Source of the DNA: Gulosibacter chungangensis
GTDB lineage: Bacteria; Actinomycetota; Actinomycetes; Actinomycetales; Microbacteriaceae
NCBI RefSeq assembly: GCF_008831155.1
Contig: NZ_WBKB01000006.1
Span: 124,001-188,000 of the forward strand
DNA: 64,000 bases
Direction of reading: 5' to 3'
The notes under the pieces are model-generated. The model did not search any database, was not told the origin of the DNA, and saw only the letters and a program-made list of their open reading frames with translations. The position numbers and the translations under genes are program-made. Within the stretch, counting starts at the first letter, position 1. Every line of letters starts with the position of its first letter. This document shows positions 1 through 64,000 of this stretch, piece after piece.

Positions 1-751
1 GGTCGAGATCCTCATCCGAAATCTCGGCGGCCGTGGCCTGCAACTTCCGCAATGGCGAGAGCTGTCGGCCGATCATGACCGAACCCAGGAGCGCCACGAT
101 CGCGATAACTCCGACACCCGTGATCGCATAGGTGAGGTAGATCGCATCCAATTCCGCGAGCGCATCGCTGTAGTTTGTGGCAAAAACGAGCAGGCTCGGC
201 TCGGCATCATCCGCAAAATAGATCGGGATGAGCGCTGCCCGATAGGTGGCCTGCGAGGTTGAGAACGTCTGGATCAGCACATCCTGTTGAAAGGTTTCGG
301 GCTGGACGTACTCGAGTAACTGCTCGACGAGCTGCGCATCGTCCTCGAGCCGCAGCGGCACAATATCGTTCGCGCGATAGGTGATGCCGGTGCTATTGAG
401 CCCGATCATCGACTCGTGATTGTCCGGCCAGTGCCTGGTCATCGCTGTGAAGACGAGGTTGTCCGACTCGACGAACGGCTTACCGGTCTCGGGGTCGACA
501 CCTTCCGAGGCGAGGATGCGCACTTCCTCCACCGAGCTCGCAAGCGACGCGTCGATGCGGTTTTGTACCGCCGTGCGCTGGAGCGCGTAGGACACGAGCC
601 CTGATACGGCGACCGCAAGGAGCGTCAGCACAACGAGCAGGATGACGATGCGAGTGCGCACCGCAAGGCGGCGCCATCGGGGAAGGCTCGTCTTGTGCCG
701 CTGTTGCGCCGCCCGAGGTGTCGCCGCTTTCGTGGCAGCTGTCGAGCTCAA
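1..751 (-). CDS. sensor histidine kinase, N-terminal part (3' end outside window)
   Basis: Only the sensor half is in the window. Reading the minus strand from about 751, a basic N-terminus leads into a first membrane segment (VRTRIVILLVVLTLLAVAVS), an extracytoplasmic domain of about 150 residues, a second membrane segment (ITGVGVIAIVALLGSVMIG) and the start of a HAMP linker (RQLSPLRKLQATAAEI) at the window edge. This order is that of a membrane-bound sensor kinase of a two-component system; the kinase domain and any response regulator lie to the left and are not seen. An in-frame TGA just upstream leaves TTG at 751 as the first possible start; a GTG at the VRTR position is an alternative. 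It follows the acidic-tail gene by 9 bp, so the two are probably cotranscribed. The ligand is unknown. Confidence 0.8.
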   Translation of the reverse strand, partial: MSSTAATKAATPRAAQQRHKTSLPRWRRLAVRTRIVILLVVLTLLAVAVSGLVSYALQRTAVQNRIDASLASSVEEVRILASEGVDPETGKPFVESDNLVFTAMTRHWPDNHESMIGLNSTGITYRANDIVPLRLEDDAQLVEQLLEYVQPETFQQDVLIQTFSTSQATYRAALIPIYFADDAEPSLLVFATNYSDALAELDAIYLTYAITGVGVIAIVALLGSVMIGRQLSPLRKLQATAAEISDEDLD

Positions 752-760
752 CGATCACAC

Positions 761-1249
761 TCAGTCGTCATCATCATCGTCATCGTCGTCCCAGTCGTCA
801 TCGTCCCAGTCGTCGTCATCGTCGTCGTCGCCATAGTAGTAAGAGCCACCGCCACCCGAGCCGGACCCACCCGGTGCCGGCTGTGGCGCCGGAACTGGCA
901 CGCCCGCGCCGCCGCCCTGGAGCGGGTCACGGTTTGAGGCGCCACCGTTCGCGTCCGCTGCGCCGTCCGAGGTCGCATCCGGTGTCGTGGATGGGCTGGG
1001 GGTCGGGGATGCAGTGGGTTTGGGAGTCTGCGACGAGGTCGGAATCGGGGTCGACGGGGTTTCGTTCCCCGCCAGATTGTCTCGCTCCTGCCCCGTTTCG
1101 GTGGCGGGCACGAGGGGGCCGAGGTTGACGGAGCTCGAGGAGGCCGAGGAGAAGCTCATTCCGAGGGCGATCACGAGCACGCACACGGCCAGGAGCGCGG
1201 CAACCAGTACGCCGATGCGCCAAGGCGGTGAAGTGAATCGTTCTCTCAT
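761..1249 (-). CDS. small single-span membrane protein with poly-aspartate C-terminal tail
   Basis: About 162 residues from ATG 1249, chosen for a GGAAG ribosome site just upstream. A short cytoplasmic stretch (MRERFTSPPW) precedes one membrane segment (about residues 11-30). A long Ser/Thr/Pro/Gly-rich, presumably extracytoplasmic, linker follows, then a Gly/Ser stretch, YYY, and a tail of Asp runs (7, 4 and 9) split by two Trp. The tail is coded by a GAC/GAT trinucleotide run at about 764-830. I recognise no family. It lies 9 bp upstream of the sensor kinase, so an accessory role, for example binding cations near the sensor, is an inference from position and charge only. Confidence 0.65.
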   Translation of the reverse strand: MRERFTSPPWRIGVLVAALLAVCVLVIALGMSFSSASSSSVNLGPLVPATETGQERDNLAGNETPSTPIPTSSQTPKPTASPTPSPSTTPDATSDGAADANGGASNRDPLQGGGAGVPVPAPQPAPGGSGSGGGGSYYYGDDDDDDDWDDDDWDDDDDDDDD

Positions 1250-1441
1250 GTCTTCCAGTGTGGTCTGGCGTGATGAGGCGCAAATGAGAAGCACTTGTCT
1301 GCGGATGAGCGGCCGATGAGAAACAGGGTCGCGAAGGTGTGAGGAACCTGGATGCGTCATTGACCCATTCGATTGGGGAGCGGAAAATGGACAGTCCATT
1401 GGCGAAGCTGCCGGTGGAGGAACGAAGCGGGTGATTTCACC

Positions 1442-2068
1442 ATGTCCAAGATCCGATATATGACCGTGGCGCTGCTCGGTGCGGCGTCGCTTCTGCTCAG
1501 CGGTTGCGCGGGAGGGTCCGCACCGGAAGAAACCGATCCGGTTGGCTCCGTCCCGGTTGGTTCAGACCCGGTCGACACGTCGATGCCAGCCGAGACAACC
1601 GACCCCGCACCCGAAGCTGGCGAAGGGGATGCTGATGGGTCAGCATCCGAGACGACCTTGCCAGACGGGTGGGAAGACCTCGTGACCCTCGCGGTAAACG
1701 ACCTCACGATCGAGTGCGAAAACTGGTGTGGCTCGCCCGAGCAGGATCAGTTTGCGGCGGTCAACTGGAGCGCGATTACCGACCAAGAGAACCTCTATAA
1801 GTTCCGCGTTTACGAGGGCGAAGGGCTCGAGCTGAACGTGATCACCGAGGACCACGAACACTGGCCGGCCTGGTCAGACGTGATTTCCGCGAACCCCAAC
1901 GGGCAGTTTGTTGAGGTCATACCAATTGTGATGGATGTTGACCGGGCCGACTGTTCCGGCAGCGACTGCGTCGCCGCCGGCGAGGTCAACACCACCGAGG
2001 GCGTGCGCCTGCTGTACGAGGTATCCACCGGCGAGGCGGTGTATGCGGGGATTAGTGGGACGGACTAG
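1442..2068 (+). CDS. secreted lipoprotein of unknown function
   Basis: About 208 residues from ATG 1442. The N-terminus is a clear lipoprotein signal: MSKIRYM, a hydrophobic core (TVALLGAASLL) and lipobox LLSGC, so the mature protein should be lipid-anchored outside the membrane. A Pro/Thr/Asp/Glu-rich low-complexity linker of about 50 residues follows, then a roughly 130-residue acidic domain containing four Cys (CENWC and CSGSDC) that could form two disulfides. No family is recognised. The gene is divergent from the acidic-tail/kinase pair with a shared 192-bp intergenic region, so coregulation is possible. The reading frame is open further upstream, but only this start gives a signal peptide. 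Confidence 0.7.
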   Translation: MSKIRYMTVALLGAASLLLSGCAGGSAPEETDPVGSVPVGSDPVDTSMPAETTDPAPEAGEGDADGSASETTLPDGWEDLVTLAVNDLTIECENWCGSPEQDQFAAVNWSAITDQENLYKFRVYEGEGLELNVITEDHEHWPAWSDVISANPNGQFVEVIPIVMDVDRADCSGSDCVAAGEVNTTEGVRLLYEVSTGEAVYAGISGTD

Positions 2069-2266
2069 CGGTCAGTTGGCTTCACGGTCGCGAGGTGCAC
2101 GCTGAGGCCGCCACAGGACTAGACTCATCGGGAGGTGAAACTGCGCACTAATCCGTAGCGTCTTGCAAGGTGACTTGCGCAGCCGACCACCAACCGCATC
2201 CGCGACCCGCAACATCAGCCCCCGCATCCGTCAGCTACGGGCATGAGTACTTCTAGGAGCCGTCTG

Positions 2267-4576
2267 TTGAGCACCCAGCACGTTCCCGACACCGTCGAAA
2301 ACGCGAAGGCCACCCCCGATCAGGAACAGCCGTATGAGTCACTCGGGCTCAAGCAGAACGAGTACGAAGAGATCAAGAAGATCCTCGGCCGCCGCCCGAC
2401 TTCGGGTGAGCTCGCGATGTACTCGGTGATGTGGGCGGAGCACTGCTCGTATAAGTCCTCGAAGAAGTACCTGCGCCAGTTTGGTTCGAAGACCAACGAG
2501 AAGATGCAGGAGCACCTGATGGTCGGCATGGGCGAGAACGCCGGTGTGCTCGACCTCGGTGATGACTGGGCGGTGACCTTCAAGGTCGAGTCGCACAACT
2601 CCCCCAGTTACATTGAGCCGTTCCAGGGCGCTGCGACCGGCGTCGGCGGTATCGTCCGCGACATCATCTCGATGGGTGCGCGCCCGGTTGCCGTGATGGA
2701 CGGCCTGCGCTTCGGTCAGATCGACCACCCCGACACCGCCCGTGTGATGCACGGTGTCGTCGGCGGTATTTCCTTCTACGGCAACTGCCTGGGCCTGCCG
2801 AACATCGGTGGCGAGACCTGGTTCGACCCGATTTATCAGGGGAACCCGCTCGTGAACGCCCTCGCGGTGGGCGTGCTCAAGCACGAAGACCTACACCTGG
2901 CGAACGCGCGCGGTAAGGGTAACAAGGTGGTCCTCTTCGGTGCCCGCACCGGTGGCGACGGCATCGGTGGCGCATCCGTACTTTCCTCGGCGAACTTCAC
3001 CGAGGGCGGCCCGACCAAGCGCCCCGCGGTGCAGGTTGGCGACCCCTTCGCCGAGAAGGTGCTCATCGAGTGCTGCCTCGAGCTGTTCGCCAACGACGTG
3101 GTGGAAGGTATTCAGGACCTCGGCGCCGCCGGTATCTCCTGCGCGACGAGTGAGCTCGCCGCGGCGGGTGACGGCGGGATGCACATCTCGCTTGACAACG
3201 TCCTGCTGCGTGACCCGACCCTCACCGCCGAAGAGATTCTGATGTCAGAATCGCAGGAACGCATGATGGCGATCGTCACGCCCGAGAAGCTCGACGCCTT
3301 CCTCGAGATCACCAAGAAGTGGGAAGTTGAGGCGAGCGTCCTCGGCGAGGTCAACGACTCCGGCCGCCTCACGATCGACTGGCAGGGCGTGCGCATCGTC
3401 GACGTCGACCCGGTCACCGTTGCCGAAGACACCCCCGAATACGACCGTCCGGTGTCCCGCCCGAGCTACCTCGACGCACTCCAGGCGGACCGGGCTGAGG
3501 ACCTGCCCCGGGCATCCACCGGCGAAGAGCTGCGCGAGCAGTTCCTGAAGCTGCTCGGCGACCCGAACGCCGCCGACCCGGCCTGGATCACCGACCAGTA
3601 CGACCGCTACGTGCTCGGCAACACCGCATTCTCGTACCCCGAGAACGCCGGTGTGGTGCGCGTGGACGAGAAGACGGGCCTCGGCGTTGCCCTCGCGATG
3701 GATGCGAATGGTCGCTACGCGCAGCTTGACCCCCGCACGGGTGCGCGCCTGGCGCTGGCGGAGTCCTATCGCAACGTGGCTGCGACCGGTGCCGAGCCGA
3801 TGGCGGTTTCGGACTGCCTAAACTTCGGTTCGCCCGAGAACCCCGAGGTGATGTGGCAGTTCAAGGAGGCCGTTGAGGGCCTCGCGGACGCCTGCCTCGA
3901 GCTGTCAATTCCGGTGACCGGCGGTAACGTCTCGTTCTACAACCAGACCGGCGACGACCCGATCTTCCCGACTCCGACCGTGGCTGTGCTCGGCAAGTTC
4001 GACGATGTCGACCGCCGCGTGACCACCGCCTGGCAGGAAGAGGGCAACAACATTTACCTGCTCGGCGTCACCCGCGAAGAGCTCTCGGGCTCGATCTGGG
4101 CGGATGCGGTGCACGGTCACCTCGGCGGTCTGCCGCCGCAGGTCGACTTCGGTGTGGAGGCGGAACTCGCTGACCTGCTGCAGGGTGCTTCGAAGCAGGG
4201 ACTTTTGGACTCGGCCCACGACCTCTCAGAGGGTGGCCTCGCACTGGCCCTTGCCGAGTGCGTGACCCGCTGGGGCGTCGGCGCGCGCATTGTGCTGGAT
4301 GAGCTGCTGCAGCGTGACGGCGTGGATGCGACCACGGCGCTGTTCTCGGAGTCGACCGGTCGCGTGCTGGTGTCGGTTCCGCGTGAGGACGACGTGAAGT
4401 TTGCCTTCATGTGCGAGGCCCGCGGCTTCCCGATGCTGCGCATCGGCGTCTCCGACGGTGTCGGGGCGGATGCCGTGCTCGAGGTCCAGGGCCAGTTCAC
4501 CATCCCCGTGGCTGAGATCGCCGCCGTGCGCGAAGCTACGCTGCCCTCGCGGTTTGGGGAACGCGTCACCGAGTAG
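2267..4576 (+). CDS. purL: phosphoribosylformylglycinamidine synthase subunit PurL
   Basis: Catalyses the ATP- and glutamine-dependent conversion of FGAR to FGAM in de novo purine synthesis, working with PurQ and PurS, which are not in this window. The protein (about 770 residues) has the length of the small PurL type and its typical sequence: N-terminal [35 protein letters not shown], the glycine-rich [13 protein letters not shown] loop, [17 protein letters not shown] and [11 protein letters not shown] prefer TTG 2267 because AGGAG lies 7 bases before it; ATG 2243 in the same frame has no ribosome site. The gene stands alone and is followed by palindromic repeats. Confidence 0.96.
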
Positions 4577-4589
4577 TTCGCACCGGTCC

Positions 4590-4696
4590 TTGAGTAGCGG
4601 CCGAAGGCCGCGTATCGAAAGGCCCGCCGGAAGCACCAGAGCTCCCGATCCCTGAGTAGCGCCCGCAGGGCGCATATCGAAGGGCCGGGAGCTCTT
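4590..4696. repeat. family A palindromes, two copies (TTGAGTAG...TATCGAA)
   Basis: Two direct copies begin with TTGAGTAG or CTGAGTAG and end with TATCGAA, each enclosing a GC-rich mirror (GCGGCCGAAGGCCGC in the first, GCGCCCGCAGGGCGC in the second). The second copy is also flanked by an outer inverted repeat, AGAGCTCCCG at about 4638 and CGGGAGCTCT at about 4687, giving a long stem that could end purL transcripts. Copies of the same family recur at eight or more other places in the window. Confidence 0.8.
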
Positions 4697-4717
4697 CTGC
4701 GCCACGGGTGCCCCTCG

Positions 4718-4786
4718 GAAAAGTGCACGCCACGAAGTTTCTACCGGCGAGTCGTCGGTGTGTCTCGCGTAGCGTGCACTTTTCTG
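4718..4786. repeat. family B inverted repeat (GAAAAGTGCACGC...GCGTGCACTTTTC)
   Basis: A 69-bp element whose ends are inverted copies of GAAAAGTGCACGC, with an inner segment carrying GTCGTC. A closely similar element is found at 9571-9642. It lies between purL and the flavodoxin-like gene, just upstream of the latter, and is non-coding. Confidence 0.75.
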
Positions 4787-4819
4787 ACACGGCCAGCCGA
4801 GCAGATTAGGGTGTGCGGC

Positions 4820-5272
4820 ATGGCAAGGCTGCTGATCGTCCACCACTCGCCCACCGCATCCGTGCGCCGAATTGCGGATGCAGTTCTTGCGGGCGCACAC
4901 AACGACGAGATTGAGGGCGTCGAAGTTGTCGAGCGTGCGGCTCTGGACGCAACCGTTGAGGATGTGCTTGCCGCCGACGGATACTTGCTCGGCACCACTG
5001 CCAATTTCGGCTACATCTCTGGTGCGCTGAAGCATTTCTTCGACACCACGTTCAACGCCACACACGAGATCACGGCAAAGCGGCCGTTCTCATACTGGAT
5101 CCACGGCAGCTACGACACCTCCGGCGCCGAAACCGCGCTGAAGTCGATCACGACTGGTTACGGGTGGACGCTGTGTGCGGAACCGCTGGTGTTCACCGGG
5201 GAGGCCGACGCGCAGCACTTGGAGCGGGCGGACGAACTTGGGGCTACGGTTGCGGCGACGGTCAGCGGATGA
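4820..5272 (+). CDS. flavodoxin-like / NAD(P)H-dependent oxidoreductase family protein
   Basis: About 150 residues. The N-terminus (MARLLIVHHSPTASVRRIADAV) has the beta strand plus Ser/Thr-rich loop that binds FMN phosphate in flavodoxin-fold proteins. The later stretch TTANFGYISGALKHFFDTTF matches the second flavin loop of WrbA/NAD(P)H dehydrogenase relatives. It is therefore probably a small cytoplasmic FMN-binding redox protein; the electron partner and substrate are unknown. ATG 4820 is chosen because upstream in-frame codons run into the family B repeat. The gene is monocistronic, between repeat elements and the HigA gene. Confidence 0.75.
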   Translation: MARLLIVHHSPTASVRRIADAVLAGAHNDEIEGVEVVERAALDATVEDVLAADGYLLGTTANFGYISGALKHFFDTTFNATHEITAKRPFSYWIHGSYDTSGAETALKSITTGYGWTLCAEPLVFTGEADAQHLERADELGATVAATVSG

Positions 5273-5348
5273 TCGGGGCGCCCGGGCGAAATTTTGCGGA
5301 ACAATCAATCTTTCAAGATCAGTGCCACGTGCCGACAGCCCAGTTTGT

Positions 5349-5651
5349 CTAAGACGCGAGTTTGAGTTCGCTCACCCTGCTGAGATCAACCTGATCACGG
5401 GCAATCCAAAGGTCATATGCATCCTGCATTGCGAGCCAACTCTCGGCACTCCGACCAAGCGCCTTCGATAGGCGCAGCGCCATCTCGGGTGTGACACGGC
5501 TCGTGCCGCGCAGCACTCGACTGAGCGTTGATGGCGAGACATCGAGTTGAGCCGCTAGCTCACGCCCGCTCACCTCGAAGGGCTCCAAATACACTTCGAC
5601 GATGAATTCGCCGGGGTGTGGGGGATAATGCATCGGCTTCAGTGTGTCCAT
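5349..5651 (-). CDS. higA: HigA-family antitoxin (XRE DNA-binding protein), orphan
   Basis: About 100 residues with the typical HigA N-terminus (MHYPPHPGEFIVEVYLEPF) and a helix-turn-helix (SGRELAAQLDVSPSTLSRVLRG followed by TPEMALRLSKALG). In this family the antitoxin neutralises the HigB ribosome-dependent mRNA interferase and represses the operon. Here the start codon overlaps the stop of a higB remnant (TGATG), which fits the usual higB-higA order, but the toxin gene is almost entirely gone. The protein looks intact, so it could persist as a free repressor or as protection against an incoming HigB. The start could also be the internal Met of MHYPP. Confidence 0.85.
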   Translation of the reverse strand: MDTLKPMHYPPHPGEFIVEVYLEPFEVSGRELAAQLDVSPSTLSRVLRGTSRVTPEMALRLSKALGRSAESWLAMQDAYDLWIARDQVDLSRVSELKLAS

Positions 5652-5704
5652 CAGTGGTAATCCTCGTAGTTCAAGACGTCAGCCTCTGTGCCGAGAGGGG
5701 TTAA
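5651..5704 (-). pseudogene. HigB toxin, C-terminal remnant
   Basis: Reading toward the HigA start, the minus strand encodes EADVLNYEDYH and a TGA that overlaps the higA ATG by one base. The ending DV..(E/D)YH-stop is characteristic of HigB toxins, which end in forms of DVEIVDYH. An in-frame TGA stands about 17 codons upstream, and nothing resembling the rest of a roughly 90-residue HigB can be read further up in any frame. I infer a deletion of the toxin gene that spared its last codons. Confidence 0.5.
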
Positions 5705-6035
5705 TCATGTATCCAGGCCAGCGAGAACATCGATGGGTGATACCAACTACAAGCAACCAGGCTGCTACCCAGGGAAACCCTAGCGATCGGAGAGAACAGC
5801 ACGATCGAAGTAGCTCCCGGCGAATCGCTGAAATTTCGCTATGCCAGTCTTCGGCAGACAATAGTGGCCGCTGGGGCACTAAGCAAATGACCCAAGCCAG
5901 GAGCTACCGCATCTATTGTCGTGGTCCTGACCTGGACCGCTGTTTCGGAGTTAGGATTGACGCAGCACGTTCTACGCCATGGTTGAGAGAAGCGGTCGAC
6001 CAACTCGACACCGTGTGCGACCATCAGCTATCTGC
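5705..6035. other. non-coding or decayed stretch, nothing recognised
   Basis: About 330 bases between the higB remnant and the low-GC lipoprotein gene. Base composition is noticeably more AT-rich than in the flanking core genes. Open frames exist on both strands but show no recognisable domain, ribosome site or plausible codon pattern. It is probably residue of deleted accessory DNA. Confidence 0.5.
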
Positions 6036-6536
6036 CTAGTACAAGTAGGGCTCACATTGACTAATAATTTCAGTTACAGACACCTTAAAATTTGACATCT
6101 TCAAATCGGCAGTTCCACCGCCCCGCTTCAGCTCTAACATTGTTTCGAGCGGATCAATAACCGCAGCTATGTAGGGAGCAATTCCTTCATTAGCGTTTTG
6201 ATAAGCGGTGGTCAACGCATCCACAACCTCGTCAAGTTCCTTGATTGAAACAACGGTGTGATCAAAATCTGCTTCTGACAACTCCGCCATAAGTTCAACC
6301 GCATCAGCAATTGGCCCGTCACTGATGTCTGACCCAAACAACAGTTGGCAGGTCGTTGCGAGTGACACAGGGGGCAGATCTGATTTCGGTTCTAGCATTG
6401 ATTCCTCATCAACTGCGGCAGCTTCAACGTTGGGTTCTGAAGCAGGTTCATTCGCGACGTCTCTACCACCGTCGGATGCGCATCCCAGCAAAACTAAGAG
6501 CAGACCTAGTACGGCTACAAGCGACACATGTCTCAC
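6036..6536 (-). CDS. secreted lipoprotein of unknown function, low GC
   Basis: 166 residues with a lipoprotein signal: MRHVS, hydrophobic VLGLLLVLLG and lipobox VLLGC. After a Glu/Ala/Pro-rich linker comes a domain of about 110 residues predicted to be mainly helical (IADAVELMAELSEADFDHTV, IKELDEVVDALTTAYQNA). It carries two Cys (TTCQLLF and SQCEPYLY) that could pair. The sequence is clearly more AT-rich than its neighbours, which suggests acquisition by transfer. No family is recognised. It lies alone inside the decayed accessory region. Confidence 0.65.
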   Translation of the reverse strand: MRHVSLVAVLGLLLVLLGCASDGGRDVANEPASEPNVEAAAVDEESMLEPKSDLPPVSLATTCQLLFGSDISDGPIADAVELMAELSEADFDHTVVSIKELDEVVDALTTAYQNANEGIAPYIAAVIDPLETMLELKRGGGTADLKMSNFKVSVTEIISQCEPYLY

Positions 6537-6878
6537 GACGAAACTTCCCTCTTAATCTGTTTCTTACGGCCAATACATCATTCAATGAATTTCCGATACA
6601 GCGAGAATTTATGCTATCAAGTTCACAGTTAGTGTCGCAGCTTGAGAAGCCGCCTTCACTGCGTGCTCCAGACCGCATTCTCCCCGAGCACCTAGCGTCT
6701 CCCGGGAAAATTCAAGAGCCTCAATTTTTGAGAAGACCAACCAGCATACGAATGCGTCTCTGCTCAAAGCCCCCGGCCCAGGTCGCAATCCTCACGCTGT
6801 CGCGGAACGTGGTGACGTACGTGATTTTGATGCTTAGCAGGATTATTCGACTAGGCCGCATACAGATCCTGGGCAGTC
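6537..6878. other. AT-rich intergenic stretch, nothing recognised
   Basis: About 340 bases of low-GC sequence between the lipoprotein gene and the broken nucleotidyltransferase. I see no ribosome site followed by a convincing frame, no tRNA-like cloverleaf and no clear inverted repeat. It belongs compositionally to the same foreign segment as its neighbours. Confidence 0.45.
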
Positions 6879-7234
6879 TCAAAGATCGACATATTGAAAA
6901 AGGTTTTCCACGGATCGGTCCATCATGAGACCGGCGTCGCGACCTACGTTCTGCTCAAGTTCACGTTTCAAATTAAAGAAGTCACTAACAGGTTTTCCCT
7001 GCTGTGTTGGAATGACACTAAGCAATCAATGTCGCTCTTGTCGAGATCGAATTCCACCATAAGTATCGACCCAAAAGCTCGAATTTGCGAGACACCATAT
7101 CGCACACAGGCCCGATGGATCGCCTCAACAACGAGCGGCACTGCGGTCTCCATTGCTTCAGTTTGACAGATCCGCCACCAGCGCAGCGCTCCTGATTTGG
7201 GCCGGAACTCTTCTGGCGGAAGCTCCGTCACCAT
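6879..7234 (-). pseudogene. MNT-type nucleotidyltransferase, frameshifted
   Basis: The first part encodes a minimal nucleotidyltransferase: METAVPLVVEAIHRACVRYG, then the catalytic GSxxx...DxD region (FGSILMVEFDLDKSDIDCLV). This frame ends at 6968. In the next frame the sequence continues with the family's second half, VSDFFNLKRELEQNVGRDAG then LMMDRSVENLFQYVDL and a stop at 6879-6881, which matches the FF.L..ELE..LGR.V.LV pattern of MNT proteins. A single indel near 7005-7015 therefore splits the gene. Such proteins pair with HEPN toxins as antitoxins, but no HEPN gene is visible. The DNA is AT-rich like its neighbours. Confidence 0.7.
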
Positions 7235-7266
7235 TTCTACCGGGAGCTACTAGCTCGAGCTGGTGA

Positions 7267-7332
7267 TCACCGCGTGTTGTAGGTCGTGATCTGCCGCGCG
7301 TCCGACACCGCTTCAGCAGCGGGTCCCACTCA
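7267..7332 (-). pseudogene. 3'-terminal scrap of a nucleoside deaminase gene
   Basis: The minus strand reads EAVSDARQITTYNTR and stop, resembling the very end (GAGEITVYNAR, stop) of the intact deaminase at 8793-9395. The DNA around the stop codons also matches at about 24 of 30 positions. An in-frame stop lies about 20 codons upstream, so only the tail survives. It suggests a second, related deaminase gene, or a partial duplication, was once next to the ATPase gene here. The match is short, so confidence is modest. Confidence 0.35.
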
Positions 7333-7381
7333 ACACCCTGTCGTCGATCAACAGATAGTGCAGCAGGCTGGTCGAGGCAGG

Positions 7382-8499
7382 CTACGGCGCTAGCGCCCCA
7401 ATTGCTACGACGTTGATTCCATCAGGCCTGCGATAGGAAGGACCCGATGAAGTGACAACAGTCAGGGAAACCGGTGGTGTTTCGGTTTGCTCAGCAAACC
7501 TCTTGAGGCTTTCGGCCGCCAACTCGACGGTCTCCGGTGAAGCCCCCAACTTAACCTCAAATCCAGCCCAAGCCCGATCAGGAAGCTGAACGACGGCATC
7601 CACTTCTCGCCCGTACGAATTACGCGCGTGACACACGACACCCCGAAGAGGCTGTGCGAATACCCTTAGGTGTTGTACGACCAAAGACTCAAAAAGCTGC
7701 CCCGTGTACGCAGGATCGGCCATCAAGCCATCCACATCCACTCCGAGTGCGGCGGCCGCGAGCGACGGATCCGCAAAGTGGCGTTTTGGTTCCTTTCGGA
7801 GCGTCGCACCGGATCGAAGGTGCGCCGACCAAGCAGGCTGATCTTCAACGGCAAAGATTCGTTCCAACGCTGCGAGGTAGTCCATGAGGTTCGCGCTGAC
7901 ATCGCTTGTTGAAAGACCGCGAAAGCCGGGCCAGCCCCCAACAACCATGCGTTCTAGCAGTTCCCAGTACCCCAAGCCTGGGTCCATCGCTCGAGGTGCT
8001 TCTCCCGCCAGCAAGGCTTTCGTGCTCACATCATCTGTGCTGTGGTCTGTTTCGTGCATTGCATTGGCCGCATACGCACCCAGGCAAATTTCGCGGCACC
8101 GGTGTGACGCGTTGCATCAGCAAGTGGCGCTGTGGACCCCGTCAGCAGAAATTGCCCAAATTCTTGACGTTCATCTACTTGCCCGCGCACTGCATTCCAG
8201 AGGTTTGGCACGAGCTGCCATTCGTCAAGGAGCCTTGGCGTTGCGCCTTCGAGCACCAATGCCGGGTCTATTTCGGCCGGCTGGAGGGATGCCGGGTCTC
8301 AGCATAAGTAAACAGTGCTCGCGGCTCGCTGCATTGCCGTTGCGGTTTTGCCACACGCTCGAGGGCCTTCAATTCGGACGGCCCCGGCTCGGCGAAGCGC
8401 GCGCTCAACTTCATCGTCGACCACTCTCAACTCGTACTCGGGCACCGTGAGATCGTCTCCTTCACGCCTCGATTCGCGATCTGGAGGGACACGGCTCAA
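7382..8499 (-). pseudogene. AAA ATPase with DUF4143 domain, broken
   Basis: Three pieces of one gene. From 8499: VVDDEVERALRRAGAVRIEG then Walker A GPRACGKTATA, ending at an in-frame TGA (8299-8301). The same frame continues with DPASLQPAEIDPALVLEG, the Walker B-like RLLDEWQ, LWNAVRGQVDERQEFGQFLLTGS and RMRPM. A frameshift near 8055 then moves into MHETDHSTDD..., and the DUF4143 C-terminus with its nuclease-like REVDAVV...FEVKLG motif runs to 7382. The part between GLSTSDVSANL and DYLAALERI looks shortened compared with the intact paralogue at 10867-12117. At least one nonsense mutation and one frameshift make it non-functional. It is preceded by the same 23-bp-period motif array as the paralogue. 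Confidence 0.85.
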
Positions 8500-8712
8500 A
8501 TCGAGTCGTCAGTTTAGACACATTCCAGTCGTCAACTTGAAGATCCTGATGCCGTCACCTTGGACCCGGGGTCCCGAGGTTCGTGGTCGCTCTACGGGCA
8601 GTGTCCTCTAGTTACTCCGAAATGTTTGACCTGTAGGTCAGCAGTACATCCACACCTAGGAGAAGCTCACATGCGCCCGAATCAGATGACCAACAAGTTA
8701 TGATTTGCGCCT

Positions 8713-8775
8713 TGTCATACCATTAGCAGGCCACTTACGCTCCCATTAGCAGGCCTTTTACGCTACCTTTAGCCG
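8713..8775. repeat. 23-bp-period motif array, three copies, upstream of the broken ATPase
   Basis: Copies start at 8713, 8736 and 8759. The two better ones read TACGCTCCCATTAGCAG and TACGCTACCTTTAGCCG; the first is degenerate but keeps the phase. The motif, spacing and the final TTAGCCGC are the same as in the four-copy array at 12123-12208. The array lies about 215 bp upstream of the broken DUF4143 ATPase start, and close to the 3' end of the deaminase gene. Confidence 0.8.
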
Positions 8776-8792
8776 CACTCGACGTCACACGA

Positions 8793-9395
8793 TCACCGCG
8801 CGTTGTAGACCGTAATCTCTCCCGCACCCAGCGCCGCGCGGTACTCGCGGAAGACCTCGAGTGCATCCGCTTTCGCGAGACCGTCGAGGGCCCGGATGCC
8901 GCGTGCCTCAAAGGCCCCTGCCCAGTCCTCGACCATCGGCCCCTCGTCGAAGGTTGTGATTTCTTCCACTTCAGGACCGGAGCCCGCGAGCGCCAGGGTC
9001 GTGATGCCCGACCACATCGCCGCACCATAACACTGCACACAGGGGCGCCAGTTCACCACGAGTTCGTGTTCGGGGCGGCCCTGGGCTCCGAGATTCCAAC
9101 GACCAAGCCGTGCCTGCGCAAGCCCCAGAGCTACCACCTCCGCGTGTGCCGAAGAGATACCGCTAGAGAGCACGACATTCACGCCAACCGAAACAATCCG
9201 ACCGGTTCCTGCATCCACTACCAGCGCAGCAAAGGGACCGCCACTTCCTTCGCGCCAATTGCGCGCTGCGAGCCGATTCACCAGCGCAATTCGATCTTGT
9301 CGCTCAGGTAACGTATCCGGCACGTCGCTGAGCTCCTTCGCAACCCAGTCCGGGAGCGAAATCTCGAAGGACGATGCAAGCGGTGGGAAGTCCAT
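8793..9395 (-). CDS. nucleoside/guanine deaminase family protein (CMP/dCMP deaminase fold)
   Basis: About 200 residues. It carries the zinc deaminase signature: HAEVVAL (zinc His and catalytic Glu) and PCVQCYGAAMWSG (the two zinc Cys), separated by about 40 residues as in guanine and tRNA/nucleoside deaminases. It ends in VYNAR, and family members often end in a similar aromatic motif that closes the active site. It should hydrolyse the exocyclic amine of a purine or pyrimidine base or nucleoside in the cytoplasm; the exact substrate cannot be read. ATG 9395 (MDFPPLASS) is chosen since the upstream extension shows no domain. It is a single gene. Confidence 0.85.
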   Translation of the reverse strand: MDFPPLASSFEISLPDWVAKELSDVPDTLPERQDRIALVNRLAARNWREGSGGPFAALVVDAGTGRIVSVGVNVVLSSGISSAHAEVVALGLAQARLGRWNLGAQGRPEHELVVNWRPCVQCYGAAMWSGITTLALAGSGPEVEEITTFDEGPMVEDWAGAFEARGIRALDGLAKADALEVFREYRAALGAGEITVYNAR

Positions 9396-9570
9396 GAGAC
9401 ATAGCTTGCGACCATTACCCGCGAAGGACCTGCACACCACAAGATTGATGTGGATAGGAGTCCAGACTCGTCGAGAAGTGTGACGTCGCACGATATGGCG
9501 AACTGCACTGCAGCGCGGTGATAGGCCAGCGCGATGAGGGCCGAGTTGTGTCACCTTCCTTGTACGTATG

Positions 9571-9642
9571 TCAGAAAAGTGCACGCCACGGGAGCGTGGT
9601 GGGCGTGTCGTCAGCGTATCGCCTGTGGTGTGCACTTTTCAC
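9571..9642. repeat. family B inverted repeat, second copy
   Basis: Starts with TCAGAAAAGTGCACGCCACG and ends with TGTGCACTTTTCAC, the same inverted ends and overall length as the element at 4718-4786, including an inner GTCGTC. It lies between the deaminase gene start and the 3' end of the zapE pseudogene. Confidence 0.75.
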
Positions 9643-9674
9643 AAAGTCGCAGGCGAGGCGGCAGGATCGAGAAG

Positions 9675-10784
9675 CTAACCAGCTCGCAGCATGGCCAGAC
9701 GGCTTTCGGCGCGGAAGAGGTCGGCGGGTGGATGCGGCACTTCTGCGAACGCGCCACGGTCGACTTCGGCGATCACTATGAGTCGGCGGTCGGCGTGCAC
9801 GAGCACGTCGATGAGTGAAACAAGGCGCTGCCGGGCTTGGCGGCTCGCACGGGCAAGCGGCGGTACACCGGTGAGGACCCAGTCATCAAAGCGCTCGGCA
9901 AGGTCGAGATAATCTTCGGCAATCGAGGTGACCTCGAGCAGATCCGCGAAGTCGAACCACACCTCGCGGTCCCGTACAGCCATCGCGCGAAGGGCGCGGT
10001 GGCCGTCGAGCACGGTGGTCGATTCCCCGGTCGAAGGCAGTACGAGTCCGTCGGGCAAACGCGAGGCGGCTTCCTCAAGATTTGCCGCAATAATCCAACG
10101 GCCCGACGCGAACTTTGTGGCCGCAGCTCCGCCCGCACCACCAACCTCACGTCGATAGTCGGTGCCGCCATCGATGATCCTCACCTCGAAACAGTCACGA
10201 ATCAGCTTGATGGTCGGTTCGACCACATGATGGTAAATGCGGTTGTCGAGCAGTTTCTCGGGCTCATAGTTCGAGGTGGACAGCGTCGGCACACCGCGCT
10301 CCACGAGCGCCCCGACGAGGCGGTTAAGTAACGCCGCCCCACCCGGGTCATGCACGTGAAGTTAATCAAAGAAGAAGAGACGAGTGCCGTCCTGTAGCTC
10401 GGCAACGGTCTGTTCGATAGCATCCCGCGCGCTCAATCGCCCCGCGAGACTGCGTTGCAACTCCTGGAAAAAGGTGTGGAAGTGCACGCGCCGCTTAGCT
10501 GAGTCCGGAAGCGGCGCGGCGACAAAAATCTCGTTCATGAGCCAGGTCTTGCCGCGCCCGGCGGGGCCATGCACGAAGTAACCGGCCGAGGAGGATTCCG
10601 CTCTGAGCCCACGCTCGAGGTAACCCGAGACATCCTCAAGCAGCGATTGCTGGCCCGCATCAAGCACGATACCCTGCGCATCCACCGAAGCCGTGACCGA
10701 GCTAACAATGGTGCTGTCAATGGCTCCAGCTGCGGACCTCTGATCGCCCTCCGAGAGGGTTTCACCACTCGCATCAGCCATCAT
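9675..10784 (-). pseudogene. zapE: ZapE/AFG1-family ATPase with an in-frame stop in Walker B
   Basis: The family is an AAA-type ATPase linked in E. coli to Z-ring function and in mitochondria to protein quality control. The N-terminal piece has Walker A GPAGRGKTWLMNEIF and HFHTFFQELQ. At the Walker B motif the frame reads LFFFD, TAA, LHVHDPGG, where relatives have LFFFDEFHV. The same frame continues, without a shift, for another 226 residues to the normal family C-terminus (LFRAESRLAMLRAG). A single stop codon thus replaces the catalytic Glu codon. Translation could restart at the GTG of VHDPGG, but that product would lack the P-loop. A base-call error is possible. Confidence 0.85.
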
Positions 10785-10866
10785 GTCGCCGCCGCGCGGC
10801 TATCGCTTATCGCTCACGTCTGGGGATTGTAGATCAACGCACCTTTAGTTCACTTGCCGAACCGAA

Positions 10867-12117
10867 CTACATCCCCAGCAATGCAAGTGGAACAACCGCC
10901 ACGCCGTCTTCGCGACGGTACGCCGTGGTCCCTGATGAGATGACGACCAGGTCGGCAACTCGATCGGAAAGTTGCTCCCGAAGCCAAAGCAGGTGCCGAA
11001 CATCCTCGTCGCGAATCGCCGCGGCGAGCTTCACTTCAATCGCAACAATTTGTCCGTCCAGTCCCTCCACAATGAGATCGATCTCGCGGTCCCCGTTACG
11101 GCTTCGCAAATGCCCCACTCGCGCACCCGCAGCTTGCGCTGCAGCCCGAACGCTCAGCGTCGCGAGTGATTCAAACAGTGGCCCAGCCATTCCTGCGCCG
11201 CGCGAGGTCATGAGCTGTCGCTCACCGATCCCCAGCAGACGTAACGCCAACGCGGGGTCTGCAAGCTGATGCTTTGGAGCTTGTCCCAGCCTTCCAAGTT
11301 CATTCCCGACCGGCTGCCAGCCCTCAACCTCATCGAGTAACCAAAGCTGAGTGAGGTGATCTCGGTATGCGATAGTCGTTGTTTTAGCGGGTTGTGCTCC
11401 GTCACCGGCAGTGGATGCGGCCAATATTTTTGCATAGCTCGTTGTTGACGACGATGCTGCACCGTACGAAGCAAGCCATCGACGAAGCGTCACAGGTCGA
11501 CGAACTGAATACCCGAGTTCCGGAAGATCGCGGTCAATCACCCGCTGGATATAAGAGTCAAGTTGACCAAGACGCATTCGCTCGGGAAGCCCCCGAATAC
11601 CGGGGAACCCGCTCGCAGCGATTTCATGAAAGTAGTCGCTAACTGAAAATGTCGAGGTGCCATGAATCTTCGAGTCACTCTGTTGTAGCAGTGATCCGAG
11701 ACTTACGGTCGGGTCCGCCACTCCCCGCTCAAAGAGCGACATCGGCCGCATTCTCAATGAAAGGATGCGTGCGGCACCGCTATGCGTACCACCGGCATTC
11801 ATCGGCGTCGCACTACCGGTAAGAATGAACCGGCCCGGCGGCGCATGACAGTCCACCTGACGCCTGACGGCATCCCATACGTGCGGAAGGCGCTGCCATT
11901 CGTCGATCAACACCGTCCCCGCAGGTAACGAAGACAGAGTGGTGTCGGCACTCAGTAGTTCTCGCTGCTCAGGGTTGTCCAAGAAATAAGCAACGCTTGA
12001 CCTCCGAGCGGCCGTTTCTGTCTTGCCAACACCTTTTGGCCCGTCAATCGCTAACGCTGCAGCGTGGGGTAGAAACTCATCCAATTCGGAATCGATCGCA
12101 CGTAGAAGATAAGTCAC
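10867..12117 (-). CDS. AAA ATPase with C-terminal DUF4143 domain
   Basis: 416 residues, GTG start at 12117. N-terminal AAA_14-type ATPase: Walker A DGPKGVGKTETA, Walker B VLIDEWQ, then FILTGSATP and LRMRPMSLFE. The C-terminal DUF4143 region includes a PD-(D/E)XK-like pattern, REIDLIV followed by AIEVKLA. Proteins of this build are widespread in bacteria and archaea; their role is not established, though they behave like accessory or addiction-type genes. It is the intact paralogue of the broken gene at 7382-8499. Immediately upstream lies an array of four 17-bp motifs at a strict 23-bp period, likely the site of its own regulation. It is a single gene, followed by the zapE pseudogene. Confidence 0.9.
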   Translation of the reverse strand: MTYLLRAIDSELDEFLPHAAALAIDGPKGVGKTETAARRSSVAYFLDNPEQRELLSADTTLSSLPAGTVLIDEWQRLPHVWDAVRRQVDCHAPPGRFILTGSATPMNAGGTHSGAARILSLRMRPMSLFERGVADPTVSLGSLLQQSDSKIHGTSTFSVSDYFHEIAASGFPGIRGLPERMRLGQLDSYIQRVIDRDLPELGYSVRRPVTLRRWLASYGAASSSTTSYAKILAASTAGDGAQPAKTTTIAYRDHLTQLWLLDEVEGWQPVGNELGRLGQAPKHQLADPALALRLLGIGERQLMTSRGAGMAGPLFESLATLSVRAAAQAAGARVGHLRSRNGDREIDLIVEGLDGQIVAIEVKLAAAIRDEDVRHLLWLREQLSDRVADLVVISSGTTAYRREDGVAVVPLALLGM

Positions 12118-12122
12118 ACCAT

Positions 12123-12208
12123 TACGCTACCTTTAGCAGTTCTTATACGCTACCGTTAGCAGGGTTGTTACGCTACCTTTAGCAGGGCTTCTACGCTACC
12201 GTTAGCCG
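12123..12208. promoter_or_regulatory. array of four 17-bp motifs at 23-bp period upstream of the AAA/DUF4143 gene
   Basis: Copies of TACGCTACC(T/G)TTAGCAG start at 12123, 12146, 12169 and 12192, exactly 23 bp apart; the last ends in TTAGCCGC. On the coding strand the motif reads CTGCTAA(A/C)GGTAGCGTA. The nearest copy ends 5 bp from the GTG start, so a bound protein would block the promoter and ribosome site. The repeated phase and the matching array upstream of the broken paralogue point to an operator rather than chance. Confidence 0.8.
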
Positions 12209-12230
12209 CGCATAGTTCACCCGCCGGACG

Positions 12231-12265
12231 CTGGGGACGGAGCGACATTTTGGTTCCGTCCCCAG
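12231..12265 (-). terminator. hairpin downstream of the 2-oxoacid dehydrogenase operon
   Basis: CTGGGGACGGA and TCCGTCCCCAG form an 11-bp stem with a 13-base loop, 20 bp beyond the end of the E2 gene. There is no clear T-run, so it may work as a factor-dependent or weak terminator. Confidence 0.5.
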
Positions 12266-12286
12266 CCATTTCGTCCGAGCTTTCCC

Positions 12287-13576
12287 CTACAGCAACTCTC
12301 GCGGCCGCTCGAGCAGACGCACAACCTCTTCGAGGAAGAGCGCTCCCGGATAGCCATCGATCACGCGGTGGTCGATGGTCAGGCTGAGGGTCATCTCCTG
12401 CCGCCAGGCGAAGCCCGAGCCGAAACGCACCGGCACCTCTCGCGAGCGCCCGATGCCGAGGATCGCCGACTCCGGCGGATTGAGAATCGGCGTGAACGAG
12501 TCAATCCCCTGCCCGCCGAGGCTCGTGACAGTGAAGGTTCCGCCGCTATACGCATCCGGCCCTAAGCCACCCGACCGCGCGCTTTCCGCGAGTTCGCGCA
12601 CGCGAGTGCCGAGCTCGGCGAGCCCGAGCTCATCGGCGTCGCGGATCACTGGCACGACAAGTCCGTCTTCGAGCGCCACAGCCATCCCGATGTTGACGTT
12701 TGGGTCCCGCACGAGGGTATCCCCCTCGATTCGCGCGTTCACGCCCGGATGCGCACGCAAGGCGAGCGCGCAGGCGCGGATCACCGCATCCACGTACCCC
12801 GGCTTTCGGGCACCGCCGCCGATTGTCTCCCGCAGCTGCGCGAAATCGGTGACGTCCGCGGTCGTCGTAAGCGTCAGCTGCGCCGTGTCGCGCAGCGAAG
12901 CGCTCATCCGCTCGCCGATCACTTTGCGCATTCGGCTGAGCTTCTCCGTGCCAGCTCCATCGGTGGATGCAACGGGTTGCGGTTCCGAGGAAGTGCCAAC
13001 AGGTGCGCTGGATAGCGCACCTGAGGAGACTGCCGAAACCGAGGAGCCCGACGGTTGTACTGCCTCGACCGGCGCAGGTGTGGATGCGCCAGCAATCGCC
13101 GCTTCGACGTCGGCCACCACGATCCGACCGTTGGTACCGGTTCCGGTAATCGACCGCAGGTCGATGCCCTTTTCTTTCGCGAGTTTGCGGGCGAGCGGCA
13201 CCACCCCGGTCACGCGACCGGAGGCTGCCCGTGCGGCTGCCGCATCCCGCGGTACCGAACCCGCAGAAGGCAACCCATCCCCAGCATCCGCCGAGACCGA
13301 AACCGAGGTCGGCCCAGCACCACCGGCACCCGCATCCCCCACCGCAAGAATCTCCACCAGCACCGTATTCACCGGCACCGTCTCACCCTCGGGCACCAAC
13401 GGCGCCCCAAGCATCCCGGCCTCCGGAGCAGTAACCGTATCGGTCACCTTTGCTGCTTCAATCTCGACGAGTTCCTGGCCGGCGGCGACCGTATCGCCCT
13501 CGGCCACGAGCCAGGTCGAGACGGTCCCTTCGGACATTGCCATGCCCCACTGGGGCAGCTTCACTTCGATAGTCAT
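12287..13576 (-). CDS. dihydrolipoamide acyltransferase (E2) of a 2-oxoacid/acetoin dehydrogenase complex
   Basis: 429 residues in three parts. A lipoyl domain (residues 1-75) carries the lipoylated Lys in EIEAAKVTDT. After an Ala/Ser/Val-rich linker comes a peripheral subunit-binding domain (PLARKLAKEKGIDLRSITGT). The C-terminal catalytic domain ends in DHRVIDGYPGALFLEEV, with the active-site His and Asp of the DHxxxDG motif. It transfers the acyl group from lipoamide to CoA. The operon order E1 alpha, E1 beta, E2 is that of acetoin or branched-chain oxoacid dehydrogenases. No E3 (lipoamide dehydrogenase) gene is in the window, so E3 must come from elsewhere. Substrate identity is undecided. 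Confidence 0.9.
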   Translation of the reverse strand: MTIEVKLPQWGMAMSEGTVSTWLVAEGDTVAAGQELVEIEAAKVTDTVTAPEAGMLGAPLVPEGETVPVNTVLVEILAVGDAGAGGAGPTSVSVSADAGDGLPSAGSVPRDAAAARAASGRVTGVVPLARKLAKEKGIDLRSITGTGTNGRIVVADVEAAIAGASTPAPVEAVQPSGSSVSAVSSGALSSAPVGTSSEPQPVASTDGAGTEKLSRMRKVIGERMSASLRDTAQLTLTTTADVTDFAQLRETIGGGARKPGYVDAVIRACALALRAHPGVNARIEGDTLVRDPNVNIGMAVALEDGLVVPVIRDADELGLAELGTRVRELAESARSGGLGPDAYSGGTFTVTSLGGQGIDSFTPILNPPESAILGIGRSREVPVRFGSGFAWRQEMTLSLTIDHRVIDGYPGALFLEEVVRLLERPRELL

Positions 13577-13587
13577 GCTGCGACCCC

Positions 13588-14574
13588 CTATGCCAGCACG
13601 TCGCGGACGGCCTGTTCGACCTTCGCCGCGTTCGGGTAGAGCGACATCTCCAGTTTGGAGTTGTACGGGATGTGCGTGTGCGGTGTCACCACGCGCTTGA
13701 TCGGCGCTTCGAGATCCCAGAATCCGTCCTCGGCAACCAGCGCCGAGATGTGGGATGCAATGGAACAGACATCGTGCGCCGGGTCGACGATCACGAGGTG
13801 GCCGGTCTTCGCGACCGAGGCGAGAATCGCATCCAGGTCGAGCGGGAAGATCGTGCGCGGGTCGAGTACCTCAACCGAGATGCCCTCTTTCGCGAGCGAC
13901 TCGGCCGCCGCCATCGACGCAGTGATCCCGCCCGAGATGCTCACCACCGTGACATCCGTACCCTCTCGCTTGATATCTGCTTCACCGAGCGGAATCGAGA
14001 AGTCCTCGCTCGCATCCGGCACCTCTTCTTTCACGCCACCTTGCGTGAAGTCTTCGAAGACCAGCACCGGGTCGTTGGTTTGGATCGCGGTTTTCAGCAG
14101 GCCGTACATGTCCTTCGGCGTGGAAGGCGTCACGATCTTGAACCCGGGGATGGTCGCCATCGTGTTGTAGGGCCGGTCGGAGTGCTGCGCCGCATTCGAG
14201 ACCATGTACATCATCGGCATTCGCACGGTGATCGGCAGCGTCGCTTGGCCGCCATAGAGGTAGGTGGATTTCGCGATGATCGAGGTGAGCTGATCCATCG
14301 CGACGTAGAGGAATGGTGCCATTTCGATTTCGACGATGGGGCGCATCCCCACCATCGCGGCACCCGCCCCGGCACCGACGTAACCATTCTCGGAGAGCGG
14401 GGCGTCTCGCACCCGCTCGTGACCAAATTCATCCACCAGCATGCCGTTTTTATTGCCGGTCGTGCCGAGGATACTCCAGCTGACGTCGAGGCCCATAATG
14501 AACGCCTTTTCGTCTCGCTGCATTTCTTCGCGCTGCGCTTCGACGATCGCGTCGAGATACGACAGTGTGCGCAT
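13588..14574 (-). CDS. 2-oxoacid/acetoin dehydrogenase E1 component, beta subunit
   Basis: 328 residues, full length for an E1 beta subunit. It starts MRTLSYLDAIVEAQREEMQRDEK, the usual beginning, and contains VGAGAGAAMVGMRPIVEIEM, IAKSTYLYGGQATLPITVRM and the C-terminal transketolase-type domain (VEVLDPRTIFPLDLDAI, GHLVIVDPAHDV). With E1 alpha it forms the thiamine diphosphate-dependent decarboxylase that loads lipoamide on E2. It is 11 bp upstream of the E2 gene and 24 bp downstream of E1 alpha, a tight operon. Confidence 0.92.
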   Translation of the reverse strand: MRTLSYLDAIVEAQREEMQRDEKAFIMGLDVSWSILGTTGNKNGMLVDEFGHERVRDAPLSENGYVGAGAGAAMVGMRPIVEIEMAPFLYVAMDQLTSIIAKSTYLYGGQATLPITVRMPMMYMVSNAAQHSDRPYNTMATIPGFKIVTPSTPKDMYGLLKTAIQTNDPVLVFEDFTQGGVKEEVPDASEDFSIPLGEADIKREGTDVTVVSISGGITASMAAAESLAKEGISVEVLDPRTIFPLDLDAILASVAKTGHLVIVDPAHDVCSIASHISALVAEDGFWDLEAPIKRVVTPHTHIPYNSKLEMSLYPNAAKVEQAVRDVLA

Positions 14575-14598
14575 GAGTTTCGCCTTTCTGCTGAGCGT

Positions 14599-15438
14599 CT
14601 AGCGTCGGATCTCGACGGGTTCGGTGAATACGTGGGTGAAGGCTTCTTCGACCTCTGGTTCGGGCGAGTTGCGCGCGAATTCGATCGCGGCTTCGACCTC
14701 GGTTTTGATCTCGGCTTCGATGTCGACGAGGATGCTCGGGTCGAGTCCCAGCTCTTCGGCGCGTGCTCGGAAGAGCATCAGCGGATCCTTATTGTCGCGC
14801 CAGTCGTCGATTTCGGATTGTTCGCGATAGTGCTCGGTGGGAAGCCCGACGGCGTGGTTTTCGTAGCGGTAGGTGCGGGTTTCGACGAGCGACGGACCTT
14901 CGCCCGCCCTGGCCCGGTCGACCGCTTTCTTCACCGCTTCGTAGACCGCGAGGAAGTCCTGCCCGTCGACGATTTCGCCGGGCATGTTGTAGGCGACCGC
15001 GCGTCCCGCGATCGAGTCGGATGCGACCACCTTGCGCCACGCGGTCAGCTCGCCATAGCCGTTGTTTTCGCAGACGTAGACGGCGGGCAGATCCCAAATC
15101 GAGGCGATATTGAGCGACTCGTGAAAGGTGCCCTCGTTGGATGCGCCGTCGCCGAAGAAGCACAGCGCCACCTTCCCATCATTCTGCAGTTTCGAGCCGA
15201 GCGCGGCGCCCGTGGCGACCGGTAGCCCCGAACCCACAATCGAGGTCTCCCCGAGTGACCCGACCGAGAAGTCGGACAGGTGCATCGAGCCTCCCTTGCC
15301 CTGGTTCACCCCGTCTTTGCGGCCCATGAGTTCGGCAAGCAAGCCTTTGATATTCGCGCCCTTGCCGATCGGGTGGCCGTGCGATCGGTGCGTGCCGACC
15401 ATGTAGTCGCTGTCTTCGAGCGCCAGACAAGATCCCAC
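14599..15438 (-). CDS. 2-oxoacid/acetoin dehydrogenase E1 alpha subunit, 5' truncated
   Basis: The thiamine diphosphate-binding subunit: GDGASNEGTFHESLN and, 25 residues on, ENNGYGE form the GDG...N cofactor motif, and THRSHGHPIGKGANIKGL and GGSMHL are typical. Only about 279 residues follow the first usable start (GTG 15438), against about 320-330 in the family. Upstream codons still read family sequence, KGELYGAFHTSTGQEASIVG, but then become unrelated and meet an in-frame TGA near 15554, with no ATG, GTG or TTG between. The break falls at a TTGAGTAG motif on the plus strand (about 15492-15499). About 45 N-terminal residues seem lost, so the operon may be inactive, or translation may use a non-standard start. 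Confidence 0.75.
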   Translation of the reverse strand: MGSCLALEDSDYMVGTHRSHGHPIGKGANIKGLLAELMGRKDGVNQGKGGSMHLSDFSVGSLGETSIVGSGLPVATGAALGSKLQNDGKVALCFFGDGASNEGTFHESLNIASIWDLPAVYVCENNGYGELTAWRKVVASDSIAGRAVAYNMPGEIVDGQDFLAVYEAVKKAVDRARAGEGPSLVETRTYRYENHAVGLPTEHYREQSEIDDWRDNKDPLMLFRARAEELGLDPSILVDIEAEIKTEVEAAIEFARNSPEPEVEEAFTHVFTEPVEIRR

Positions 15439-15664
15439 AATGGATGCTTCCTGCCCGGTTGAGGTGTGGAAGGCGCCATAGAGTTCGCCCTTGAGTAGCC
15501 ACCAACCGGATGCAAGTCGCTTCGTCGTGGCTGCACGTTGGTTGAATCACATGGGAAACAAACGGGAAAACGACCGGAAAGCATTCACCTACACCCCACC
15601 CCACAGATTCGCTTCTCAATAAAGAGTTGCTAGGCAGTAGCCCGACAGGCTATATTTGCCACAT

Positions 15665-15682
15665 TGGGAAAGCGGTTACCCA
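15665..15682. promoter_or_regulatory. LacI-type operator upstream of the ABC transporter
   Basis: TGGGAAAGCGGTTACCCA, an 18-bp near-perfect palindrome of the LacI/GalR class, 36 bp before the permease start. It differs at one or two positions from the sites at 23954 and 25138 next to the lacI gene of this window. Two loose half-sites (ATGGGAAAC and ACGGGAAAA) lie at about 15551-15575. Confidence 0.75.
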
Positions 15683-15717
15683 CTCGACCACTTACAACGA
15701 TGTAAGGAGACCCCCGC

Positions 15718-16569
15718 ATGAGCAGCGCAACCACAGCCACCCCGGTGATTGATTCACCGCAGAACAAGCGGCGAACATCCAAGCCGAAGGCAAGTTCCTG
15801 GCGCCAGTCCGCATCCGGCTACCTCTACCCCACGATCTTTGTCCTTATCGCATTCGTCGCCTGGTGGGGCGCGACCTCCGCGGGCCTCGTCGCTCCCTAC
15901 ATCCTCCCCTCACCAGCCGACACCTTGGCGGCCTTCACCGACAACGTCGCCTACCTCTGGCAGCACACCCTCGTGACCACCTGGGAGACCGTCCTCGGCT
16001 TCCTGATCTCAGTGGTCGTCGGTATCGCCGTCGCGATCGTGATGGTCTACTCGCGCACCCTCGAGCGCACCTTCTACCCGCTCATCCTCTTCGCCCAGGT
16101 CATCCCGAAGATCGCGATCGCGCCGCTGTTCATCGTCTGGCTCGGCTTCGGCCCGCAGCCGAAGATCCTCGTCGCCGTGCTGATGGCCTTCTTCCCGATC
16201 GTGATCGCGGGCATCTCGGGCCTGCGCACCATCGACCCCGAAATCCTTGAACTCACGAGCACCATGGGCGCATCCCGCTGGAAGACCTTCATGAAGGTGC
16301 GCTTCCCGGCCGCCCTGCCCGAGCTGCTGTCCGGTATGAAGATCGCCGCCACCCTCGCGGTCACCGGTGCGGTAGTCGGTGAGTTCGTGGGCGCCAATGA
16401 GGGGCTCGGCTACGTGATCCTGCAAGCCAACGGCAACGTCGACACGGCCATGCTCTTTGCAGCCCTGATCATCATGTCGCTGCTAGGCATCCTGCTGTTC
16501 GCCGTCATCCTCGTGGCCGAACGCATCCTCGTGCCCTGGCACTCCTCACGACGCAACCTCGAGCAGTAA
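15718..16569 (+). CDS. ABC transporter permease, NitT/TauT/ThiX family
   Basis: 283 residues with an N-terminal hydrophilic stretch and about six membrane segments. The inner-membrane contact loop (EAA motif) is clear: TSTMGASRWKTFMKVRFPAA followed by LPELLSGMKIAATLAVTGAV and GEFVGANEGLGYVI, as in permeases of the sulfonate, nitrate and thiamine-precursor type. First gene of a three-gene transporter operon with its binding protein and ATPase. A LacI-type operator precedes it and links it to the sugar-type catabolic genes at 20.6-26.3 kb. Substrate unknown; the family handles small organic nutrients rather than sugars as a rule. Confidence 0.9.
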   Translation: MSSATTATPVIDSPQNKRRTSKPKASSWRQSASGYLYPTIFVLIAFVAWWGATSAGLVAPYILPSPADTLAAFTDNVAYLWQHTLVTTWETVLGFLISVVVGIAVAIVMVYSRTLERTFYPLILFAQVIPKIAIAPLFIVWLGFGPQPKILVAVLMAFFPIVIAGISGLRTIDPEILELTSTMGASRWKTFMKVRFPAALPELLSGMKIAATLAVTGAVVGEFVGANEGLGYVILQANGNVDTAMLFAALIIMSLLGILLFAVILVAERILVPWHSSRRNLEQ

Positions 16570-16621
16570 CCCGCTGCGCGCATCCATTTCACAACAATCA
16601 ACACAATCTGAGAGGCAACCA

Positions 16622-17664
16622 ATGTCAAAGAAGACACTTCGCACCACTCTCGTCGCTGCGGCGGCCGCCGCGGCACTGCTACTCACGTCCTGCTCGGGCG
16701 CGGGCGGCACGAGCCCCACGACCGAAGGTGAAGCAGCAGGTGAACTCACCGATGTGACCCTCATGCTCAACTGGTACCCCTACGGCGAGCACGCTCCCTT
16801 CTATTACGGGGTCGAGCAGGGCATCTTCGAAGAGCACGGCATCAACCTGAACATTCAGGCGGGCCAGGGCTCAACCAAGACGGTGCAGGCAACCGGCCAG
16901 AACCAGGTCGACTTCGGTTGGGCCGATACCCCCGCGGTGCTGTCGAATATCGACAAGGGTGTGGGAGTGCAGAGCGTCGGCGTGTTCCTCCAGACCACGC
17001 CTTCCGCGGTACAGGTCTTCGCGGATTCCGGCATTACCGAACCCGCCGACCTCGTGGGCAAGACCATCGCGACCTCCGCGGGTGACGCCCCGACCACCAC
17101 CTTCCCGCTCTATCTCGAGGCCGCGGGCCTCAACCCCGACGACGTCATCCAGCAGAACCTGGATGCGGCGGGCAAGATGGCAGCGATGATGAACGGTCAG
17201 GTCGATGGCCTGATTGGTTTCGCCCACGATCAGGGCCCGACCATCGCTAATGAGAGCGGCAACGAAGTTGTCTATCTGAAGTACTCGGATGTTGGCCTGA
17301 ACTTCTTCTCGAACGGGCTCATCGCGAGCAACCAGATGATCTCCGACAACCCCGAACTCGTGCAAGCCATGGTCGACGCGACCTCCGAATCCTTCGAAGC
17401 CGCTGTTGCCGACCCCGAAGCTGCCGTCGCGGCGATGGACGGCAAGGACCCGCAGATGCCGGTCTCCGAAGTGCTCCTCGAGCAGTGGACCGCAACCGCC
17501 GAGCTGCTGTCTTCACCCACCGCTGGAGACGTCGTCCCCGGCACCAACTCCACCGAAGACTGGGAGGCCACCATCGAGGTGCTTGCCGAGGCAGGCCTGA
17601 TCGAAGAAGCAAAGCCCGTGGACACCTACTTCAACGCCAGCTTCGCACCCGCGGGAGGCACTGA

Positions 17665-17668
<4 letters not shown>
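16622..17668 (+). CDS. ABC transporter substrate-binding lipoprotein, NMT1/ThiY-like
   Basis: 348 residues. Signal peptide with lipobox (LLLTSC) anchors it to the outer face of the membrane. The mature protein begins LTDVTLMLNWYPYGEHAPFY, close to the LNW.P...H.P.Y start of NMT1/ThiY proteins that bind pyrimidine-type or other nitrogen compounds. Further family features are QGSTKTVQATGQNQVDFGWAD and the hinge region GKTIATSAGDAPTT. It captures the ligand for the preceding permease. It overlaps the ATPase gene by 4 bp (ATGA). The exact ligand is not predictable from sequence. Confidence 0.88.
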
Positions 17669-18492
<824 letters not shown>

Positions 18493-18507
18493 GTATCTTT
18501 TGAACGC

Positions 18508-18553
18508 GGCGACCGGCCTGCGGGATCTGTTCCCGCAGGCCGGTCGCCTTTTT
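18508..18553 (+). terminator. strong intrinsic terminator of the ABC operon
   Basis: GGCGACCGGCCTGCGGGA and its exact complement TCCCGCAGGCCGGTCGCC are separated by a 5-base loop and followed by TTTTT, 16 bp after the ATPase stop. A degenerate copy of its right arm plus T-run recurs at about 20240-20268. Confidence 0.9.
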
Positions 18554-18585
18554 GTGTGCGCGGAGCGTTCGGCGGTCGCCTGCCC

Positions 18586-18647
18586 GTTAACTCGTCACTC
18601 GATGCTGTGCATGCGGCTCGCCACAGCATCCATCGACGAATTAACGG
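18586..18647. repeat. family C inverted repeat (GTTAACTCGTC...GACGAATTAAC)
   Basis: A 62-bp element: GTTAACTCGTCACTCGATGC and TGTG on the left, CACAGCATCCATCGACGAATTAAC on the right (shown in pieces), nearly perfect complements around an 11-base centre. Related copies occur at 20332-20456 and 55625-55760. It lies between the ABC operon terminator and the end of the FAD oxidase gene. Confidence 0.75.
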
Positions 18648-18686
18648 AAGACCCTCCCGCTGCTCCCGCGGCGTTCGGCGGGCGCG

Positions 18687-20039
18687 TTAGTATGCGCGGC
18701 CCGGAGTGAGAATCCCTGCGGGGTCGAGCGCCGCCTTGATTGCCCGTTGCACTCGCAATTCATCATCGCTGAATTGCAAGGGCAACTCGTGAAGCTTGAC
18801 CGCCCCAATACCGTGTTCGCCGCTGATCGTCCCACCGAGGTCCAGTGCCAAGCGCGCAATATCCTCGATCACCACTTCGGCAGCCGCATAGCCTTCCGGC
18901 GTGTCCTCCGCTTCGACGGTGGGGTGCAAATTGCCGTCCCCAGCATGCGCGACGATCGAAATACCTCGGTCGTGCTTCTTCGAAAGGTCCGCGATCCCGC
19001 GAAAAACCGCTGCCAATTGAGCCACCGGTACACCCACGTCGCAAGACACTCGCAGTCCCTGCGCCGTGAGCGCAGGGTTCGCCAAACGACGGGCCTCGAG
19101 CAGGTCATCCGATTCGGAGATCGCCCAATCTTGCCCACCGTGCTGCCGACAAATCTCGACAATAGACTCAGCAGCAGCCTCAGCATCCACCCCCACAGTT
19201 TGGCCGACGAGGAGTGCCGCCCCTGGGACTCGCAGGCCAGAAGGCGCAAACGCCTCGATCAGCTCAACACTGCGAGCGTCAAGCAGTTCGAGCACCTCCA
19301 GCTGCACTGCGCTGTTGACGATGGCGGTAATGGCACGCCCGGCCGCTTCGATATCGTCGAAGTTTGCGCGGAAAGTCCTTGGTTCCCCCTCCGGCAGCGG
19401 TTTCAATCGGACGGTCGCCGACGTGATCACCCCGAGCGTGCCTTCCGAACCCGTGAAGAGGCTCGTCAGGTCAAGCCCAACGGTGTTCTTTCTCGTTCGC
19501 GCACCGGTGCGAATCACAGTGCCGTCGGCCAGCACTACCTCCAGTGCGGCAACGGAATCGCGCGTCACTCCGTGTGCAATACAGCGAAGCCCACCCGCAT
19601 TCGTCGCGATATTCCCACCAATGGTGGAGGTGCGCGCGCTCGCAGGATCGGGGGCAAAGAACAGCCCGTGATCATGCGCAGCAGCATCGAGGTCAGCGGT
19701 GACCACCCCGGCTTGCACGTCCGCGAGCCGGTTTTCGACATCGATATCGAGGATGGCGTTCATCCCCGCGAGCGAAACCACCAGCCCGCCGGGATAGGCG
19801 ACCGCCCCACCCGAGAGCCCTGTACCCGCACCGCGCACGGATACTTTCACTTCGTTTGCATGCGCCCAGGCAAGCGCAGCGGAGACATCTTCGGTTGATT
19901 CGGCCTCGACTAAAGCAAGGGGCATGCCTTCAGGCGCATATCGTGAGCTGTCACGGGCAGCTTCAGCGAGCGCAACGGGGTCAGTGATCACTCGATCACC
20001 GAGGGCATGTTGCAGCGAGGTGAGGACGGAGGTAGACAA
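18687..20039 (-). CDS. FAD-binding oxidase/dehydrogenase, GlcD/LDH-D family
   Basis: About 450 residues. N-terminal PCMH-type FAD domain: VSVRGAGTGLSGGAVAYPGG and DPASARTSTIGGNIATNAGG are the pyrophosphate-binding loops of the glycolate oxidase GlcD / D-lactate dehydrogenase family. The C-terminal domain has HAGDGNLHPT and SGEHGIGAVK, which carry the His residues of the substrate site. It oxidises a D-2-hydroxy acid to the 2-oxo acid. I choose TTG 20039 because AAAGGAA precedes it by a normal distance; an ATG at 20072 has no ribosome site. Single gene, near a pathway with glycerate kinase, so glycolate or a sugar-acid derivative is a reasonable substrate guess. Confidence 0.88.
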   Translation of the reverse strand: MSTSVLTSLQHALGDRVITDPVALAEAARDSSRYAPEGMPLALVEAESTEDVSAALAWAHANEVKVSVRGAGTGLSGGAVAYPGGLVVSLAGMNAILDIDVENRLADVQAGVVTADLDAAAHDHGLFFAPDPASARTSTIGGNIATNAGGLRCIAHGVTRDSVAALEVVLADGTVIRTGARTRKNTVGLDLTSLFTGSEGTLGVITSATVRLKPLPEGEPRTFRANFDDIEAAGRAITAIVNSAVQLEVLELLDARSVELIEAFAPSGLRVPGAALLVGQTVGVDAEAAAESIVEICRQHGGQDWAISESDDLLEARRLANPALTAQGLRVSCDVGVPVAQLAAVFRGIADLSKKHDRGISIVAHAGDGNLHPTVEAEDTPEGYAAAEVVIEDIARLALDLGGTISGEHGIGAVKLHELPLQFSDDELRVQRAIKAALDPAGILTPGRAY

Positions 20040-20331
20040 AGACGTTCCTTTCGGTAAGTGAACGCGGCGCATATTTGAGAACCGAGCGAACTAACGGGAT
20101 GTGCTGGAGAAAGGGCTCTTCGATTGTTCAGCTTCATGCTCCGGGCCGAGTGGGATCCCGCTTCGGTCGCGGAGCAATAGGGATGCAGTCAATCCAATCA
20201 CGGTCATACCGGCCAGGTAGAGGGTCACGGAGAATCGGGGTCTGATCCCGCAGGCCGATCACCTTTTTGCGCGCGAGCAGTCCCCGCAGCAGTCGGCACC
20301 TACCTGCCAGCCCACCCACCTCCCACAGACC
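20040..20331. other. intergenic stretch with a decayed terminator copy
   Basis: No gene is visible. At about 20240-20268 the sequence CTGATCCCGCAGGCCGATCA followed by CCTTTTT repeats the right half of the ABC operon terminator at 18508-18553 with a few changes; its left arm is missing. As at the first site, a family C element follows. The FAD oxidase gene is therefore flanked on both sides by related terminator plus repeat segments. Confidence 0.5.
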
Positions 20332-20456
20332 CGTCACTCGATGCTGTTTTCGGGGCCTCCGAGAGCACCTATCGACGAGTTAGCGAACCACCCGCTCAGC
20401 GATCCGTCACTCGATGCAGTTTTCGCGGCTCTCAACAACATCCATCGACGAGTTAG
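20332..20456. repeat. family C inverted repeats, two adjacent copies
   Basis: Two direct copies, each starting CCGTCACTCGATGC and ending ATCGACGAGTTAGC, at about 20332-20393 and 20404-20456. They share the sequence core of the element at 18586-18647 but have decayed inner stems. Confidence 0.7.
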
Positions 20457-20491
20457 CTTCGGTGTGGCACCGCCGAAGAACCCAGGCACGC

Positions 20492-20523
20492 AGAATGCCC
20501 GCCTCCGAAGAGGCGGGCATTCT
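20492..20523 (-). terminator. intrinsic terminator of the isomerase operon
   Basis: AGAATGCCCGCCTC and its exact complement GAGGCGGGCATTCT form a 14-bp stem with loop CGAA, 77 bp beyond the stop of the sugar phosphate isomerase gene. The stem ends in A/T pairs on both sides. Confidence 0.85.
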
Positions 20524-20599
20524 GGTTGTTCATGGACTCATGCGACCATGAACACCCAGCTCGAAATCGCAACAAAGAAGCCGGGCGGGGATGGCGCAG

Positions 20600-21469
20600 C
20601 TACGCCAGGGCGAACTCCGTGAGGTGCTCGCCCACCGCGGCATCGAACTTCTGAACCATCTCAGCGACGGCATCATCGTACGACTTCGCCCACAGGTCGG
20701 CGTTGAAGACCTCAACCTCAACGTCGCCCGCGTAGCCCGCGGCGTTTACTAGCGCGGTCAACCGCGCAAAATCGATCACACCGTCACCCGGCAGGTGGCG
20801 CGCGAGAAGCACATCCGCCGGCAGCGGTGTCTGCCAGTCGCACACCTGATAGGAGGCGATCCGGCCGTCGCGACCGGCTCGGGCGATCTGCGCCTCAACA
20901 TCCGGATCCCACCAGACGTGGAACGCATCCACCACCACGCCAACCGCAGAACTACCGACCCTGTCGGCGATGTCGAGCGACTGGCCGAGGGTCGAGAGCA
21001 CCGCGCGGTCCGAGGCATACATCGGATGCAGGGGCTCCAGCGCGAGCGTCACCCCGGCAGCCTCTGCCTCGGGCGCAAGCTCGGCGATGCCCTCCTCGAA
21101 GCGGGCCCGAGCATCCTCAATCGTGCCGCCCTCGGGCACGCCGCCCGCGACCATCACGAGCGTCGCAGACGATCCGGGCGCGCCAGCTTCGGCGAGCACG
21201 CGCGTCTCTTCGATCGCGACGCGGTTCGAATCGAGCGCAGCCTGGCGATTATCCGGCGAGGTCAAGAATCCAGCGCGGCAGTTGCTCGAGAATCGCAGCC
21301 CCGAGTCGCGCAGCAGCTGCGCCGCGCGCTCGAGCCCGACCTCGGCGATCGGTTCGCGCCACAGACCGATGCTCTGCAGCCCCTGCCGCACGCTCACGTG
21401 GAGTGCTTCGGCAAGCGACGCGTGCTTGATCGTGCCCTGATTCAGCGAAAGTCGCGAGTGCGCGCTCAT
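20600..21469 (-). CDS. sugar phosphate isomerase/epimerase (TIM-barrel, xylose isomerase-like)
   Basis: 289 residues of the AP endonuclease family 2 / IolE-IolI fold. Recognisable pieces are the opening SLNQGTIKHASLAEALHVSV, LALEPLHPMYASDRAVLSTL and VGVVVDAFHVWWDPDVEAQI, where conserved Glu, Asp and His bind a divalent metal, and DGVIDFARLTALVNAAGYAG near the end. It should isomerise or dehydrate a sugar or inositol derivative. Its start overlaps the DUF993 stop by 4 bp, so it is the last gene of a translationally coupled three-gene operon and is followed by a strong terminator. Confidence 0.88.
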   Translation of the reverse strand: MSAHSRLSLNQGTIKHASLAEALHVSVRQGLQSIGLWREPIAEVGLERAAQLLRDSGLRFSSNCRAGFLTSPDNRQAALDSNRVAIEETRVLAEAGAPGSSATLVMVAGGVPEGGTIEDARARFEEGIAELAPEAEAAGVTLALEPLHPMYASDRAVLSTLGQSLDIADRVGSSAVGVVVDAFHVWWDPDVEAQIARAGRDGRIASYQVCDWQTPLPADVLLARHLPGDGVIDFARLTALVNAAGYAGDVEVEVFNADLWAKSYDDAVAEMVQKFDAAVGEHLTEFALA

Positions 21470-22692
21470 GCTGCGTCTCCCTTCAGAAGTCCGTCGAGGC
21501 GGAGCATTCCGTGCCAGCGTTCGAGTGCGAGCTCCGGGCGTTCCAGCGCGCCGGATGCGTTCGCGAGTTCAACGATGCGCGAGAGGTGCGGCAGGCTGCG
21601 TGCCGAATGCAACCCACCCACCATCCGGAACGCATCCTGGTGGCCGTTGAGCCAGCTCATGAACGCAACGCCGGTCTTGTAATAGAACGTCGGGGCAGCG
21701 AAAACTTGCCGCGATAGTTCCTGGGTCGGAGTGAGGATGCGCGAAAACTCGGCTTCATCGCCCCGGTCGAGTGCCTGGATCGCGGCGGATGCATTCGGTG
21801 CCAGCACGCTGAACGCGCCAAGGAGCGCATCCGAGTAGCTGCCGTCGGCGTCCTCGCGAATCAGCTCGACGTAGTTGAAGTCGTCGCCGGTGTACATCGT
21901 GACGCCCTCGGGAAGCCGCGAGCGCACGACCCGCTCAGCCTGCGCATCCAGCAGGCTCATCTTGATGCCGCTGACGCGAGCTGCGTGCTTCGTGACGATC
22001 TCGATGAGTGTGTCGGCCGCGCGTTCCCACGCGGGGTCGCCGAAGTAGCCCGCGAGGCTCGGGTCGAAGGCGGTGCCAAGCCAGTGGATCACCGCTTTGG
22101 TCGACACCTCGGAGAGGATGCGGTCGTACACGCGCACGTAGTCGGCCGGCGACTGGGCGGCGCGGGCGAGGTGGCGGCTCGACATGATCACGGGGATCAC
22201 GCCCTGTTCCTCGGCAAAGTGCAGCTGGTCGAGGTAGGCCGCCTCGATCTCGTCAAGCGAGAGCGTCTCCTCGGTGCGGCCGTCGGTGTTCACACCCACG
22301 GCCACGCGGCCCCCGTCCGCACGCGCCGCTTCCGCGGTGCGGGCGATCAGCTCGCGGGTCGCGGCCGCGTCGAGGCCCATATTGCGCTGGGCGGTGTCCA
22401 TCGCATCCGCAACGCCCAGGCCCCAGGCCCACAGCTGGCGCCGGTAGTCGAGGGTCGCATCCCAGTCGATATCGGCGGGTGCACCGGGCACCGTTTCGCT
22501 CGTGACCTTCGGGATGACGTGGGCCGCGGCGAAGAGCTCGCGGGACTTCAGGCCGTCGGTGGGTTTCTGGAATGCGGGAGCGGCGAGTAGGGATGCGGTG
22601 TGTCGCGATCCGTCGGCACCGAGCAGTTGCAGGGTGGCACCGGTTTCGGCGCGGTCGGATGCGAGGGTTGCGGATGACTGTGTGGCGGTCAT
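21466..22692 (-). CDS. DUF993 family protein (dihydrodipicolinate synthase-like fold)
   Basis: 408 residues matching DUF993, a family related to class I aldolases such as dihydrodipicolinate synthase. Typical stretches are DIDWDATLDYRRQLWAWGLG, VADAMDTAQRNMGLDAAATR, AVIHWLGTAFDPSLAGYFGD, SGIKMSLLDAQAE and MYTGDDFNYVELI. The Lys of SGIKMSLLD is in the position where such enzymes form a Schiff base, but that is inference. No activity is established for the family to my knowledge. In this operon, between an oxidoreductase and an isomerase, an aldolase that cleaves an oxidised sugar is the simplest guess. Confidence 0.85.
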   Translation of the reverse strand: MTATQSSATLASDRAETGATLQLLGADGSRHTASLLAAPAFQKPTDGLKSRELFAAAHVIPKVTSETVPGAPADIDWDATLDYRRQLWAWGLGVADAMDTAQRNMGLDAAATRELIARTAEAARADGGRVAVGVNTDGRTEETLSLDEIEAAYLDQLHFAEEQGVIPVIMSSRHLARAAQSPADYVRVYDRILSEVSTKAVIHWLGTAFDPSLAGYFGDPAWERAADTLIEIVTKHAARVSGIKMSLLDAQAERVVRSRLPEGVTMYTGDDFNYVELIREDADGSYSDALLGAFSVLAPNASAAIQALDRGDEAEFSRILTPTQELSRQVFAAPTFYYKTGVAFMSWLNGHQDAFRMVGGLHSARSLPHLSRIVELANASGALERPELALERWHGMLRLDGLLKGDAA

Positions 22693-23891
22693 TAGGCACC
22701 TACCGGTTCTGCGACGGGCGTGGATGCGGCCTGGTTCGGTGCGATGGCGCGCTCGGCGAGCGCAACCCGGCGCCCCTCATCGTGTGAGGCGAGGGCTGCC
22801 TCGGCGAGGAGCATCCCGTCGGCTCCCGAACGGAAGTCGTAGGTGTGGTTGCCGTCGTCGAGCACGTAGCGGAGGAACTCGATCCACTGCAGCTTGAAGC
22901 CGTTTTCGGTGGGGTCGTTCTGCGGTACCTCGATCCAGTCTTCGGCGTAGTCGTGGGTGTCGGGGAGGTCCGGGTTCCAGGTTGGCTTCGGGGTGGCATT
23001 TCGCGGCTGAATCTTCGCGCCGAACAGGCCCACCACGGCGCTGCCGTGCGTGCCGTCCACGTGCAGTTCGACGAGCTCGTCGCGGTTCACACGGACGGTC
23101 CAGCTCGAGTTGAACTGCACGATCGGACCGTTCTCCAGGTCGAAGATGGCGTAGGCGGCGTCGTCGGCGGTGGCCTTGTAGGTCTCGCCGCGCTCGTCCA
23201 CGCGCTGCGGGATGTGGGTGCGGGTTTCGGTGTAGACCGAGGCGATCTTGCCGAAGAGGTTCTCGATCACGTAGTTCCAGTGCGGGAACATGTCGACCAC
23301 GATGCCGCCGCCGTCTTCCGAGCGGTAGTTCCAGCTCGGGCGCTGTGCATCCTGCCAGTCACCCTCGAAGACCCAGTAGCCGAATTCGCCGCGGACCGAA
23401 AGGATTTCTCCGAAGAAGCCGGAGTCGATTAGTCGCTTGAGCTTGAGCAGGCCCGGCAGGTAGAGCTTGTCGTGCACGACCCCGTTCTTGACCCCCGCTG
23501 CTTCGGCTTCGTCGGCGAGCGCGACGGCCTCGGCGTAGCTTTCGGCGGTGGGCTTCTCGGTGTAGATGGCCTTGCCTGCGGCGATGGCCTTGCGGATCGC
23601 GGGCACGCGCAGCTTCGTGACGAGTGCGTCGAAGTAGACGGGGAAGCCCTCCGCCGCGAGTGCCTCGTCGAGGTCGGTCGTGTACTTCTCGATGTTGTGT
23701 TTTTCGGCAAGCTCGCGAAGCTTCTCTTCATTGCGGGCGACGAGGTAGAGCTCGATCGGCTGTCGCGAGCCGTCGGAGAGCGGCACCCCGCCCTCGTCGC
23801 GCAGCGCGAGCAGCGAACGCACCAGGTGCTGGCGGTAGCCCATCCGACCGGTCGCTCCGTTAACGATGATTCCGAGTGTTTCCTTGGCCAT
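22692..23891 (-). CDS. Gfo/Idh/MocA family NAD(P)-dependent oxidoreductase
   Basis: About 399 residues from ATG 23891 (MAKETLGIIVNGATGRMGYR). The nucleotide-binding fold is followed by the family hallmark IYTEKPTAESYAEAVALADE (EKP motif) and GVVHDKLYLPGLLKLKRLID. The C-terminal half carries WNYRSEDGGGIVVDMFPHWN, where conserved Asp and His line the substrate site. It should oxidise a hydroxyl of a sugar, inositol or sugar acid. It is the first gene of the operon, with a perfect LacI-type operator 62 bp upstream, and its stop overlaps the DUF993 start by one base. Confidence 0.9.
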   Translation of the reverse strand: MAKETLGIIVNGATGRMGYRQHLVRSLLALRDEGGVPLSDGSRQPIELYLVARNEEKLRELAEKHNIEKYTTDLDEALAAEGFPVYFDALVTKLRVPAIRKAIAAGKAIYTEKPTAESYAEAVALADEAEAAGVKNGVVHDKLYLPGLLKLKRLIDSGFFGEILSVRGEFGYWVFEGDWQDAQRPSWNYRSEDGGGIVVDMFPHWNYVIENLFGKIASVYTETRTHIPQRVDERGETYKATADDAAYAIFDLENGPIVQFNSSWTVRVNRDELVELHVDGTHGSAVVGLFGAKIQPRNATPKPTWNPDLPDTHDYAEDWIEVPQNDPTENGFKLQWIEFLRYVLDDGNHTYDFRSGADGMLLAEAALASHDEGRRVALAERAIAPNQAASTPVAEPVGA

Positions 23892-23953
23892 GTCCGTCCC
23901 TTCGTCTGAGTTCTCTTCGTCGAGATATCTGCGGTGGCGTTGAGGTAACCATA

Positions 23954-23971
23954 TGGGAAAGCGCTTACCCA
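23954..23971. promoter_or_regulatory. LacI-type operator of the oxidoreductase operon
   Basis: TGGGAAAGCGCTTACCCA, an 18-bp palindrome with the central CG of LacI/GalR sites. It lies upstream of the Gfo/Idh/MocA gene (start 23891) and 62 bp after the lacI stop. Confidence 0.85.
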
Positions 23972-24033
23972 ATGCAAGTGGAAAGAAAAATTGCCCCCGA
24001 AACCTCAGCTTCAGGGGCACTGGTGAGCCGCGT

Positions 24034-25080
24034 TTAGGCGGATGCACGCTCCCGCACCGGCGTGCTTTCACGGACAATTACCGAGGTGTTTACCTTGAGA
24101 ACCTGCGGATCTCGCGCAGCGTCAGGGTCAATCGCGAGCTTCACAGCGCGATAGCCCATGTCGGCAAGTGGTGCCACGACTGTGGTCAGCGTCGGGGTCA
24201 CATCCCGCGCCGTATCGATGTCGTCAAAGCCTGCGATGGAAATATCTTTTCCGGGAGTTTTCCCAAGGTCGCGCAGCGCGGTCATCGCTCCAATCGCCAT
24301 CACATCGCTGGTGGCGAAGATCGTGTCCACTTCGGGAACGCGCGAGAGCAGGGTACGCAACCCCGTGTATCCACCGTCACGCGAAAACTCCGCCTCGACC
24401 ACCGCATCCGTCTCGAGCGAAGTGCCCGACTCTTCAAGCCCCTCACGGAACCCGGCCACGCGATCACGGTTAGTCATGAGCCGCTGCGGGCCGGTGACAA
24501 TGCCGAAGCGCTGGCCCCCGCGCTCCACCAGCACCCGGGCGAGTTCCCGCGCGCCCTCGCGATTCGCGAGTTCGACCACGTCGAAGGGTGATGGCGACTG
24601 CGAGATCAGCACGACTTTGCCGCCAGTCGAAGCGAAGGCCTCGAGCTGCTCGTCCAGGAGCGCCTGATTGGGGTCGGCAACACTCCGCGAACCACTCAGG
24701 ATGATCGCGCGCGGCCGCTGGCTGCGGAAGGTGCGCACAATATCGAGTTCGTTCTGTGGGGTGTGATCGGCAGCGGCGAGCGTCACCACGAGGCCAGCCT
24801 CGTTGGCACCACGCATGACCCCGGCAGCAATCGCGCTGAAGAAAGGGTCGGCGATATCGCTGACCACCACGGCCACCGTGGAGGAGGCCCCCTTCGCCAC
24901 AGCCTGTGCCGAGAGATTCGGCAGATACCCGAGCCGATCGGCAGTCTCCTGCACCCGCTTGCGGATATCCTCACTCACGCGCCGCGTACTGCCATTAATG
25001 GCCCGCGAGGCCGTCGCGATTGACACCCCGGCGGCCTTTGCAACCTCGCCAAGCGTGACCGGCTGACCCTTTGCGCTCAT
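24034..25080 (-). CDS. LacI/GalR family transcriptional regulator
   Basis: About 348 residues from ATG 25080. N-terminal helix-turn-helix with hinge: VTLGEVAKAAGVSIATASRA, RVSEDIRKRVQETADRLGYL. The rest is a periplasmic-binding-protein-like effector domain (VAVVVSDIADPFFSAIAAGV, ISIAGFDDIDTARDVTPTLT). It should repress the genes with the TGGGAAAGCGCTTTCCCA-type palindromes until a sugar-type effector is present. One such site is in the intergenic region between lacI and glycerate kinase, which predicts autoregulation. Confidence 0.93.
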   Translation of the reverse strand: MSAKGQPVTLGEVAKAAGVSIATASRAINGSTRRVSEDIRKRVQETADRLGYLPNLSAQAVAKGASSTVAVVVSDIADPFFSAIAAGVMRGANEAGLVVTLAAADHTPQNELDIVRTFRSQRPRAIILSGSRSVADPNQALLDEQLEAFASTGGKVVLISQSPSPFDVVELANREGARELARVLVERGGQRFGIVTGPQRLMTNRDRVAGFREGLEESGTSLETDAVVEAEFSRDGGYTGLRTLLSRVPEVDTIFATSDVMAIGAMTALRDLGKTPGKDISIAGFDDIDTARDVTPTLTTVVAPLADMGYRAVKLAIDPDAARDPQVLKVNTSVIVRESTPVRERASA

Positions 25081-25137
25081 CCCAAGCCCCCTTTCCAAGC
25101 TGTGCGGTGCGCGCCATTGCGCCTAGCACGAGCATAT

Positions 25138-25155
25138 CGGGAAACGGCTTTCCCA
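25138..25155. promoter_or_regulatory. LacI-type operator between lacI and glycerate kinase
   Basis: CGGGAAACGGCTTTCCCA, a palindrome of the same class as the sites at 15665 and 23954, placed between the divergent lacI (start 25080) and glycerate kinase (start 25185) genes. It can control both. Confidence 0.8.
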
Positions 25156-25184
25156 AACACCACAGGAGCAGATATCTTGTCCTT

Positions 25185-26303
25185 ATGCAGCGCCGCATTG
25201 TTATTGCACCAGACTCCTTCAAAGGCACCGCCACCGCTTCGGAAGTTGCGGCGGCTATTGCGCGGGGATGGCGTTCCGTACGCCCCGAGGACGCCATCGA
25301 ACTGTTGCCGATGGCCGACGGCGGTGAAGGAACAATCGATGCGCTCGAGGTTTCCGATCCGGGCTCGGCCCGCGTCGCTTGCACGGTGCGCGGGCCGGTC
25401 GGTGAACCAACTTCGGCGGAGTTATTGCGCCTGAGCGACGACTCTTGGCTGGTTGAGCTTGCGGAGACCAGCGGCATCGACAAGGTGGCCGAGGTCTCGC
25501 GCCTCACTGCCCGGCTCGCGACAACCTTCGGGCTCGGTGAAGCGATTCGATACGCGACTGTGCAGGGTGCGAAACGGGTGCTCGTCGCACTCGGCAGTAG
25601 CGCATCCACTGATGGTGGAGTAGGTGCGCTGATGGCGCTCGGGGCGCGGTTTGAGACCGCGGAGGGTGAGCCGATTCCTCTCGGAAACGCTGGGCTCGCG
25701 TCAATCGAACACGTTGATCTGTCGTCGATCGATTTGCTGCCGCCGGAGGGCATTGTTGCATTGACCGATGTCACGAATCCGCTGCTGGGGCCGGAGGGTG
25801 CTGCGGCGGTGTTTGGCCCGCAGAAGGGTGCTTCACCTGAGGATGTGCGGGAGTTTGACGCTGGACTCGCGCACCTCGCGGAGGCGTTGGGCACTTCCAA
25901 TGCCGAAGTGCCGGGGGCAGGAGCTGCGGGCGGGACCGGCTACGGGCTGCTCGCTATCGGCGCCGAAATTCAGGCGGGTGCGCTCGCCATCGCGGATGCC
26001 ATTGATCTTCCCGCGCGGATCGCGGAGGCCGACCTCGTCATCACCGGCGAAGGCAGCTTCGATGAACAGTCGCTCGCCGGGAAGGTGCCCTCGGCGGTAC
26101 TGAACCTCGCCGCAGAATCGGATGTTCCGGTTGTGGTCGTTGCGGGCCGGGTTGCCGAAGGCTTGGTTGGCAGCCAGTTTGGCCCGAGCCAGGCGCACTC
26201 CCTCACCGAACTTGCCGGTAGCGACCTGGCGGCCATGACGGAGACCGAGCGCTGGCTCGACGAAGCCGGCGCCGCGGCGGCGCGAGAGTTTGGGGACGCG
26301 TAG
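25185..26303 (+). CDS. glycerate kinase (GarK/GlxK family)
   Basis: About 372 residues. MQRRIVIAPDSFKGTATASE is the family's start, and LPMADGGEGTIDAL, VLVALGSSASTDGGVGALMA, GIVALTDVTNPLLGPEGAAA, FGPQKGA and ADLVITGEGSFDEQSLAGKV are all typical. It phosphorylates D-glycerate with ATP to give 2-phosphoglycerate, which enters glycolysis. It is divergent from lacI with a shared operator, so it is probably the last step of the pathway encoded by the oxidoreductase operon. ATG 25185 is chosen as the start of the conserved region. Confidence 0.93.
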   Translation: MQRRIVIAPDSFKGTATASEVAAAIARGWRSVRPEDAIELLPMADGGEGTIDALEVSDPGSARVACTVRGPVGEPTSAELLRLSDDSWLVELAETSGIDKVAEVSRLTARLATTFGLGEAIRYATVQGAKRVLVALGSSASTDGGVGALMALGARFETAEGEPIPLGNAGLASIEHVDLSSIDLLPPEGIVALTDVTNPLLGPEGAAAVFGPQKGASPEDVREFDAGLAHLAEALGTSNAEVPGAGAAGGTGYGLLAIGAEIQAGALAIADAIDLPARIAEADLVITGEGSFDEQSLAGKVPSAVLNLAAESDVPVVVVAGRVAEGLVGSQFGPSQAHSLTELAGSDLAAMTETERWLDEAGAAAAREFGDA

Positions 26304-26350
26304 GTCCGGTGACTCTTCCGTCCCCGCAGTTTCTACGGCTCCGACACAGC

Positions 26351-26380
26351 GGGGTTCGAGGGGATATCCCCTCGAACCCC
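26351..26380. terminator. 30-bp perfect palindrome between convergent genes
   Basis: GGGGTTCGAGGGGAT is followed at once by its exact complement ATCCCCTCGAACCCC, with no spacer bases. It lies between the convergent glycerate kinase and GMC oxidoreductase genes. In RNA it gives a very stable hairpin that could end transcription from both sides, although no T-run follows. Confidence 0.6.
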
Positions 26381-26454
26381 CGCTCTCCAGGAGTCCCGCA
26401 AACTACGTAGTGCTACCCACGCTGTTTTCAGGCTCCGGCTGAGTCCTACAGCGA

Positions 26455-28017
26455 CTAAGCGTCGGCCTTGATCAGGTCCGCCGCGCGCTCGCCCATAATC
26501 ATCACGGTGATGTTCGGGTTCACGGCGGTCAGCTGCGGCATGGCCGAAGCATCCACCACGCGCAAACCCGTCACGCCCTTGACACGAAGCTGCGGGTCGA
26601 GCGGCGACATTTCGTCATCCGCGGCGCCCATGCGGCAGGAGCCCGCCGGGTGGTAGACCGTGTTGTGCGTCTTCGAGACGTAGTCGGCGATCTCTTCGTC
26701 GGTCTGCACTGCTTCCCCTGGGAAGAGCTCGCGGCCGGCGAACTCCGCCATCGCGGGCTGCGCGACGATCTTGCGTGCGAGCTTGATGCCCTCGACCGCA
26801 ATCCGCATGTCATAGCCTTCGGGGTCGGTGAAGTAGCGCGGATCAACCTTCGGCTTGTCCCGATAGTCGATTGACCGCAGCCGCACCGTTCCCCGCGAGC
26901 GCGCGTGCGTCACATTCGGCGTAAGTGCGAAGGACTCGTCTGCGGTGGGGTAACCCTGGCGCATCGTGTGCATGTCGAAGGGTACGCAGCCGTAGTGCAT
27001 CATCAGGTCCGGCAGCCCGTGGTTGCCGCCCTCGTCAACCTGCGTGAAGATGCCGATCTCCCACCACTGCGTGGCGTCTCGAGTCATCGGCACCTTCGAC
27101 TCCCAGCTGATGACCGCTTCGGGGTGATCCTGCAGGTTCGAACCGACACCGGGCGAGTCCACCCGCACGTCAATGCCCACCTCGCGAAGGTGATCGGCCG
27201 GGCCGATTCCGGAGAGCATCAGCAGCTTTGGCGTATCGATCGCGCCGGCACACACGATCACTTCACGCCGAGCGGTCACCGTCTTGCGGCGGTTCTGCGG
27301 GTTATCGCTGTACTCAACACCGACCGCACGGTTGTTTTCGTCAAACAGCACCCGGCTGACGTGGCGACCGGTGAGGATGTGCAGATTCTCGCGATCGAGG
27401 TTCGGGTGCAGGTACGACACCGAGGAGGAGCCGCGAGTGCCGTCGGTCTTCGAGTTGATCTGGAAGAAATCCGCCCCGTGCGAGACAGTTTCGGCACCGT
27501 TGAAGGGCTTGCGGGGAAGACCCTGCTGCTCGCAGGCGTCGAGGATGGCCACCCCGACCTTGTCCTTCGGCGGCACGCTCATGAGGTTGATCGGACCGTC
27601 GGTACCGTGGTGGTCTCCGGTGCGGTCGTTGGTCTCGGCACGTTTGATGAGCGGACGAACCGTTGCCGCATCCCACCCCTCGGCACCAAGACGTGCCCAG
27701 TTGTCGAGGTCCTCAGCCGGCGGGTGGAAAGCGATGCAGGAGTTGTGCGAGGAGCAGCCGCCGAGCACTTTCGCGCGAGCATGGCGCATGAACGAGTTCC
27801 CGTTCTCCTGCGGTTCGATCGGGTAGTCCCAGTCGAGGCCCGACTCGAGCAGCTCGGGCCAACGCTGCAGCGTGAGCACCTCGTCCAGGTCGACGTCGCT
27901 CGGCCCCGCTTCCAGCAGCGCAACCGACACGTTCGGGTCTTCGCTCAATCGTGCGGCGACCACCGCCCCCGCCGAGCCACCGCCGACGACAACGTAATCG
28001 TAAATTTCTTCAGTCAT
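26455..28017 (-). CDS. betA: GMC oxidoreductase, probable choline dehydrogenase
   Basis: 520 residues, typical for choline dehydrogenase. N-terminal FAD fold: YDYVVVGGGSAGAVVAARLS. GMC signatures: RHARAKVLGGCSSHNSCIAF and GAIDTPKLLMLSGIGPADHL. The active-site region near the C-terminus is TVYHPAGSCRMG with VNPNITVMIMGERAADLI. It oxidises choline to betaine aldehyde and perhaps on to betaine. The order transporter, aldehyde dehydrogenase, GMC oxidase on one strand supports the choline assignment, though other alcohol substrates occur in this family. Confidence 0.88.
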   Translation of the reverse strand: MTEEIYDYVVVGGGSAGAVVAARLSEDPNVSVALLEAGPSDVDLDEVLTLQRWPELLESGLDWDYPIEPQENGNSFMRHARAKVLGGCSSHNSCIAFHPPAEDLDNWARLGAEGWDAATVRPLIKRAETNDRTGDHHGTDGPINLMSVPPKDKVGVAILDACEQQGLPRKPFNGAETVSHGADFFQINSKTDGTRGSSSVSYLHPNLDRENLHILTGRHVSRVLFDENNRAVGVEYSDNPQNRRKTVTARREVIVCAGAIDTPKLLMLSGIGPADHLREVGIDVRVDSPGVGSNLQDHPEAVISWESKVPMTRDATQWWEIGIFTQVDEGGNHGLPDLMMHYGCVPFDMHTMRQGYPTADESFALTPNVTHARSRGTVRLRSIDYRDKPKVDPRYFTDPEGYDMRIAVEGIKLARKIVAQPAMAEFAGRELFPGEAVQTDEEIADYVSKTHNTVYHPAGSCRMGAADDEMSPLDPQLRVKGVTGLRVVDASAMPQLTAVNPNITVMIMGERAADLIKADA

Positions 28018-28084
28018 GTCCTAATCCCTTCCTTGACGACAAAATCAGTTCGGCCCGATAGGCCAGCCAATGCATCCACTACGC

Positions 28085-29563
28085 CTAGCGTGGGAACCAT
28101 CCCGAGACCGCCGGTTCGGTATTCTCGTACAGGTGCTTCGCTTCGACGTACTCGCCGAGGCCGGTAGGCCCGAGCTCACGCCCGACGCCCGACATCTTGA
28201 ATCCGCCCCACTCGGCCTGCGGTAGGTACGGGTGGAAGTCGTTGATCCACACGGTGCCCGCACGAATCGCACGCGAGACGCGGTTCGCAACGCCTCGGTC
28301 GGAGGTCCACACGGCACCTGCGAGACCGTATTCGGTGTGGTTCGCGAGCGCGATCGCTTCCTCTTCGGTGGAGAAGGTTTCCACCGTGATGACCGGGCCG
28401 AAGCCCTCTTCGATCACGACGGACATGTCCGCCGTGCACTGGTCAAGGATCGTGGGTGCGTAGTAGTAGCCCTGCTCGTGTTCGGGGCCACCCCAGTTGC
28501 CGCCGACTCGCAGACGTGCACCGCCCTCGATGCCGCGGTTGACGTAGTCGGTGACCTTGTCGCGGTGCTCCTTCGAAATAAGCGGACCAGTTTCTGCCTT
28601 CTCGTCGAACGGCCCACCCATGACAATGTTCTCGGCGTGCTTGACGAGTTCGTCCACGAATTTCTCGGCGATCGTGTCCTGCACGATTAGGCGGGTGCCA
28701 GCCGAGCAGACCTGTCCGGAGTCAACGAAGGCGGCGTTCAGTGCGTTGTCGACGGCAGCATCGAAGTCGGCGTCGGCAAAGACCACGTTCGGGTTCTTGC
28801 CTCCGAGTTCCAGAGCAACCTTCTTGACCGACTTCGCCGCGCTCTCGGCAATCTTGCGACCGGTCACGAGCCCACCGGTGAACGACACGAGGTCAATATC
28901 AGGATGCGAAGACAACGGCGCCCCGACTTCCCCACCCGCACCGAGTACGAGGTTCGCGACGCCCGCAGGCAGCCCGAGATCCTCAAACACCTGCATGGTC
29001 AGGATCGTGGTGTGCGGGGTGAGCTCGGCGGGCTTAATCACAAACGAGTTCCCGGCCGCGAGCGCCGGCGCAAGCTTCCACGCGGCTTGCAGCAGCGGGT
29101 AGTTCCACGGCGTGATCATGCCGCAGACCCCAACGGGCTCGTAGACGATACGCGAAATCACACTCGAGTCACCCGCATCCACCAGGCGCCCCGGGTGCTG
29201 GTCGGCGATCTTCCCGAAGTAGCGGAAGCAGGAAATAATGTCGTCCATGTCGCCCTCGGCCTCGACCAGGCGCTTGCCGGTGTCGAGCGCCTCAGCGCGA
29301 GCAAATGCATCCTTGCGGGCGAGGATCTCGTCGGCGACCTTCAGCAGGAAGTCACCGCGCTCCCCCGCGGGCACGTTTGCCCAAACTCCGGAGTCGAAGG
29401 ATGCGCGGGCTGCGGCGATCGCGGCCTCGGTGTCGGATGCGGTGGCTTCCGACACGACGCCGACCTCACTGCCGTCGGCAGGGCAATAAATCGTTCGGGT
29501 TTCGCCCGAAGAGGAGGGGAGCCAGGACCCATTAATGAATAGCGTGGCGGTCTGTTCGCTCAT
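28085..29563 (-). CDS. betB: aldehyde dehydrogenase, probable betaine aldehyde dehydrogenase
   Basis: 492 residues. Catalytic features: VALELGGKNPNVVF with the general-base Glu and, about 34 residues on, VDSGQVCSAGTRLIVQ with the nucleophilic Cys. The N-terminus has TPWNYPLLQAAWKLAPALAA, and EEGFGPVITVETFSTEEEA is near the end. It oxidises betaine aldehyde to glycine betaine with NAD(P). It starts 2 bp after the transporter stop and lies 67 bp before the GMC oxidase gene. Confidence 0.9.
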   Translation of the reverse strand: MSEQTATLFINGSWLPSSSGETRTIYCPADGSEVGVVSEATASDTEAAIAAARASFDSGVWANVPAGERGDFLLKVADEILARKDAFARAEALDTGKRLVEAEGDMDDIISCFRYFGKIADQHPGRLVDAGDSSVISRIVYEPVGVCGMITPWNYPLLQAAWKLAPALAAGNSFVIKPAELTPHTTILTMQVFEDLGLPAGVANLVLGAGGEVGAPLSSHPDIDLVSFTGGLVTGRKIAESAAKSVKKVALELGGKNPNVVFADADFDAAVDNALNAAFVDSGQVCSAGTRLIVQDTIAEKFVDELVKHAENIVMGGPFDEKAETGPLISKEHRDKVTDYVNRGIEGGARLRVGGNWGGPEHEQGYYYAPTILDQCTADMSVVIEEGFGPVITVETFSTEEEAIALANHTEYGLAGAVWTSDRGVANRVSRAIRAGTVWINDFHPYLPQAEWGGFKMSGVGRELGPTGLGEYVEAKHLYENTEPAVSGWFPR

Positions 29564-29565
29564 GG

Positions 29566-31872
29566 TTATGCTTTCGCTCCTTGGTCAGTATCGGGGTCAG
29601 TATTGGTGTTGCTGCCGCGGTTCGGCTCACTCGCGGGCACCTCTTCGACCGTAACGAGGGAAGCCGATTGGATATCCAGCTTCAACGCTTCGGTGTCTGG
29701 GCTCAGCTGGTCGCTGTCGTCCCATTCCTCGGGGATTTCAACTCCAGGAATTGCCGTGGGCGCCCCGCCGTTACCGATCGCGGCCATGTACGCCATATGC
29801 GCGTCGTAAGCGTCGAGCACATCCGCGATGACCTGTTCCTTGGTGTAGCCGTAGATGTCCTTGCCCTGCGAGCCGGTGGCCGAGAAGATCTCCACCTTGA
29901 AGAAGATTTCTTCCACCGCGGAGAGGTTCGTCGCGTAGTTCGGCACGTTGTAGGCGACGGGGTAGGCCTGGTATTTGAATTCGTCTTGGTGCGGGAATCG
30001 CACGAGCAGGTCGATATACGGAATTGGGTATTCCGGATGCTCGCCCCGCTGGCAGGTCACGTCGGCTCCCAGCTTCCGCAGCTCGGCAGCGACCTCTTCC
30101 ACGGCCGGGGTGGCGACCTCGTCGATGTATTTCCCGGCCTGCTCAGCGGTAGCCCAGTTCATCCGGCGACGCAGTCGCTGACGCCAATTCTTGTTGGCGA
30201 CGTGGTCACCCGTGCGGCTGGATAGCATGCCGGGGAAGGCAGCCCTCCGCGCATCCATATTGCGGCTCTCGGCGCTCAGAACCCGGTAGAGGCTGAACAT
30301 CATCAAGTAGACGACAATCGAGAACGGCAGACCGATGACCACGGTCGCGGCCTGCAGTGTGTAGACGCCGTCAATGAAGAGCATCGCGAGGGTGAGCGCA
30401 CCGGTGACGACGGCCCAGAAGATGCGCAGCCAGGGCGCGCCATCGGAGTTTTCGCCTTCGGTCGCGGGCTTCGAGGTGAGGTTCGCCATCACGAGCGAAC
30501 CGGAGTCGGCCGAGGTGACATAGAAGAGGAGCCCGGTGACCACCGCAAGGCCGATGCTGAAGGTGGCGCCGGGGTAGTTTGCGAGCAGGTTGAAGAAGCC
30601 GGATTCCGGCAGGCTGATCGCGAGTTCGAGGAATTCGCTGTCGCCCGCGCGGAAGAAGTCGATCGCGGCGTTTCCGAAGACCGAGATCCACAGCAGGATG
30701 AAGATGAACGGGATGATCAGCACGCCCAAGATGAACTGGCGCAGCGTGCGGCCGCGCGAGATGCGCGCGAGGAAGAGGCCGACGAAGGCGGCCCAGGCGA
30801 TCCACCAGGCCCAGAAGAAGAGCGTCCAGTCCTTCATCCAGTCGCCCGATGGGTACGCCTCGGAGCCAGCGGTGTAACCGAAGGTGTTCATCATCATGCC
30901 GCCAAAGCGGCTCACAAAGTCACCGATGTTCTGCACGAGCTGGTTGAGCAGCTGCGGGGTGTTCCCCGAGAACAGCACGAAGAGCATCAGGATGATGCAC
31001 AGCACCACGTTGAGTTCGGAGAGTCGGCGGATGCCCTTGTCGACACCCGTCACGGTCGAGATAACCGTAATGCCGACGGCAATCGCCATCAGTGCGATCT
31101 GGACCGAGATGTTGTTCGGGATCCCGAACATGTACGACAGCCCGAAGTTGAGGAACACCACACCAATACCGAGCGAGACCGCGATACCGAAAATCGTGCC
31201 GAGCACAGCCGCCACGTCAACCGCGTGGCCCGGGATGCCTTTGACTCGCTTCCCGAAGATGGGCGCGAGGGCAGAACGGATGCTCAGGGGCAGGTGGTAC
31301 CGGTAGGCAAACAGGCCGATGCCCATACCCATGAGGGCATAGAGTGCCCAGCCGGGGATTCCGTAGTGGAACATCGTCCACAACGGCGCCATCCGGGCCG
31401 CTTCGTCGGACATGGATTCAACGTCCGGCGGGGTGAGGAGGTTCGTCGCCGGCCCCGAGATGCCGAAGAACATCAGGTCCACACCGATACCGGCGGCAAA
31501 CAGCATTGAAGCCCAGGTAAACATGTTGTACCTGGGCTTCGAGTGGTCGGGGCCGATCTTGACGTTGCCGACCTTCGTGAGGGCGACGACGAGGACGAAG
31601 ACGACGACAATCGTGACGGTGAGGACGTAGTACCAACCGAGGTTGGTACCGATCCAGTCCATCGAGCCGAAGATGACGGTTTCTGCTTGGCTTGGGAAGA
31701 GCCAAGCCCAAATCGTGAAGCCAATGATGATCACCGCGGTCGTGATGAACACGGGCCAGTTGACCTTGGGGTAGGTCTTCTTTCCGGGTGGGGATGCTGT
31801 CGCCGGTTTGGGTTCACCCCCGCCCTGAGAACTCAAAATTGGCTCGTTTTGCGGATTCGCGGGGATGTCCAC
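29566..31872 (-). CDS. betT: BCCT family choline/betaine transporter with long C-terminal domain
   Basis: 768 residues. The first 540 or so hold twelve membrane segments with the family motifs HYGIPGWALYALMGMGIG and WWIAWAAFVGLFLARISRGR. The remaining 220 residues are soluble, as in BetT-type carriers whose cytoplasmic tail senses osmotic stress; it contains YIDLLVRFPHQDEFKYQAYP and VEEIFFKVEIFSATGSQGKD. The carrier imports choline (or betaine) with the proton or sodium gradient. It heads the betT-betB-betA operon, so imported choline is converted to the osmoprotectant glycine betaine. No betI repressor is adjacent. Confidence 0.92.
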   Translation of the reverse strand: MDIPANPQNEPILSSQGGGEPKPATASPPGKKTYPKVNWPVFITTAVIIIGFTIWAWLFPSQAETVIFGSMDWIGTNLGWYYVLTVTIVVVFVLVVALTKVGNVKIGPDHSKPRYNMFTWASMLFAAGIGVDLMFFGISGPATNLLTPPDVESMSDEAARMAPLWTMFHYGIPGWALYALMGMGIGLFAYRYHLPLSIRSALAPIFGKRVKGIPGHAVDVAAVLGTIFGIAVSLGIGVVFLNFGLSYMFGIPNNISVQIALMAIAVGITVISTVTGVDKGIRRLSELNVVLCIILMLFVLFSGNTPQLLNQLVQNIGDFVSRFGGMMMNTFGYTAGSEAYPSGDWMKDWTLFFWAWWIAWAAFVGLFLARISRGRTLRQFILGVLIIPFIFILLWISVFGNAAIDFFRAGDSEFLELAISLPESGFFNLLANYPGATFSIGLAVVTGLLFYVTSADSGSLVMANLTSKPATEGENSDGAPWLRIFWAVVTGALTLAMLFIDGVYTLQAATVVIGLPFSIVVYLMMFSLYRVLSAESRNMDARRAAFPGMLSSRTGDHVANKNWRQRLRRRMNWATAEQAGKYIDEVATPAVEEVAAELRKLGADVTCQRGEHPEYPIPYIDLLVRFPHQDEFKYQAYPVAYNVPNYATNLSAVEEIFFKVEIFSATGSQGKDIYGYTKEQVIADVLDAYDAHMAYMAAIGNGGAPTAIPGVEIPEEWDDSDQLSPDTEALKLDIQSASLVTVEEVPASEPNRGSNTNTDPDTDQGAKA

Positions 31873-32033
31873 GGGATTCCTCTCGGTGGGGTCCTAGATA
31901 GGCCTTGAGGTGAGGATGAATGCTCACAGGATGCTCACGAGGCTAGCAAACTGCTGATTCAAGGCTCATTTTCGTGACGAAACTGCGGCTTTTAGTGGAC
32001 TGTCCCGCGCGAAACGGTGGCGTTACGGCGTGG

Positions 32034-32954
32034 CTATGGCGAGGGCGTTCCGCCGTTCACATTCAACGTTTCGCCGAGCACATAGCTCGACTCGGGCGAG
32101 GTGAGGAAGACATATGCGGGTGCGAGTTCGGTCGGTTGACCTGCCCTTCCGAGCGGGGTGTTCTTGCCGAACTCCGGAAGCTTCTCTTTCGGCTGACCGT
32201 CCGAGACCTGCAGCGGTGTCCAAATCGGGCCCGGGGCAACCGCATTCACACGGATGCCGCGCGGTGCGAGTTGCTGTGCGAGCCCCTTCGAGAAGTTGTT
32301 GATCGCGGCCTTCGTGGAGGCGTAGTCGAGCAGCGGTTCCGAAGGCTTGTACGCCTGGATGGACGTGGTGTTCACGATCGTTGACCCCGGCGGCATGTGT
32401 GGGATGGCAGCCTTCGAGATCCTAAAGATCGCGTGAATATTGGTCTCGAAGGTGTTCGTCCACTGCTCATTTGTGAGGTCGGCGATGTCCTCGATCGCGA
32501 TCTGTCGACCCGCGTTATTGACCAGCGCATCCAACCCACCGAGACCCTCTACCGCCTGCTCAACCAGCGAGACACAGAATTCCGGGTCGGAGATATCGCC
32601 GGGGATGAGTACGGCACGCTGGCCGCAGTCTTCGATTACGCGCTTGATCTCTTGCGCGTCGACTTCTTCAACGGGCAAATACGACAGCGCGACATCGGCT
32701 CCCTCGCGGGCGAATGCGATCGCCACAGCGGCGCCGATGCCGGAGTCGGCGCCGGTGATCAGTGCCTGTCGACCTTTGAGCCTGCCCGTCCCGCGGTATG
32801 AATCTTGGCCGCGGTCAGTGCCCGGGATGAGACGGGCATCGAGCCCGGGCTCGGGTTGGTCTTGCACGGGCGGGGAGATGGAGGGATAGCGCGTGACGGG
32901 GTTCTGGAAGGTGAGTTGATCGGTCTGCTGTGGTTGGTCCGGGTGTTCTGCCAT
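32034..32954 (-). CDS. SDR family oxidoreductase, YghA/YhxC-like
   Basis: 306 residues. The N-terminal 50 residues (PVQDQPEPGLDARLIPGTDR, then SYRGTGRLKG) are typical of the stress-related subgroup of short-chain dehydrogenases. The Rossmann part has ALITGADSGIGAAVAIAFAR, the structural LVNNAGRQ, and the catalytic triad in NTTSIQAY...DYASTKAAI (Ser, Tyr, Lys). NAD(P)-dependent; the natural substrate is not known for this subgroup. The FHA gene starts upstream on the same strand 38 bp away, so both may be transcribed together. Confidence 0.9.
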   Translation of the reverse strand: MAEHPDQPQQTDQLTFQNPVTRYPSISPPVQDQPEPGLDARLIPGTDRGQDSYRGTGRLKGRQALITGADSGIGAAVAIAFAREGADVALSYLPVEEVDAQEIKRVIEDCGQRAVLIPGDISDPEFCVSLVEQAVEGLGGLDALVNNAGRQIAIEDIADLTNEQWTNTFETNIHAIFRISKAAIPHMPPGSTIVNTTSIQAYKPSEPLLDYASTKAAINNFSKGLAQQLAPRGIRVNAVAPGPIWTPLQVSDGQPKEKLPEFGKNTPLGRAGQPTELAPAYVFLTSPESSYVLGETLNVNGGTPSP

Positions 32955-32992
32955 GGTGGCTCCTTCTCGGTAAAGTCAGGCGATTCCGCGGG

Positions 32993-33667
32993 TCAGGCGA
33001 TTCCGCGATTGTCCGGATGCTCTTCCAACGCTGCGTCCAAGCGGACTTCTTCCTTGAGCGCTTGACGGTGCTCATCCCGATAGTCAGGCGCCTCATCCTG
33101 TTTCGGTTGTCGCGAGAGTTCGCCGCCCACGCGACCACCGAAGGGTCGACCGTGATCGGCATATTCACTGCGCTGGAACGAGAAACCGTAGTCACGAATC
33201 ACGAAGATTCCGCCGTGACGCAGTCGCGCACCCGTGGGAGCATCGTCCGTCGGGGACGCCTCGCCAGCGGATGAGGTTTTGGTGTCCTCGAGCGAATCGA
33301 GCACGTACTCATCCGTGTCGGTGTGGCTAATGCGTGCGTGGTGCGGGAGCAGCCCCATGAGCACGATGTCGTTATCGGGGGCAGAGCCAATCGTCGTCAC
33401 CTCGCGGATGAGGTGGAATACCGGCGGGCCCTCTTCGCTTTCGACCCCGGTCATCACAATGCGTGGGTCACCGGCGCCGTACTCACTGTGCGTGGTCGGG
33501 CCTTTACCGTAATGCGGCGGATCGGCGTGCGGCGGATGTTCGGAGATATCCGGATGACGCTGCGGGTTCACCTCGGCGTCGAGATCGGCAGGATTGTCGC
33601 TGAGCGGATCGCGGTCAGCAGCGTCGCGGTCAGCCGAGTCACGGTCAGTGAAGTTGAGATCGGACAT
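32993..33667 (-). CDS. FHA-domain protein with Asp/Arg repeat N-terminus
   Basis: About 224 residues from ATG 33667, chosen for a strong GAGGAGG ribosome site. The N-terminus is charged and repetitive (TDRDSADRDAADRDPLSDN), then His/Pro-rich. Residues about 80-190 look like an FHA fold: VTTIGSAPDNDIVLMG with the Arg/Ser-type phosphopeptide loop partly changed, LPHHARISHTDTDEYVL, and GARLRHGGIFVIRDYGFSFQ. FHA domains bind phosphothreonine, so a role downstream of a Ser/Thr kinase is possible. The usual G-R loop is IGSAPDND here, so binding should not be assumed. A charged C-terminal tail ends the protein. Confidence 0.7.
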   Translation of the reverse strand: MSDLNFTDRDSADRDAADRDPLSDNPADLDAEVNPQRHPDISEHPPHADPPHYGKGPTTHSEYGAGDPRIVMTGVESEEGPPVFHLIREVTTIGSAPDNDIVLMGLLPHHARISHTDTDEYVLDSLEDTKTSSAGEASPTDDAPTGARLRHGGIFVIRDYGFSFQRSEYADHGRPFGGRVGGELSRQPKQDEAPDYRDEHRQALKEEVRLDAALEEHPDNRGIA

Positions 33668-33823
33668 GGTTGCCTCCTCAGGATCGAGCTCCCGATTCGC
33701 GGAATCATCCGCGCCCATAGTTTGGGTGTTTTTCGGGAACCCTTTTCACGGTAGAGACTCACCTGGATTAGTCCCTCCGAGTCCCCTCCGCAAACCATCG
33801 GTGCGAAGTGGCAATGTGCCTTA

Positions 33824-34756
33824 CTACTTGGCGCGTGACCCCAGATGCGCGACCGTGATGCCAACGAACGCGAGCGCGGCCGCGACTCCGAGCATCCAAC
33901 TCGCGTGACCCGAGGCGAGGTCGAAGATCAGCGAGCCCAACAGCTGGCCGCCCACGAGTGCGAGCGAGAGGACGAAGACACCGATCGTGCGCACGACGGA
34001 GGCGATAAGGAAGAGGTAGACGACGCCGATGATGCCGCCGAGGTAGAGCCACCATTCCGTGGGGAAGCCGGTGAAGTCAACCCAGCCGAGCGCAGAACTC
34101 AGAAGCGACGCTGCGGCGAGGATGATGAAGCCAACAATAAAGTTCAGCAGCGACGGGCTGATCGAGTCTTGGGCATGCGACCGCACCGTGCCGGTAATGC
34201 CGAGCTGCAGTGCCAGCAAGAAACCAGAGCAGGCCGAGAACAGCATCAAGCCGACCATCTCGAGGTCCATACCCGCGTCGATGCCGATCAGCACCACGGC
34301 CAGGATTGCGAGCGTTGCGCCGATCCCGCGCATCCAGGTGATGCGCTTTTTCGGTGCACCCATCAGGCCGAAATGATCAACCGCGAGCGAGCCCAATAAC
34401 TGACCGACGACCATCGATGTCATCAACACCGCGACACCCAAGAAAGGCACTGCCACGCCTTGCGCCAGCACGAAGGACGCTCCACATGCGCCGCCGAGAA
34501 GACCCCACCAGGGCAGCTCCCGGCCACGTACCGCGGTGGCGATGCGCCGAACACCCTGGCGCGCATCCTTGCGGAAAAGCGTGATGACGATGAGAAGCAG
34601 CAAGCCGACCCCGAATGAAATCGCGGCAGCGTGGGGCCCACTGCCGATCGCGGCGGAGAGTGACCCGTTGATGCGCGATTGGGTGGCGCTACCAACGCCC
34701 ATGAGCACCGTCAGAACAAGAACGAGGTTACGCAGCCAGGGCTTTGGAGTGGTCAC
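33824..34756 (-). CDS. DMT family transporter (DUF606/YdcZ-like, two fused repeats)
   Basis: 310 residues with about ten hydrophobic segments. It is built from two homologous halves: VLMGVGSATQSRINGSLSAA, FLGVAVLMTSMVVGQLLGSL and VDHFGLMG in the first, IGVFVLSLALVGGQLLGSLI and FDLASG in the second. The repeated GQLLGSL motif followed by D...G is characteristic of DUF606 (YdcZ) proteins; the duplicated form is common in Actinomycetota. It is an inner membrane protein, and its substrate is unknown. Single gene. Confidence 0.88.
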   Translation of the reverse strand: MTTPKPWLRNLVLVLTVLMGVGSATQSRINGSLSAAIGSGPHAAAISFGVGLLLLIVITLFRKDARQGVRRIATAVRGRELPWWGLLGGACGASFVLAQGVAVPFLGVAVLMTSMVVGQLLGSLAVDHFGLMGAPKKRITWMRGIGATLAILAVVLIGIDAGMDLEMVGLMLFSACSGFLLALQLGITGTVRSHAQDSISPSLLNFIVGFIILAAASLLSSALGWVDFTGFPTEWWLYLGGIIGVVYLFLIASVVRTIGVFVLSLALVGGQLLGSLIFDLASGHASWMLGVAAALAFVGITVAHLGSRAK

Positions 34757-34807
34757 AGACGCACTCTAGTTGGAAACACGCAGTGCAACTGCGGCAAGAT
34801 GGGGTCC

Positions 34808-35488
34808 ATGAGCGCAATTCCAGTCGAGTTCCTCCACGGCCTAGGACAGTCCCCGAGCGACTGGGATGCGACGATTGCCAGCTTGCCCGAATGGCTCGAC
34901 CCCGCGACAACCACGATTCCTTCGTTCAGTGCGCCGGCGCACAAGCCATTCTCGCTGAACGAGGCGGCGCGTTGGGTGCTCGCGGATGTCGCGGATCGCA
35001 GTGAAGAGCCCGCGGTGCTTGTCGGGCTCTCGCTCGGCAGTCAGGTCGCGATCCGCGCCGCATCCCTCGAACCGGGGCTTGTGTCGGGGCTGATCCTTTC
35101 CGCACCGCTGGCTCGCCCACCGAAGGCGATGCTGAAGATCCAGCGGGCGATGATGGGGATGCTGCCGGAGCGTGCCGTCGCCGGTCGCCCAATCGAGGAG
35201 GGCGGCTCGGGGCTCACCAAGGAAGACATTTTGGCAGTGCTCGATACCTTCACCGATTTCGATCTGCGGCCGGAGCTCTATCAAATTCAGGTGCCGACGC
35301 TCGTGGTGGTGGGTGGCAATGACCGACTGAACCGAAAGTCTTCGGGTGAGGTGGTGGAGTCGATGCGGGATGCGACCCTGCAGGTGATCCCCGGCGCTGG
35401 CCACGAATGGAACCGAACGCATCCCGAGCAATTTGCCGGAGTGGTGACAAACTGGATTCGCGCGACCTTTGGCGACGCTGTTTCGTAA
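34808..35488 (+). CDS. alpha/beta hydrolase
   Basis: About 226 residues from ATG 34808. The oxyanion region is VEFLHGLGQSPSDWDATIAS, the nucleophile elbow is VGLSLGSQVA (Ser), and the C-terminal acid and His are in VVGGNDRLN and IPGAGHEWNRTHPEQF. This is a complete Ser-Asp-His hydrolase of about the minimal size. Cytoplasmic; substrate unknown. It stands alone, divergent from the DMT transporter. Confidence 0.88.
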   Translation: MSAIPVEFLHGLGQSPSDWDATIASLPEWLDPATTTIPSFSAPAHKPFSLNEAARWVLADVADRSEEPAVLVGLSLGSQVAIRAASLEPGLVSGLILSAPLARPPKAMLKIQRAMMGMLPERAVAGRPIEEGGSGLTKEDILAVLDTFTDFDLRPELYQIQVPTLVVVGGNDRLNRKSSGEVVESMRDATLQVIPGAGHEWNRTHPEQFAGVVTNWIRATFGDAVS

Positions 35489-35533
35489 GTCTGCATCCAC
35501 CAATCTCAGCAAAATTACAGCTACCATCAGGCC

Positions 35534-35601
35534 TTTGCCAAACTGGCAAACATTGTCCTGACATTTCGACACAATGACGGTGCACAAAGTTTGTCAGGAC
35601 A
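35534..35601. promoter_or_regulatory. pair of inverted-repeat sites upstream of the semialdehyde dehydrogenase
   Basis: TTTGCCA, 3 bases, TGGCAAA at 35534-35550; then TGTCCTGACA at 35554 and its exact reverse complement TGTCAGGACA at 35592, 38 bp apart. All lie in the 160-bp promoter region of the dehydrogenase gene. A related GGCAAAAATGCC is found before the pucR gene (about 38833-38845). Binding by the neighbouring PucR-type regulator is an inference. Confidence 0.5.
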
Positions 35602-35648
35602 TTTAGAGTCGTTCACGAATGAATCAATCGCTTTGCGAAAGGAACCTC

Positions 35649-37148
35649 ATGAGCGACCTTCCGATCCTCGGTCACTGGATCAACGGTGCTGAAGTAGCGC
35701 CCGCCGATGCGCGCACCTCCCCCGTCTTCGACCCGGCTCTCGGTGTTGAGACCAAGCGCGTCGTCCTCGCCGAGCAGGCTCAGGCTGACGAGGCCGTAGC
35801 CAACGCCCACGAGGCATACCTGAAGTGGCGCGACGTTTCGCTCGCCCGCCGCACCGCGGTCATCTTCAAGTTCCGCGAGCTGCTCAACGAGCGCAAGAAC
35901 GAGCTCGCCGAGATCATCACCTCGGAGCACGGCAAGGTTCTCGACGACGCACTCGGCGAGATCTCGCGTGCCCAGGAAGTCGTCGAGTACGCCTGTGGCA
36001 TCACCAGCCACCTGCGCGGCCACTTCTCGGAGCAGGTTTCGACCGGCTTCGACATCCACTCGGTCCAGCAGCCCATCGGTGTTGCCGCAATCATCTCCCC
36101 CTTCAACTTCCCCGCCATGGTGCCGGGCTGGTTCTTCCCGATCGCGATCGCTGCGGGTAACGCAGTGGTCCTGAAGCCCTCGGAGAAGGACCCGACCGCA
36201 GCGAACTGGTTCGGTGAGCTCTGGAAGGAAGCTGGGCTTCCCGACGGCGTCTTCAACGTCCTCCACGGTGACAAGGTGGCAGTGGATGCGCTCCTCACCC
36301 ACCCGGATGTCGCTTCGGTTTCCTTCGTGGGCTCGACCCCGATCGCGAAGTACGTATACGAGACCGGTACCGCACACGGCAAGCGCGTGCAGGCACTCGG
36401 TGGCGCGAAGAACCACATGCTGGTCCTCCCCGACGCTGACCTCGACCTCGTTGCCGACTCGGCAATCAACGCTGGCTTCGGCTCGGCCGGTGAGCGCTGC
36501 ATGGCGATCTCGGTTGTCGTGGCAGTAGAGCCGGTTGCCGATGACCTCATCGAGAAGGTTGTTGAGCGTATGGGCAAGCTGCGCGTGGGCGACGGCCGCC
36601 GCGGCTGCGACATGGGCCCGCTCGTGACCAAGCAGCACCGCGACAAGGTTGCCGCCTACGTCGACGTTGCCATCGAAGACGGCGCCAAGGTTGTCGTTGA
36701 CGGCCGCGGCATCGAGGTTGACGGCGAGAAGGACGGCTTCTGGTTCGGCCCGACGCTGATCGACCAGGTCCCGACCACCTCGCGCGTCTACACCGAAGAA
36801 ATCTTCGGCCCGATCCTCGCGGTTGTTCGCGTGAAGACCTACGAAGAGGGCGTCGAGCTCATCAACTCGGGTGCCTTCGGTAACGGCACCGCGATCTTCA
36901 CGAACGACGGTGGTGCGGCACGCCGCTTCCAGCGCGAGATTGAGGTCGGCATGGTCGGCATCAACGTGCCGATCCCGGTACCCATCGCCACCTACTCCTT
37001 CGGTGGTTGGAAGGACTCGCTCTTCGGCGACACCAAGGCACACGGCGCCGAAGGCGTGAAGTTCTTCACCCGCCAGAAGGCCATCACCACCCGCTGGCTC
37101 GACCCGAGCCACGGCGGCATCAACCTCGGCTTCCCGCAGAACGACTAA
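35649..37148 (+). CDS. mmsA: CoA-acylating methylmalonate/malonate-semialdehyde dehydrogenase
   Basis: About 499 residues from ATG 35649, with AAAGGA 6 bases before it. It has the aldehyde dehydrogenase fold with the features of the CoA-acylating MmsA type: ISPFNFPAMVPGWFFPIAIA, VLKPSEKDPTA, QALGGAKNHMLVLPDADLDL in place of the usual ELGGK, and the Cys of GFGSAGERCMAISV. It converts malonate semialdehyde or methylmalonate semialdehyde to acetyl-CoA or propionyl-CoA. With the neighbouring aminotransferases this completes beta-alanine (or valine/inositol) breakdown. A candidate operator region precedes it. Confidence 0.93.
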   Translation: MSDLPILGHWINGAEVAPADARTSPVFDPALGVETKRVVLAEQAQADEAVANAHEAYLKWRDVSLARRTAVIFKFRELLNERKNELAEIITSEHGKVLDDALGEISRAQEVVEYACGITSHLRGHFSEQVSTGFDIHSVQQPIGVAAIISPFNFPAMVPGWFFPIAIAAGNAVVLKPSEKDPTAANWFGELWKEAGLPDGVFNVLHGDKVAVDALLTHPDVASVSFVGSTPIAKYVYETGTAHGKRVQALGGAKNHMLVLPDADLDLVADSAINAGFGSAGERCMAISVVVAVEPVADDLIEKVVERMGKLRVGDGRRGCDMGPLVTKQHRDKVAAYVDVAIEDGAKVVVDGRGIEVDGEKDGFWFGPTLIDQVPTTSRVYTEEIFGPILAVVRVKTYEEGVELINSGAFGNGTAIFTNDGGAARRFQREIEVGMVGINVPIPVPIATYSFGGWKDSLFGDTKAHGAEGVKFFTRQKAITTRWLDPSHGGINLGFPQND

Positions 37149-37164
37149 GTTCAGTGCCGGACAC

Positions 37165-37224
37165 TGAGTAGACGACGCAGTCGCCATATCGAAGTGGCAT
37201 GCGTCGATACGCTTCGCTACTCAG
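37165..37224. repeat. family A palindromes, inverted pair
   Basis: One copy (TGAGTAG...CATATCGAAG, 37165-37193) is followed by an inverted copy (GTCGATACGCTTCGCTACTCA, in parts, 37202-37224), just before the terminator that separates mmsA from the convergent pucR-type gene. Confidence 0.75.
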
Positions 37225-37239
37225 CAATCGGATTGCGAC

Positions 37240-37279
37240 AGGGCGGATGCGCACCCCACCCCGGGTGCGCATCCGCCCT
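37240..37279. terminator. bidirectional terminator between mmsA and the PucR gene
   Basis: AGGGCGGATGCGCACCC and its exact complement GGGTGCGCATCCGCCCT form a 17-bp stem with a 6-base loop between two convergent genes. Confidence 0.85.
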
Positions 37280-37290
37280 TCGCTGTCCGG

Positions 37291-38808
37291 CTAGTCTGCG
37301 AGCTCGAGCGCGAGCCACAGCTCCGCTCGCGCGCCGAAGCTCTCGAGATCCAGGCCCGTGATCTCCTGCACCATCGCGATCCGCGAGCGCAGCGTGTGCC
37401 GGTGCATCCCGAGTTCACGCGCCGCTGGATCCCACGCGCAGTTATGCGAATACCAGGCCCGCAAGGCAGCGAGCAGCTCGTCCCCGTCGGGGCGCGCGCG
37501 AACCTTGCCGAGCATCCGTTCGGCAAGCACCCGGCCGTCGGATGCATCCAGCCAGGAGAGCATGCCGCGCTCGGCGAGCTTCTCGAAGTCGACGATCTCG
37601 CCGTCGCGTTCGGCACGCCGGACCGCGTGCTGAGCGTTCTCGCGACCCTTGCGCATTTCGCGTACCCCGACCGATCCGGAGACTCCAGCCCGCAGCCCCT
37701 CTCGCGCCACGAACGCGAGCGGGGCCTTCTCGTTCGAGGGGTAGAGCACAAGCAACTCCTCGCCGATTTTCGCGAAGGCCACATCGGTCGTGGCGGCCAT
37801 CAGTTCGAGTTCGGTGAGGATGTGGTCCCAGTCGTTCGTACCCCGCACGACCGCAACGCGAATGCGCCCCTGCGGCGACCAGGTGTCCATGTCGCGCAGC
37901 GCACGCATCGCCGCTTCGGTCGACCCGGCGAGGAAGAGCTCCATGATGCCGGTGCGCAGGCCGCGGCGGGTGTCGTCGAGCGCGCGGCTCTGTTCGATGG
38001 CGATGGATGCGATGCCCACCACCGATTCGACCAGGTCGCTCCCAGCCGGGTCGAGCGGCAGCCGAGTGCCGATCGCGAGGACTCCGCGCAGGCGCGTGCT
38101 TTGGCCGATGGTCTGCAGGGTGATTTCGCGTTCGCCCACGCCGCCGAGGCTCGTCGCGGCAGCACGACCACCCCGAAGCTGCGCCGTGACCGCATCCTCG
38201 AGCTCCTCGCGCACCTCTTTGGGGACGGCGTGTTTGGTGCGCACCGGCACGAGCTTGCCGAGCGCATCGTAAAGCGCGACCCAGCACCCGAGCTGAGACT
38301 CGAGTTCGCGCAGCGTTGCCGAGAGCCCGTCGGGCCGAAGCGCCGCGCGACCCACCGCGCGCTGCGCTTGGATCGACCACTGCATGCTGGCGTTGCGCTC
38401 CTCCGCGATCGCATCCGCGAGCTTCCGAATCACCCGAATAAAGGGAGTGGATGAGGGCACCAGAATGAGCGGCAGGCCGGCGTCCGCACAGGCTCGCACG
38501 ATCGGCTGCGGCACCGACTGATGGACTACGTTCACCGCGAATCCGAGGCCAACGATGCCCGTTGATTTCAAGCGATTTACGTAGGCACGAACGTCCTCAG
38601 CGAAGGTGGTCGGCGCATCCTTCGGGTGGGGGAACTGCCCGCCGTCGGTGAGCAGCAACTGCCCCGGCTCGAGCCAGGGGCTCGGGTTCATGAGATCAGA
38701 GGAGTGCGCCCAGCTGATTTCGGCGTCGAGTTGCTCGTCGGTGGAGGGGTCGCCGGGGAGGAGCCTGAGCCCGAGACTAGATTCGGAGAGTAAGTTGCGA
38801 AGCGTCAT
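37291..38808 (-). CDS. PucR family transcriptional regulator
   Basis: About 505 residues. The N-terminal domain begins MTLRNLLSESSLGLRLLPGD and contains LEPGQLLLTDGGQF and GIVGLGFAVNVVHQSVPQPI, as in PucR (purine catabolism) regulators. A GGDEF-like or GAF-like middle follows, and the C-terminal helix-turn-helix is CAWDPAARELGMHRHTLRSR (HTH_30 type). These proteins usually activate nitrogen-compound catabolism, such as purines, amines or GABA. It sits between mmsA and an aminotransferase gene, which it probably controls. Confidence 0.9.
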   Translation of the reverse strand: MTLRNLLSESSLGLRLLPGDPSTDEQLDAEISWAHSSDLMNPSPWLEPGQLLLTDGGQFPHPKDAPTTFAEDVRAYVNRLKSTGIVGLGFAVNVVHQSVPQPIVRACADAGLPLILVPSSTPFIRVIRKLADAIAEERNASMQWSIQAQRAVGRAALRPDGLSATLRELESQLGCWVALYDALGKLVPVRTKHAVPKEVREELEDAVTAQLRGGRAAATSLGGVGEREITLQTIGQSTRLRGVLAIGTRLPLDPAGSDLVESVVGIASIAIEQSRALDDTRRGLRTGIMELFLAGSTEAAMRALRDMDTWSPQGRIRVAVVRGTNDWDHILTELELMAATTDVAFAKIGEELLVLYPSNEKAPLAFVAREGLRAGVSGSVGVREMRKGRENAQHAVRRAERDGEIVDFEKLAERGMLSWLDASDGRVLAERMLGKVRARPDGDELLAALRAWYSHNCAWDPAARELGMHRHTLRSRIAMVQEITGLDLESFGARAELWLALELAD

Positions 38809-38932
38809 CACCACGCGACCAGATTAGCCGAAGTGGCAAAAATGCCTCCCTGATCCGACAATTCCGCGGTTGGAGATCGAACCGGATTCGAGGACGCTGG
38901 AGCGAGTAACGAGACAAGCCAAAGGAGTCGCC

Positions 38933-40258
38933 ATGTCTGCCACTGCATCCACTCACGCGAGCAACGCCGAGGTTATCGCCCACGATGTCGACCATGTCTT
39001 CCACTCTTGGTCGGCGCAGGCGAAGCTCTCCCCGATCGCGATTCGTAGGGGTAATGGATGCACGGTGGAAGATTTCGAGGGCCGGGAGTACCTCGATCTT
39101 TCGAGCATGCTCGTGAACGTCAATATCGGCCACCAGCATCCTCGCGTCATCGAGGCAATTCAGCGCCAGGCCGCGGAGCTTGCGACCGTGGCTCCCGCGA
39201 ACGCGAACCCGGCTCGGGCGCGCGCGGCCGAGCTCATCCTCAGCCACGCCCCCGAGGGCTTCAACAAGGTATTTTTCACGAACGGCGGGGCGGATGCGAA
39301 TGAGAACGCGATCCGTCTCGCGCGCCTCCACACTGGTCGCGACAAGGTGCTCTCGCAGTACCGCTCGTACCACGGCAACACAGGCGCGGCGATCGTCGCG
39401 ACCGGCGACTGGCGGCGCGTGCCGAACGAATACGCCACCGGACACGTCCACTTTTTCGGACCCTATGCCTACCGTTCTGAGTTTTGGTCGTCGGACGAGC
39501 AACAAGAGGGTGAGCGGGCGCTGCAGCACCTTGAGCGGGTGATCCAGTCGGAAGGCCCCGAGTCGATTGCCGCGATTCTGCTCGAAACGATTCCGGGCAC
39601 GGCGGGCATCATAGTGCCGCCGGCGGCCTACCTGCCGGGGGTGCGTGCGCTCGCTGACAAGTACGGCATCATGCTGATTCTGGATGAGGTGATGGCCGGG
39701 TTCGGTCGCGCGGGCGAATGGTTCGCCTTCGACGCGTTTGACGTTAAGCCCGACCTCATCACGTTCGCGAAGGGTGTGAATTCGGGGTACGTGCCGCTCG
39801 GTGGCGTGGTCATTTCCGAGGAGATCGCGGCGCAGTTTGATGAGCGAGTCTTCCCCGGCGGGCTGACTTACTCTGGGCATCCGCTCGCCTGCGCATCAGC
39901 CGTCGCGTCGATGGAGGCGATGGCCGACGAGGGCATCATCGAGAACGCGCACCGGGTCGGTGCGGAGGTAATCGGCCCCGGCCTCCGCGAACTGGCCGAA
40001 CGATTCGAGGTGATCGGCGAAGTGCGCGGCCTCGGGGTGTTCTGGGCGGTCGAGTTTGTGGCGGATGCGCAAACGCGTGAGCCGATCTCGGAGGAGTTCA
40101 TGGGCCAGTTGAAGAACGCCATGCTCGAGCGCGGCGCCCTCCCCTTCACCTCCGCAAACCGCCTGCACTTCGTGCCGCCCTGCGTCATCACCGACGAGGA
40201 AGCCCGCCGCGGCCTGCGCACCCTCGCCGATGCCCTCGCCGCGGTTGCCGCTGGCTGA
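38933..40258 (+). CDS. class III aminotransferase (omega-amino acid:pyruvate type)
   Basis: About 441 residues from ATG 38933, with AAAGGAG 5 bases upstream. PLP-dependent fold type I: GADANENAIRLARLHTGRDK, SYHGNTGAAIVATGDWR, LILDEVMAGFGRAGEWFAFD and the Schiff-base Lys in DLITFAKGVNSGYVPLGGVV. The subgroup transfers amino groups from beta-alanine, GABA or similar omega-amino acids. With the divergent PucR regulator and mmsA it forms a probable beta-alanine to acetyl-CoA route. A degenerate family A repeat overlaps its stop. Confidence 0.9.
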   Translation: MSATASTHASNAEVIAHDVDHVFHSWSAQAKLSPIAIRRGNGCTVEDFEGREYLDLSSMLVNVNIGHQHPRVIEAIQRQAAELATVAPANANPARARAAELILSHAPEGFNKVFFTNGGADANENAIRLARLHTGRDKVLSQYRSYHGNTGAAIVATGDWRRVPNEYATGHVHFFGPYAYRSEFWSSDEQQEGERALQHLERVIQSEGPESIAAILLETIPGTAGIIVPPAAYLPGVRALADKYGIMLILDEVMAGFGRAGEWFAFDAFDVKPDLITFAKGVNSGYVPLGGVVISEEIAAQFDERVFPGGLTYSGHPLACASAVASMEAMADEGIIENAHRVGAEVIGPGLRELAERFEVIGEVRGLGVFWAVEFVADAQTREPISEEFMGQLKNAMLERGALPFTSANRLHFVPPCVITDEEARRGLRTLADALAAVAAG

Positions 40259-40296
40259 GTGCCCGCCGAAGGCGGTGTATCGAAGCCAGCAAGAGC

Positions 40297-40338
40297 GTCA
40301 TATCTGATATTTACCAGTGCTAACCTGTCAAATATGAC
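40297..40338. promoter_or_regulatory. hipBA operator candidate
   Basis: GTCATATCTGA and TCAAATATGAC are inverted repeats (10 of 11 positions) 31 bp apart. The right arm covers the ATG of the HipB-type antitoxin gene. Such placement fits autorepression by the antitoxin. Confidence 0.6.
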
Positions 40339-40651
40339 CGATTCACCTCGACTCCGTCGACCAACACCAATCGCGATCAAGCGTGGTTTGGCCGACTTTG
40401 GCGAGCATTTTTCGGAGTGGCGTCGCCTCCAGAACCTCTCCATTGCGAACGTCGCTGAGCGATCCAACGTCTCCGAGTCCACCATCGCCCGCCTCGAACG
40501 TGGTGAAGGTGCATCGCTCGAAAACATCCTTCGCATCGCCCGAACCCTCGGCATCCTCGAACACTTAATCACCGCATCCGATCCCTGGAGCCACGACCGA
40601 GGCAAGCTCCTCGCTTCATCTCAACTTCCCAAGCGCGGCGGGCGGAAGTAA
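40334..40651 (+). CDS. hipB: HipB-type antitoxin, XRE family
   Basis: About 105 residues from ATG 40334. Helix-turn-helix: FSEWRRLQNLSIANVAERSN followed by VSESTIARLERGEGASLENI, then RIARTLGILEHLITASDP. The basic C-terminal tail (SSQLPKRGGRK) may reach DNA or the toxin. It should neutralise the HipA kinase 2 bp downstream and repress the pair through the inverted repeat over its own start. Its upstream in-frame extension is family A repeat sequence and is not coding. Confidence 0.88.
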   Translation: MTDSPRLRRPTPIAIKRGLADFGEHFSEWRRLQNLSIANVAERSNVSESTIARLERGEGASLENILRIARTLGILEHLITASDPWSHDRGKLLASSQLPKRGGRK

Positions 40652-40653
40652 TC

Positions 40654-41877
40654 ATGGCTCCGAGACGAGTCGAAGTTTGGCTACCGCTCAATGGTCAGGA
40701 TGTGCTCGCCGGGCACCTATTCGCAGAAACCATTAGGGGGCGGACCACCGCGTCGTTCCGGTTCTCGCCCGAATATTTGACCCAACCAGGCGCTTACAGT
40801 TTCGACCCAGCATTTCAGCTCAATGAATCGACTCAAGTTCACCCACAGGGGGGACTTTCCGGCACCTTCAGTGACTCACAACCGGATCGCTGGGGACAAA
40901 GGCTGATTCAACGCAATAGATCAGCTCAAGAGAAGTCCGCACCCACCGAGGTCGACTACTTGCTCGGCGTTGATGATCGATTGCGTATGGGGGCAATCCG
41001 TTTCCGCGAACCGGGTGGAGATTTCCTGGCCCCCAGTGCGGGCTCAGAAGTCCCACCACTCATCAACCTTTCCGAACTGGCTCTCCTTGCTGCGATGGCA
41101 GAGTCCAGCGATACAGCGTTTGAGCGTCTCGCTGAACTCACGCGGGTCGGCAGCAGCCTCGGCGGCGCCCGCCCAAAAGCCAATGTGATCGATGGTGACG
41201 GCAATATTGCCATTGCGAAATTCACCTCGGTGAAAGATGACGACAGCACCATCGCATGGGAATTTGTTTCGCTAAATATGGCCGAGAAATGCGGCATCAA
41301 GGTACCAAAGTCTCAGCTTTTGCGGGTTTCCGGCCAGCCCGTGCTGCTGATGGAACGGTTCGACCGCATAGGTGACCAACGCATCCCTTATATGTCAGTC
41401 ATGACGTTGTTACAGCTCACTGACGGTTCGGATGCACACTCCTGTTATGTGGAAATTGCCGAGGAACTCCCGTCACGCCAAGATCGGCACGAGTTATTCC
41501 GTCGAGCCGCTCTTGGTCTACTCATTGGGAACACAGACGATCATCTTCGCAACCACGGGTTACTTAGACACGAAGGAACCTGGCGGCTGAGCCCGGCCTT
41601 CGACATCAATCCTGGAACGCAAAAGTCAGATCACGCCACGCCCATCATGTTTGGTGAGGACGATACTGTCGCGACTCTGCTCAACTATGCCGACTACTTC
41701 GAACTCACCGACAGTGAAGCACGCCGGTCACTCCGGTCTGTTGCCGACGCTGTACTCTCGTGGCGAGCCGAAGCCCGTCTTGCCGGCATCAGCGAGAGCG
41801 AGTGCAATCGCTTCAAAGAAATATTTGAGAGTCCACTACTCACGGATGCTGAACGAATGACCCGCGCTTCCGGATAG
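40654..41877 (+). CDS. hipA: HipA-type serine/threonine kinase toxin
   Basis: 407 residues. N-terminal subdomain: LSGTFSDSQPDRWGQRLIQR. Kinase elements: SSLGGARPKANVIDGDGNIA, the flexible loop with the regulatory Ser; ALGLLIGNTDDHLRNHGLLR, the catalytic loop; and RLSPAFDINP, the metal-binding Asp. In the family it phosphorylates glutamyl-tRNA synthetase and causes dormancy. All key residues I can check are present, so the module looks active. Genes before and after concern amine catabolism, so the pair is probably an insertion between them. Confidence 0.9.
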   Translation: MAPRRVEVWLPLNGQDVLAGHLFAETIRGRTTASFRFSPEYLTQPGAYSFDPAFQLNESTQVHPQGGLSGTFSDSQPDRWGQRLIQRNRSAQEKSAPTEVDYLLGVDDRLRMGAIRFREPGGDFLAPSAGSEVPPLINLSELALLAAMAESSDTAFERLAELTRVGSSLGGARPKANVIDGDGNIAIAKFTSVKDDDSTIAWEFVSLNMAEKCGIKVPKSQLLRVSGQPVLLMERFDRIGDQRIPYMSVMTLLQLTDGSDAHSCYVEIAEELPSRQDRHELFRRAALGLLIGNTDDHLRNHGLLRHEGTWRLSPAFDINPGTQKSDHATPIMFGEDDTVATLLNYADYFELTDSEARRSLRSVADAVLSWRAEARLAGISESECNRFKEIFESPLLTDAERMTRASG

Positions 41878-41904
41878 CGAATGCGATAAGCGTAACCCGA
41901 CATT

Positions 41905-41935
41905 GAAATTGGCCAACAACCTGTTGGCCAATTTC
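41905..41935. terminator. hairpin after hipA
   Basis: GAAATTGGCCAACA and its exact complement TGTTGGCCAATTTC, with a 3-base loop, 28 bp after the hipA stop. No T-run follows. It may be a terminator, or an operator for the aminotransferase gene downstream. Confidence 0.55.
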
Positions 41936-42085
41936 GGCCTTCTAAACATCCCCGCGATAGACTGGCTCCGTTGCGGCACTGCCGTCGCAACGAACCGTGT
42001 CGCCGACGCCAGGCCGGTCTGCGACATCAGCTGCACAACAACCTTTCTGATAGGTGCCAGGCCGACCGGGAAGCAGCACATTCAC

Positions 42086-43468
42086 ATGGGCACCCCTATT
42101 AATCGCGCTCGAATTGACGAACTCATCGCCGTCGAAGCCGGAAAACTCAACGCCAAGACGCAAGAATCTAAGCGGTTCTTCGAGAACGCATCCCGCCCGC
42201 TCTCTGGCGGCGTCGCATCCTCCTACCAAGTCCACGAACCGTGGCCGATCTATGTCGAGCGGGGTGAAGGTCCGCGCATTTGGGACGTCGACGGTAACGA
42301 GTACTACGACTTCCACAACGGCTTCGGCTCGATGGTGCAGGGCCACGCGCACCCCGCGATCGGGAAGGCGGTCGCCGACCGTTACCCCCTCGGCACGCAC
42401 TTCGCGGCGCCGACTGAGGATGCGATCGTCGTCGCCGATGAGCTCGCCCGCCGCTTCCGCCTGCCGAAGTGGCGCTATACGAACTCGGGTTCCGAGTCGA
42501 CGATGGATGCGATCCGCATCGCTCGCGCCTATACCGGTCGCGACACGGTCATGAAGATTTTTGGCTCGTACCACGGCCACCACGACACGGTGATGGTCGA
42601 TATCGGTGCGGTTGAGGCCGCCGAGCGCGGCCCGCGCGACAACTACGCATCCATCTCATACGGCGGCGGCATCCCTGACGCTGTCGTGCAGATGACGGTC
42701 GCAGTGCCGTTCAATGACGCCGACGCGATGGAGGCGCGCATCGAGGCACTCGACGCCGAGGGACGCAAGCCCGCGTGCGTCATCATGGAGGCTGCAATGA
42801 TGAACCTTGGCGTCGTCCTCCCCGAGCCTGGCTACCTCGAATGCGTCCGCGAGATCACGCAGAAGCACGGCATCGTGCTCATCTTCGACGAGGTGAAGAC
42901 CGGCATCTGCATCGCTGCCGGTGGCGCGACCGAGAAGTACGATGTCACCCCCGACATGGTCACCCTCGCGAAGGCACTCGGCGGCGGGCTCCCGGCCGGC
43001 GCGATCGGTATGTCGGATGCGCTTTCGCAGGTTGTCGAGGACGGCACGGTCTACCAGGTGGGCACCTACAACGGGAACCCGTTGACGCTCGCCGCAACGC
43101 GAGCATCCCTCTTCGAGGTGATGACCGACGAAGCCTATGCTCATCTCGCGCATCTCAATGACCGCATCCTCGCTGGCTGCGATGACGTGATCAAGCGGTA
43201 TGACCTGACCGCCTACACGGTCGGGATTGGGTCGAAGGGCTGCGTCGTGTTCTCAGACACGAAGATCGTTGACTACGAAACCTATTGGGCGAACCAGGCG
43301 AACGCCGGGCCGCTCGCCGACCTCGCGTGGCTGTTCAACATGAACCGCGGCATCTTCATGACCCCGGGCCGCGAAGAAGAGTGGACGCTTTCGGTCACTC
43401 ACGACGATGCGGCGATCGACGCGTTCGTGTCCGCGTTTGACGAGCTCGCGGCGGCACTGCGGGCGTAG
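42086..43468 (+). CDS. class III aminotransferase, glutamate-1-semialdehyde aminomutase-like
   Basis: About 460 residues from ATG 42086 (MGTPINRARIDELIAVEAGK). The sequence resembles glutamate-1-semialdehyde aminomutase relatives: FHNGFGSMVQGHAHPAIGKA, RYTNSGSESTMDAIRIARAY, FGSYHGHHDTV, IFDEVKTGICIAAGGATEKY and the PLP Lys of DMVTLAKALGGGLPAGAIGM. It is not in a heme operon and lies beside amine oxidases, so an amino acid or amine aminotransferase or mutase is more likely than HemL. The reading frame is open about 60 codons further up, but that part includes the hairpin and has no ribosome site. A terminator follows. Confidence 0.85.
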   Translation: MGTPINRARIDELIAVEAGKLNAKTQESKRFFENASRPLSGGVASSYQVHEPWPIYVERGEGPRIWDVDGNEYYDFHNGFGSMVQGHAHPAIGKAVADRYPLGTHFAAPTEDAIVVADELARRFRLPKWRYTNSGSESTMDAIRIARAYTGRDTVMKIFGSYHGHHDTVMVDIGAVEAAERGPRDNYASISYGGGIPDAVVQMTVAVPFNDADAMEARIEALDAEGRKPACVIMEAAMMNLGVVLPEPGYLECVREITQKHGIVLIFDEVKTGICIAAGGATEKYDVTPDMVTLAKALGGGLPAGAIGMSDALSQVVEDGTVYQVGTYNGNPLTLAATRASLFEVMTDEAYAHLAHLNDRILAGCDDVIKRYDLTAYTVGIGSKGCVVFSDTKIVDYETYWANQANAGPLADLAWLFNMNRGIFMTPGREEEWTLSVTHDDAAIDAFVSAFDELAAALRA

Positions 43469-43477
43469 TTCTAGCGC

Positions 43478-43514
43478 GATTGGCCGGCTCCAGGCATAAT
43501 GGAGCCGGCCAATC
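43478..43514 (+). terminator. terminator of the aminotransferase gene
   Basis: GATTGGCCGGCTCC and its exact complement GGAGCCGGCCAATC with a 9-base loop, followed by a T-rich stretch (CGTTGTTCTT), 9 bp after the stop codon. Confidence 0.85.
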
Positions 43515-43619
43515 CGTTGTTCTTCACTTACAAGCTCTATGGACCTGAGCCTGGCACGGGTTCCGAAACGAGTGACGGCGAGACTTCGATATAAGTGACA
43601 ACCCTCGCGTTAGGCACTG

Positions 43620-44087
43620 TTACCGGCCGCTGACGATATTTGCCAGGCGTGCTGACCAGTGGGTTTCCGGCTTGTCGAGCGCGTATTCACGGCTGTCGGA
43701 GTAGCCATAGACCTTGTAGAGCGCATTCGTACCGAGCCACCGCACGGGCTCAACTTCCCAGTTGCGGGCAGTGCGGCCGGTCCACGGCAGTCGGGTGAGT
43801 TCGGTGTCTTCACCGAGGATGAGGTCACGCATAGTGCGGGCCGCGAGGTTCGTGCCGGAAAGCCCGTGGCCGACGTAGCCGCCCGCCGAGAGAATCCCGG
43901 TCTGCGCGTCGTAGCTCACCGACGCGCACCAGTCGCGCGGAACGCCCAAGACGCCGGTCCAGGCCTGCTCGAGTCGAACATCCCTCAGGGCTGGGAAGAG
44001 TTCGCCGAGGCGCTTCTTCAGCTGCCCGATGGCCGAATCAGCCATCTCGCCGTGCCGGTTGAAGCTCGAACGGAAGTTATAGGGAAC
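43620..44087 (-). pseudogene. FAD-dependent amine/amino acid oxidase (DAO family), 3' part only
   Basis: The minus strand encodes the last 155 residues of a DAO-type oxidase: VPYNFRSSFNRHGEMADSAI, LEQAWTGVLGVPRDWCASVS, AGGYVGHGLSGTNLAARTMR and DLILGEDTELTRLPW, as in gamma-glutamylputrescine oxidase relatives. Upstream of about 44087 the frame stays open but the sequence is the antisense of another gene. The FAD-binding N-terminal half is therefore missing. The break coincides with the start of the truncated amine oxidase on the other strand. Confidence 0.8.
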
Positions 44088-44098
44088 GCCGCGGCCGC

Positions 44099-45098
44099 CC
44101 CTACGTCTGGCGAGGTGCAGGCGCTCGACGACCTGAGCATCCAGGACCGCCTCGACGCCCTCGACATCGACCCCGATGCCCGCCACGCGCTCGAGTGCAT
44201 TTGGGTCGGGCACGCGAACGCGCCGCTCAACGAGGCTGCACTCTCGTATGCCCTGCGCTGGACGGCCGCCTCGGGCGGCCACTGGCAGGTTTCGCACGAG
44301 GCCTCGGCGACGTACCGCGCCGAAGGCGGGATGAACAGCCTCTCGAGTGCGCTCGCTGCGGATGTGCGCGGCGAGATTCGGCTCGGCACACCGGTCGCGT
44401 CGGTGACGCAACAGGACGGTTTCGCGATCATCGAGACCGTCGCGGGCCATCGCATCCGTGCCCGCCGGGTCATCAGCACGCTGCCGATCAACGCGGCCGA
44501 GGGCATCACATTCTCACCTACACTGCCGGATGCATGGCAGCAGCTTTCCCGCGAAAAGGTCGCGTCGAGAGCGTCAAAGTGTGGCTGCGCGCCAAAGGCC
44601 GCCTGCCGCGGTTCGTCGCGTACTCGACGCAGGATGCGCCCCTGTCAGTGCTCAAGGTCGAGTTCTATGGGACCGATACTGCGGGCGAAGAGTTCACCGT
44701 CGCCGTTGGATTCGGTGCGGACGCCTCACGGCTCGACGCAACCGACGTCGCCTCAGTACAGGATGCGGTGGGTCGCTTCGGCCTCGACCTGCAGGTCACC
44801 GACGTGGCCGCGCACGACTGGAATAACGACTCCTATTCGATGAATACGTGGGCAGTATTCCGGCCGGGGCAACTCACGCGTGAACTCACCTCGCTGCAAC
44901 AGTCGCACGGATTGTTGCACTTCGCGTCGGGCGATATCGCGAACCTCTGGGCTGGGCACGTCGACGGCGATCGAGAGCGGGCTGGCAGCCGCCCGGGCTG
45001 TCGCGGGCGAACTGCGCGCATCCGACAGCCCCAGACGTGTCGAAACCGGCCACGCTGAGCGGCTCGTCGAGCCTAATCTCGCACCCAAACTCGCGTAA
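44099..45098 (+). pseudogene. flavin-containing amine oxidase, 5' truncated and frameshifted
   Basis: From about 44099 the plus strand encodes a monoamine/putrescine oxidase middle and end: EVQALDDLSIQDRLDALDID, EAALSYALRWTAASGGHWQV, YRAEGGMNSLSSALAADV. It then shifts frame near 44560 to RVESVKVWLRAKGRLPRFVA and FRPGQLTRELTSLQQSHGLL, HFASGDIANLWAGHVDG, and shifts again near 44968 to AIESGLAAARAVAGELRAS. The N-terminal FAD loop is absent. It is a dead gene with a deleted 5' end and two indels, joined back-to-back with the DAO fragment. Confidence 0.85.
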
Positions 45099-45197
45099 CG
45101 CGCGGTCACTCGCCCTCGGTCAGCACCGTCACTCGATTAGATTGATTCCGCGCAGCGTCCGCGCCGGGCGAGCGCAGGCTAAACCAGAGGAATCACC

Positions 45198-46355
45198 GTG
45201 GAATCATCCAAGTACGTCGTCATCGGAGCCGGTCTGATGGGTTCGTCGACCGCGTGGCACCTCGCGAGCGGCGGCCAGGAGGTCACGCTCCTCGAGCGCG
45301 ATGTTCCCGCGGGCGCGTTCGGATCCTCCCACGGCTCCTCACGCATCTTCCGCTACGCCTACCCGAATGAAACCTATGCCCGCCTCGTCAAGGAGGCCGC
45401 CCCGCTCTGGTCGCAGCTCGAGCGCGAAAGCGAACGGACGCTCTTTCAGCAGGTCGGCGCGCTCGATTTCGGTGCCGAACGCAACCCGACGCACCTCTCC
45501 GAGGTGCTCGACCGGGTGGGCATCGAGCACCGGCTCGTCGAAGTTGAAGAGGCTCGCGAGCGCTGGCCGCAATACGCTTTCGACACGGACGTAATGTGGC
45601 AGCCCACAGCCGGCGTCGTCGACGCCGAGGGTGCGGTGGATGCGATGGTCACCCTGGCAGCGAAGGCCGGCGCGCAGGTCCACACGCACTGGGAGGTTGC
45701 CGAGGTCGTTGAGGCACCCACGACCGGCTACATCGTTCGTTCAACCGAGGGCCGCGAGATTCACGCGGCTGAAGTGATCGTCGCCGCGGGCGGGTGGTTG
45801 CCGAATATTCTGCGCCGACTGTCGCTCCCCAAGGGCTTCTTGGATGCGCTCCCCACCTTCGAAGTTCGGCAAGAGCAGGTCTTCCACTTCCCGTACGAGG
45901 AGGTGCTCGACGACGCTGACTGGCCGACGCTCATCCACATGTTCCGTGAGGGCGACGCGTTACGCGGAGATGAGACAAAGCGCGCGATCTACGCACTGCC
46001 CGGTGGTCGCAACGCCGAGAACCGCGGGCTCAAGGTGGCGCTCCACAACGGCGGCAAAGTGTTGCCCTCGGCCGCGCAGCAGGACGGCAAGGTCGATCCG
46101 CGAAACCGCGACTGGGTGACTCGTTACGTCGAACGTTACGTGCCCGGCGTCGTCCCCGAACCCTACGCCGAAGCGACGTGTCTGTTCACGAACACCCCGA
46201 CCGAGGACTTCATCATCGAGCGGGTCGACGGCATCACGGTCGTGTCGACGTGCTCGGGTCACGGTGCGAAGTTCGGGCCGTTGATCGGTCTGCTCGCTTC
46301 GGGCGTTGCGACCGGCAACGGATCAGTGCCGCAGGAGTTCCGGGTGCCTCGGTAG
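45198..46355 (+). CDS. FAD-dependent oxidoreductase, sarcosine oxidase / N-methyltryptophan oxidase-like
   Basis: 385 residues, GTG start at 45198 with AGAGG 7 bases before it. N-terminal FAD motif VVIGAGLMGSSTAWHLASGG, then LERDVPAGAFGSSHGSSRIF with the His-Gly-x-x-Arg region typical of monomeric sarcosine oxidase and SolA, and near the C-terminus DFIIERVDGITVVSTCSGHG and AKFGPLIGLLASGVATG. The Cys of STCSGHGAKF is where this family binds FAD covalently. It should oxidise N-methyl amino acids or related amines to aldehyde and peroxide. It is the only intact oxidase left of the three in this cluster. Confidence 0.9.
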   Translation: MESSKYVVIGAGLMGSSTAWHLASGGQEVTLLERDVPAGAFGSSHGSSRIFRYAYPNETYARLVKEAAPLWSQLERESERTLFQQVGALDFGAERNPTHLSEVLDRVGIEHRLVEVEEARERWPQYAFDTDVMWQPTAGVVDAEGAVDAMVTLAAKAGAQVHTHWEVAEVVEAPTTGYIVRSTEGREIHAAEVIVAAGGWLPNILRRLSLPKGFLDALPTFEVRQEQVFHFPYEEVLDDADWPTLIHMFREGDALRGDETKRAIYALPGGRNAENRGLKVALHNGGKVLPSAAQQDGKVDPRNRDWVTRYVERYVPGVVPEPYAEATCLFTNTPTEDFIIERVDGITVVSTCSGHGAKFGPLIGLLASGVATGNGSVPQEFRVPR

Positions 46356-46370
46356 GCAATGGGATACGAA

Positions 46371-47780
46371 CTACTCGCCGATCGTGCGCTCGAGATAGTG
46401 GTTGTCGAAGACGCGGTCGGGGTCGACGCGGTCGCGGAGCTCTACAAACTCGTCAAACTTCGGGTACAGCTCACGCAACTGCGGCGCCCGCAGCGTATGC
46501 ATCATGCCCCAGTGCGGGCGACCGCCAGCAGATTGCAGCACCTCTTCCACCACACCGAAATACTCGGCGTAACGCTCGCGCACATAGCGGTGCACGGCAA
46601 TGTACGCCGTCTCGCGACCGTACCCAGGTGACAGCGGCACGTCATCGGCTGCGCCGCACCGCACCTCGATCGGGAACGACACCGTCAACCCGTGCGCTTC
46701 GATCTGACGACGAATCTCGTGGACGACATCCGGGCCATCTTCGAGCGGCACCGCGTATTCGAGCTCGTTGTAACGCATCCGCTTCGCGTTGCCGAACATC
46801 GCGACCGAGTCCTCAACGTACTGCCGAGAACCGGTCAATGAGGAAGTGAACTGCGAAAGCTTCTGCACCATACCCGGCGCCACGGTACCGACCGAAGCCG
46901 CCAAGCCCTGCGCCCAATACTGCACGAGTTCTTCGTCAAAGAACTTCGCGGCGTTCTTGCCTCCGAGACCTTCAGGTTCTTCGCCCTCTGCGAGGCGGCG
47001 GTGTGATTTCACCAGTGCCTGCTCAGAGTGCGGGAACCAGAAGAACGAAAAATAGTCCGCGGCTCGCGCGCGCTCGACGTAGGAGTCGAGCACTGCATCC
47101 AGTGGCTCGGCCGACTCGTTGGCCTCCACCCGGAAGGTTGGGACGCATTGGATCGCGACCTCGACGATGATGCCGAGCGCCCCGAGCCCGAGACGGGCGA
47201 ACTCGAAAATCTCCGGATGCGTGCGCGCATCGCAATAAATAATCTCGCCATTCGCGAGCACAAGGCGCAGGCCCTTGACCATCGAGGAGAGCCCGGAAGT
47301 GCCTAGGCCCGTACCGTGCGTGCCGGTCGAGATCGCCCCGGCAATCGTCGGCGAAGAAACATCGCCCTGGTTCTCAAGGGTCAGGCCGTGTTCGGCGAGG
47401 AGGTCGTGAACCTCGTGCATCCGGGTGCCGGCGCGGAAGGTGGCGACCCGCGTCTGGCTGTTCACCGAGACAAGACCGCGGTAATCATCGAAGTGCAGCC
47501 GCAAGCCTTCGGTGCCCGCGATGTCGTTAAAGGAATGCCCCGAACCGACCGTCTTCACTTTGAGGCCAGAACCACCGGCACCGATCACGAGCGCCCGCAC
47601 CGCGGTTTCGCTCGTCGGCCCTGCCGCCAACTGCGAGGTCTCGGTGACCCCACCGGACCAATTGCGCCAGGTGTTCCCGCGACGCTTCGGCAGCGAGGTC
47701 GCGGGACGCGTCGACAGCTTCTTGGCGGGCTTATTACCCTCGGGAGTCGAACCCTGCTGGTCACCTTGAGAATCGGTCAT
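46371..47780 (-). CDS. FAD-binding oxidase, D-arabinono-1,4-lactone oxidase family
   Basis: 469 residues. VKTVGSGHSFNDIAGTEGLR holds the His that carries FAD covalently in this family; DVSSPTIAGAISTGTHGTGL and LARLGLGALGIIVEVAIQCV are the rest of the FAD domain. The C-terminal ALO domain has RCGAADDVPLSPGYGRETAY and GRPHWGMMHTLRAPQL. Many relatives have HWGK at that last motif; here Met replaces the Lys. It should oxidise an aldonolactone or polyol with O2. Its end is 15 bp from the convergent sarcosine oxidase-like gene, and chorismate mutase starts upstream 8 bp away on the same strand. Confidence 0.88.
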   Translation of the reverse strand: MTDSQGDQQGSTPEGNKPAKKLSTRPATSLPKRRGNTWRNWSGGVTETSQLAAGPTSETAVRALVIGAGGSGLKVKTVGSGHSFNDIAGTEGLRLHFDDYRGLVSVNSQTRVATFRAGTRMHEVHDLLAEHGLTLENQGDVSSPTIAGAISTGTHGTGLGTSGLSSMVKGLRLVLANGEIIYCDARTHPEIFEFARLGLGALGIIVEVAIQCVPTFRVEANESAEPLDAVLDSYVERARAADYFSFFWFPHSEQALVKSHRRLAEGEEPEGLGGKNAAKFFDEELVQYWAQGLAASVGTVAPGMVQKLSQFTSSLTGSRQYVEDSVAMFGNAKRMRYNELEYAVPLEDGPDVVHEIRRQIEAHGLTVSFPIEVRCGAADDVPLSPGYGRETAYIAVHRYVRERYAEYFGVVEEVLQSAGGRPHWGMMHTLRAPQLRELYPKFDEFVELRDRVDPDRVFDNHYLERTIGE

Positions 47781-47788
47781 GGGAGGGG

Positions 47789-48133
47789 TTACTTTGCGGA
47801 ACTCTGGGAAGCGGCGGCTTCAGCGATGCGTTGGTGGTGGTGAATGACTTCGGCGATCACGAAGTTCAAGAACTTCTCGGCAAATTCCGGGTCGAGGTGC
47901 GCGTCATCCGCGAGTTCGCGGAGGCGTGCGACCTGGAGCTTTTCGCGTTCCGGGTCGGAAGGCGGCAACTGGTGTTCAGCCTTGAGCTTGCCGACCTCCT
48001 GCGTGCAACGGAATCGCTCCGCGAGGATGTGAATCATCGCCGCGTCGAGGTTGTCGATTGACCTGCGAATTTCGCCCAGTTTTTGTAGGGCTTCCTGCTG
48101 GTCTTTCACCGTCGCTGCATCCTCGTGAGTCAT
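47789..48133 (-). CDS. chorismate mutase, AroQ type
   Basis: 114 residues, GTG start. The three-helix AroQ fold is seen in EIRRSIDNLDAAMIHILAER, FRCTQEVGKLKAEHQLPPSD and AEKFLNFVIAEVIHHHQRIA. The Arg/Lys residues that bind the two carboxylates of chorismate are present (RR at the start, R in ERF, K in GKLK). It makes prephenate for Phe and Tyr synthesis in the cytoplasm. It is cotranscribed with, and 8 bp before, the unrelated lactone oxidase gene. Confidence 0.9.
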   Translation of the reverse strand: MTHEDAATVKDQQEALQKLGEIRRSIDNLDAAMIHILAERFRCTQEVGKLKAEHQLPPSDPEREKLQVARLRELADDAHLDPEFAEKFLNFVIAEVIHHHQRIAEAAASQSSAK

Positions 48134-48157
48134 AGCTTCGACTCTATCGAATATGTT

Positions 48158-48871
48158 CTATGCCTCGGGCGCTTCTGCGAGCACCTTTTTGCCTGATGAC
48201 ATCCCGAGTCGACTCGCGCCGGCCTCGATCATGGCCATCGCATCCTCGTAGGTGCGCACCCCACCCGACGCTTTCACGCCAATGTCGGGGCCAACCGTTT
48301 TGCGCATGAGCGCCACGGCCTCGACGGTCGCGCCACCCGCAGCGTGGAATCCAGTCGAAGTTTTGACGAAGTCCGCACCCGCAGCAACGGATGCTTCGCA
48401 TGCCTGGATGATTTCGGCATCCGTCAGTGCGGCCGACTCGATGATCACTTTGAGAATCGTCGGCGAAGGAATCGCGCGGCGGACCGTCGCAATATCCTTC
48501 TCGACCAGCTCCGGATGCCCGGCCTTGAGCATCCCGATGTCGATCACCATGTCGATTTCGTGCGCACCTTCGGCAACCGCGCGGGAGGCCTCCACTGCTT
48601 TGAGATTCGAGTGGTGCTTGCCTGAGGGGAAGCCAACTACGGTCGCAACCTGCGGCTCGCCCTCGGCGGGCTCGTAAGGCTCCGAGTCAGGGTCGAGACC
48701 AACCCACGCGGCGCCGATCGGCAACATGTTTGGGGAGACGCACACCGCGTATGCGCCGATCTCGCGGGCCTCGCGGTAGAGCTCTGCGACGTCCTCGTTC
48801 GTCGCGTTCGTCGCGAGCAGAGTGTGGTCGATGTACTGCGCCAATTCGGCGCGGGTGAGCTTGAGGCTCAT
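48158..48871 (-). CDS. deoC: deoxyribose-phosphate aldolase
   Basis: About 237 residues from ATG 48871, chosen for AAGGAG 6 bases upstream and the conserved beginning ([20 protein letters not shown]). Active-site Lys residues: [20 protein letters not shown] (Schiff base) and [14 protein letters not shown]. It splits 2-deoxyribose 5-phosphate into acetaldehyde and glyceraldehyde 3-phosphate in deoxynucleoside salvage. It is alone, not next to deoA or deoB. Confidence 0.95.
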
Positions 48872-48982
48872 TGCGGCTCCTTGAAAAATTGGATGCGTAA
48901 GAAAAGGCCACGCAAGGACGGCACGAGTCAATCACGCGGCCCTGGTGGGTGGCTTGAAGCGCGCCGGTCGATGCGTGCCCCC

Positions 48983-49040
48983 TCGATACGGGCTACGCCC
49001 TACTCGGGGAGCGGCAGAGGGCTACGCCCTACTCGGGGAA
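48983..49040. repeat. family A palindromes, one and a half copies
   Basis: TCGATACGGGCTACGCCCTA and CTCGGGG, then a second partial copy, GGGCTACGCCCTACTCGGGG, 10 bp before the 3' end of the thiD-type gene. These are the reverse orientation of the TGAGTAG...TATCGA element. Confidence 0.7.
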
Positions 49041-49049
49041 CGAAAGGCG

Positions 49050-49847
49050 TTATTTACCCTGCCAGACCACGTCGAACGGGGTCTCGGCGGTGATCGCGCG
49101 CTGGATGCCCGCGGTTACGAACTCCTTCGCGTTCTCGACGGCGGTGTGGAGGTCCTGGCCGTGCGCGAGACCCGCGGAGATCGCCGAAGCGAGCGAGTCG
49201 CCGGCACCCGAAACGCGGTTCTCGCCGATCTTGGGGCGCGAGAACTCAACGAGCTCCGACCCATCCCACAGCACATCCACCGCGTGCTGACCCGGGGTGT
49301 CGACTCCGCCCTTCACGAGCACCGCCTTCGCGCCGTGCTCGGCGATGCGCTTCGCAGCCTCTCCGAGGTCAGCAATCGACTCGAGCGATTCGATACCCGA
49401 GAGAATCTCCGCCTCGATTTTGTTCGGGGTCAGCACATCCGCGAGCGGCAGCACCTCTGCGCGCAGCGAGTTGTCGATGTCGAGCGCGGCACCAGGTTCC
49501 TGTCCCTTGCAGATCAGTACGGGATCGAGCACGATGTTTGGCAGCTTTGCCTCGGTGAGGATGTCGCGGACCGCTTCGATCGTCGGGACGGCTCCGAGCA
49601 TCCCGATCTTGACGGATGCGGGCTGCCAGTCGGCGAGGATCGCCTCGGCCTGGTGGCGAATCACCTGGGCATCGACGGGGACGAAGCGGTGGTTCCAGTC
49701 ATCCTTCGGGTCGAAGGCAACAATGCAGCTGAGGGCGGCGGCACCGTAGACGCCGAGTTCCTGCAGGGTGCGCAGGTCGGCCTGGACGCCCGCGCCGCCG
49801 GTGGATTCCGAACCGGCAATGACAAAAGTGACTGGTGGTTTGCTCAT
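49050..49847 (-). CDS. thiD: hydroxymethylpyrimidine/phosphomethylpyrimidine kinase (ThiD/PdxK family)
   Basis: 265 residues of the ribokinase-like ThiD fold: FVIAGSESTGGAGVQADLRT (substrate loop), LSCIVAFDPKD, ASVKIGMLGAVPTIEAVRDI, IVLDPVLICKGQEPGAALD and, near the end, the catalytic GAGDSLASAISAGLAHGQDL. The anion-hole motif is GAGD. It phosphorylates HMP(-P) for thiamine, or pyridoxal/pyridoxine, as some ThiD-like Gram-positive kinases do. No other thi gene is nearby, and the VLICKGQEPGA region differs from classical ThiD (DPVMVAKSG), so a vitamin B6 kinase role is a fair alternative. Confidence 0.85.
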   Translation of the reverse strand: MSKPPVTFVIAGSESTGGAGVQADLRTLQELGVYGAAALSCIVAFDPKDDWNHRFVPVDAQVIRHQAEAILADWQPASVKIGMLGAVPTIEAVRDILTEAKLPNIVLDPVLICKGQEPGAALDIDNSLRAEVLPLADVLTPNKIEAEILSGIESLESIADLGEAAKRIAEHGAKAVLVKGGVDTPGQHAVDVLWDGSELVEFSRPKIGENRVSGAGDSLASAISAGLAHGQDLHTAVENAKEFVTAGIQRAITAETPFDVVWQGK

Positions 49848-49873
49848 AGGGAAACTCTAGCGGCTGGGTGCCT

Positions 49874-49957
49874 CATACGTCGCTGCGCTCCTACTCACCG
49901 GACGGAGAGTGGCGGGAGCGCGCAGCGGTTCGATACGGCGCTGCGCTCCTACTCACC
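49874..49957. repeat. family A palindromes, two copies
   Basis: CATACGTCGCTGCGCTCCTA-CTCACC at 49874-49899 and TTCGATACGGCGCTGCGCTC-CTACTCACC at 49929-49957, direct repeats in the reverse orientation, between the thiD-type gene and the end of purA. Confidence 0.75.
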
Positions 49958-49971
49958 GAGCGGGTGCGCGG

Positions 49972-51261
49972 TTAGTCGCCGAGGAGGTTGTGGCGCTCGA
50001 TGATGTGGTCGCGGGCGGGGCCGGTACCAATCGCCGAGATGCGCGCGCCCGAGAGCTCTTCAATCGCGAGCACGTAGTCCTGCGCGTTCTTTGGCAGATC
50101 CTCGAAGTTCTGGATGCCCGAAATGTCTTCTTCCCAACCCGGGAACTCTTCGTAGATCGGCTTCGCGTGGTGGAAGTCGGTCTGCGACATCGGCATTTCG
50201 TCGAAGCGCTGGCCCTCGACGTCGTAGGCGACACACACGGGGATCGTTTCGAAGGTCGAAAGCACGTCGAGCTTGGTCATCACGATGTCGGTAAAGCCGT
50301 TGATCCGTGAGGCATAGCGCGCAATCACCGAGTCGAACCAGCCGGTACGACGCGGGCGGCCCGTAGTGGTGCCAAATTCGCCACCGCGCTGGCGCAGCTT
50401 CTCGCCAACCTCGTCGTCGAGCTCGGTCGGGAACGGACCCGAACCGACGCGCGTGATGTACGCCTTCTGGATGCCCACGAGGCGGTCGATCTGTCGGGTC
50501 GAGATTCCCGAACCGGTCGCCACACCACCGGCGGTTGCCGAGGAAGAGGTCACGTACGGGTATGTGCCGTGGTCGATGTCGAGCATGGTAGCCTGACCCG
50601 CCTCGAACACAACGTTCTTGCCGGCTTCCAGTGCCTGGTGCAGCTCGAGCGCGGTGTCACCCACCATGTCGCGCACGCGGTCAGCGAACGGCAGCAGGCT
50701 GTCGGCGATCTCGTCCACCGTGAACGCACGGCGGTTGTAGGCCTTTACCAGCAGCTCGTTCTTCTGTACGAGCGCGCCCTCGATCTTCTGACGCAAGATG
50801 CCCTCGTCAAAGAGGTCCTGCATCCGAATACCGACTCGCGACATCTTGTCGGAGTAGGTCGGGCCGATGCCGCGACCCGTGGTGCCGATCCGGCGCTTGC
50901 CGAGGAAGCGTTCGGTGACCTGGTCAAGGGCACGGTTGTACTCGGGGATGATGTGGGCGTTGCCCGAAATGCGCAGCTTCGACACGTCGATGCCGCGCGC
51001 TTCGAGGTGCTCGAGTTCTTCGAAAAGCACGTTGAGGTCAACGACCACACCGTTGCCAATAACCGGAGTCACACCAGGAGAGAGGATGCCCGAGGGCAGC
51101 AGGTGCAGGGCGTACTTCTCGTCGCCAATGACGACCGTGTGCCCGGCGTTGTTCCCGCCGTTGAACTTGACTACATAGTCAATTCGGTTGCCGAGTAGGT
51201 CAGTTGCCTTACCTTTTCCTTCGTCGCCCCACTGGGTGCCGATGATTGCAACGCCTGGCAT
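49972..51261 (-). CDS. purA: adenylosuccinate synthase
   Basis: 429 residues, full length. [17 protein letters not shown] is the GTP-binding and catalytic loop (Asp), [12 protein letters not shown] carries the catalytic His, [13 protein letters not shown] and [17 protein letters not shown] are conserved. It makes adenylosuccinate from IMP and aspartate with GTP, the first step of AMP synthesis. DUF3151 gene lies 93 bp upstream on the same strand, a common actinobacterial neighbour. Confidence 0.97.
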
Positions 51262-51354
51262 GAACTCATCTCCTTGAGTAATGCATTCTTCGTAGTGCGC
51301 CCCGAAACGGATGCGCCCTGAAATGCGCCTATGTAGACGCAGCCGCAGTCAACT

Positions 51355-51795
51355 CTACTGCTGTGCGCCGTCCAGTTTTTCGATAGCGACCTCAGCATTG
51401 GGGTCCGCATCGAGCAATAGCGCGGTCAGACGCGCCACTTCATCGCCCTCACCAATCTGCTCCGCCGCGCGACGAAGCTGCCAAAACGAACGCAGCACGC
51501 CCTGGTTCGGCTCGTGTTCCCAAGGAATCGGCCCCTGGCCCTTCCAGCCAGCCTTTCGCAGCGCATCCAGGCCGCGGTGATAACCGACCCGCGCGTAGGC
51601 ATAGGCCTCGAGGATGCGCCCGTCGAGAAATTCGCGTTGTGCCGCTTCCGCCCAGGCGAGGGATGACTTCGGATGCTTTTCGACGATGGCCGCGAGCGCG
51701 TGCTTTTCGCGGGGAAGGTGGCTGAGGTCATCGAGGACTTCGGGCTCTTCCTCGAGCCGGGTCTCGGGGATACCAAGCAGGTTATTTGAGGTCAT
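51355..51795 (-). CDS. DUF3151 family protein
   Basis: 146 residues of the DUF3151 family, found almost only in Actinomycetota. Typical parts are ALAAIVEKHPKSSLAWAEAA, LEAYAYARVGYHRGLDALRK, AGWKGQGPIPWEHEPNQGVL and RSFWQLRRAAEQIGEGDE. The fold is helical, TPR-like. Its function is unknown; conserved linkage with purA suggests a housekeeping role in the same operon. Confidence 0.88.
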   Translation of the reverse strand: MTSNNLLGIPETRLEEEPEVLDDLSHLPREKHALAAIVEKHPKSSLAWAEAAQREFLDGRILEAYAYARVGYHRGLDALRKAGWKGQGPIPWEHEPNQGVLRSFWQLRRAAEQIGEGDEVARLTALLLDADPNAEVAIEKLDGAQQ

Positions 51796-51835
51796 AGTTT
51801 CATTATTGCCGCGAACACGTTAGATTTCCTTTCAG

Positions 51836-51965
51836 TACACGTGCTCCGGGGTCGGTGAAAATCCGAACCGGTGGTAATAGTCCACGACCCGCCTGCTTCG
51901 GTAGGTGGTTGATTCGGTGTAATTCCGAAACCGACGGTCATAGTCCGGATGGGAGGCGCGCGTGA
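51836..51965 (+). ncRNA. FMN riboswitch (RFN element)
   Basis: The RFN consensus is clear: GGGGTCGGTGAAAATCCGAA, CCGGTGGTAATAGTCCACGA, CCCGC, a variable arm, GATTCGGTGTAATTCCGAAA, CCGACGGTCATAGTCCGGAT and GGGAGG, closed by a short basal stem. FMN binding normally shuts off the downstream gene. Here it lies 110 bp before a NitT/TauT-type permease gene and binding-protein gene, which therefore very probably import riboflavin (RibXY type). An adjacent hairpin (51976-52003) probably is the expression platform. Confidence 0.95.
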
Positions 51966-51975
51966 GCTGCAGCAG

Positions 51976-52003
51976 ATCCACACCGGCAATTGGGCCGGTG
52001 GAT
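51976..52003 (+). promoter_or_regulatory. probable riboswitch expression-platform hairpin
   Basis: ATCCACACCGGC and GCCGGTGGAT can pair with a two-base bulge and a 6-base loop, directly after the FMN aptamer and 70 bp before the permease start. No T-run is seen, so translational or factor-dependent control is as likely as intrinsic termination. Confidence 0.5.
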
Positions 52004-52075
52004 TCGCCACAGCACTAATTGCATTCGTGCCTTCCCTTGTTGAACCAGTTCCCCGGAGCTGGAAGAAGAAAGACA

Positions 52076-52924
52076 ATGGCACGAAATTCCGCAACCGGGT
52101 GGGCGCGCATCCTGGCACCGGTGCTGCTCGCGCTCGCAACCGTCCTCGTGTGGGAAACCGCGGTGCGCACGGGTGCGGTGAGCGCAATGTTTCTGCCCGC
52201 ACCGAGCGATCTCGCCGGCCGATTCTGGCTCGAACTCACGCAGGGACCGCTGTGGGAACACACCGGCCAGACCCTCATCGCCGCCCTGATGGGCACCGTG
52301 ATCGCCACCATCGTCGCGGTGCCGCTCGGCTATCTCATCGCCCGCATCGTCTGGGTGGACATGGCCGTGACTCCCTACGTCACCGCATCCCAAGCCATCC
52401 CGGCCGTGGCAGTCGCACCACTACTGGCGCTGTGGATCGGCTACGGGCTCACCCCGATCGCGATCCTCTGCGCGGTCGTCGCGTTCTTCCCCATGCTCAT
52501 CACCACCGTGATCGGCGTGCGGGCGCTCCCGCAGGATGTGCTCGAGGCGGCAAAACTCGACGGCGCGAGTGCCTGGCAGTCGCTGCTGTGGGTCGAAGCG
52601 CCACTCGCAATGCCGAGCGTGCTCGCAGGCATTCGCGCGGGCGTCGCCCTCTCGGTCACCGGCGCGGTCGTGGGTGAATTCACGATGGGCGGCCAGGGGC
52701 TCGGGATGCTGTTGACGCTCTTCCGCGACGCGAACGACACCGAGGGGATGTTTGCGACGCTCTTCATGCTTGCGTTCCTCGCGGTCGGCATGTTCACCGC
52801 GCTGCGCATCCTCGAGGCCCTTGCCAATCGCCGCCAGCGGCGAGTCTCTCGCGACTTGCGACAGGTCACCCTCGAGGAGGAGACCGAACCTGTCACCGGA
52901 CCCATCCCCACCCTTGTGCCGTAG
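52076..52924 (+). CDS. ribX: riboflavin ABC transporter permease, RibX-like
   Basis: About 282 residues from ATG 52076 (MARNSATGWARILAPVLLAL). Six or so membrane segments and the EAA loop AAKLDGASAWQSLLWVEAPL with GEFTMGGQGLGMLLTLFRDA, the same superfamily as ThiX and TauC. The family alone does not show the substrate; the FMN riboswitch upstream does, as in RibXY systems described in other bacteria. An alternative start 19 codons upstream lacks a ribosome site. The binding-protein gene follows after two tandem 60-bp repeat units; no ATPase gene is adjacent. Confidence 0.88.
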   Translation: MARNSATGWARILAPVLLALATVLVWETAVRTGAVSAMFLPAPSDLAGRFWLELTQGPLWEHTGQTLIAALMGTVIATIVAVPLGYLIARIVWVDMAVTPYVTASQAIPAVAVAPLLALWIGYGLTPIAILCAVVAFFPMLITTVIGVRALPQDVLEAAKLDGASAWQSLLWVEAPLAMPSVLAGIRAGVALSVTGAVVGEFTMGGQGLGMLLTLFRDANDTEGMFATLFMLAFLAVGMFTALRILEALANRRQRRVSRDLRQVTLEEETEPVTGPIPTLVP

Positions 52925-52930
52925 CGGGCC

Positions 52931-53068
52931 TCGATACGCTCCGCTACTCGGCCATCGAAATGCAAACACCCCGGTCATTGAGTAGACGCCACAGGCGTCC
53001 TATCGAAATGACCACCACCACGCCAACACCCCGGTCATTGAGTAGACGCCACAGGCGTCGTATCGAAA
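52931..53068. repeat. family A palindromes, including two tandem 60-bp units
   Basis: An inverted copy (TCGATACGCTCCGCTACTCG, 52931) is followed by two direct copies (TTGAGTAGACGCCACAGGCG... at 52978 and 53038). The two are embedded in 60-bp tandem units (about 52961-53020 and 53021-53080) that are almost identical outside the palindrome too. They lie between ribX and ribY. Confidence 0.85.
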
Positions 53069-53098
53069 TGACCACCACCTTCACCAGGAGAAACCCAA

Positions 53099-54118
53099 AT
53101 GCCCCGCACCCTGAAAGTCCTCGCGACTGCCGCCGTCGCTGTACTCGCCCTCGCGGGCTGCCAGGGCGGCTCGCCCACCGCATCCGACACCACCGAAGCC
53201 GTCAGCGGCGAGGCCCTCACCATCGGCCTGACCTACACCCCGAACATCCAGTTCGCGCCCTTCTACGTCGCCGAAGAGCTCGGCTACTTCGACGAAGCCG
53301 GCGTCAATGTGGAACTGCGCCACCATGGCGAAAGCGAAGAGCTCTTCGGCGCGCTGAAGACCGGCGACGAGCAGCTCGTGTACGCCGGCGGTGACGAGAT
53401 CGTGCAGGGCATTTCGGGCGACGTGCCAGTGCAGTCGGTCGCGACGCTCTACAACACCTATCCCGCCGTGCTCATCGTGCCCGCCGATTCCGAAATCGAA
53501 TCAGCTGCAGACCTCGCCGGCCACTCGATCGGTACCCCCGGGCCCTACGGCCAAACCTACTTCGCACTGCTCGCAATGCTCGATGGCGCCGGACTCACCG
53601 AAGCCGACGTGGACATCCAGCACATCGGTTTCACCCAGCAAGCTGCCCTGTCCTCGGGCAAGGTGGATGCGGTTATGGGCTTCGCAAATAACGATGCGAT
53701 TCAGTTCGTAGCCCAGGGCATGGATGTGCGGACCATCGAGGCCGTCGACCCCGAGAACCCGACGCTCGTCGGCCCCGCTCTCGGCGCCGACACCACCACC
53801 ATCGCCGAGCGCGGCGAAGACGTCACCGCGGTGCTCACCGCCGTCAAGCAGGCCGTCGAATACATCGAAGCCAACCCCGAAGAAACCATCGAAATCGCGG
53901 CCAACTACATCCCGACCCTCACCACCGATGTGCAAAAGGACGCCGCCCGCGCCACCCTCGACGCGACCATCCCGCTGATGACCGCCGACGGCGACCTGCC
54001 ACTGCTGACCAACAACCCCGACACCTGGGCCGCAATGGTCACCTTCATGTACGACTCGGGCATCATCACCACCCCGGTGGCCGCCGAAGACGCATACACG
54101 AACGACCTCCTGCCCTAA
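53099..54118 (+). CDS. ribY: riboflavin ABC transporter substrate-binding lipoprotein, RibY-like
   Basis: 339 residues, ATG with AGGAG 8 bases upstream. Lipoprotein signal with lipobox LALAGC. The mature domain begins LTIGLTYTPNIQFAPFYVAE, close to the NMT1/ThiY pattern, with GDEIVQGISGDVPVQSVATL, GTPGPYGQTYFALLAMLDGA and HIGFTQQAALSSGKVDAVMG. It should bind riboflavin outside the membrane and deliver it to RibX. Substrate assignment rests on the upstream FMN riboswitch. The ATPase must be supplied from another locus, conceivably the one at 17665-18492. Confidence 0.87.
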   Translation: MPRTLKVLATAAVAVLALAGCQGGSPTASDTTEAVSGEALTIGLTYTPNIQFAPFYVAEELGYFDEAGVNVELRHHGESEELFGALKTGDEQLVYAGGDEIVQGISGDVPVQSVATLYNTYPAVLIVPADSEIESAADLAGHSIGTPGPYGQTYFALLAMLDGAGLTEADVDIQHIGFTQQAALSSGKVDAVMGFANNDAIQFVAQGMDVRTIEAVDPENPTLVGPALGADTTTIAERGEDVTAVLTAVKQAVEYIEANPEETIEIAANYIPTLTTDVQKDAARATLDATIPLMTADGDLPLLTNNPDTWAAMVTFMYDSGIITTPVAAEDAYTNDLLP

Positions 54119-54148
54119 CGCGCGGACTCCTCTAGGGTGGAGACCATG

Positions 54149-54814
54149 ATGCCTGAGTCGGAGCTCACCGCCCATCTGCGAGCCTGGGCGGCCGAAGCAT
54201 CCTCGTTTCGTCTGAGCGACTACGACGAGTGGGCCAGGGAGCACGACGCTCCCAGCCCATCCACCCTCATCCTGCGATTCGGCAGCTGGAGCGAAGGGAT
54301 GCGCGCGGCCGGGCTCGAGGACAAAATCACCAGCGTGCGGCAACAGCGCCGGGTGATTTCGGATGCCGAGCTGTGGTCGATCGTCGTGGCGTATTTACGT
54401 GCGGAACGCGAACGGCATTCCTTTGCTGATCTTGGGGTGTGGACGAAGCAGCAAGACCTGCCGAGCGCGGCGACCATCCGCGCGCGACTCGGTCGGTGGT
54501 CCGATGTGCGGGCCACCGCCGAGAAGGTCATCGACTACTCGAATCACCGCTCGGAGCCGTGGGACTTCGCGGATGAGGTGCTCTCGATCGTGCCGGGCGA
54601 AGGTCCGCGCCGCGAGATCACCGATGACGTTTGCTATGCGGCACTGCATCGGGCGGCCACGGTGCTGGAGGGGCCAATCACCGTCGCGCAGTACGACAAG
54701 GTGCGCACACCGGACGAACCAACCTCGGGAGTGCTGATGAAGCGCTACGGCAGCTGGTACGAATCCCTCACCTGGGCCGACCTGCGTGACCGCACGACGG
54801 CCCCGCGCGCCTGA
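54149..54814 (+). CDS. protein with homing-endonuclease-associated repeats
   Basis: About 221 residues. Three repeats of the type found beside HNH homing endonucleases: APSPSTLILRFGSWSEGMRA-AGL, LPSAATIRARLGRWSDVRAT-A and PTSGVLMKRYGSWYESLTWA-DL, each after a helical segment (FRLSDYDEWAREHD, FADLGVWTKQQD, ITVAQYDKVRTPD). These repeats are thought to bind DNA. No HNH or other nuclease motif is present. GGTGGAG stands 6 bases before ATG 54149; ATG 54146 is as possible. Function unknown, probably nucleic-acid binding. Confidence 0.72.
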   Translation: MPESELTAHLRAWAAEASSFRLSDYDEWAREHDAPSPSTLILRFGSWSEGMRAAGLEDKITSVRQQRRVISDAELWSIVVAYLRAERERHSFADLGVWTKQQDLPSAATIRARLGRWSDVRATAEKVIDYSNHRSEPWDFADEVLSIVPGEGPRREITDDVCYAALHRAATVLEGPITVAQYDKVRTPDEPTSGVLMKRYGSWYESLTWADLRDRTTAPRA

Positions 54815-54845
54815 GGAGCCGTCGGGGTCGCTCACGGCCGCCCGC

Positions 54846-54926
54846 TGAGTAGGCAAAGCCGTATCGAAGCGCCCCTGCGAGGCATGCGCGGTCGCTCGCT
54901 GAGTAGGCGAAGCCGTATCGAAGCGC
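54846..54926. repeat. family A palindromes, two copies
   Basis: CTGAGTAGGCAAAGCCGTAT-CGAAGCGCC (54845-54873) and CTGAGTAGGCGAAGCCGTAT-CGAAGCGCC (54899-54927), direct repeats with very short stems, between two plus-strand genes. Confidence 0.8.
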
Positions 54927-54983
54927 CTCCCAGGCACTACCCTCAAGGGTGGACTGTGCGAGATGCACGCTGAGAGGAAGCGG

Positions 54984-55619
54984 ATGAGCGAAACACACGA
55001 GCTGTCGACATACGGCGTTGGCCCCTGGGAGGGCGAGTGGCCCGAAGACCCGCGCTATGACCGCGAGCTTCTCGAGCACGGCGACACCCGCAACGTGATT
55101 GACCGGTTCCGCTACTGGACGATGGAGGCAATCATTGCCGACCTCGATGAGACCCGGCATCCATTCCATGTCGCGATCGAAAACTGGCAGCACGACATGA
55201 ACATCGGCTCGATCGTGCGCTCGGCGAACGCCTTCGGCGCGAACACGGTGCACATCGTAGGCCGCAAGCGCTGGAACAAGCGCGGCGCGATGGTGACCGA
55301 CCGCTACCAGCACGTGCTGCATCACGAGACCGTCGAGGCTTTCGTCGATTGGTGCCGCGCGGCGGAACTCCCGATCATGGCGATCGACAATGTGCCCGGC
55401 TGCGTGCCGATCGAGACGACCTCGCTCCCCCGCCGTTGCGTTTTCCTTTTCGGTCAGGAAGGCCCGGGGCTAACCAAGGCTGCCGTTGCCGCCGCCGAGC
55501 AGGTGATCGAGATCACCCAGTTCGGCTCGACTCGATCGATCAACGCATCCGCCGCGGCCGCCGTCACCATGCACGATTGGGTGCTGCAGCACGTCTACAA
55601 CCGCGGCCCCGCCGCCTAA
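54984..55619 (+). CDS. TrmH/SpoU family RNA 2'-O-methyltransferase
   Basis: About 211 residues from ATG 54984 (GAGAGGAAG before it). The knotted SPOUT fold shows its three motifs: NIGSIVRSANAFGANTVHIV, VFLFGQEGPGLTKAAVAAAE and QFGSTRSINASAAAAVTMHD, the AdoMet-binding loops. The Arg of IVRSAN is catalytic in the family. It methylates a ribose in tRNA or rRNA; the target cannot be read. Single gene between repeat clusters. Confidence 0.92.
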   Translation: MSETHELSTYGVGPWEGEWPEDPRYDRELLEHGDTRNVIDRFRYWTMEAIIADLDETRHPFHVAIENWQHDMNIGSIVRSANAFGANTVHIVGRKRWNKRGAMVTDRYQHVLHHETVEAFVDWCRAAELPIMAIDNVPGCVPIETTSLPRRCVFLFGQEGPGLTKAAVAAAEQVIEITQFGSTRSINASAAAAVTMHDWVLQHVYNRGPAA

Positions 55620-55624
55620 CGCAA

Positions 55625-55760
55625 CACTCGTCGACGAGTTTGCCGACTCCCCCTCCGCAAATTCGTCGATAGATGCTGCCAACGGCGGATAGAGCGACAA
55701 TAAGTGACGAGTCGGCGATTCCCATCGCAGCAGACTCGTCAATGAATGCTCTGACTCGCT
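55625..55760. repeat. family C repeats, degenerate cluster
   Basis: Several copies of ACTCGTCGACGAGTT, AATTCGTCGATAGATGCTG and ACTCGTCAATGAATGCTCTG in mixed orientation, related to the elements at 18586 and 20332. They fill the gap between the SpoU gene and the convergent DNA methyltransferase. Confidence 0.65.
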
Positions 55761-55773
55761 GCTAAAACTGCAA

Positions 55774-56649
55774 CTAATGACCGATCTCTGACTCGGCAAA
55801 CGCAACGTCATCCTCGGCAAAGCGGCGCTGCATGGTGGCGATGGCTTCGGGGTTCTGGTCGATCAGCAGGAACCGGCGTTCCAGCTGCAGCGCGGCGGCG
55901 CCGGTGGTACCGCTACCGCCAAAGAAGTCGAGCACCCAGTCACCGGGTCGACTGCTCGCGGCAATAATCCGCCGCAGAATTCCCACCGGCTTTTGGGTCG
56001 GATACCCGGTCTTCTCGCGCCCGTTCGGGGAAACGATCGTGTGCCACCAGACATCCGTCGGCAGCTTCCCGCGAGCTACTTTTTCGGGCGTCACCAGCCC
56101 CGGCGCCATGTACGGTTCGCGGTCCACTTCTTCGCTGTCGAAGTGGTACTGCCGCGGATCCTTCACGTACACGAGAATCGTGTCGTGTTTCGAGGGCCAC
56201 CGCGATTTAGTGCGCGCCCCGTAGTCATAGGCCCAAATGATCTCGTTGAGGAAGCACTCACGCCCGAACAGCGCATCCAGCAGCACTTTCGCGTAGTGCA
56301 CTTCCCGGTAGTCGAGGTGCAGGTAGAGCGTGCCGGTGTCGGCCAGCAGCCGCCAAGCTTCCTCGAGTCGCGGCTCGAGGAACTCCCAATAGTCCTCGAA
56401 GGCGTCATCGTAGGAGGTCACGAGCCCCCGCACGGTCTCGTAGGTCTGCCCCTTATAGCCAATCCGCGTGCCCGTCGACGACCGCACCGATTTGGTGTTC
56501 TGGCGAAGCTGCTTCCGGCCGGTATTGAACGGTGGGTCGATATAGATCAGCTGGAAGGATGCGTCGGGCAGGGATCGCAGGATCGGCAAATTATCGCCGT
56601 GCACCACCGTGTTCGGGCTTTCCGGAGCCCACGAAAACCCCTTCGTCAT
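55774..56649 (-). CDS. DNA N4-cytosine/N6-adenine methyltransferase, beta class, solitary
   Basis: About 291 residues. Motif IV (catalytic) FQLIYIDPPFNTGRKQL comes before motif I WVLDFFGGSGTTGAAALQLE, the beta-class order. GYPTQKPVGILRRIIAASSR (motif X region) and LLDALFGRECFLNEIIWAYD are typical of the DNA_methylase N4/N6 family. It should methylate adenine-N6 or cytosine-N4 in a short DNA sequence. No restriction enzyme or specificity subunit is nearby, so it is an orphan that may have a regulatory role. ATG 56649 has AGGA before it; GTG 56655 is possible. Confidence 0.88.
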   Translation of the reverse strand: MTKGFSWAPESPNTVVHGDNLPILRSLPDASFQLIYIDPPFNTGRKQLRQNTKSVRSSTGTRIGYKGQTYETVRGLVTSYDDAFEDYWEFLEPRLEEAWRLLADTGTLYLHLDYREVHYAKVLLDALFGRECFLNEIIWAYDYGARTKSRWPSKHDTILVYVKDPRQYHFDSEEVDREPYMAPGLVTPEKVARGKLPTDVWWHTIVSPNGREKTGYPTQKPVGILRRIIAASSRPGDWVLDFFGGSGTTGAAALQLERRFLLIDQNPEAIATMQRRFAEDDVAFAESEIGH

Positions 56650-56658
56650 GCCCACATC

Positions 56659-57186
56659 CTAGGGTTTCAGCGAATCAAATTGTGCTGATGAGCTCGCAAA
56701 ACAGTAATAGTCGCGGACCCCAGCGTCCCACTCCGTTTCGTTCGCGGGCCAGCGCACCTGAATCTCGAGATCCGGGATGCTCGCAGCAGCTTCGAGGTCG
56801 ATCGCCTCGGGAGCTTGGCACGCGAGCATGGCCCGCTCCCGGAGCGCCTCCTCACCCGGCCAGCTGCCGGATGCATCCAACACCGAGTCGACCGGCACGA
56901 TTGCCGTGAGCTGCGCGGTATGCGGGTCGGTGCAGGCGACGCGGTCGAAGCTTGCGGCCCAGGGAGATTCTAGGGTCGTAAAGCAGTCGCCGGTTTCGAG
57001 TGTGGCGAGCGGAGTTACCGTTGGTCCGGTGGTCGCTTCAACGAGTGAACTCGGTGCGGAGGGTCGTCCGAACGGTGCCCAGAGCCAGCCGCCCACTGCA
57101 GCGGCAACCACGACAACGGCCGCCACCACGAGCCACGGCCACCAGCTCTTCGCACGGTCGCCGCCCGAACCTGAACCCCGCACCAC
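56659..57186 (-). CDS. septum formation-domain membrane protein
   Basis: 175 residues with a GTG start. A short basic N-terminus, one membrane segment (SWWPWLVVAAVVVVAAAVGG), then an extracytoplasmic domain with TLETGDCFTTLESPWAASFD, VACTDPHTAQLTAIVPV and VRDYYCFASSS. The GDC...V.C..PH pattern and a further Cys pair are those of the actinobacterial septum-formation domain. The role in division is by family name only. It ends 10 bp before the methyltransferase gene on the same strand and starts 6 bp after pyrE. Confidence 0.8.
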   Translation of the reverse strand: MVRGSGSGGDRAKSWWPWLVVAAVVVVAAAVGGWLWAPFGRPSAPSSLVEATTGPTVTPLATLETGDCFTTLESPWAASFDRVACTDPHTAQLTAIVPVDSVLDASGSWPGEEALRERAMLACQAPEAIDLEAAASIPDLEIQVRWPANETEWDAGVRDYYCFASSSAQFDSLKP

Positions 57187-57192
57187 GTGGCT

Positions 57193-57747
57193 TTAGACGG
57201 CTTCGAGACCGAGGTCGTCGAGACCGATGGCGTAGCGGTAGGGGTAGCCCGCGTCTTCAATGCGCTGACCGGCACCGGTGGCGCGGTCGACGATTGTGCA
57301 AACCGCGACAACTTCCGCACCCACCTTCTCGAGCGCCTCAATCGCGGCGAGCGGCGACCCGCCGGTGGTCGAGGTGTCTTCAAGCACGACCACGCGCTTG
57401 CCGGCGACATCCGGTCCTTCAACCTGCTTGCCGCGGCCGTGATCCTTTGGTTCCTTCCGCACAACAAACGCGTCGATGGCGCGGCCCTTCGCCACCGCGT
57501 GGTGCATCACCGAGTTCGCGAGCGGATCGGCACCCATGGTGAGGCCGCCAACTGCGGCGACATCGCCGAACTCGTCAACGAGGTCGAGCAGCACTTCACC
57601 GATCAGGGGTGCGGCGCGGTGGTCGAGCGACAGCTTGCGAAGGTCGATGTAGTACGAGGCCTTCTTGCCGCTAGTGAGCGTGAAGTCGCCGTGGAAGACG
57701 GCCTCGTCGCTGATGAGCTGAATAAGTTGAGTACGTGGGTCGGTCAC
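57193..57747 (-). CDS. pyrE: orotate phosphoribosyltransferase
   Basis: 184 residues. FTLTSGKKASYYIDLRKLSL (substrate loop with Lys), VGGLTMGADPLANSVMHHAV, VRKEPKDHGRGKQVEGPDV (mobile catalytic loop) and VVVLEDTSTTGGSPLAAIEA, the PRPP-binding loop, are all present. It makes OMP from orotate and PRPP in pyrimidine synthesis. It is upstream of the septum-formation gene on the same strand and divergent from xth. Confidence 0.96.
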   Translation of the reverse strand: MTDPRTQLIQLISDEAVFHGDFTLTSGKKASYYIDLRKLSLDHRAAPLIGEVLLDLVDEFGDVAAVGGLTMGADPLANSVMHHAVAKGRAIDAFVVRKEPKDHGRGKQVEGPDVAGKRVVVLEDTSTTGGSPLAAIEALEKVGAEVVAVCTIVDRATGAGQRIEDAGYPYRYAIGLDDLGLEAV

Positions 57748-57821
57748 CCAACCAAGCGTAGTTGCTTGCGGCGCCGCACGGGTGAGGAGTCGTGCACCGC
57801 AGTCGCGATACGGTAGAACCC

Positions 57822-58658
57822 ATGCGCATCGCCACCTGGAACGTGAACTCCATCCGGACCCGCAAGGGCCGCGTCATCGACTTCCTGCAGAACCACGACA
57901 TCGACGTGCTCGCGATGCAGGAGATCAAATGCAAGACGGAGCAGTTCCCGTTCGAGGAGTTTGAAGAGGCCGGCTACGAGGTCATCGCCCACGGCCTCAA
58001 CCAGTGGAACGGTGTCGCGTTCGCCTCGCGCCTGCCGATCGAGGATGCGGTGGAGGGCTTCGAGAATATGCCCGGTTTCGGTAAGCCTGCCGAGGACGGC
58101 ACGCTCCCTCTCGAGGCCCGCGCGCTCGGCGCCACCATCGAAGGTGTCCGCCTGTGGTCGCTATACGTACCCAACGGTCGCGAGCTTGCGCATCCGCACT
58201 ACACCTACAAACTCGAGTGGCTGAAGGCGCTGCGCGAGGACACCGCCGCCCGCCGCGAATCGCACCCCGAAGAGCCGATCGCGCTGATGGGTGACTTCAA
58301 TATTGCCCCGCTTGACATTGACATTTGGGATCCCGAATTCTTCGTCGGTAAGACCCACACCTCCCAGCCCGAGCGGGATGCATTCAACGCCTTCCTCGAA
58401 GACGGGATGCTGGATGTCACGCGCGAGTTGGGCATCGAGGGCTACACCTACTGGGATTATCAGCAGCTGCGTTTCCCGCGCAATGAGGGGATGCGCATCG
58501 ACTTCGTGCTGGGGAATCCAGAATTTTTCGAGCTGGTTTCGGCCGCCGAGATCGCGCGCGATGAGCGCAAGGGGGACGGGCCGAGTGACCACGTCCCGGT
58601 CATCGTCGAGCTCGACACCGAAACCTCGCTCGACGACGATATGCCGATGATTTTTTAG
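57822..58658 (+). CDS. xth: exodeoxyribonuclease III
   Basis: About 278 residues from ATG 57822 (MRIATWNVNSIRTRKGRVID). Metal and catalytic residues are in VLAMQEIKCKTEQFPFEEFE (Glu), LYVPNGRE (Tyr region), IALMGDFNIAPLDIDIWDPE (Asp, Asn) and GPSDHVPVIVELD (Asp-His). It removes 3' blocks and cuts abasic sites in base excision repair. Single gene. Confidence 0.95.
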   Translation: MRIATWNVNSIRTRKGRVIDFLQNHDIDVLAMQEIKCKTEQFPFEEFEEAGYEVIAHGLNQWNGVAFASRLPIEDAVEGFENMPGFGKPAEDGTLPLEARALGATIEGVRLWSLYVPNGRELAHPHYTYKLEWLKALREDTAARRESHPEEPIALMGDFNIAPLDIDIWDPEFFVGKTHTSQPERDAFNAFLEDGMLDVTRELGIEGYTYWDYQQLRFPRNEGMRIDFVLGNPEFFELVSAAEIARDERKGDGPSDHVPVIVELDTETSLDDDMPMIF

Positions 58659-58676
58659 CGCTCGGCACCCGCCCGG

Positions 58677-60023
58677 CTAGCAGTCAATCGCGAGCGCGAC
58701 ATCGGCCAATTCGTAGGCGAGGTCGAGCCGCGAGTCCTGCGAATAGTCGGTTGGGGAGACGGTCCAGAGGATCGTCACCTGGCGGATCCCGTCCGGCGAA
58801 GACATAGTCAAACCGCGGTAGCCGAGCCCCGAACCGAGGTGGCCGTACACGTGATTGGGCGCACCGATCTGCACGAGCTCACCGAAGTCTGAGTCGTGCA
58901 CGCTGCCCGAGCCCTCCTCCGGCACCTCAAAGTCATAGCTCGGCAGCGACTCGGCGGGTTCAGCAGGCCCGGTCGCCGCGGGAGTCGCATCCGTCGCGCC
59001 CGGCGCCGCGGTCTCCACGGCCTGATTCGCTGAGGATTCCAAATACACCGGATCACCGGCCGGGCAGGTGTCGGTGCGTGATTGCACGCCCAGCCCGTAC
59101 CCCTGCGGCAGCAGGTTCAACATCTGCCCGAGCAGTTCCGGGGCAATGAGCTCACCCGTCAACAGTGCGCGCATGAAGGTATTCACGTCCGACACCGTCG
59201 AAACTACGCCGCCGGCACCCGACCAGAGCGAAGCATCCTGTTCGGTGACATCGATCGACAGCGCACCCTCGGTGACATAGCCGTGCGCGGCGTTTTCAGG
59301 CATCGAAGTTCCCGCCGGCAGGGTGGTTGAGGTGAGCCCGAGCGGCTCGGTAATCCGCTGCTGCAGCTGTTCGGCGAGGGTCGACGAAGTCAGCTCCTCA
59401 ATCAGCATCGTGAGGACGATGTAGTTCGTATTCGAATACTCCCAGCCGGTGCCTGGGTCGAAACTCCAGCCCTGCGTCAGCGCGCGCTGCACCAGTTCTT
59501 CGTGGCTGATCGGCGAGACGATCTGAGTGGTGAAGGCGCTCGGGTCCTCAAGTGCGAGCGTCGGCACATAGTCGGGCAGGCCGGATGAATGATTCAGCAG
59601 CTGCCGCACCGTCACTTCCCGAACTTCCACGATTCCCGGCAGATAGTCCTCGATCGGGTCGCCGAGTTGCACGAGCCCCTCTTCGACGAGCTGCAGCAGG
59701 ATGGTCGCGACCATGGGTTTGGTCAGGCTCGCGATCCGCGTCGGGTCGGTAATTTTTGCGGGCAGTTCCGTCTTTTTCGAACGCACACCCTGCACACCGC
59801 TCCAAACGTGCTCACCGTCGCGAATCTCCACGAGCACCGCTGGGGCGCCCGCATCCACCATCTGCGTCATTAGCGCCTCGATATCCGCGACCTCGAAATC
59901 GGCGGCTTCGGTGGGGCGCAGCGGTATCGCCGTGGGCCCGGGGTGGGGGCCGGATGCGCATCCCGCCAGCGTCGTCAGCGCGACTACCGAGAGGGTCGCG
60001 CCAATTCGCTTGATGACGGACAT
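58677..60023 (-). CDS. secreted serine hydrolase lipoprotein, beta-lactamase/DD-peptidase fold
   Basis: About 448 residues from ATG 60023. Lipobox TTLAGC. The class C beta-lactamase-like domain shows the SxxK motif in RIASLTKPMVATILL, YxN in WEYSNTNYIVLTMLIEEL and HLGSGLGYRG near the end in the place of the KTG/HxG motif. An Ala/Pro/Thr-rich insert of about 60 residues lies before the last motif. It probably acts on peptidoglycan peptides or small esters at the cell surface. Single gene. Confidence 0.88.
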   Translation of the reverse strand: MSVIKRIGATLSVVALTTLAGCASGPHPGPTAIPLRPTEAADFEVADIEALMTQMVDAGAPAVLVEIRDGEHVWSGVQGVRSKKTELPAKITDPTRIASLTKPMVATILLQLVEEGLVQLGDPIEDYLPGIVEVREVTVRQLLNHSSGLPDYVPTLALEDPSAFTTQIVSPISHEELVQRALTQGWSFDPGTGWEYSNTNYIVLTMLIEELTSSTLAEQLQQRITEPLGLTSTTLPAGTSMPENAAHGYVTEGALSIDVTEQDASLWSGAGGVVSTVSDVNTFMRALLTGELIAPELLGQMLNLLPQGYGLGVQSRTDTCPAGDPVYLESSANQAVETAAPGATDATPAATGPAEPAESLPSYDFEVPEEGSGSVHDSDFGELVQIGAPNHVYGHLGSGLGYRGLTMSSPDGIRQVTILWTVSPTDYSQDSRLDLAYELADVALAIDC

Positions 60024-60159
60024 GAATGACGTTCCTAACTGAATTCCCATGACCCCGGAATAATTTCACGAATAGATAAGTTGCATGTGGATGGACCGCG
60101 ACCGTCTGTGTTTCGACGGCGAGATGCTGGTCCACTACTGACTTGAAAGGATCCCACCC

Positions 60160-60738
60160 TTGACGATTACTGCGCCTCGCAATGCCACTGCTGCGCCGAT
60201 TCACGAAGTGCTTGAGAACCGCTGGAGCCCCCGCGGCTTCGACGCCTCGCACGAGGTGAGTGAGGCGGAGGTCCGCTCGATCATTGAGGCAGCACGTTGG
60301 GCACCTTCCGCGTTCAACAAGCAGCCCTGGGGCTTCATTGTGGGCCGTCGTGGTACCGAGAATTTTGCGAAGATTTTTGACTCGCTGATGGGTTTCAACC
60401 AGAAATGGAACGCTAATGTTTCGGCGCTGATCGTGACGCTCGCGCGCGTTGAGATCGACGGCGAGCCTTTCGCCACCGCCCACTATGACCTTGGCCAGGC
60501 TGCCGCACACCTGTCGATTCAGGCGGAGTCGATGGGTTTGAACGCTCACCAGATGACCGGTTTTGAGGCCGAAAAGATCGCCGAGCAGTTCGTGATCCCC
60601 GAGGGCTACCAGCCCTACACCGTGATCGCGATCGGCCAGCACTCGACCGATGAGTCAATTGACGAGTCGATCCGCGAACGCGACGCGAGCCCGCGCTCTC
60701 GCAATGAGGTCGACGAGATTCTGCTGAGCTTCGAGTAG
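60160..60738 (+). CDS. nitroreductase family protein
   Basis: 192 residues, TTG start at 60160 with AAAGGAT before it. FMN-binding pattern: ENRWSPRGFDASHEVSEAEV, IIEAARWAPSAFNKQPWGFI (Arg and Ser around the phosphate), AAHLSIQAESMGLNAHQMTG and FVIPEGYQPYTVIAIGQ. It should reduce nitro compounds or quinones with NAD(P)H; the natural substrate is unknown. A hairpin terminator follows. Confidence 0.9.
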   Translation: MTITAPRNATAAPIHEVLENRWSPRGFDASHEVSEAEVRSIIEAARWAPSAFNKQPWGFIVGRRGTENFAKIFDSLMGFNQKWNANVSALIVTLARVEIDGEPFATAHYDLGQAAAHLSIQAESMGLNAHQMTGFEAEKIAEQFVIPEGYQPYTVIAIGQHSTDESIDESIRERDASPRSRNEVDEILLSFE

Positions 60739-60746
60739 TGACGTAG

Positions 60747-60799
60747 AAAACGCTCGGTCGTCTCAGGCAGTATCGCTGTTTGACGCGACCGGGCGTTTT
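60747..60799. terminator. bidirectional terminator between nitroreductase and MurE-like genes
   Basis: AAAACGCTCGGTCG and CGACCGGGCGTTTT pair with one mismatch across a 25-base loop, giving an A-run and T-run on the two sides of a stem between convergent genes. Confidence 0.7.
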
Positions 60800-60833
60800 G
60801 TTGTCGCTGGCCCGGCGCCAGAAATCCCCGGAG

Positions 60834-62348
60834 CTACGGAACCCGCAGCTCCCGCGGGTCGAGGATGCGCGGGTTCTGACCCGCCATCGCGGTCTTGACG
60901 GCTTCGACCTCATCGAGGTGCACGATCCCTCCGCCATCCGGCAGGATGAGCTGTCGTTCGTGCCCCTTGCCCGCAACAATCACCACGTCACCGGCGCGAG
61001 CCCGAGCAACGCCCGCCGCAATCGCATCCCACCGATTCTCGATGAGTTCCCACTCGGCACCGGCGGCATCGAGCGCGCCGCCGACATCCGCCACCACCTC
61101 AGCGAGACTGCTGACTTTCAGGTCGTCTTCCGTGAGGATGATGTAGTCGGCGCCCGCGGCGGCCACCGTGCCCATTTCTTTTCGCAGTCGCGGGATGCGG
61201 TCGCCGAGCACGCCAAACACGAGGGTGATGGGGCGGTCGGTGAGTGCGCGCACTGCGGTTAGGCAGGAATCGAGCGCATCCGTGGTGTGCGCGTAGTCGA
61301 TGAAGACGTCCAAACCGTCATCGTTGATCACTCGTTCGAGTCGGCCCAGAACCGGTTCGGCGGCGGAGAGCCCCTCGGCAATCACCTCGAGCGGATAGCC
61401 CTGAGCGAGTGCGGCTCCGGCGGCAACCAGCGCATTTCGCACGTGATAAGTGCCCAACGCCCGCAGCTGAACCGGCACCCGGCCGCTGGCAGTTACGAGG
61501 TCAAAGGTCGTTCCGGTCAGCCCCGTCTGCGTGTGCTCGGGACGCACATCCGCTTCCTGGTCGGTGCGCCCAACCCGAATGACGGCGTTCCCCGCCGCCG
61601 CAATTTCATCGGCCGCACGCTCGCCCCAGGGGCTACCGATGTCGACCACCGCGTGGCCCGTGGTTGCCTGCCCGAAGAGTCGCTTCTTCGCGCAGTAGTA
61701 CTCCTCCATCGTGCCGTGCAGTTCGAGGTGGTCTTCGGTGAGGTTCGTGAACATGGCGACGTCAAATACCATCCCGCTGACGCGCTGCAGTTCGAGCGAA
61801 TGGGAGGAGACTTCCATGATGATGTCTTCCGTACCGCCTTCCACCGCGGTGCGAATCAGATCGTGCAGGATGGGCGCCTCGGGTGTGGTGTTCGGCGTTT
61901 CAATGATCTTGCCGTCAACATCAAACCCGATCGTGCCCATCACCCCCACCCGTCGCTTGGCATGCCGCAGGATGGCGGATAAGAAGTAGGCGGTGGAAGT
62001 TTTCCCGTTGGTGCCAGTAACGCCATAGAGGCGCACGAGTTCGTCCGGCCGCCCGTTGAGCTCACGCGCGATCTGCGCCATTGTTGAGCGCACATCCGCA
62101 GTCAGCAGGTAGCTCACCCCGGGCAAAAGCTCCTCGGGCAACTGCGCGCAGACAACAACGTTTGAGCCGCGATCGACCGCATCCGGAATGAACTTGGTTC
62201 CATCCATCCGGAAACCTGGCACCGCGATGAAGATGGTTCCGGGGGCCGCGAGTCGAGAATCGTGGGTCACCGCGGTGACGACGCGGTCCGCATCAAACTG
62301 CGCCGTGCTGGGAAGCTGCAGCCTGGAAGCGAGTTCACCAAGCAGCAT
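60834..62348 (-). CDS. Mur ligase, MurE-like, with atypical substrate motifs
   Basis: 504 residues with the three-domain Mur ligase build: THDSRLAAPGTIFIAVPGFR, ATP loop LYGVTGTNGKTSTAYFLSAI, NTTPEAP, MEVSSHSLELQRVSGM, EEYYCAKKRLFG (the carbamoylated-Lys region), IDYAHTTDALDSCLTAVR and AGKGHERQLI. MurE adds the third amino acid to UDP-MurNAc-L-Ala-D-Glu. Two motifs deviate: the usual GCGGDRDRGKRP is GVLGDRIPRLRKEMG, and the DAP-recognising DNPR is EDDLK. The third residue may thus not be meso-DAP, or this may be a paralogue with another substrate. It is alone, not in a division/cell-wall cluster. The symbol murE is left out for this reason. Confidence 0.82.
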   Translation of the reverse strand: MLLGELASRLQLPSTAQFDADRVVTAVTHDSRLAAPGTIFIAVPGFRMDGTKFIPDAVDRGSNVVVCAQLPEELLPGVSYLLTADVRSTMAQIARELNGRPDELVRLYGVTGTNGKTSTAYFLSAILRHAKRRVGVMGTIGFDVDGKIIETPNTTPEAPILHDLIRTAVEGGTEDIIMEVSSHSLELQRVSGMVFDVAMFTNLTEDHLELHGTMEEYYCAKKRLFGQATTGHAVVDIGSPWGERAADEIAAAGNAVIRVGRTDQEADVRPEHTQTGLTGTTFDLVTASGRVPVQLRALGTYHVRNALVAAGAALAQGYPLEVIAEGLSAAEPVLGRLERVINDDGLDVFIDYAHTTDALDSCLTAVRALTDRPITLVFGVLGDRIPRLRKEMGTVAAAGADYIILTEDDLKVSSLAEVVADVGGALDAAGAEWELIENRWDAIAAGVARARAGDVVIVAGKGHERQLILPDGGGIVHLDEVEAVKTAMAGQNPRILDPRELRVP

Positions 62349-62450
62349 CGTTGGTCCTCATATGTGCAATAGCCAAGACAGATTATTTCTGGGACGGATG
62401 TCCACAACCCAGCGAGGCTAACACGCGTAGGTCACGTTTCGGTCACGCCA

Positions 62451-62481
62451 AAAGGGGTTCGGATGCACTCCGAACCCCTTT
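62451..62481 (-). terminator. terminator of clpB
   Basis: AAAGGGGTTCGG and its exact complement CCGAACCCCTTT with a 7-base loop, 26 bp beyond the clpB stop. Confidence 0.85.
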
Positions 62482-62506
62482 CGCTCACCTGCAGATTCGG
62501 TGCCGA

Positions 62507-64000
<1,494 letters not shown>

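Follow-up and report, generated by a model that had tools for sequence, protein, structure and literature searches.

A candidate LacI-controlled catabolic module linking the DUF993 family to an importer and glycerate kinase in Gulosibacter chungangensis

In the 64,000-nucleotide window of Gulosibacter chungangensis analysed here, an ABC importer, a LacI-family regulator, the triad of a Gfo/Idh/MocA dehydrogenase (gfo), a DUF993 protein and an isomerase, and a glycerate kinase probably form an inducible, self-contained catabolic module, as judged from sequence (Table 1). This reading is backed by the gene content, translational coupling, operator sequences, predicted fold, conserved lysine and genomic linkage shown below. 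The gene set resembles a full kit for the import of a small polyhydroxy compound and its breakdown to glycerate. DUF993 is widespread, and a crystal structure of it (4dnh) dates from 2012, yet we found no reaction assigned to it, in line with the initial annotation, and no paper naming it among the open-access papers searched. The module joins DUF993 to a dedicated importer and a regulator, to a dehydrogenase and an isomerase, and to glycerate, and the function of the family thereby becomes directly testable.

Table 1. Features of the candidate module (positions within the window)
Feature	Position	Strand	Evidence and remarks
LacI-type operator TGGGAAAGCGGTTACCCA	15665-15682	+	perfect copy, upstream of ABC importer; counterpart sites in congeners
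ABC importer permease (BPD_transp_1)	15718-16569	+	Pfam match; 83% orthologues in both DUF993-bearing congeners
NMT1/THI5-type substrate-binding protein	16622-17668	+	PF09084, E 2.8e-46
ABC importer ATPase	17665-18492	+	domain match; orthologues compared in congeners
Isomerase, xylose-isomerase-like TIM barrel (keto-isomerase/epimerase)	20600-21469	-	PF01261, E 5.1e-34
DUF993 protein, DHDPS fold, candidate Schiff-base lyase (K244, H203)	21466-22692	-	PF06187, E 2.5e-155
Gfo/Idh/MocA NAD(P)-dependent dehydrogenase	22692-23891	-	PF22725, PF02894, PF01408; 3oqb, E 9.6e-134
LacI-type operator TGGGAAAGCGCTTACCCA	23954-23971	+	before gfo; same-place sites in related loci
LacI-family regulator	24034-25098	-	PF00356, PF13377
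Weaker operator copy, 2 mismatches	25138-25155	+	between lacI and glycerate kinase
Glycerate kinase, PF02595 type	25185-26303	+	PF02595, E 3.1e-107; TIGR00045

The five genes from the isomerase to the glycerate kinase lie where the initial annotation had placed them, with lacI and the kinase adjoining the triad, and the translationally coupled operon that it described is borne out by overlaps of 1 base between the gfo stop and the DUF993 start and of 4 bases between DUF993 and the isomerase gene. For lacI, an ATG near 25080 is a likelier start than the called one at 25098. Three further groups of genes were considered as members. A FAD-linked GlcD-like oxidase (18687-20072) was rejected because in both DUF993-bearing congeners the gap separating importer from triad does not contain it and is too small to do so. 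A TPP-dependent E1/E2 complex (12287-15438) is unsupported, with just 33-37% matches in the congener stretches, and the GMC and ALDH genes (26455-29563) have no match within two 20-kb congener stretches.

Fold and active site of the DUF993 protein

The DUF993 protein matches PF06187 with 517.6 bits (Pfam gathering score 24) and is 47% identical to a solved S. meliloti chain (4dnh), which has the TIM-barrel fold of DHDPS, a class I aldolase. In DapA, a lysine forms the Schiff base with the substrate, and K244 of the DUF993 protein aligns with this residue. K244 and H203 are invariant in all 102 DUF993 sequences checked. Thus, the aldolase-like fold proposed earlier is upheld, and a lysine at the Schiff-base position, on which that proposal depended, is present throughout.

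E. coli DHDPS uses a Tyr/Thr/Tyr proton relay, of which DUF993 keeps Thr alone. In particular, the position of the catalytic Tyr of DapA is occupied by H203 and that of the second Tyr by L175, while the GTTGE motif of DapA aligns with D99-T100-A101-Q102-R103, so that the catalytic Thr is kept as T100 and the second Thr is replaced by A101. DUF993 therefore shares the fold and the lysine of the DHDPS/N-acetylneuraminate lyase superfamily and differs from it at these three positions; no match of the protein to the Pfam DHDPS family PF00701 was obtained at E 0.001. Because the tyrosines of the pyruvate lyases are lost, DUF993 may be read as something other than a plain pyruvate-type aldolase. The gene set as a whole suggests that DUF993 may cleave a C–C bond by means of the conserved K244.

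The S. meliloti pair SMc04130/SMc04132 resembles the window proteins in both partners, with the isomerase 44% identical to its solved counterpart (3ju2, 3qc0). For neither protein was an assigned reaction found in the open-access literature, where they appear as structural-genomics entries and in an expression table only; SMc04132 is listed together with the oxidoreductase SMc04133 in a PhaR expression table of PMC12542648.

Dehydrogenase, isomerase and the proposed pathway

The dehydrogenase carries the Gfo/Idh/MocA Pfam domains PF22725, PF02894 and PF01408, all over cut-off. Its best NCBIfam match is levoglucosan dehydrogenase (NF052479) at 58.8 bits against an equivalog cut-off of 650, and it is IolG-like, with 56.6 bits to TIGR04380 against an equivalog cut-off of 355; identity as a levoglucosan dehydrogenase or a myo-inositol 2-dehydrogenase was therefore rejected. 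The isomerase matches PF01261 with 118.5 bits (Pfam cut-off 31.1), and its structural relatives by match are 3ju2/3qc0 (SMc04130), 7vpf and then IolI (1i60), the nearest characterised one (E 1.2e-19). E145, D181, Q208 and E251 form the presumed metal site, on our assumption that E, D, H/Q and E are the divalent-metal ligands in its relatives. E145, D181 and E251 occur in 86/86 isomerase sequences, and position 208 is Q in 80 of them and H in six. The best NCBIfam match of the isomerase is hydroxypyruvate isomerase (TIGR03234), an identity rejected at 41.4 bits against an equivalog cut-off of 353.45; Q208 was likewise rejected as a sign of this enzyme because relatives carry H there.

We infer each reaction and the order of steps, the substrate, repression with its release and the origin of the glycerate as follows. 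A small polyhydroxylated, possibly acidic compound would be imported by the dedicated NMT1-type ABC importer and would free the three operators of the LacI repressor. The Gfo/Idh/MocA enzyme would oxidise a hydroxyl to a ketone, and the metal-dependent TIM-barrel enzyme would catalyse a shift or an epimerisation at the carbonyl. DUF993 would form a Schiff base via K244 and break a C–C bond, with H203 replacing the usual tyrosine. Finally, one cleavage product would give glycerate, which the glycerate kinase would phosphorylate into glycolysis. The initial annotation had put forward oxidation, isomerisation, aldol-type cleavage and phosphorylation; the regulated module, the fold, the lysine and the kinase linkage (with two unrelated kinase families) stand, while the retro-aldol reaction and the step order stay conjectural.

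Similar elements occur in known systems. The non-phosphorylative Entner-Doudoroff pathway employs a KDG aldolase of DHDPS fold and leaves through glycerate kinase, and the module, compared by description, is alike in both respects; it is set apart, again by description, by an isomerase in place of the dehydratase and by the missing superfamily tyrosine of DUF993. In myo-inositol catabolism, the ring is opened by a TPP enzyme, whereas the module has a DHDPS-fold protein.

Tentatively, DUF993 could represent a new reaction class of the DHDPS superfamily, a Schiff-base C–C hydrolase (retro-Claisen) with His in place of Tyr, which would split a 1,3-dicarbonyl produced by dehydrogenase and isomerase together, releasing glycerate directly; the module would then be a new, widespread route for a cyclitol, sugar or sugar acid. 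We regard this proposal as unlikely on balance, though a hydrolase that releases glycerate would account for the recurring kinase without any reductase noticed.

We also hold a low expectation for a sugar-acid route. Here an aldonate-like acid would be imported and oxidised by the Gfo enzyme to a 2-keto acid, which DUF993 would split by retro-aldol cleavage into an aldehyde and hydroxypyruvate (or tartronate semialdehyde); the PF01261 enzyme would serve as hydroxypyruvate isomerase, with glycerate formed by a reductase. The best NCBIfam match of the isomerase points this way, with 2-oxo-tetronate isomerase also among its matches, as do the retained T100, the linkage of glycerate kinase to DUF993, and the TTT or TRAP transporters, usually of carboxylates, near the triad in some Alphaproteobacteria. 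However, the hydroxypyruvate isomerase score is far below its cut-off, A101 and the lost tyrosines depart from the DapA active site, and no tartronate-semialdehyde or hydroxypyruvate reductase was noticed in passing in the window module and congener blocks. In locus L002, a distance of about 8.5 kb separates DUF993 from one 2-hydroxyacid dehydrogenase.

It is doubtful that the substrate is a glycoside or glycerate conjugate, from which the Gfo enzyme would make a 3-keto glycoside, the PF01261 enzyme would beta-eliminate the aglycone (glycerate), and DUF993 would handle the keto-sugar remainder. IolI, which we take to be an isomerase, is the characterised protein closest to the PF01261 enzyme, and the dehydrogenase falls far under the levoglucosan dehydrogenase cut-off, although that family is its best match and SBP_bac_8-type importers, GH42, GH95 and ThuA neighbours in single loci would suit such a substrate. 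Gfo and PF01261-type partners act in this manner in the levoglucosan pathway LgdA-LgdB1-LgdB2-LgdC (PMC7676230, PMC10066097) and in C-glycoside cleavage by DgpA-DgpB/C, where Gfo oxidation is followed by an enzyme of xylose-isomerase-like fold (PMC8563793), and the module resembles both in this pairing. In contrast to the module, a word search of two comparator papers met no dihydrodipicolinate-synthase-like enzyme: the passages searched on levoglucosan name neither a DHDPS-like protein nor glycerate, and no DHDPS-like protein is named in the text on DgpA-DgpB/C (PMC8563793), to which the similarity of the dehydrogenase is weak (9m37, E 1.5e-7).

Operators and the importer

The operators proposed to be common to lacI, the kinase and the triad were recovered, as a perfect site before gfo and a two-mismatch copy before the kinase. 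The perfect operator before the importer had been overlooked. With up to three mismatches, the operator pattern gives seven strand-matches in the 64-kb window; 100 shuffles averaged 1.33, and not one had as many as seven. With up to two mismatches, the whole assembly contains four operator places, three at the module and a weak one on another contig, and its only two perfect sites are those at the importer and gfo. Because the reversed pattern gives five strand-matches in this search against eight for the true one, the argument rests on the perfect sites and their positions, not on number. Across 88 related loci, 46 operator-like sites were found (none in three block-shuffled versions), and in 27 of these loci such a site lies upstream of gfo or lacI at a distance of at most 250 nt. 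Congeners without DUF993 also carry scattered operator sites at one to two mismatches.

The importer (15718-18492) belongs to the regulon of the module and had escaped the initial annotation. Its binding protein matches PF09084 with 158.6 bits (cut-off 20.5), and the nearest solved chain by sequence is the formyl-aminopyrimidine-binding protein 3ix1 (E 6.6e-19), which binds a thiamine pyrimidine precursor. From this relationship, the importer might be taken for an ordinary thiamine-precursor transporter nearby by chance, with the pathway reduced to the triad, lacI and the kinase. We consider this very unlikely, as a perfect operator, one of only two in the genome, precedes the importer, and the importer orthologue tracks DUF993 across the seven same-genus genomes examined (3/3 positive genomes, window included, against 0/4 negative ones). 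Moreover, an orthologue of the binding protein (78-79%) occurs only in the two DUF993-bearing congeners of the six examined, and the importer also adjoins the triad in Nocardia, two Rhodococcus-type genomes, Mycolicibacterium, Micromonospora and Microbacterium. The importer type differs between lineages of DUF993 loci, and the substrate may therefore vary.

Conservation and linkage to glycerate kinase

DUF993 occurs in 80 of the 299 genomes sampled from the family of the window, as well as on Pseudomonadota plasmids and in other bacteria. The families occur together elsewhere too, in keeping with the earlier proposal: the order gfo–DUF993–isomerase is kept in 77 of the 79 other loci with a callable DUF993 (80 genome_contigs loci fetched). 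Both sampled DUF993-bearing congeners hold the same eight genes in one block with operators at the importer and the triad, and the eight gene types also occur together, in three other layouts, in Microbacterium (L052), Nocardia (L082) and Micromonospora (L116). That the gene set is a chance neighbourhood or a relic without joint function is scarcely credible: gene order, coupling, operators and invariant residues are kept across many genera, and the conserved triad already contradicts it. One locus of the window's family (L154) has the kinase, DUF993 and the isomerase with no gfo match. One proteobacterial layout also lacks Gfo and contains an SDR, a CoA-transferase, an enoyl-CoA hydratase and an acyl-CoA dehydrogenase, and the proposed scheme leaves this layout unexplained.

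The glycerate kinase matches TIGR00045 with 325.5 bits (subfamily cut-off 168.45). In the suggested co-occurrence search, 23 of 80 family genomes had a PF02595 glycerate kinase no more than 5 kb from DUF993, where a rough estimate predicts about 0.3, although genomes of the same genus are not independent in this and the other linkage and co-occurrence counts. Within about 10 kb, just 14 of the 79 genome_contigs DUF993 loci have a recognised glycerate kinase, only three of them outside the window's family by name (Gordonia, Nocardia and Micromonospora); a cluster member without an annotated kinase (L009) was left out of the kinase counts. The presence of a kinase anywhere in the genome is, taken alone, weak evidence for the linkage (79/80 DUF993 genomes, but also 166/219 others). 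Furthermore, an unrelated kinase (DUF4147+MOFRL) occurs at eight of 19 proteobacterial DUF993 loci from six genera, including some Alphaproteobacteria, as a raw MOFRL count over loci that were hand-picked out of 147 plasmid records and include two species twice.

Organization and predicted control of the module

Based on family profile searches, the dehydrogenase (gfo), DUF993, isomerase, lacI, and glycerate kinase genes recognized in the initial annotation all lie at the positions and belong to the families assigned to them. The proposed translational coupling was borne out, with overlaps of 1 base between gfo and DUF993 and 4 bases between DUF993 and the isomerase gene, as was the shared operator. 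One copy, TGGGAAAGCGCTTACCCA, ends 63 bases ahead of gfo, and the lacI-glycerate kinase intergenic region holds a weaker one. Moreover, a third, perfect copy precedes an importer, and the module thus extends beyond these five genes. Collectively, the original observation is confirmed and enlarged: this catabolic module groups known superfamilies around an enzyme family, DUF993, without assigned function. The suggested sequence of oxidation, isomerisation, aldol-type cleavage, and glycerate phosphorylation is a good frame, within which reaction type and substrate are putative.

Features of the module and its surroundings in the window
Feature	Position	Strand
TPP-dependent dehydrogenase, 2-oxoacid or acetoin type: E1-alpha, E1-beta, E2	12287-15438	
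Third operator copy	15665-15682	
Importer: permease, NMT1/THI5-type binding protein, ATPase	15718-18492	+
GlcD-like FAD oxidase	18687-20072	
Isomerase (PF01261)	20600-21469	-
DUF993	21466-22692	-
gfo	22692-23891	-
lacI	24034-25098	-
Glycerate kinase (PF02595)	25185-26303	+
GMC oxidoreductase (first gene), aldehyde dehydrogenase, BCCT-like transporter	26455-31872	

A search of the 3.24 Mb assembly (at most 2 mismatches) returned the three module sites and one weak site on another contig; the assembly has two perfect copies, both at the module. Loose matches alone mean little, since a reversed-pattern control gave 5 strand-matches versus 8 for the true pattern. Across 88 DUF993 loci (80 from genome contigs and 8 from plasmids; L-numbers), 46 operator-like sites with at most 3 mismatches to the idealised operator were found. 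In 27 loci, gfo or lacI is preceded by one at a distance of no more than 250 nt; block shuffling of these loci, done three times, yielded no such sites. Because the motif is typical of LacI operators in general, some of the 46 sites serve other regulators.

Six further genomes of the genus were compared by operator and binding-protein searches. The two bearing DUF993 each carry two one-mismatch sites, before gfo and before the permease gene, one weaker site elsewhere, and a binding-protein orthologue at 78–79%. In the four without DUF993, the best binding-protein matches cover the greater part of its length at 28–29%, and operator-like sites that deviate at one or two positions are scattered. 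Both DUF993-bearing congeners share the run importer, isomerase, DUF993, gfo, lacI, and kinase. The GlcD-like oxidase, located between importer and triad (gfo-DUF993-isomerase) in the window, is missing from both and is an extra in the window, because these blocks leave no space for another gene.

All eight gene types recur, differently arranged, in Microbacterium murale (L052), Nocardia (L082), and Micromonospora (L116). In L098 and L099 (Rhodococcus type) and L122 (Mycolicibacterium), an NMT1 importer likewise adjoins the triad. Among the six NMT1-importer loci besides the window, three (L052, L082, L122) have an operator-like site before the permease. Importer type varies by lineage, from NMT1 in the window to SBP_bac_8-type ABC in Microbacterium and Curtobacterium loci; some Alphaproteobacteria have TTT or TRAP transporters instead.

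Conservation of the triad and linkage to glycerate kinase

Genome contigs contain at least 561 relatives, and the nearest 80 of those listed were used, hence mostly Actinomycetota; this sample and that of plasmids are non-random. Among these 80, DUF993 was called in 79 loci, with gfo before it in 77, the isomerase after it in 78, and the full triad in 77. By called starts, overlaps of 1 or 4 bases occur at 54/77 gfo-DUF993 and 70/78 DUF993-isomerase junctions. A LacI-family gene lies within 4 genes in 63 of the 79 loci, and a glycerate kinase is present at 14. The triad is complete in 3/8 plasmid loci, and one locus from the window's family (L154) is without a gfo match.

The co-occurrence of DUF993 with glycerate kinase raised in the initial annotation held for closeness in position, while mere presence in a genome carried little information. 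DUF993 is present in 80/299 genomes of the window's family. The PF02595 kinase occurs in 79 of these 80 and in 245/299 overall, but its presence alone says little because 166/219 genomes without DUF993 also have it. The kinase lies within 5 kb of DUF993 in 23/80, within 10 kb in 27/80, and within 20 kb in 35/80; random placement would put roughly 0.3 of 80 within 5 kb, a comparison in which related genomes are not independent. Additionally, a DUF4147 + MOFRL kinase unrelated to PF02595, which we take to be a glycerate 2-kinase, occurs at 8 of 19 examined proteobacterial DUF993 loci, in six genera. This replacement by an unrelated kinase is an independent argument that glycerate is a product.

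Partner enzymes and described pathways

Across 86 sequences, the isomerase keeps E145, D181, and E251, and position 208 is either Q or H. It is closest to SMc04130 and 7vpf, followed by IolI as the closest characterised protein, and scores under the cut-offs of both the hydroxypyruvate isomerase and 2-oxotetronate isomerase profiles. The dehydrogenase has the Gfo/Idh/MocA domains, with E112-K113-P114, D200, and H204 invariant (29 sequences); it scores far under both the levoglucosan and inositol dehydrogenase cut-offs, and its closest solved chain by sequence is 3oqb.

The terms DUF993 and PF06187 were not found in the open literature searched. Among described systems, the levoglucosan (PMC7676230, PMC10066097) and C-glycoside (PMC8563793) pathways come closest: like the module, both combine a Gfo enzyme with PF01261-type partners, but the portions of text searched name no dihydrodipicolinate-synthase-like enzyme.

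Divergent layouts and neighbouring genes

A second proteobacterial layout, without Gfo, has an SDR before DUF993 together with CoA-transferase, enoyl-CoA hydratase, and acyl-CoA dehydrogenase; these CoA enzymes suggest that, in this layout, the other product of the cleavage is converted to a CoA ester. Five such loci (L006, L149, L157, L160, L146) carry the CoA-transferase, SDR, and MOFRL kinase, and four of the five carry enoyl-CoA hydratase, acyl-CoA dehydrogenase, and ETF.

On one Streptomyces plasmid (L008, 8025-9212), DUF993 adjoins a type I polyketide synthase and is altered at the otherwise nearly invariant A101, Q102, R173, S246, and D271, possibly representing a biosynthetic offshoot. 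A record titled Vibrio cholerae 35D (L060) holds a DUF993 locus 59% identical to that of the window in actinobacterial gene order, and may be mislabelled or contaminated.

Within the window, the E1/E2 dehydrogenase genes diverge from the importer operator, and a control region common to them and the importer is possible. The GMC oxidoreductase is similar to choline dehydrogenase, and with the aldehyde dehydrogenase and transporter genes that follow, both identified by eye, it probably serves glycine-betaine synthesis.
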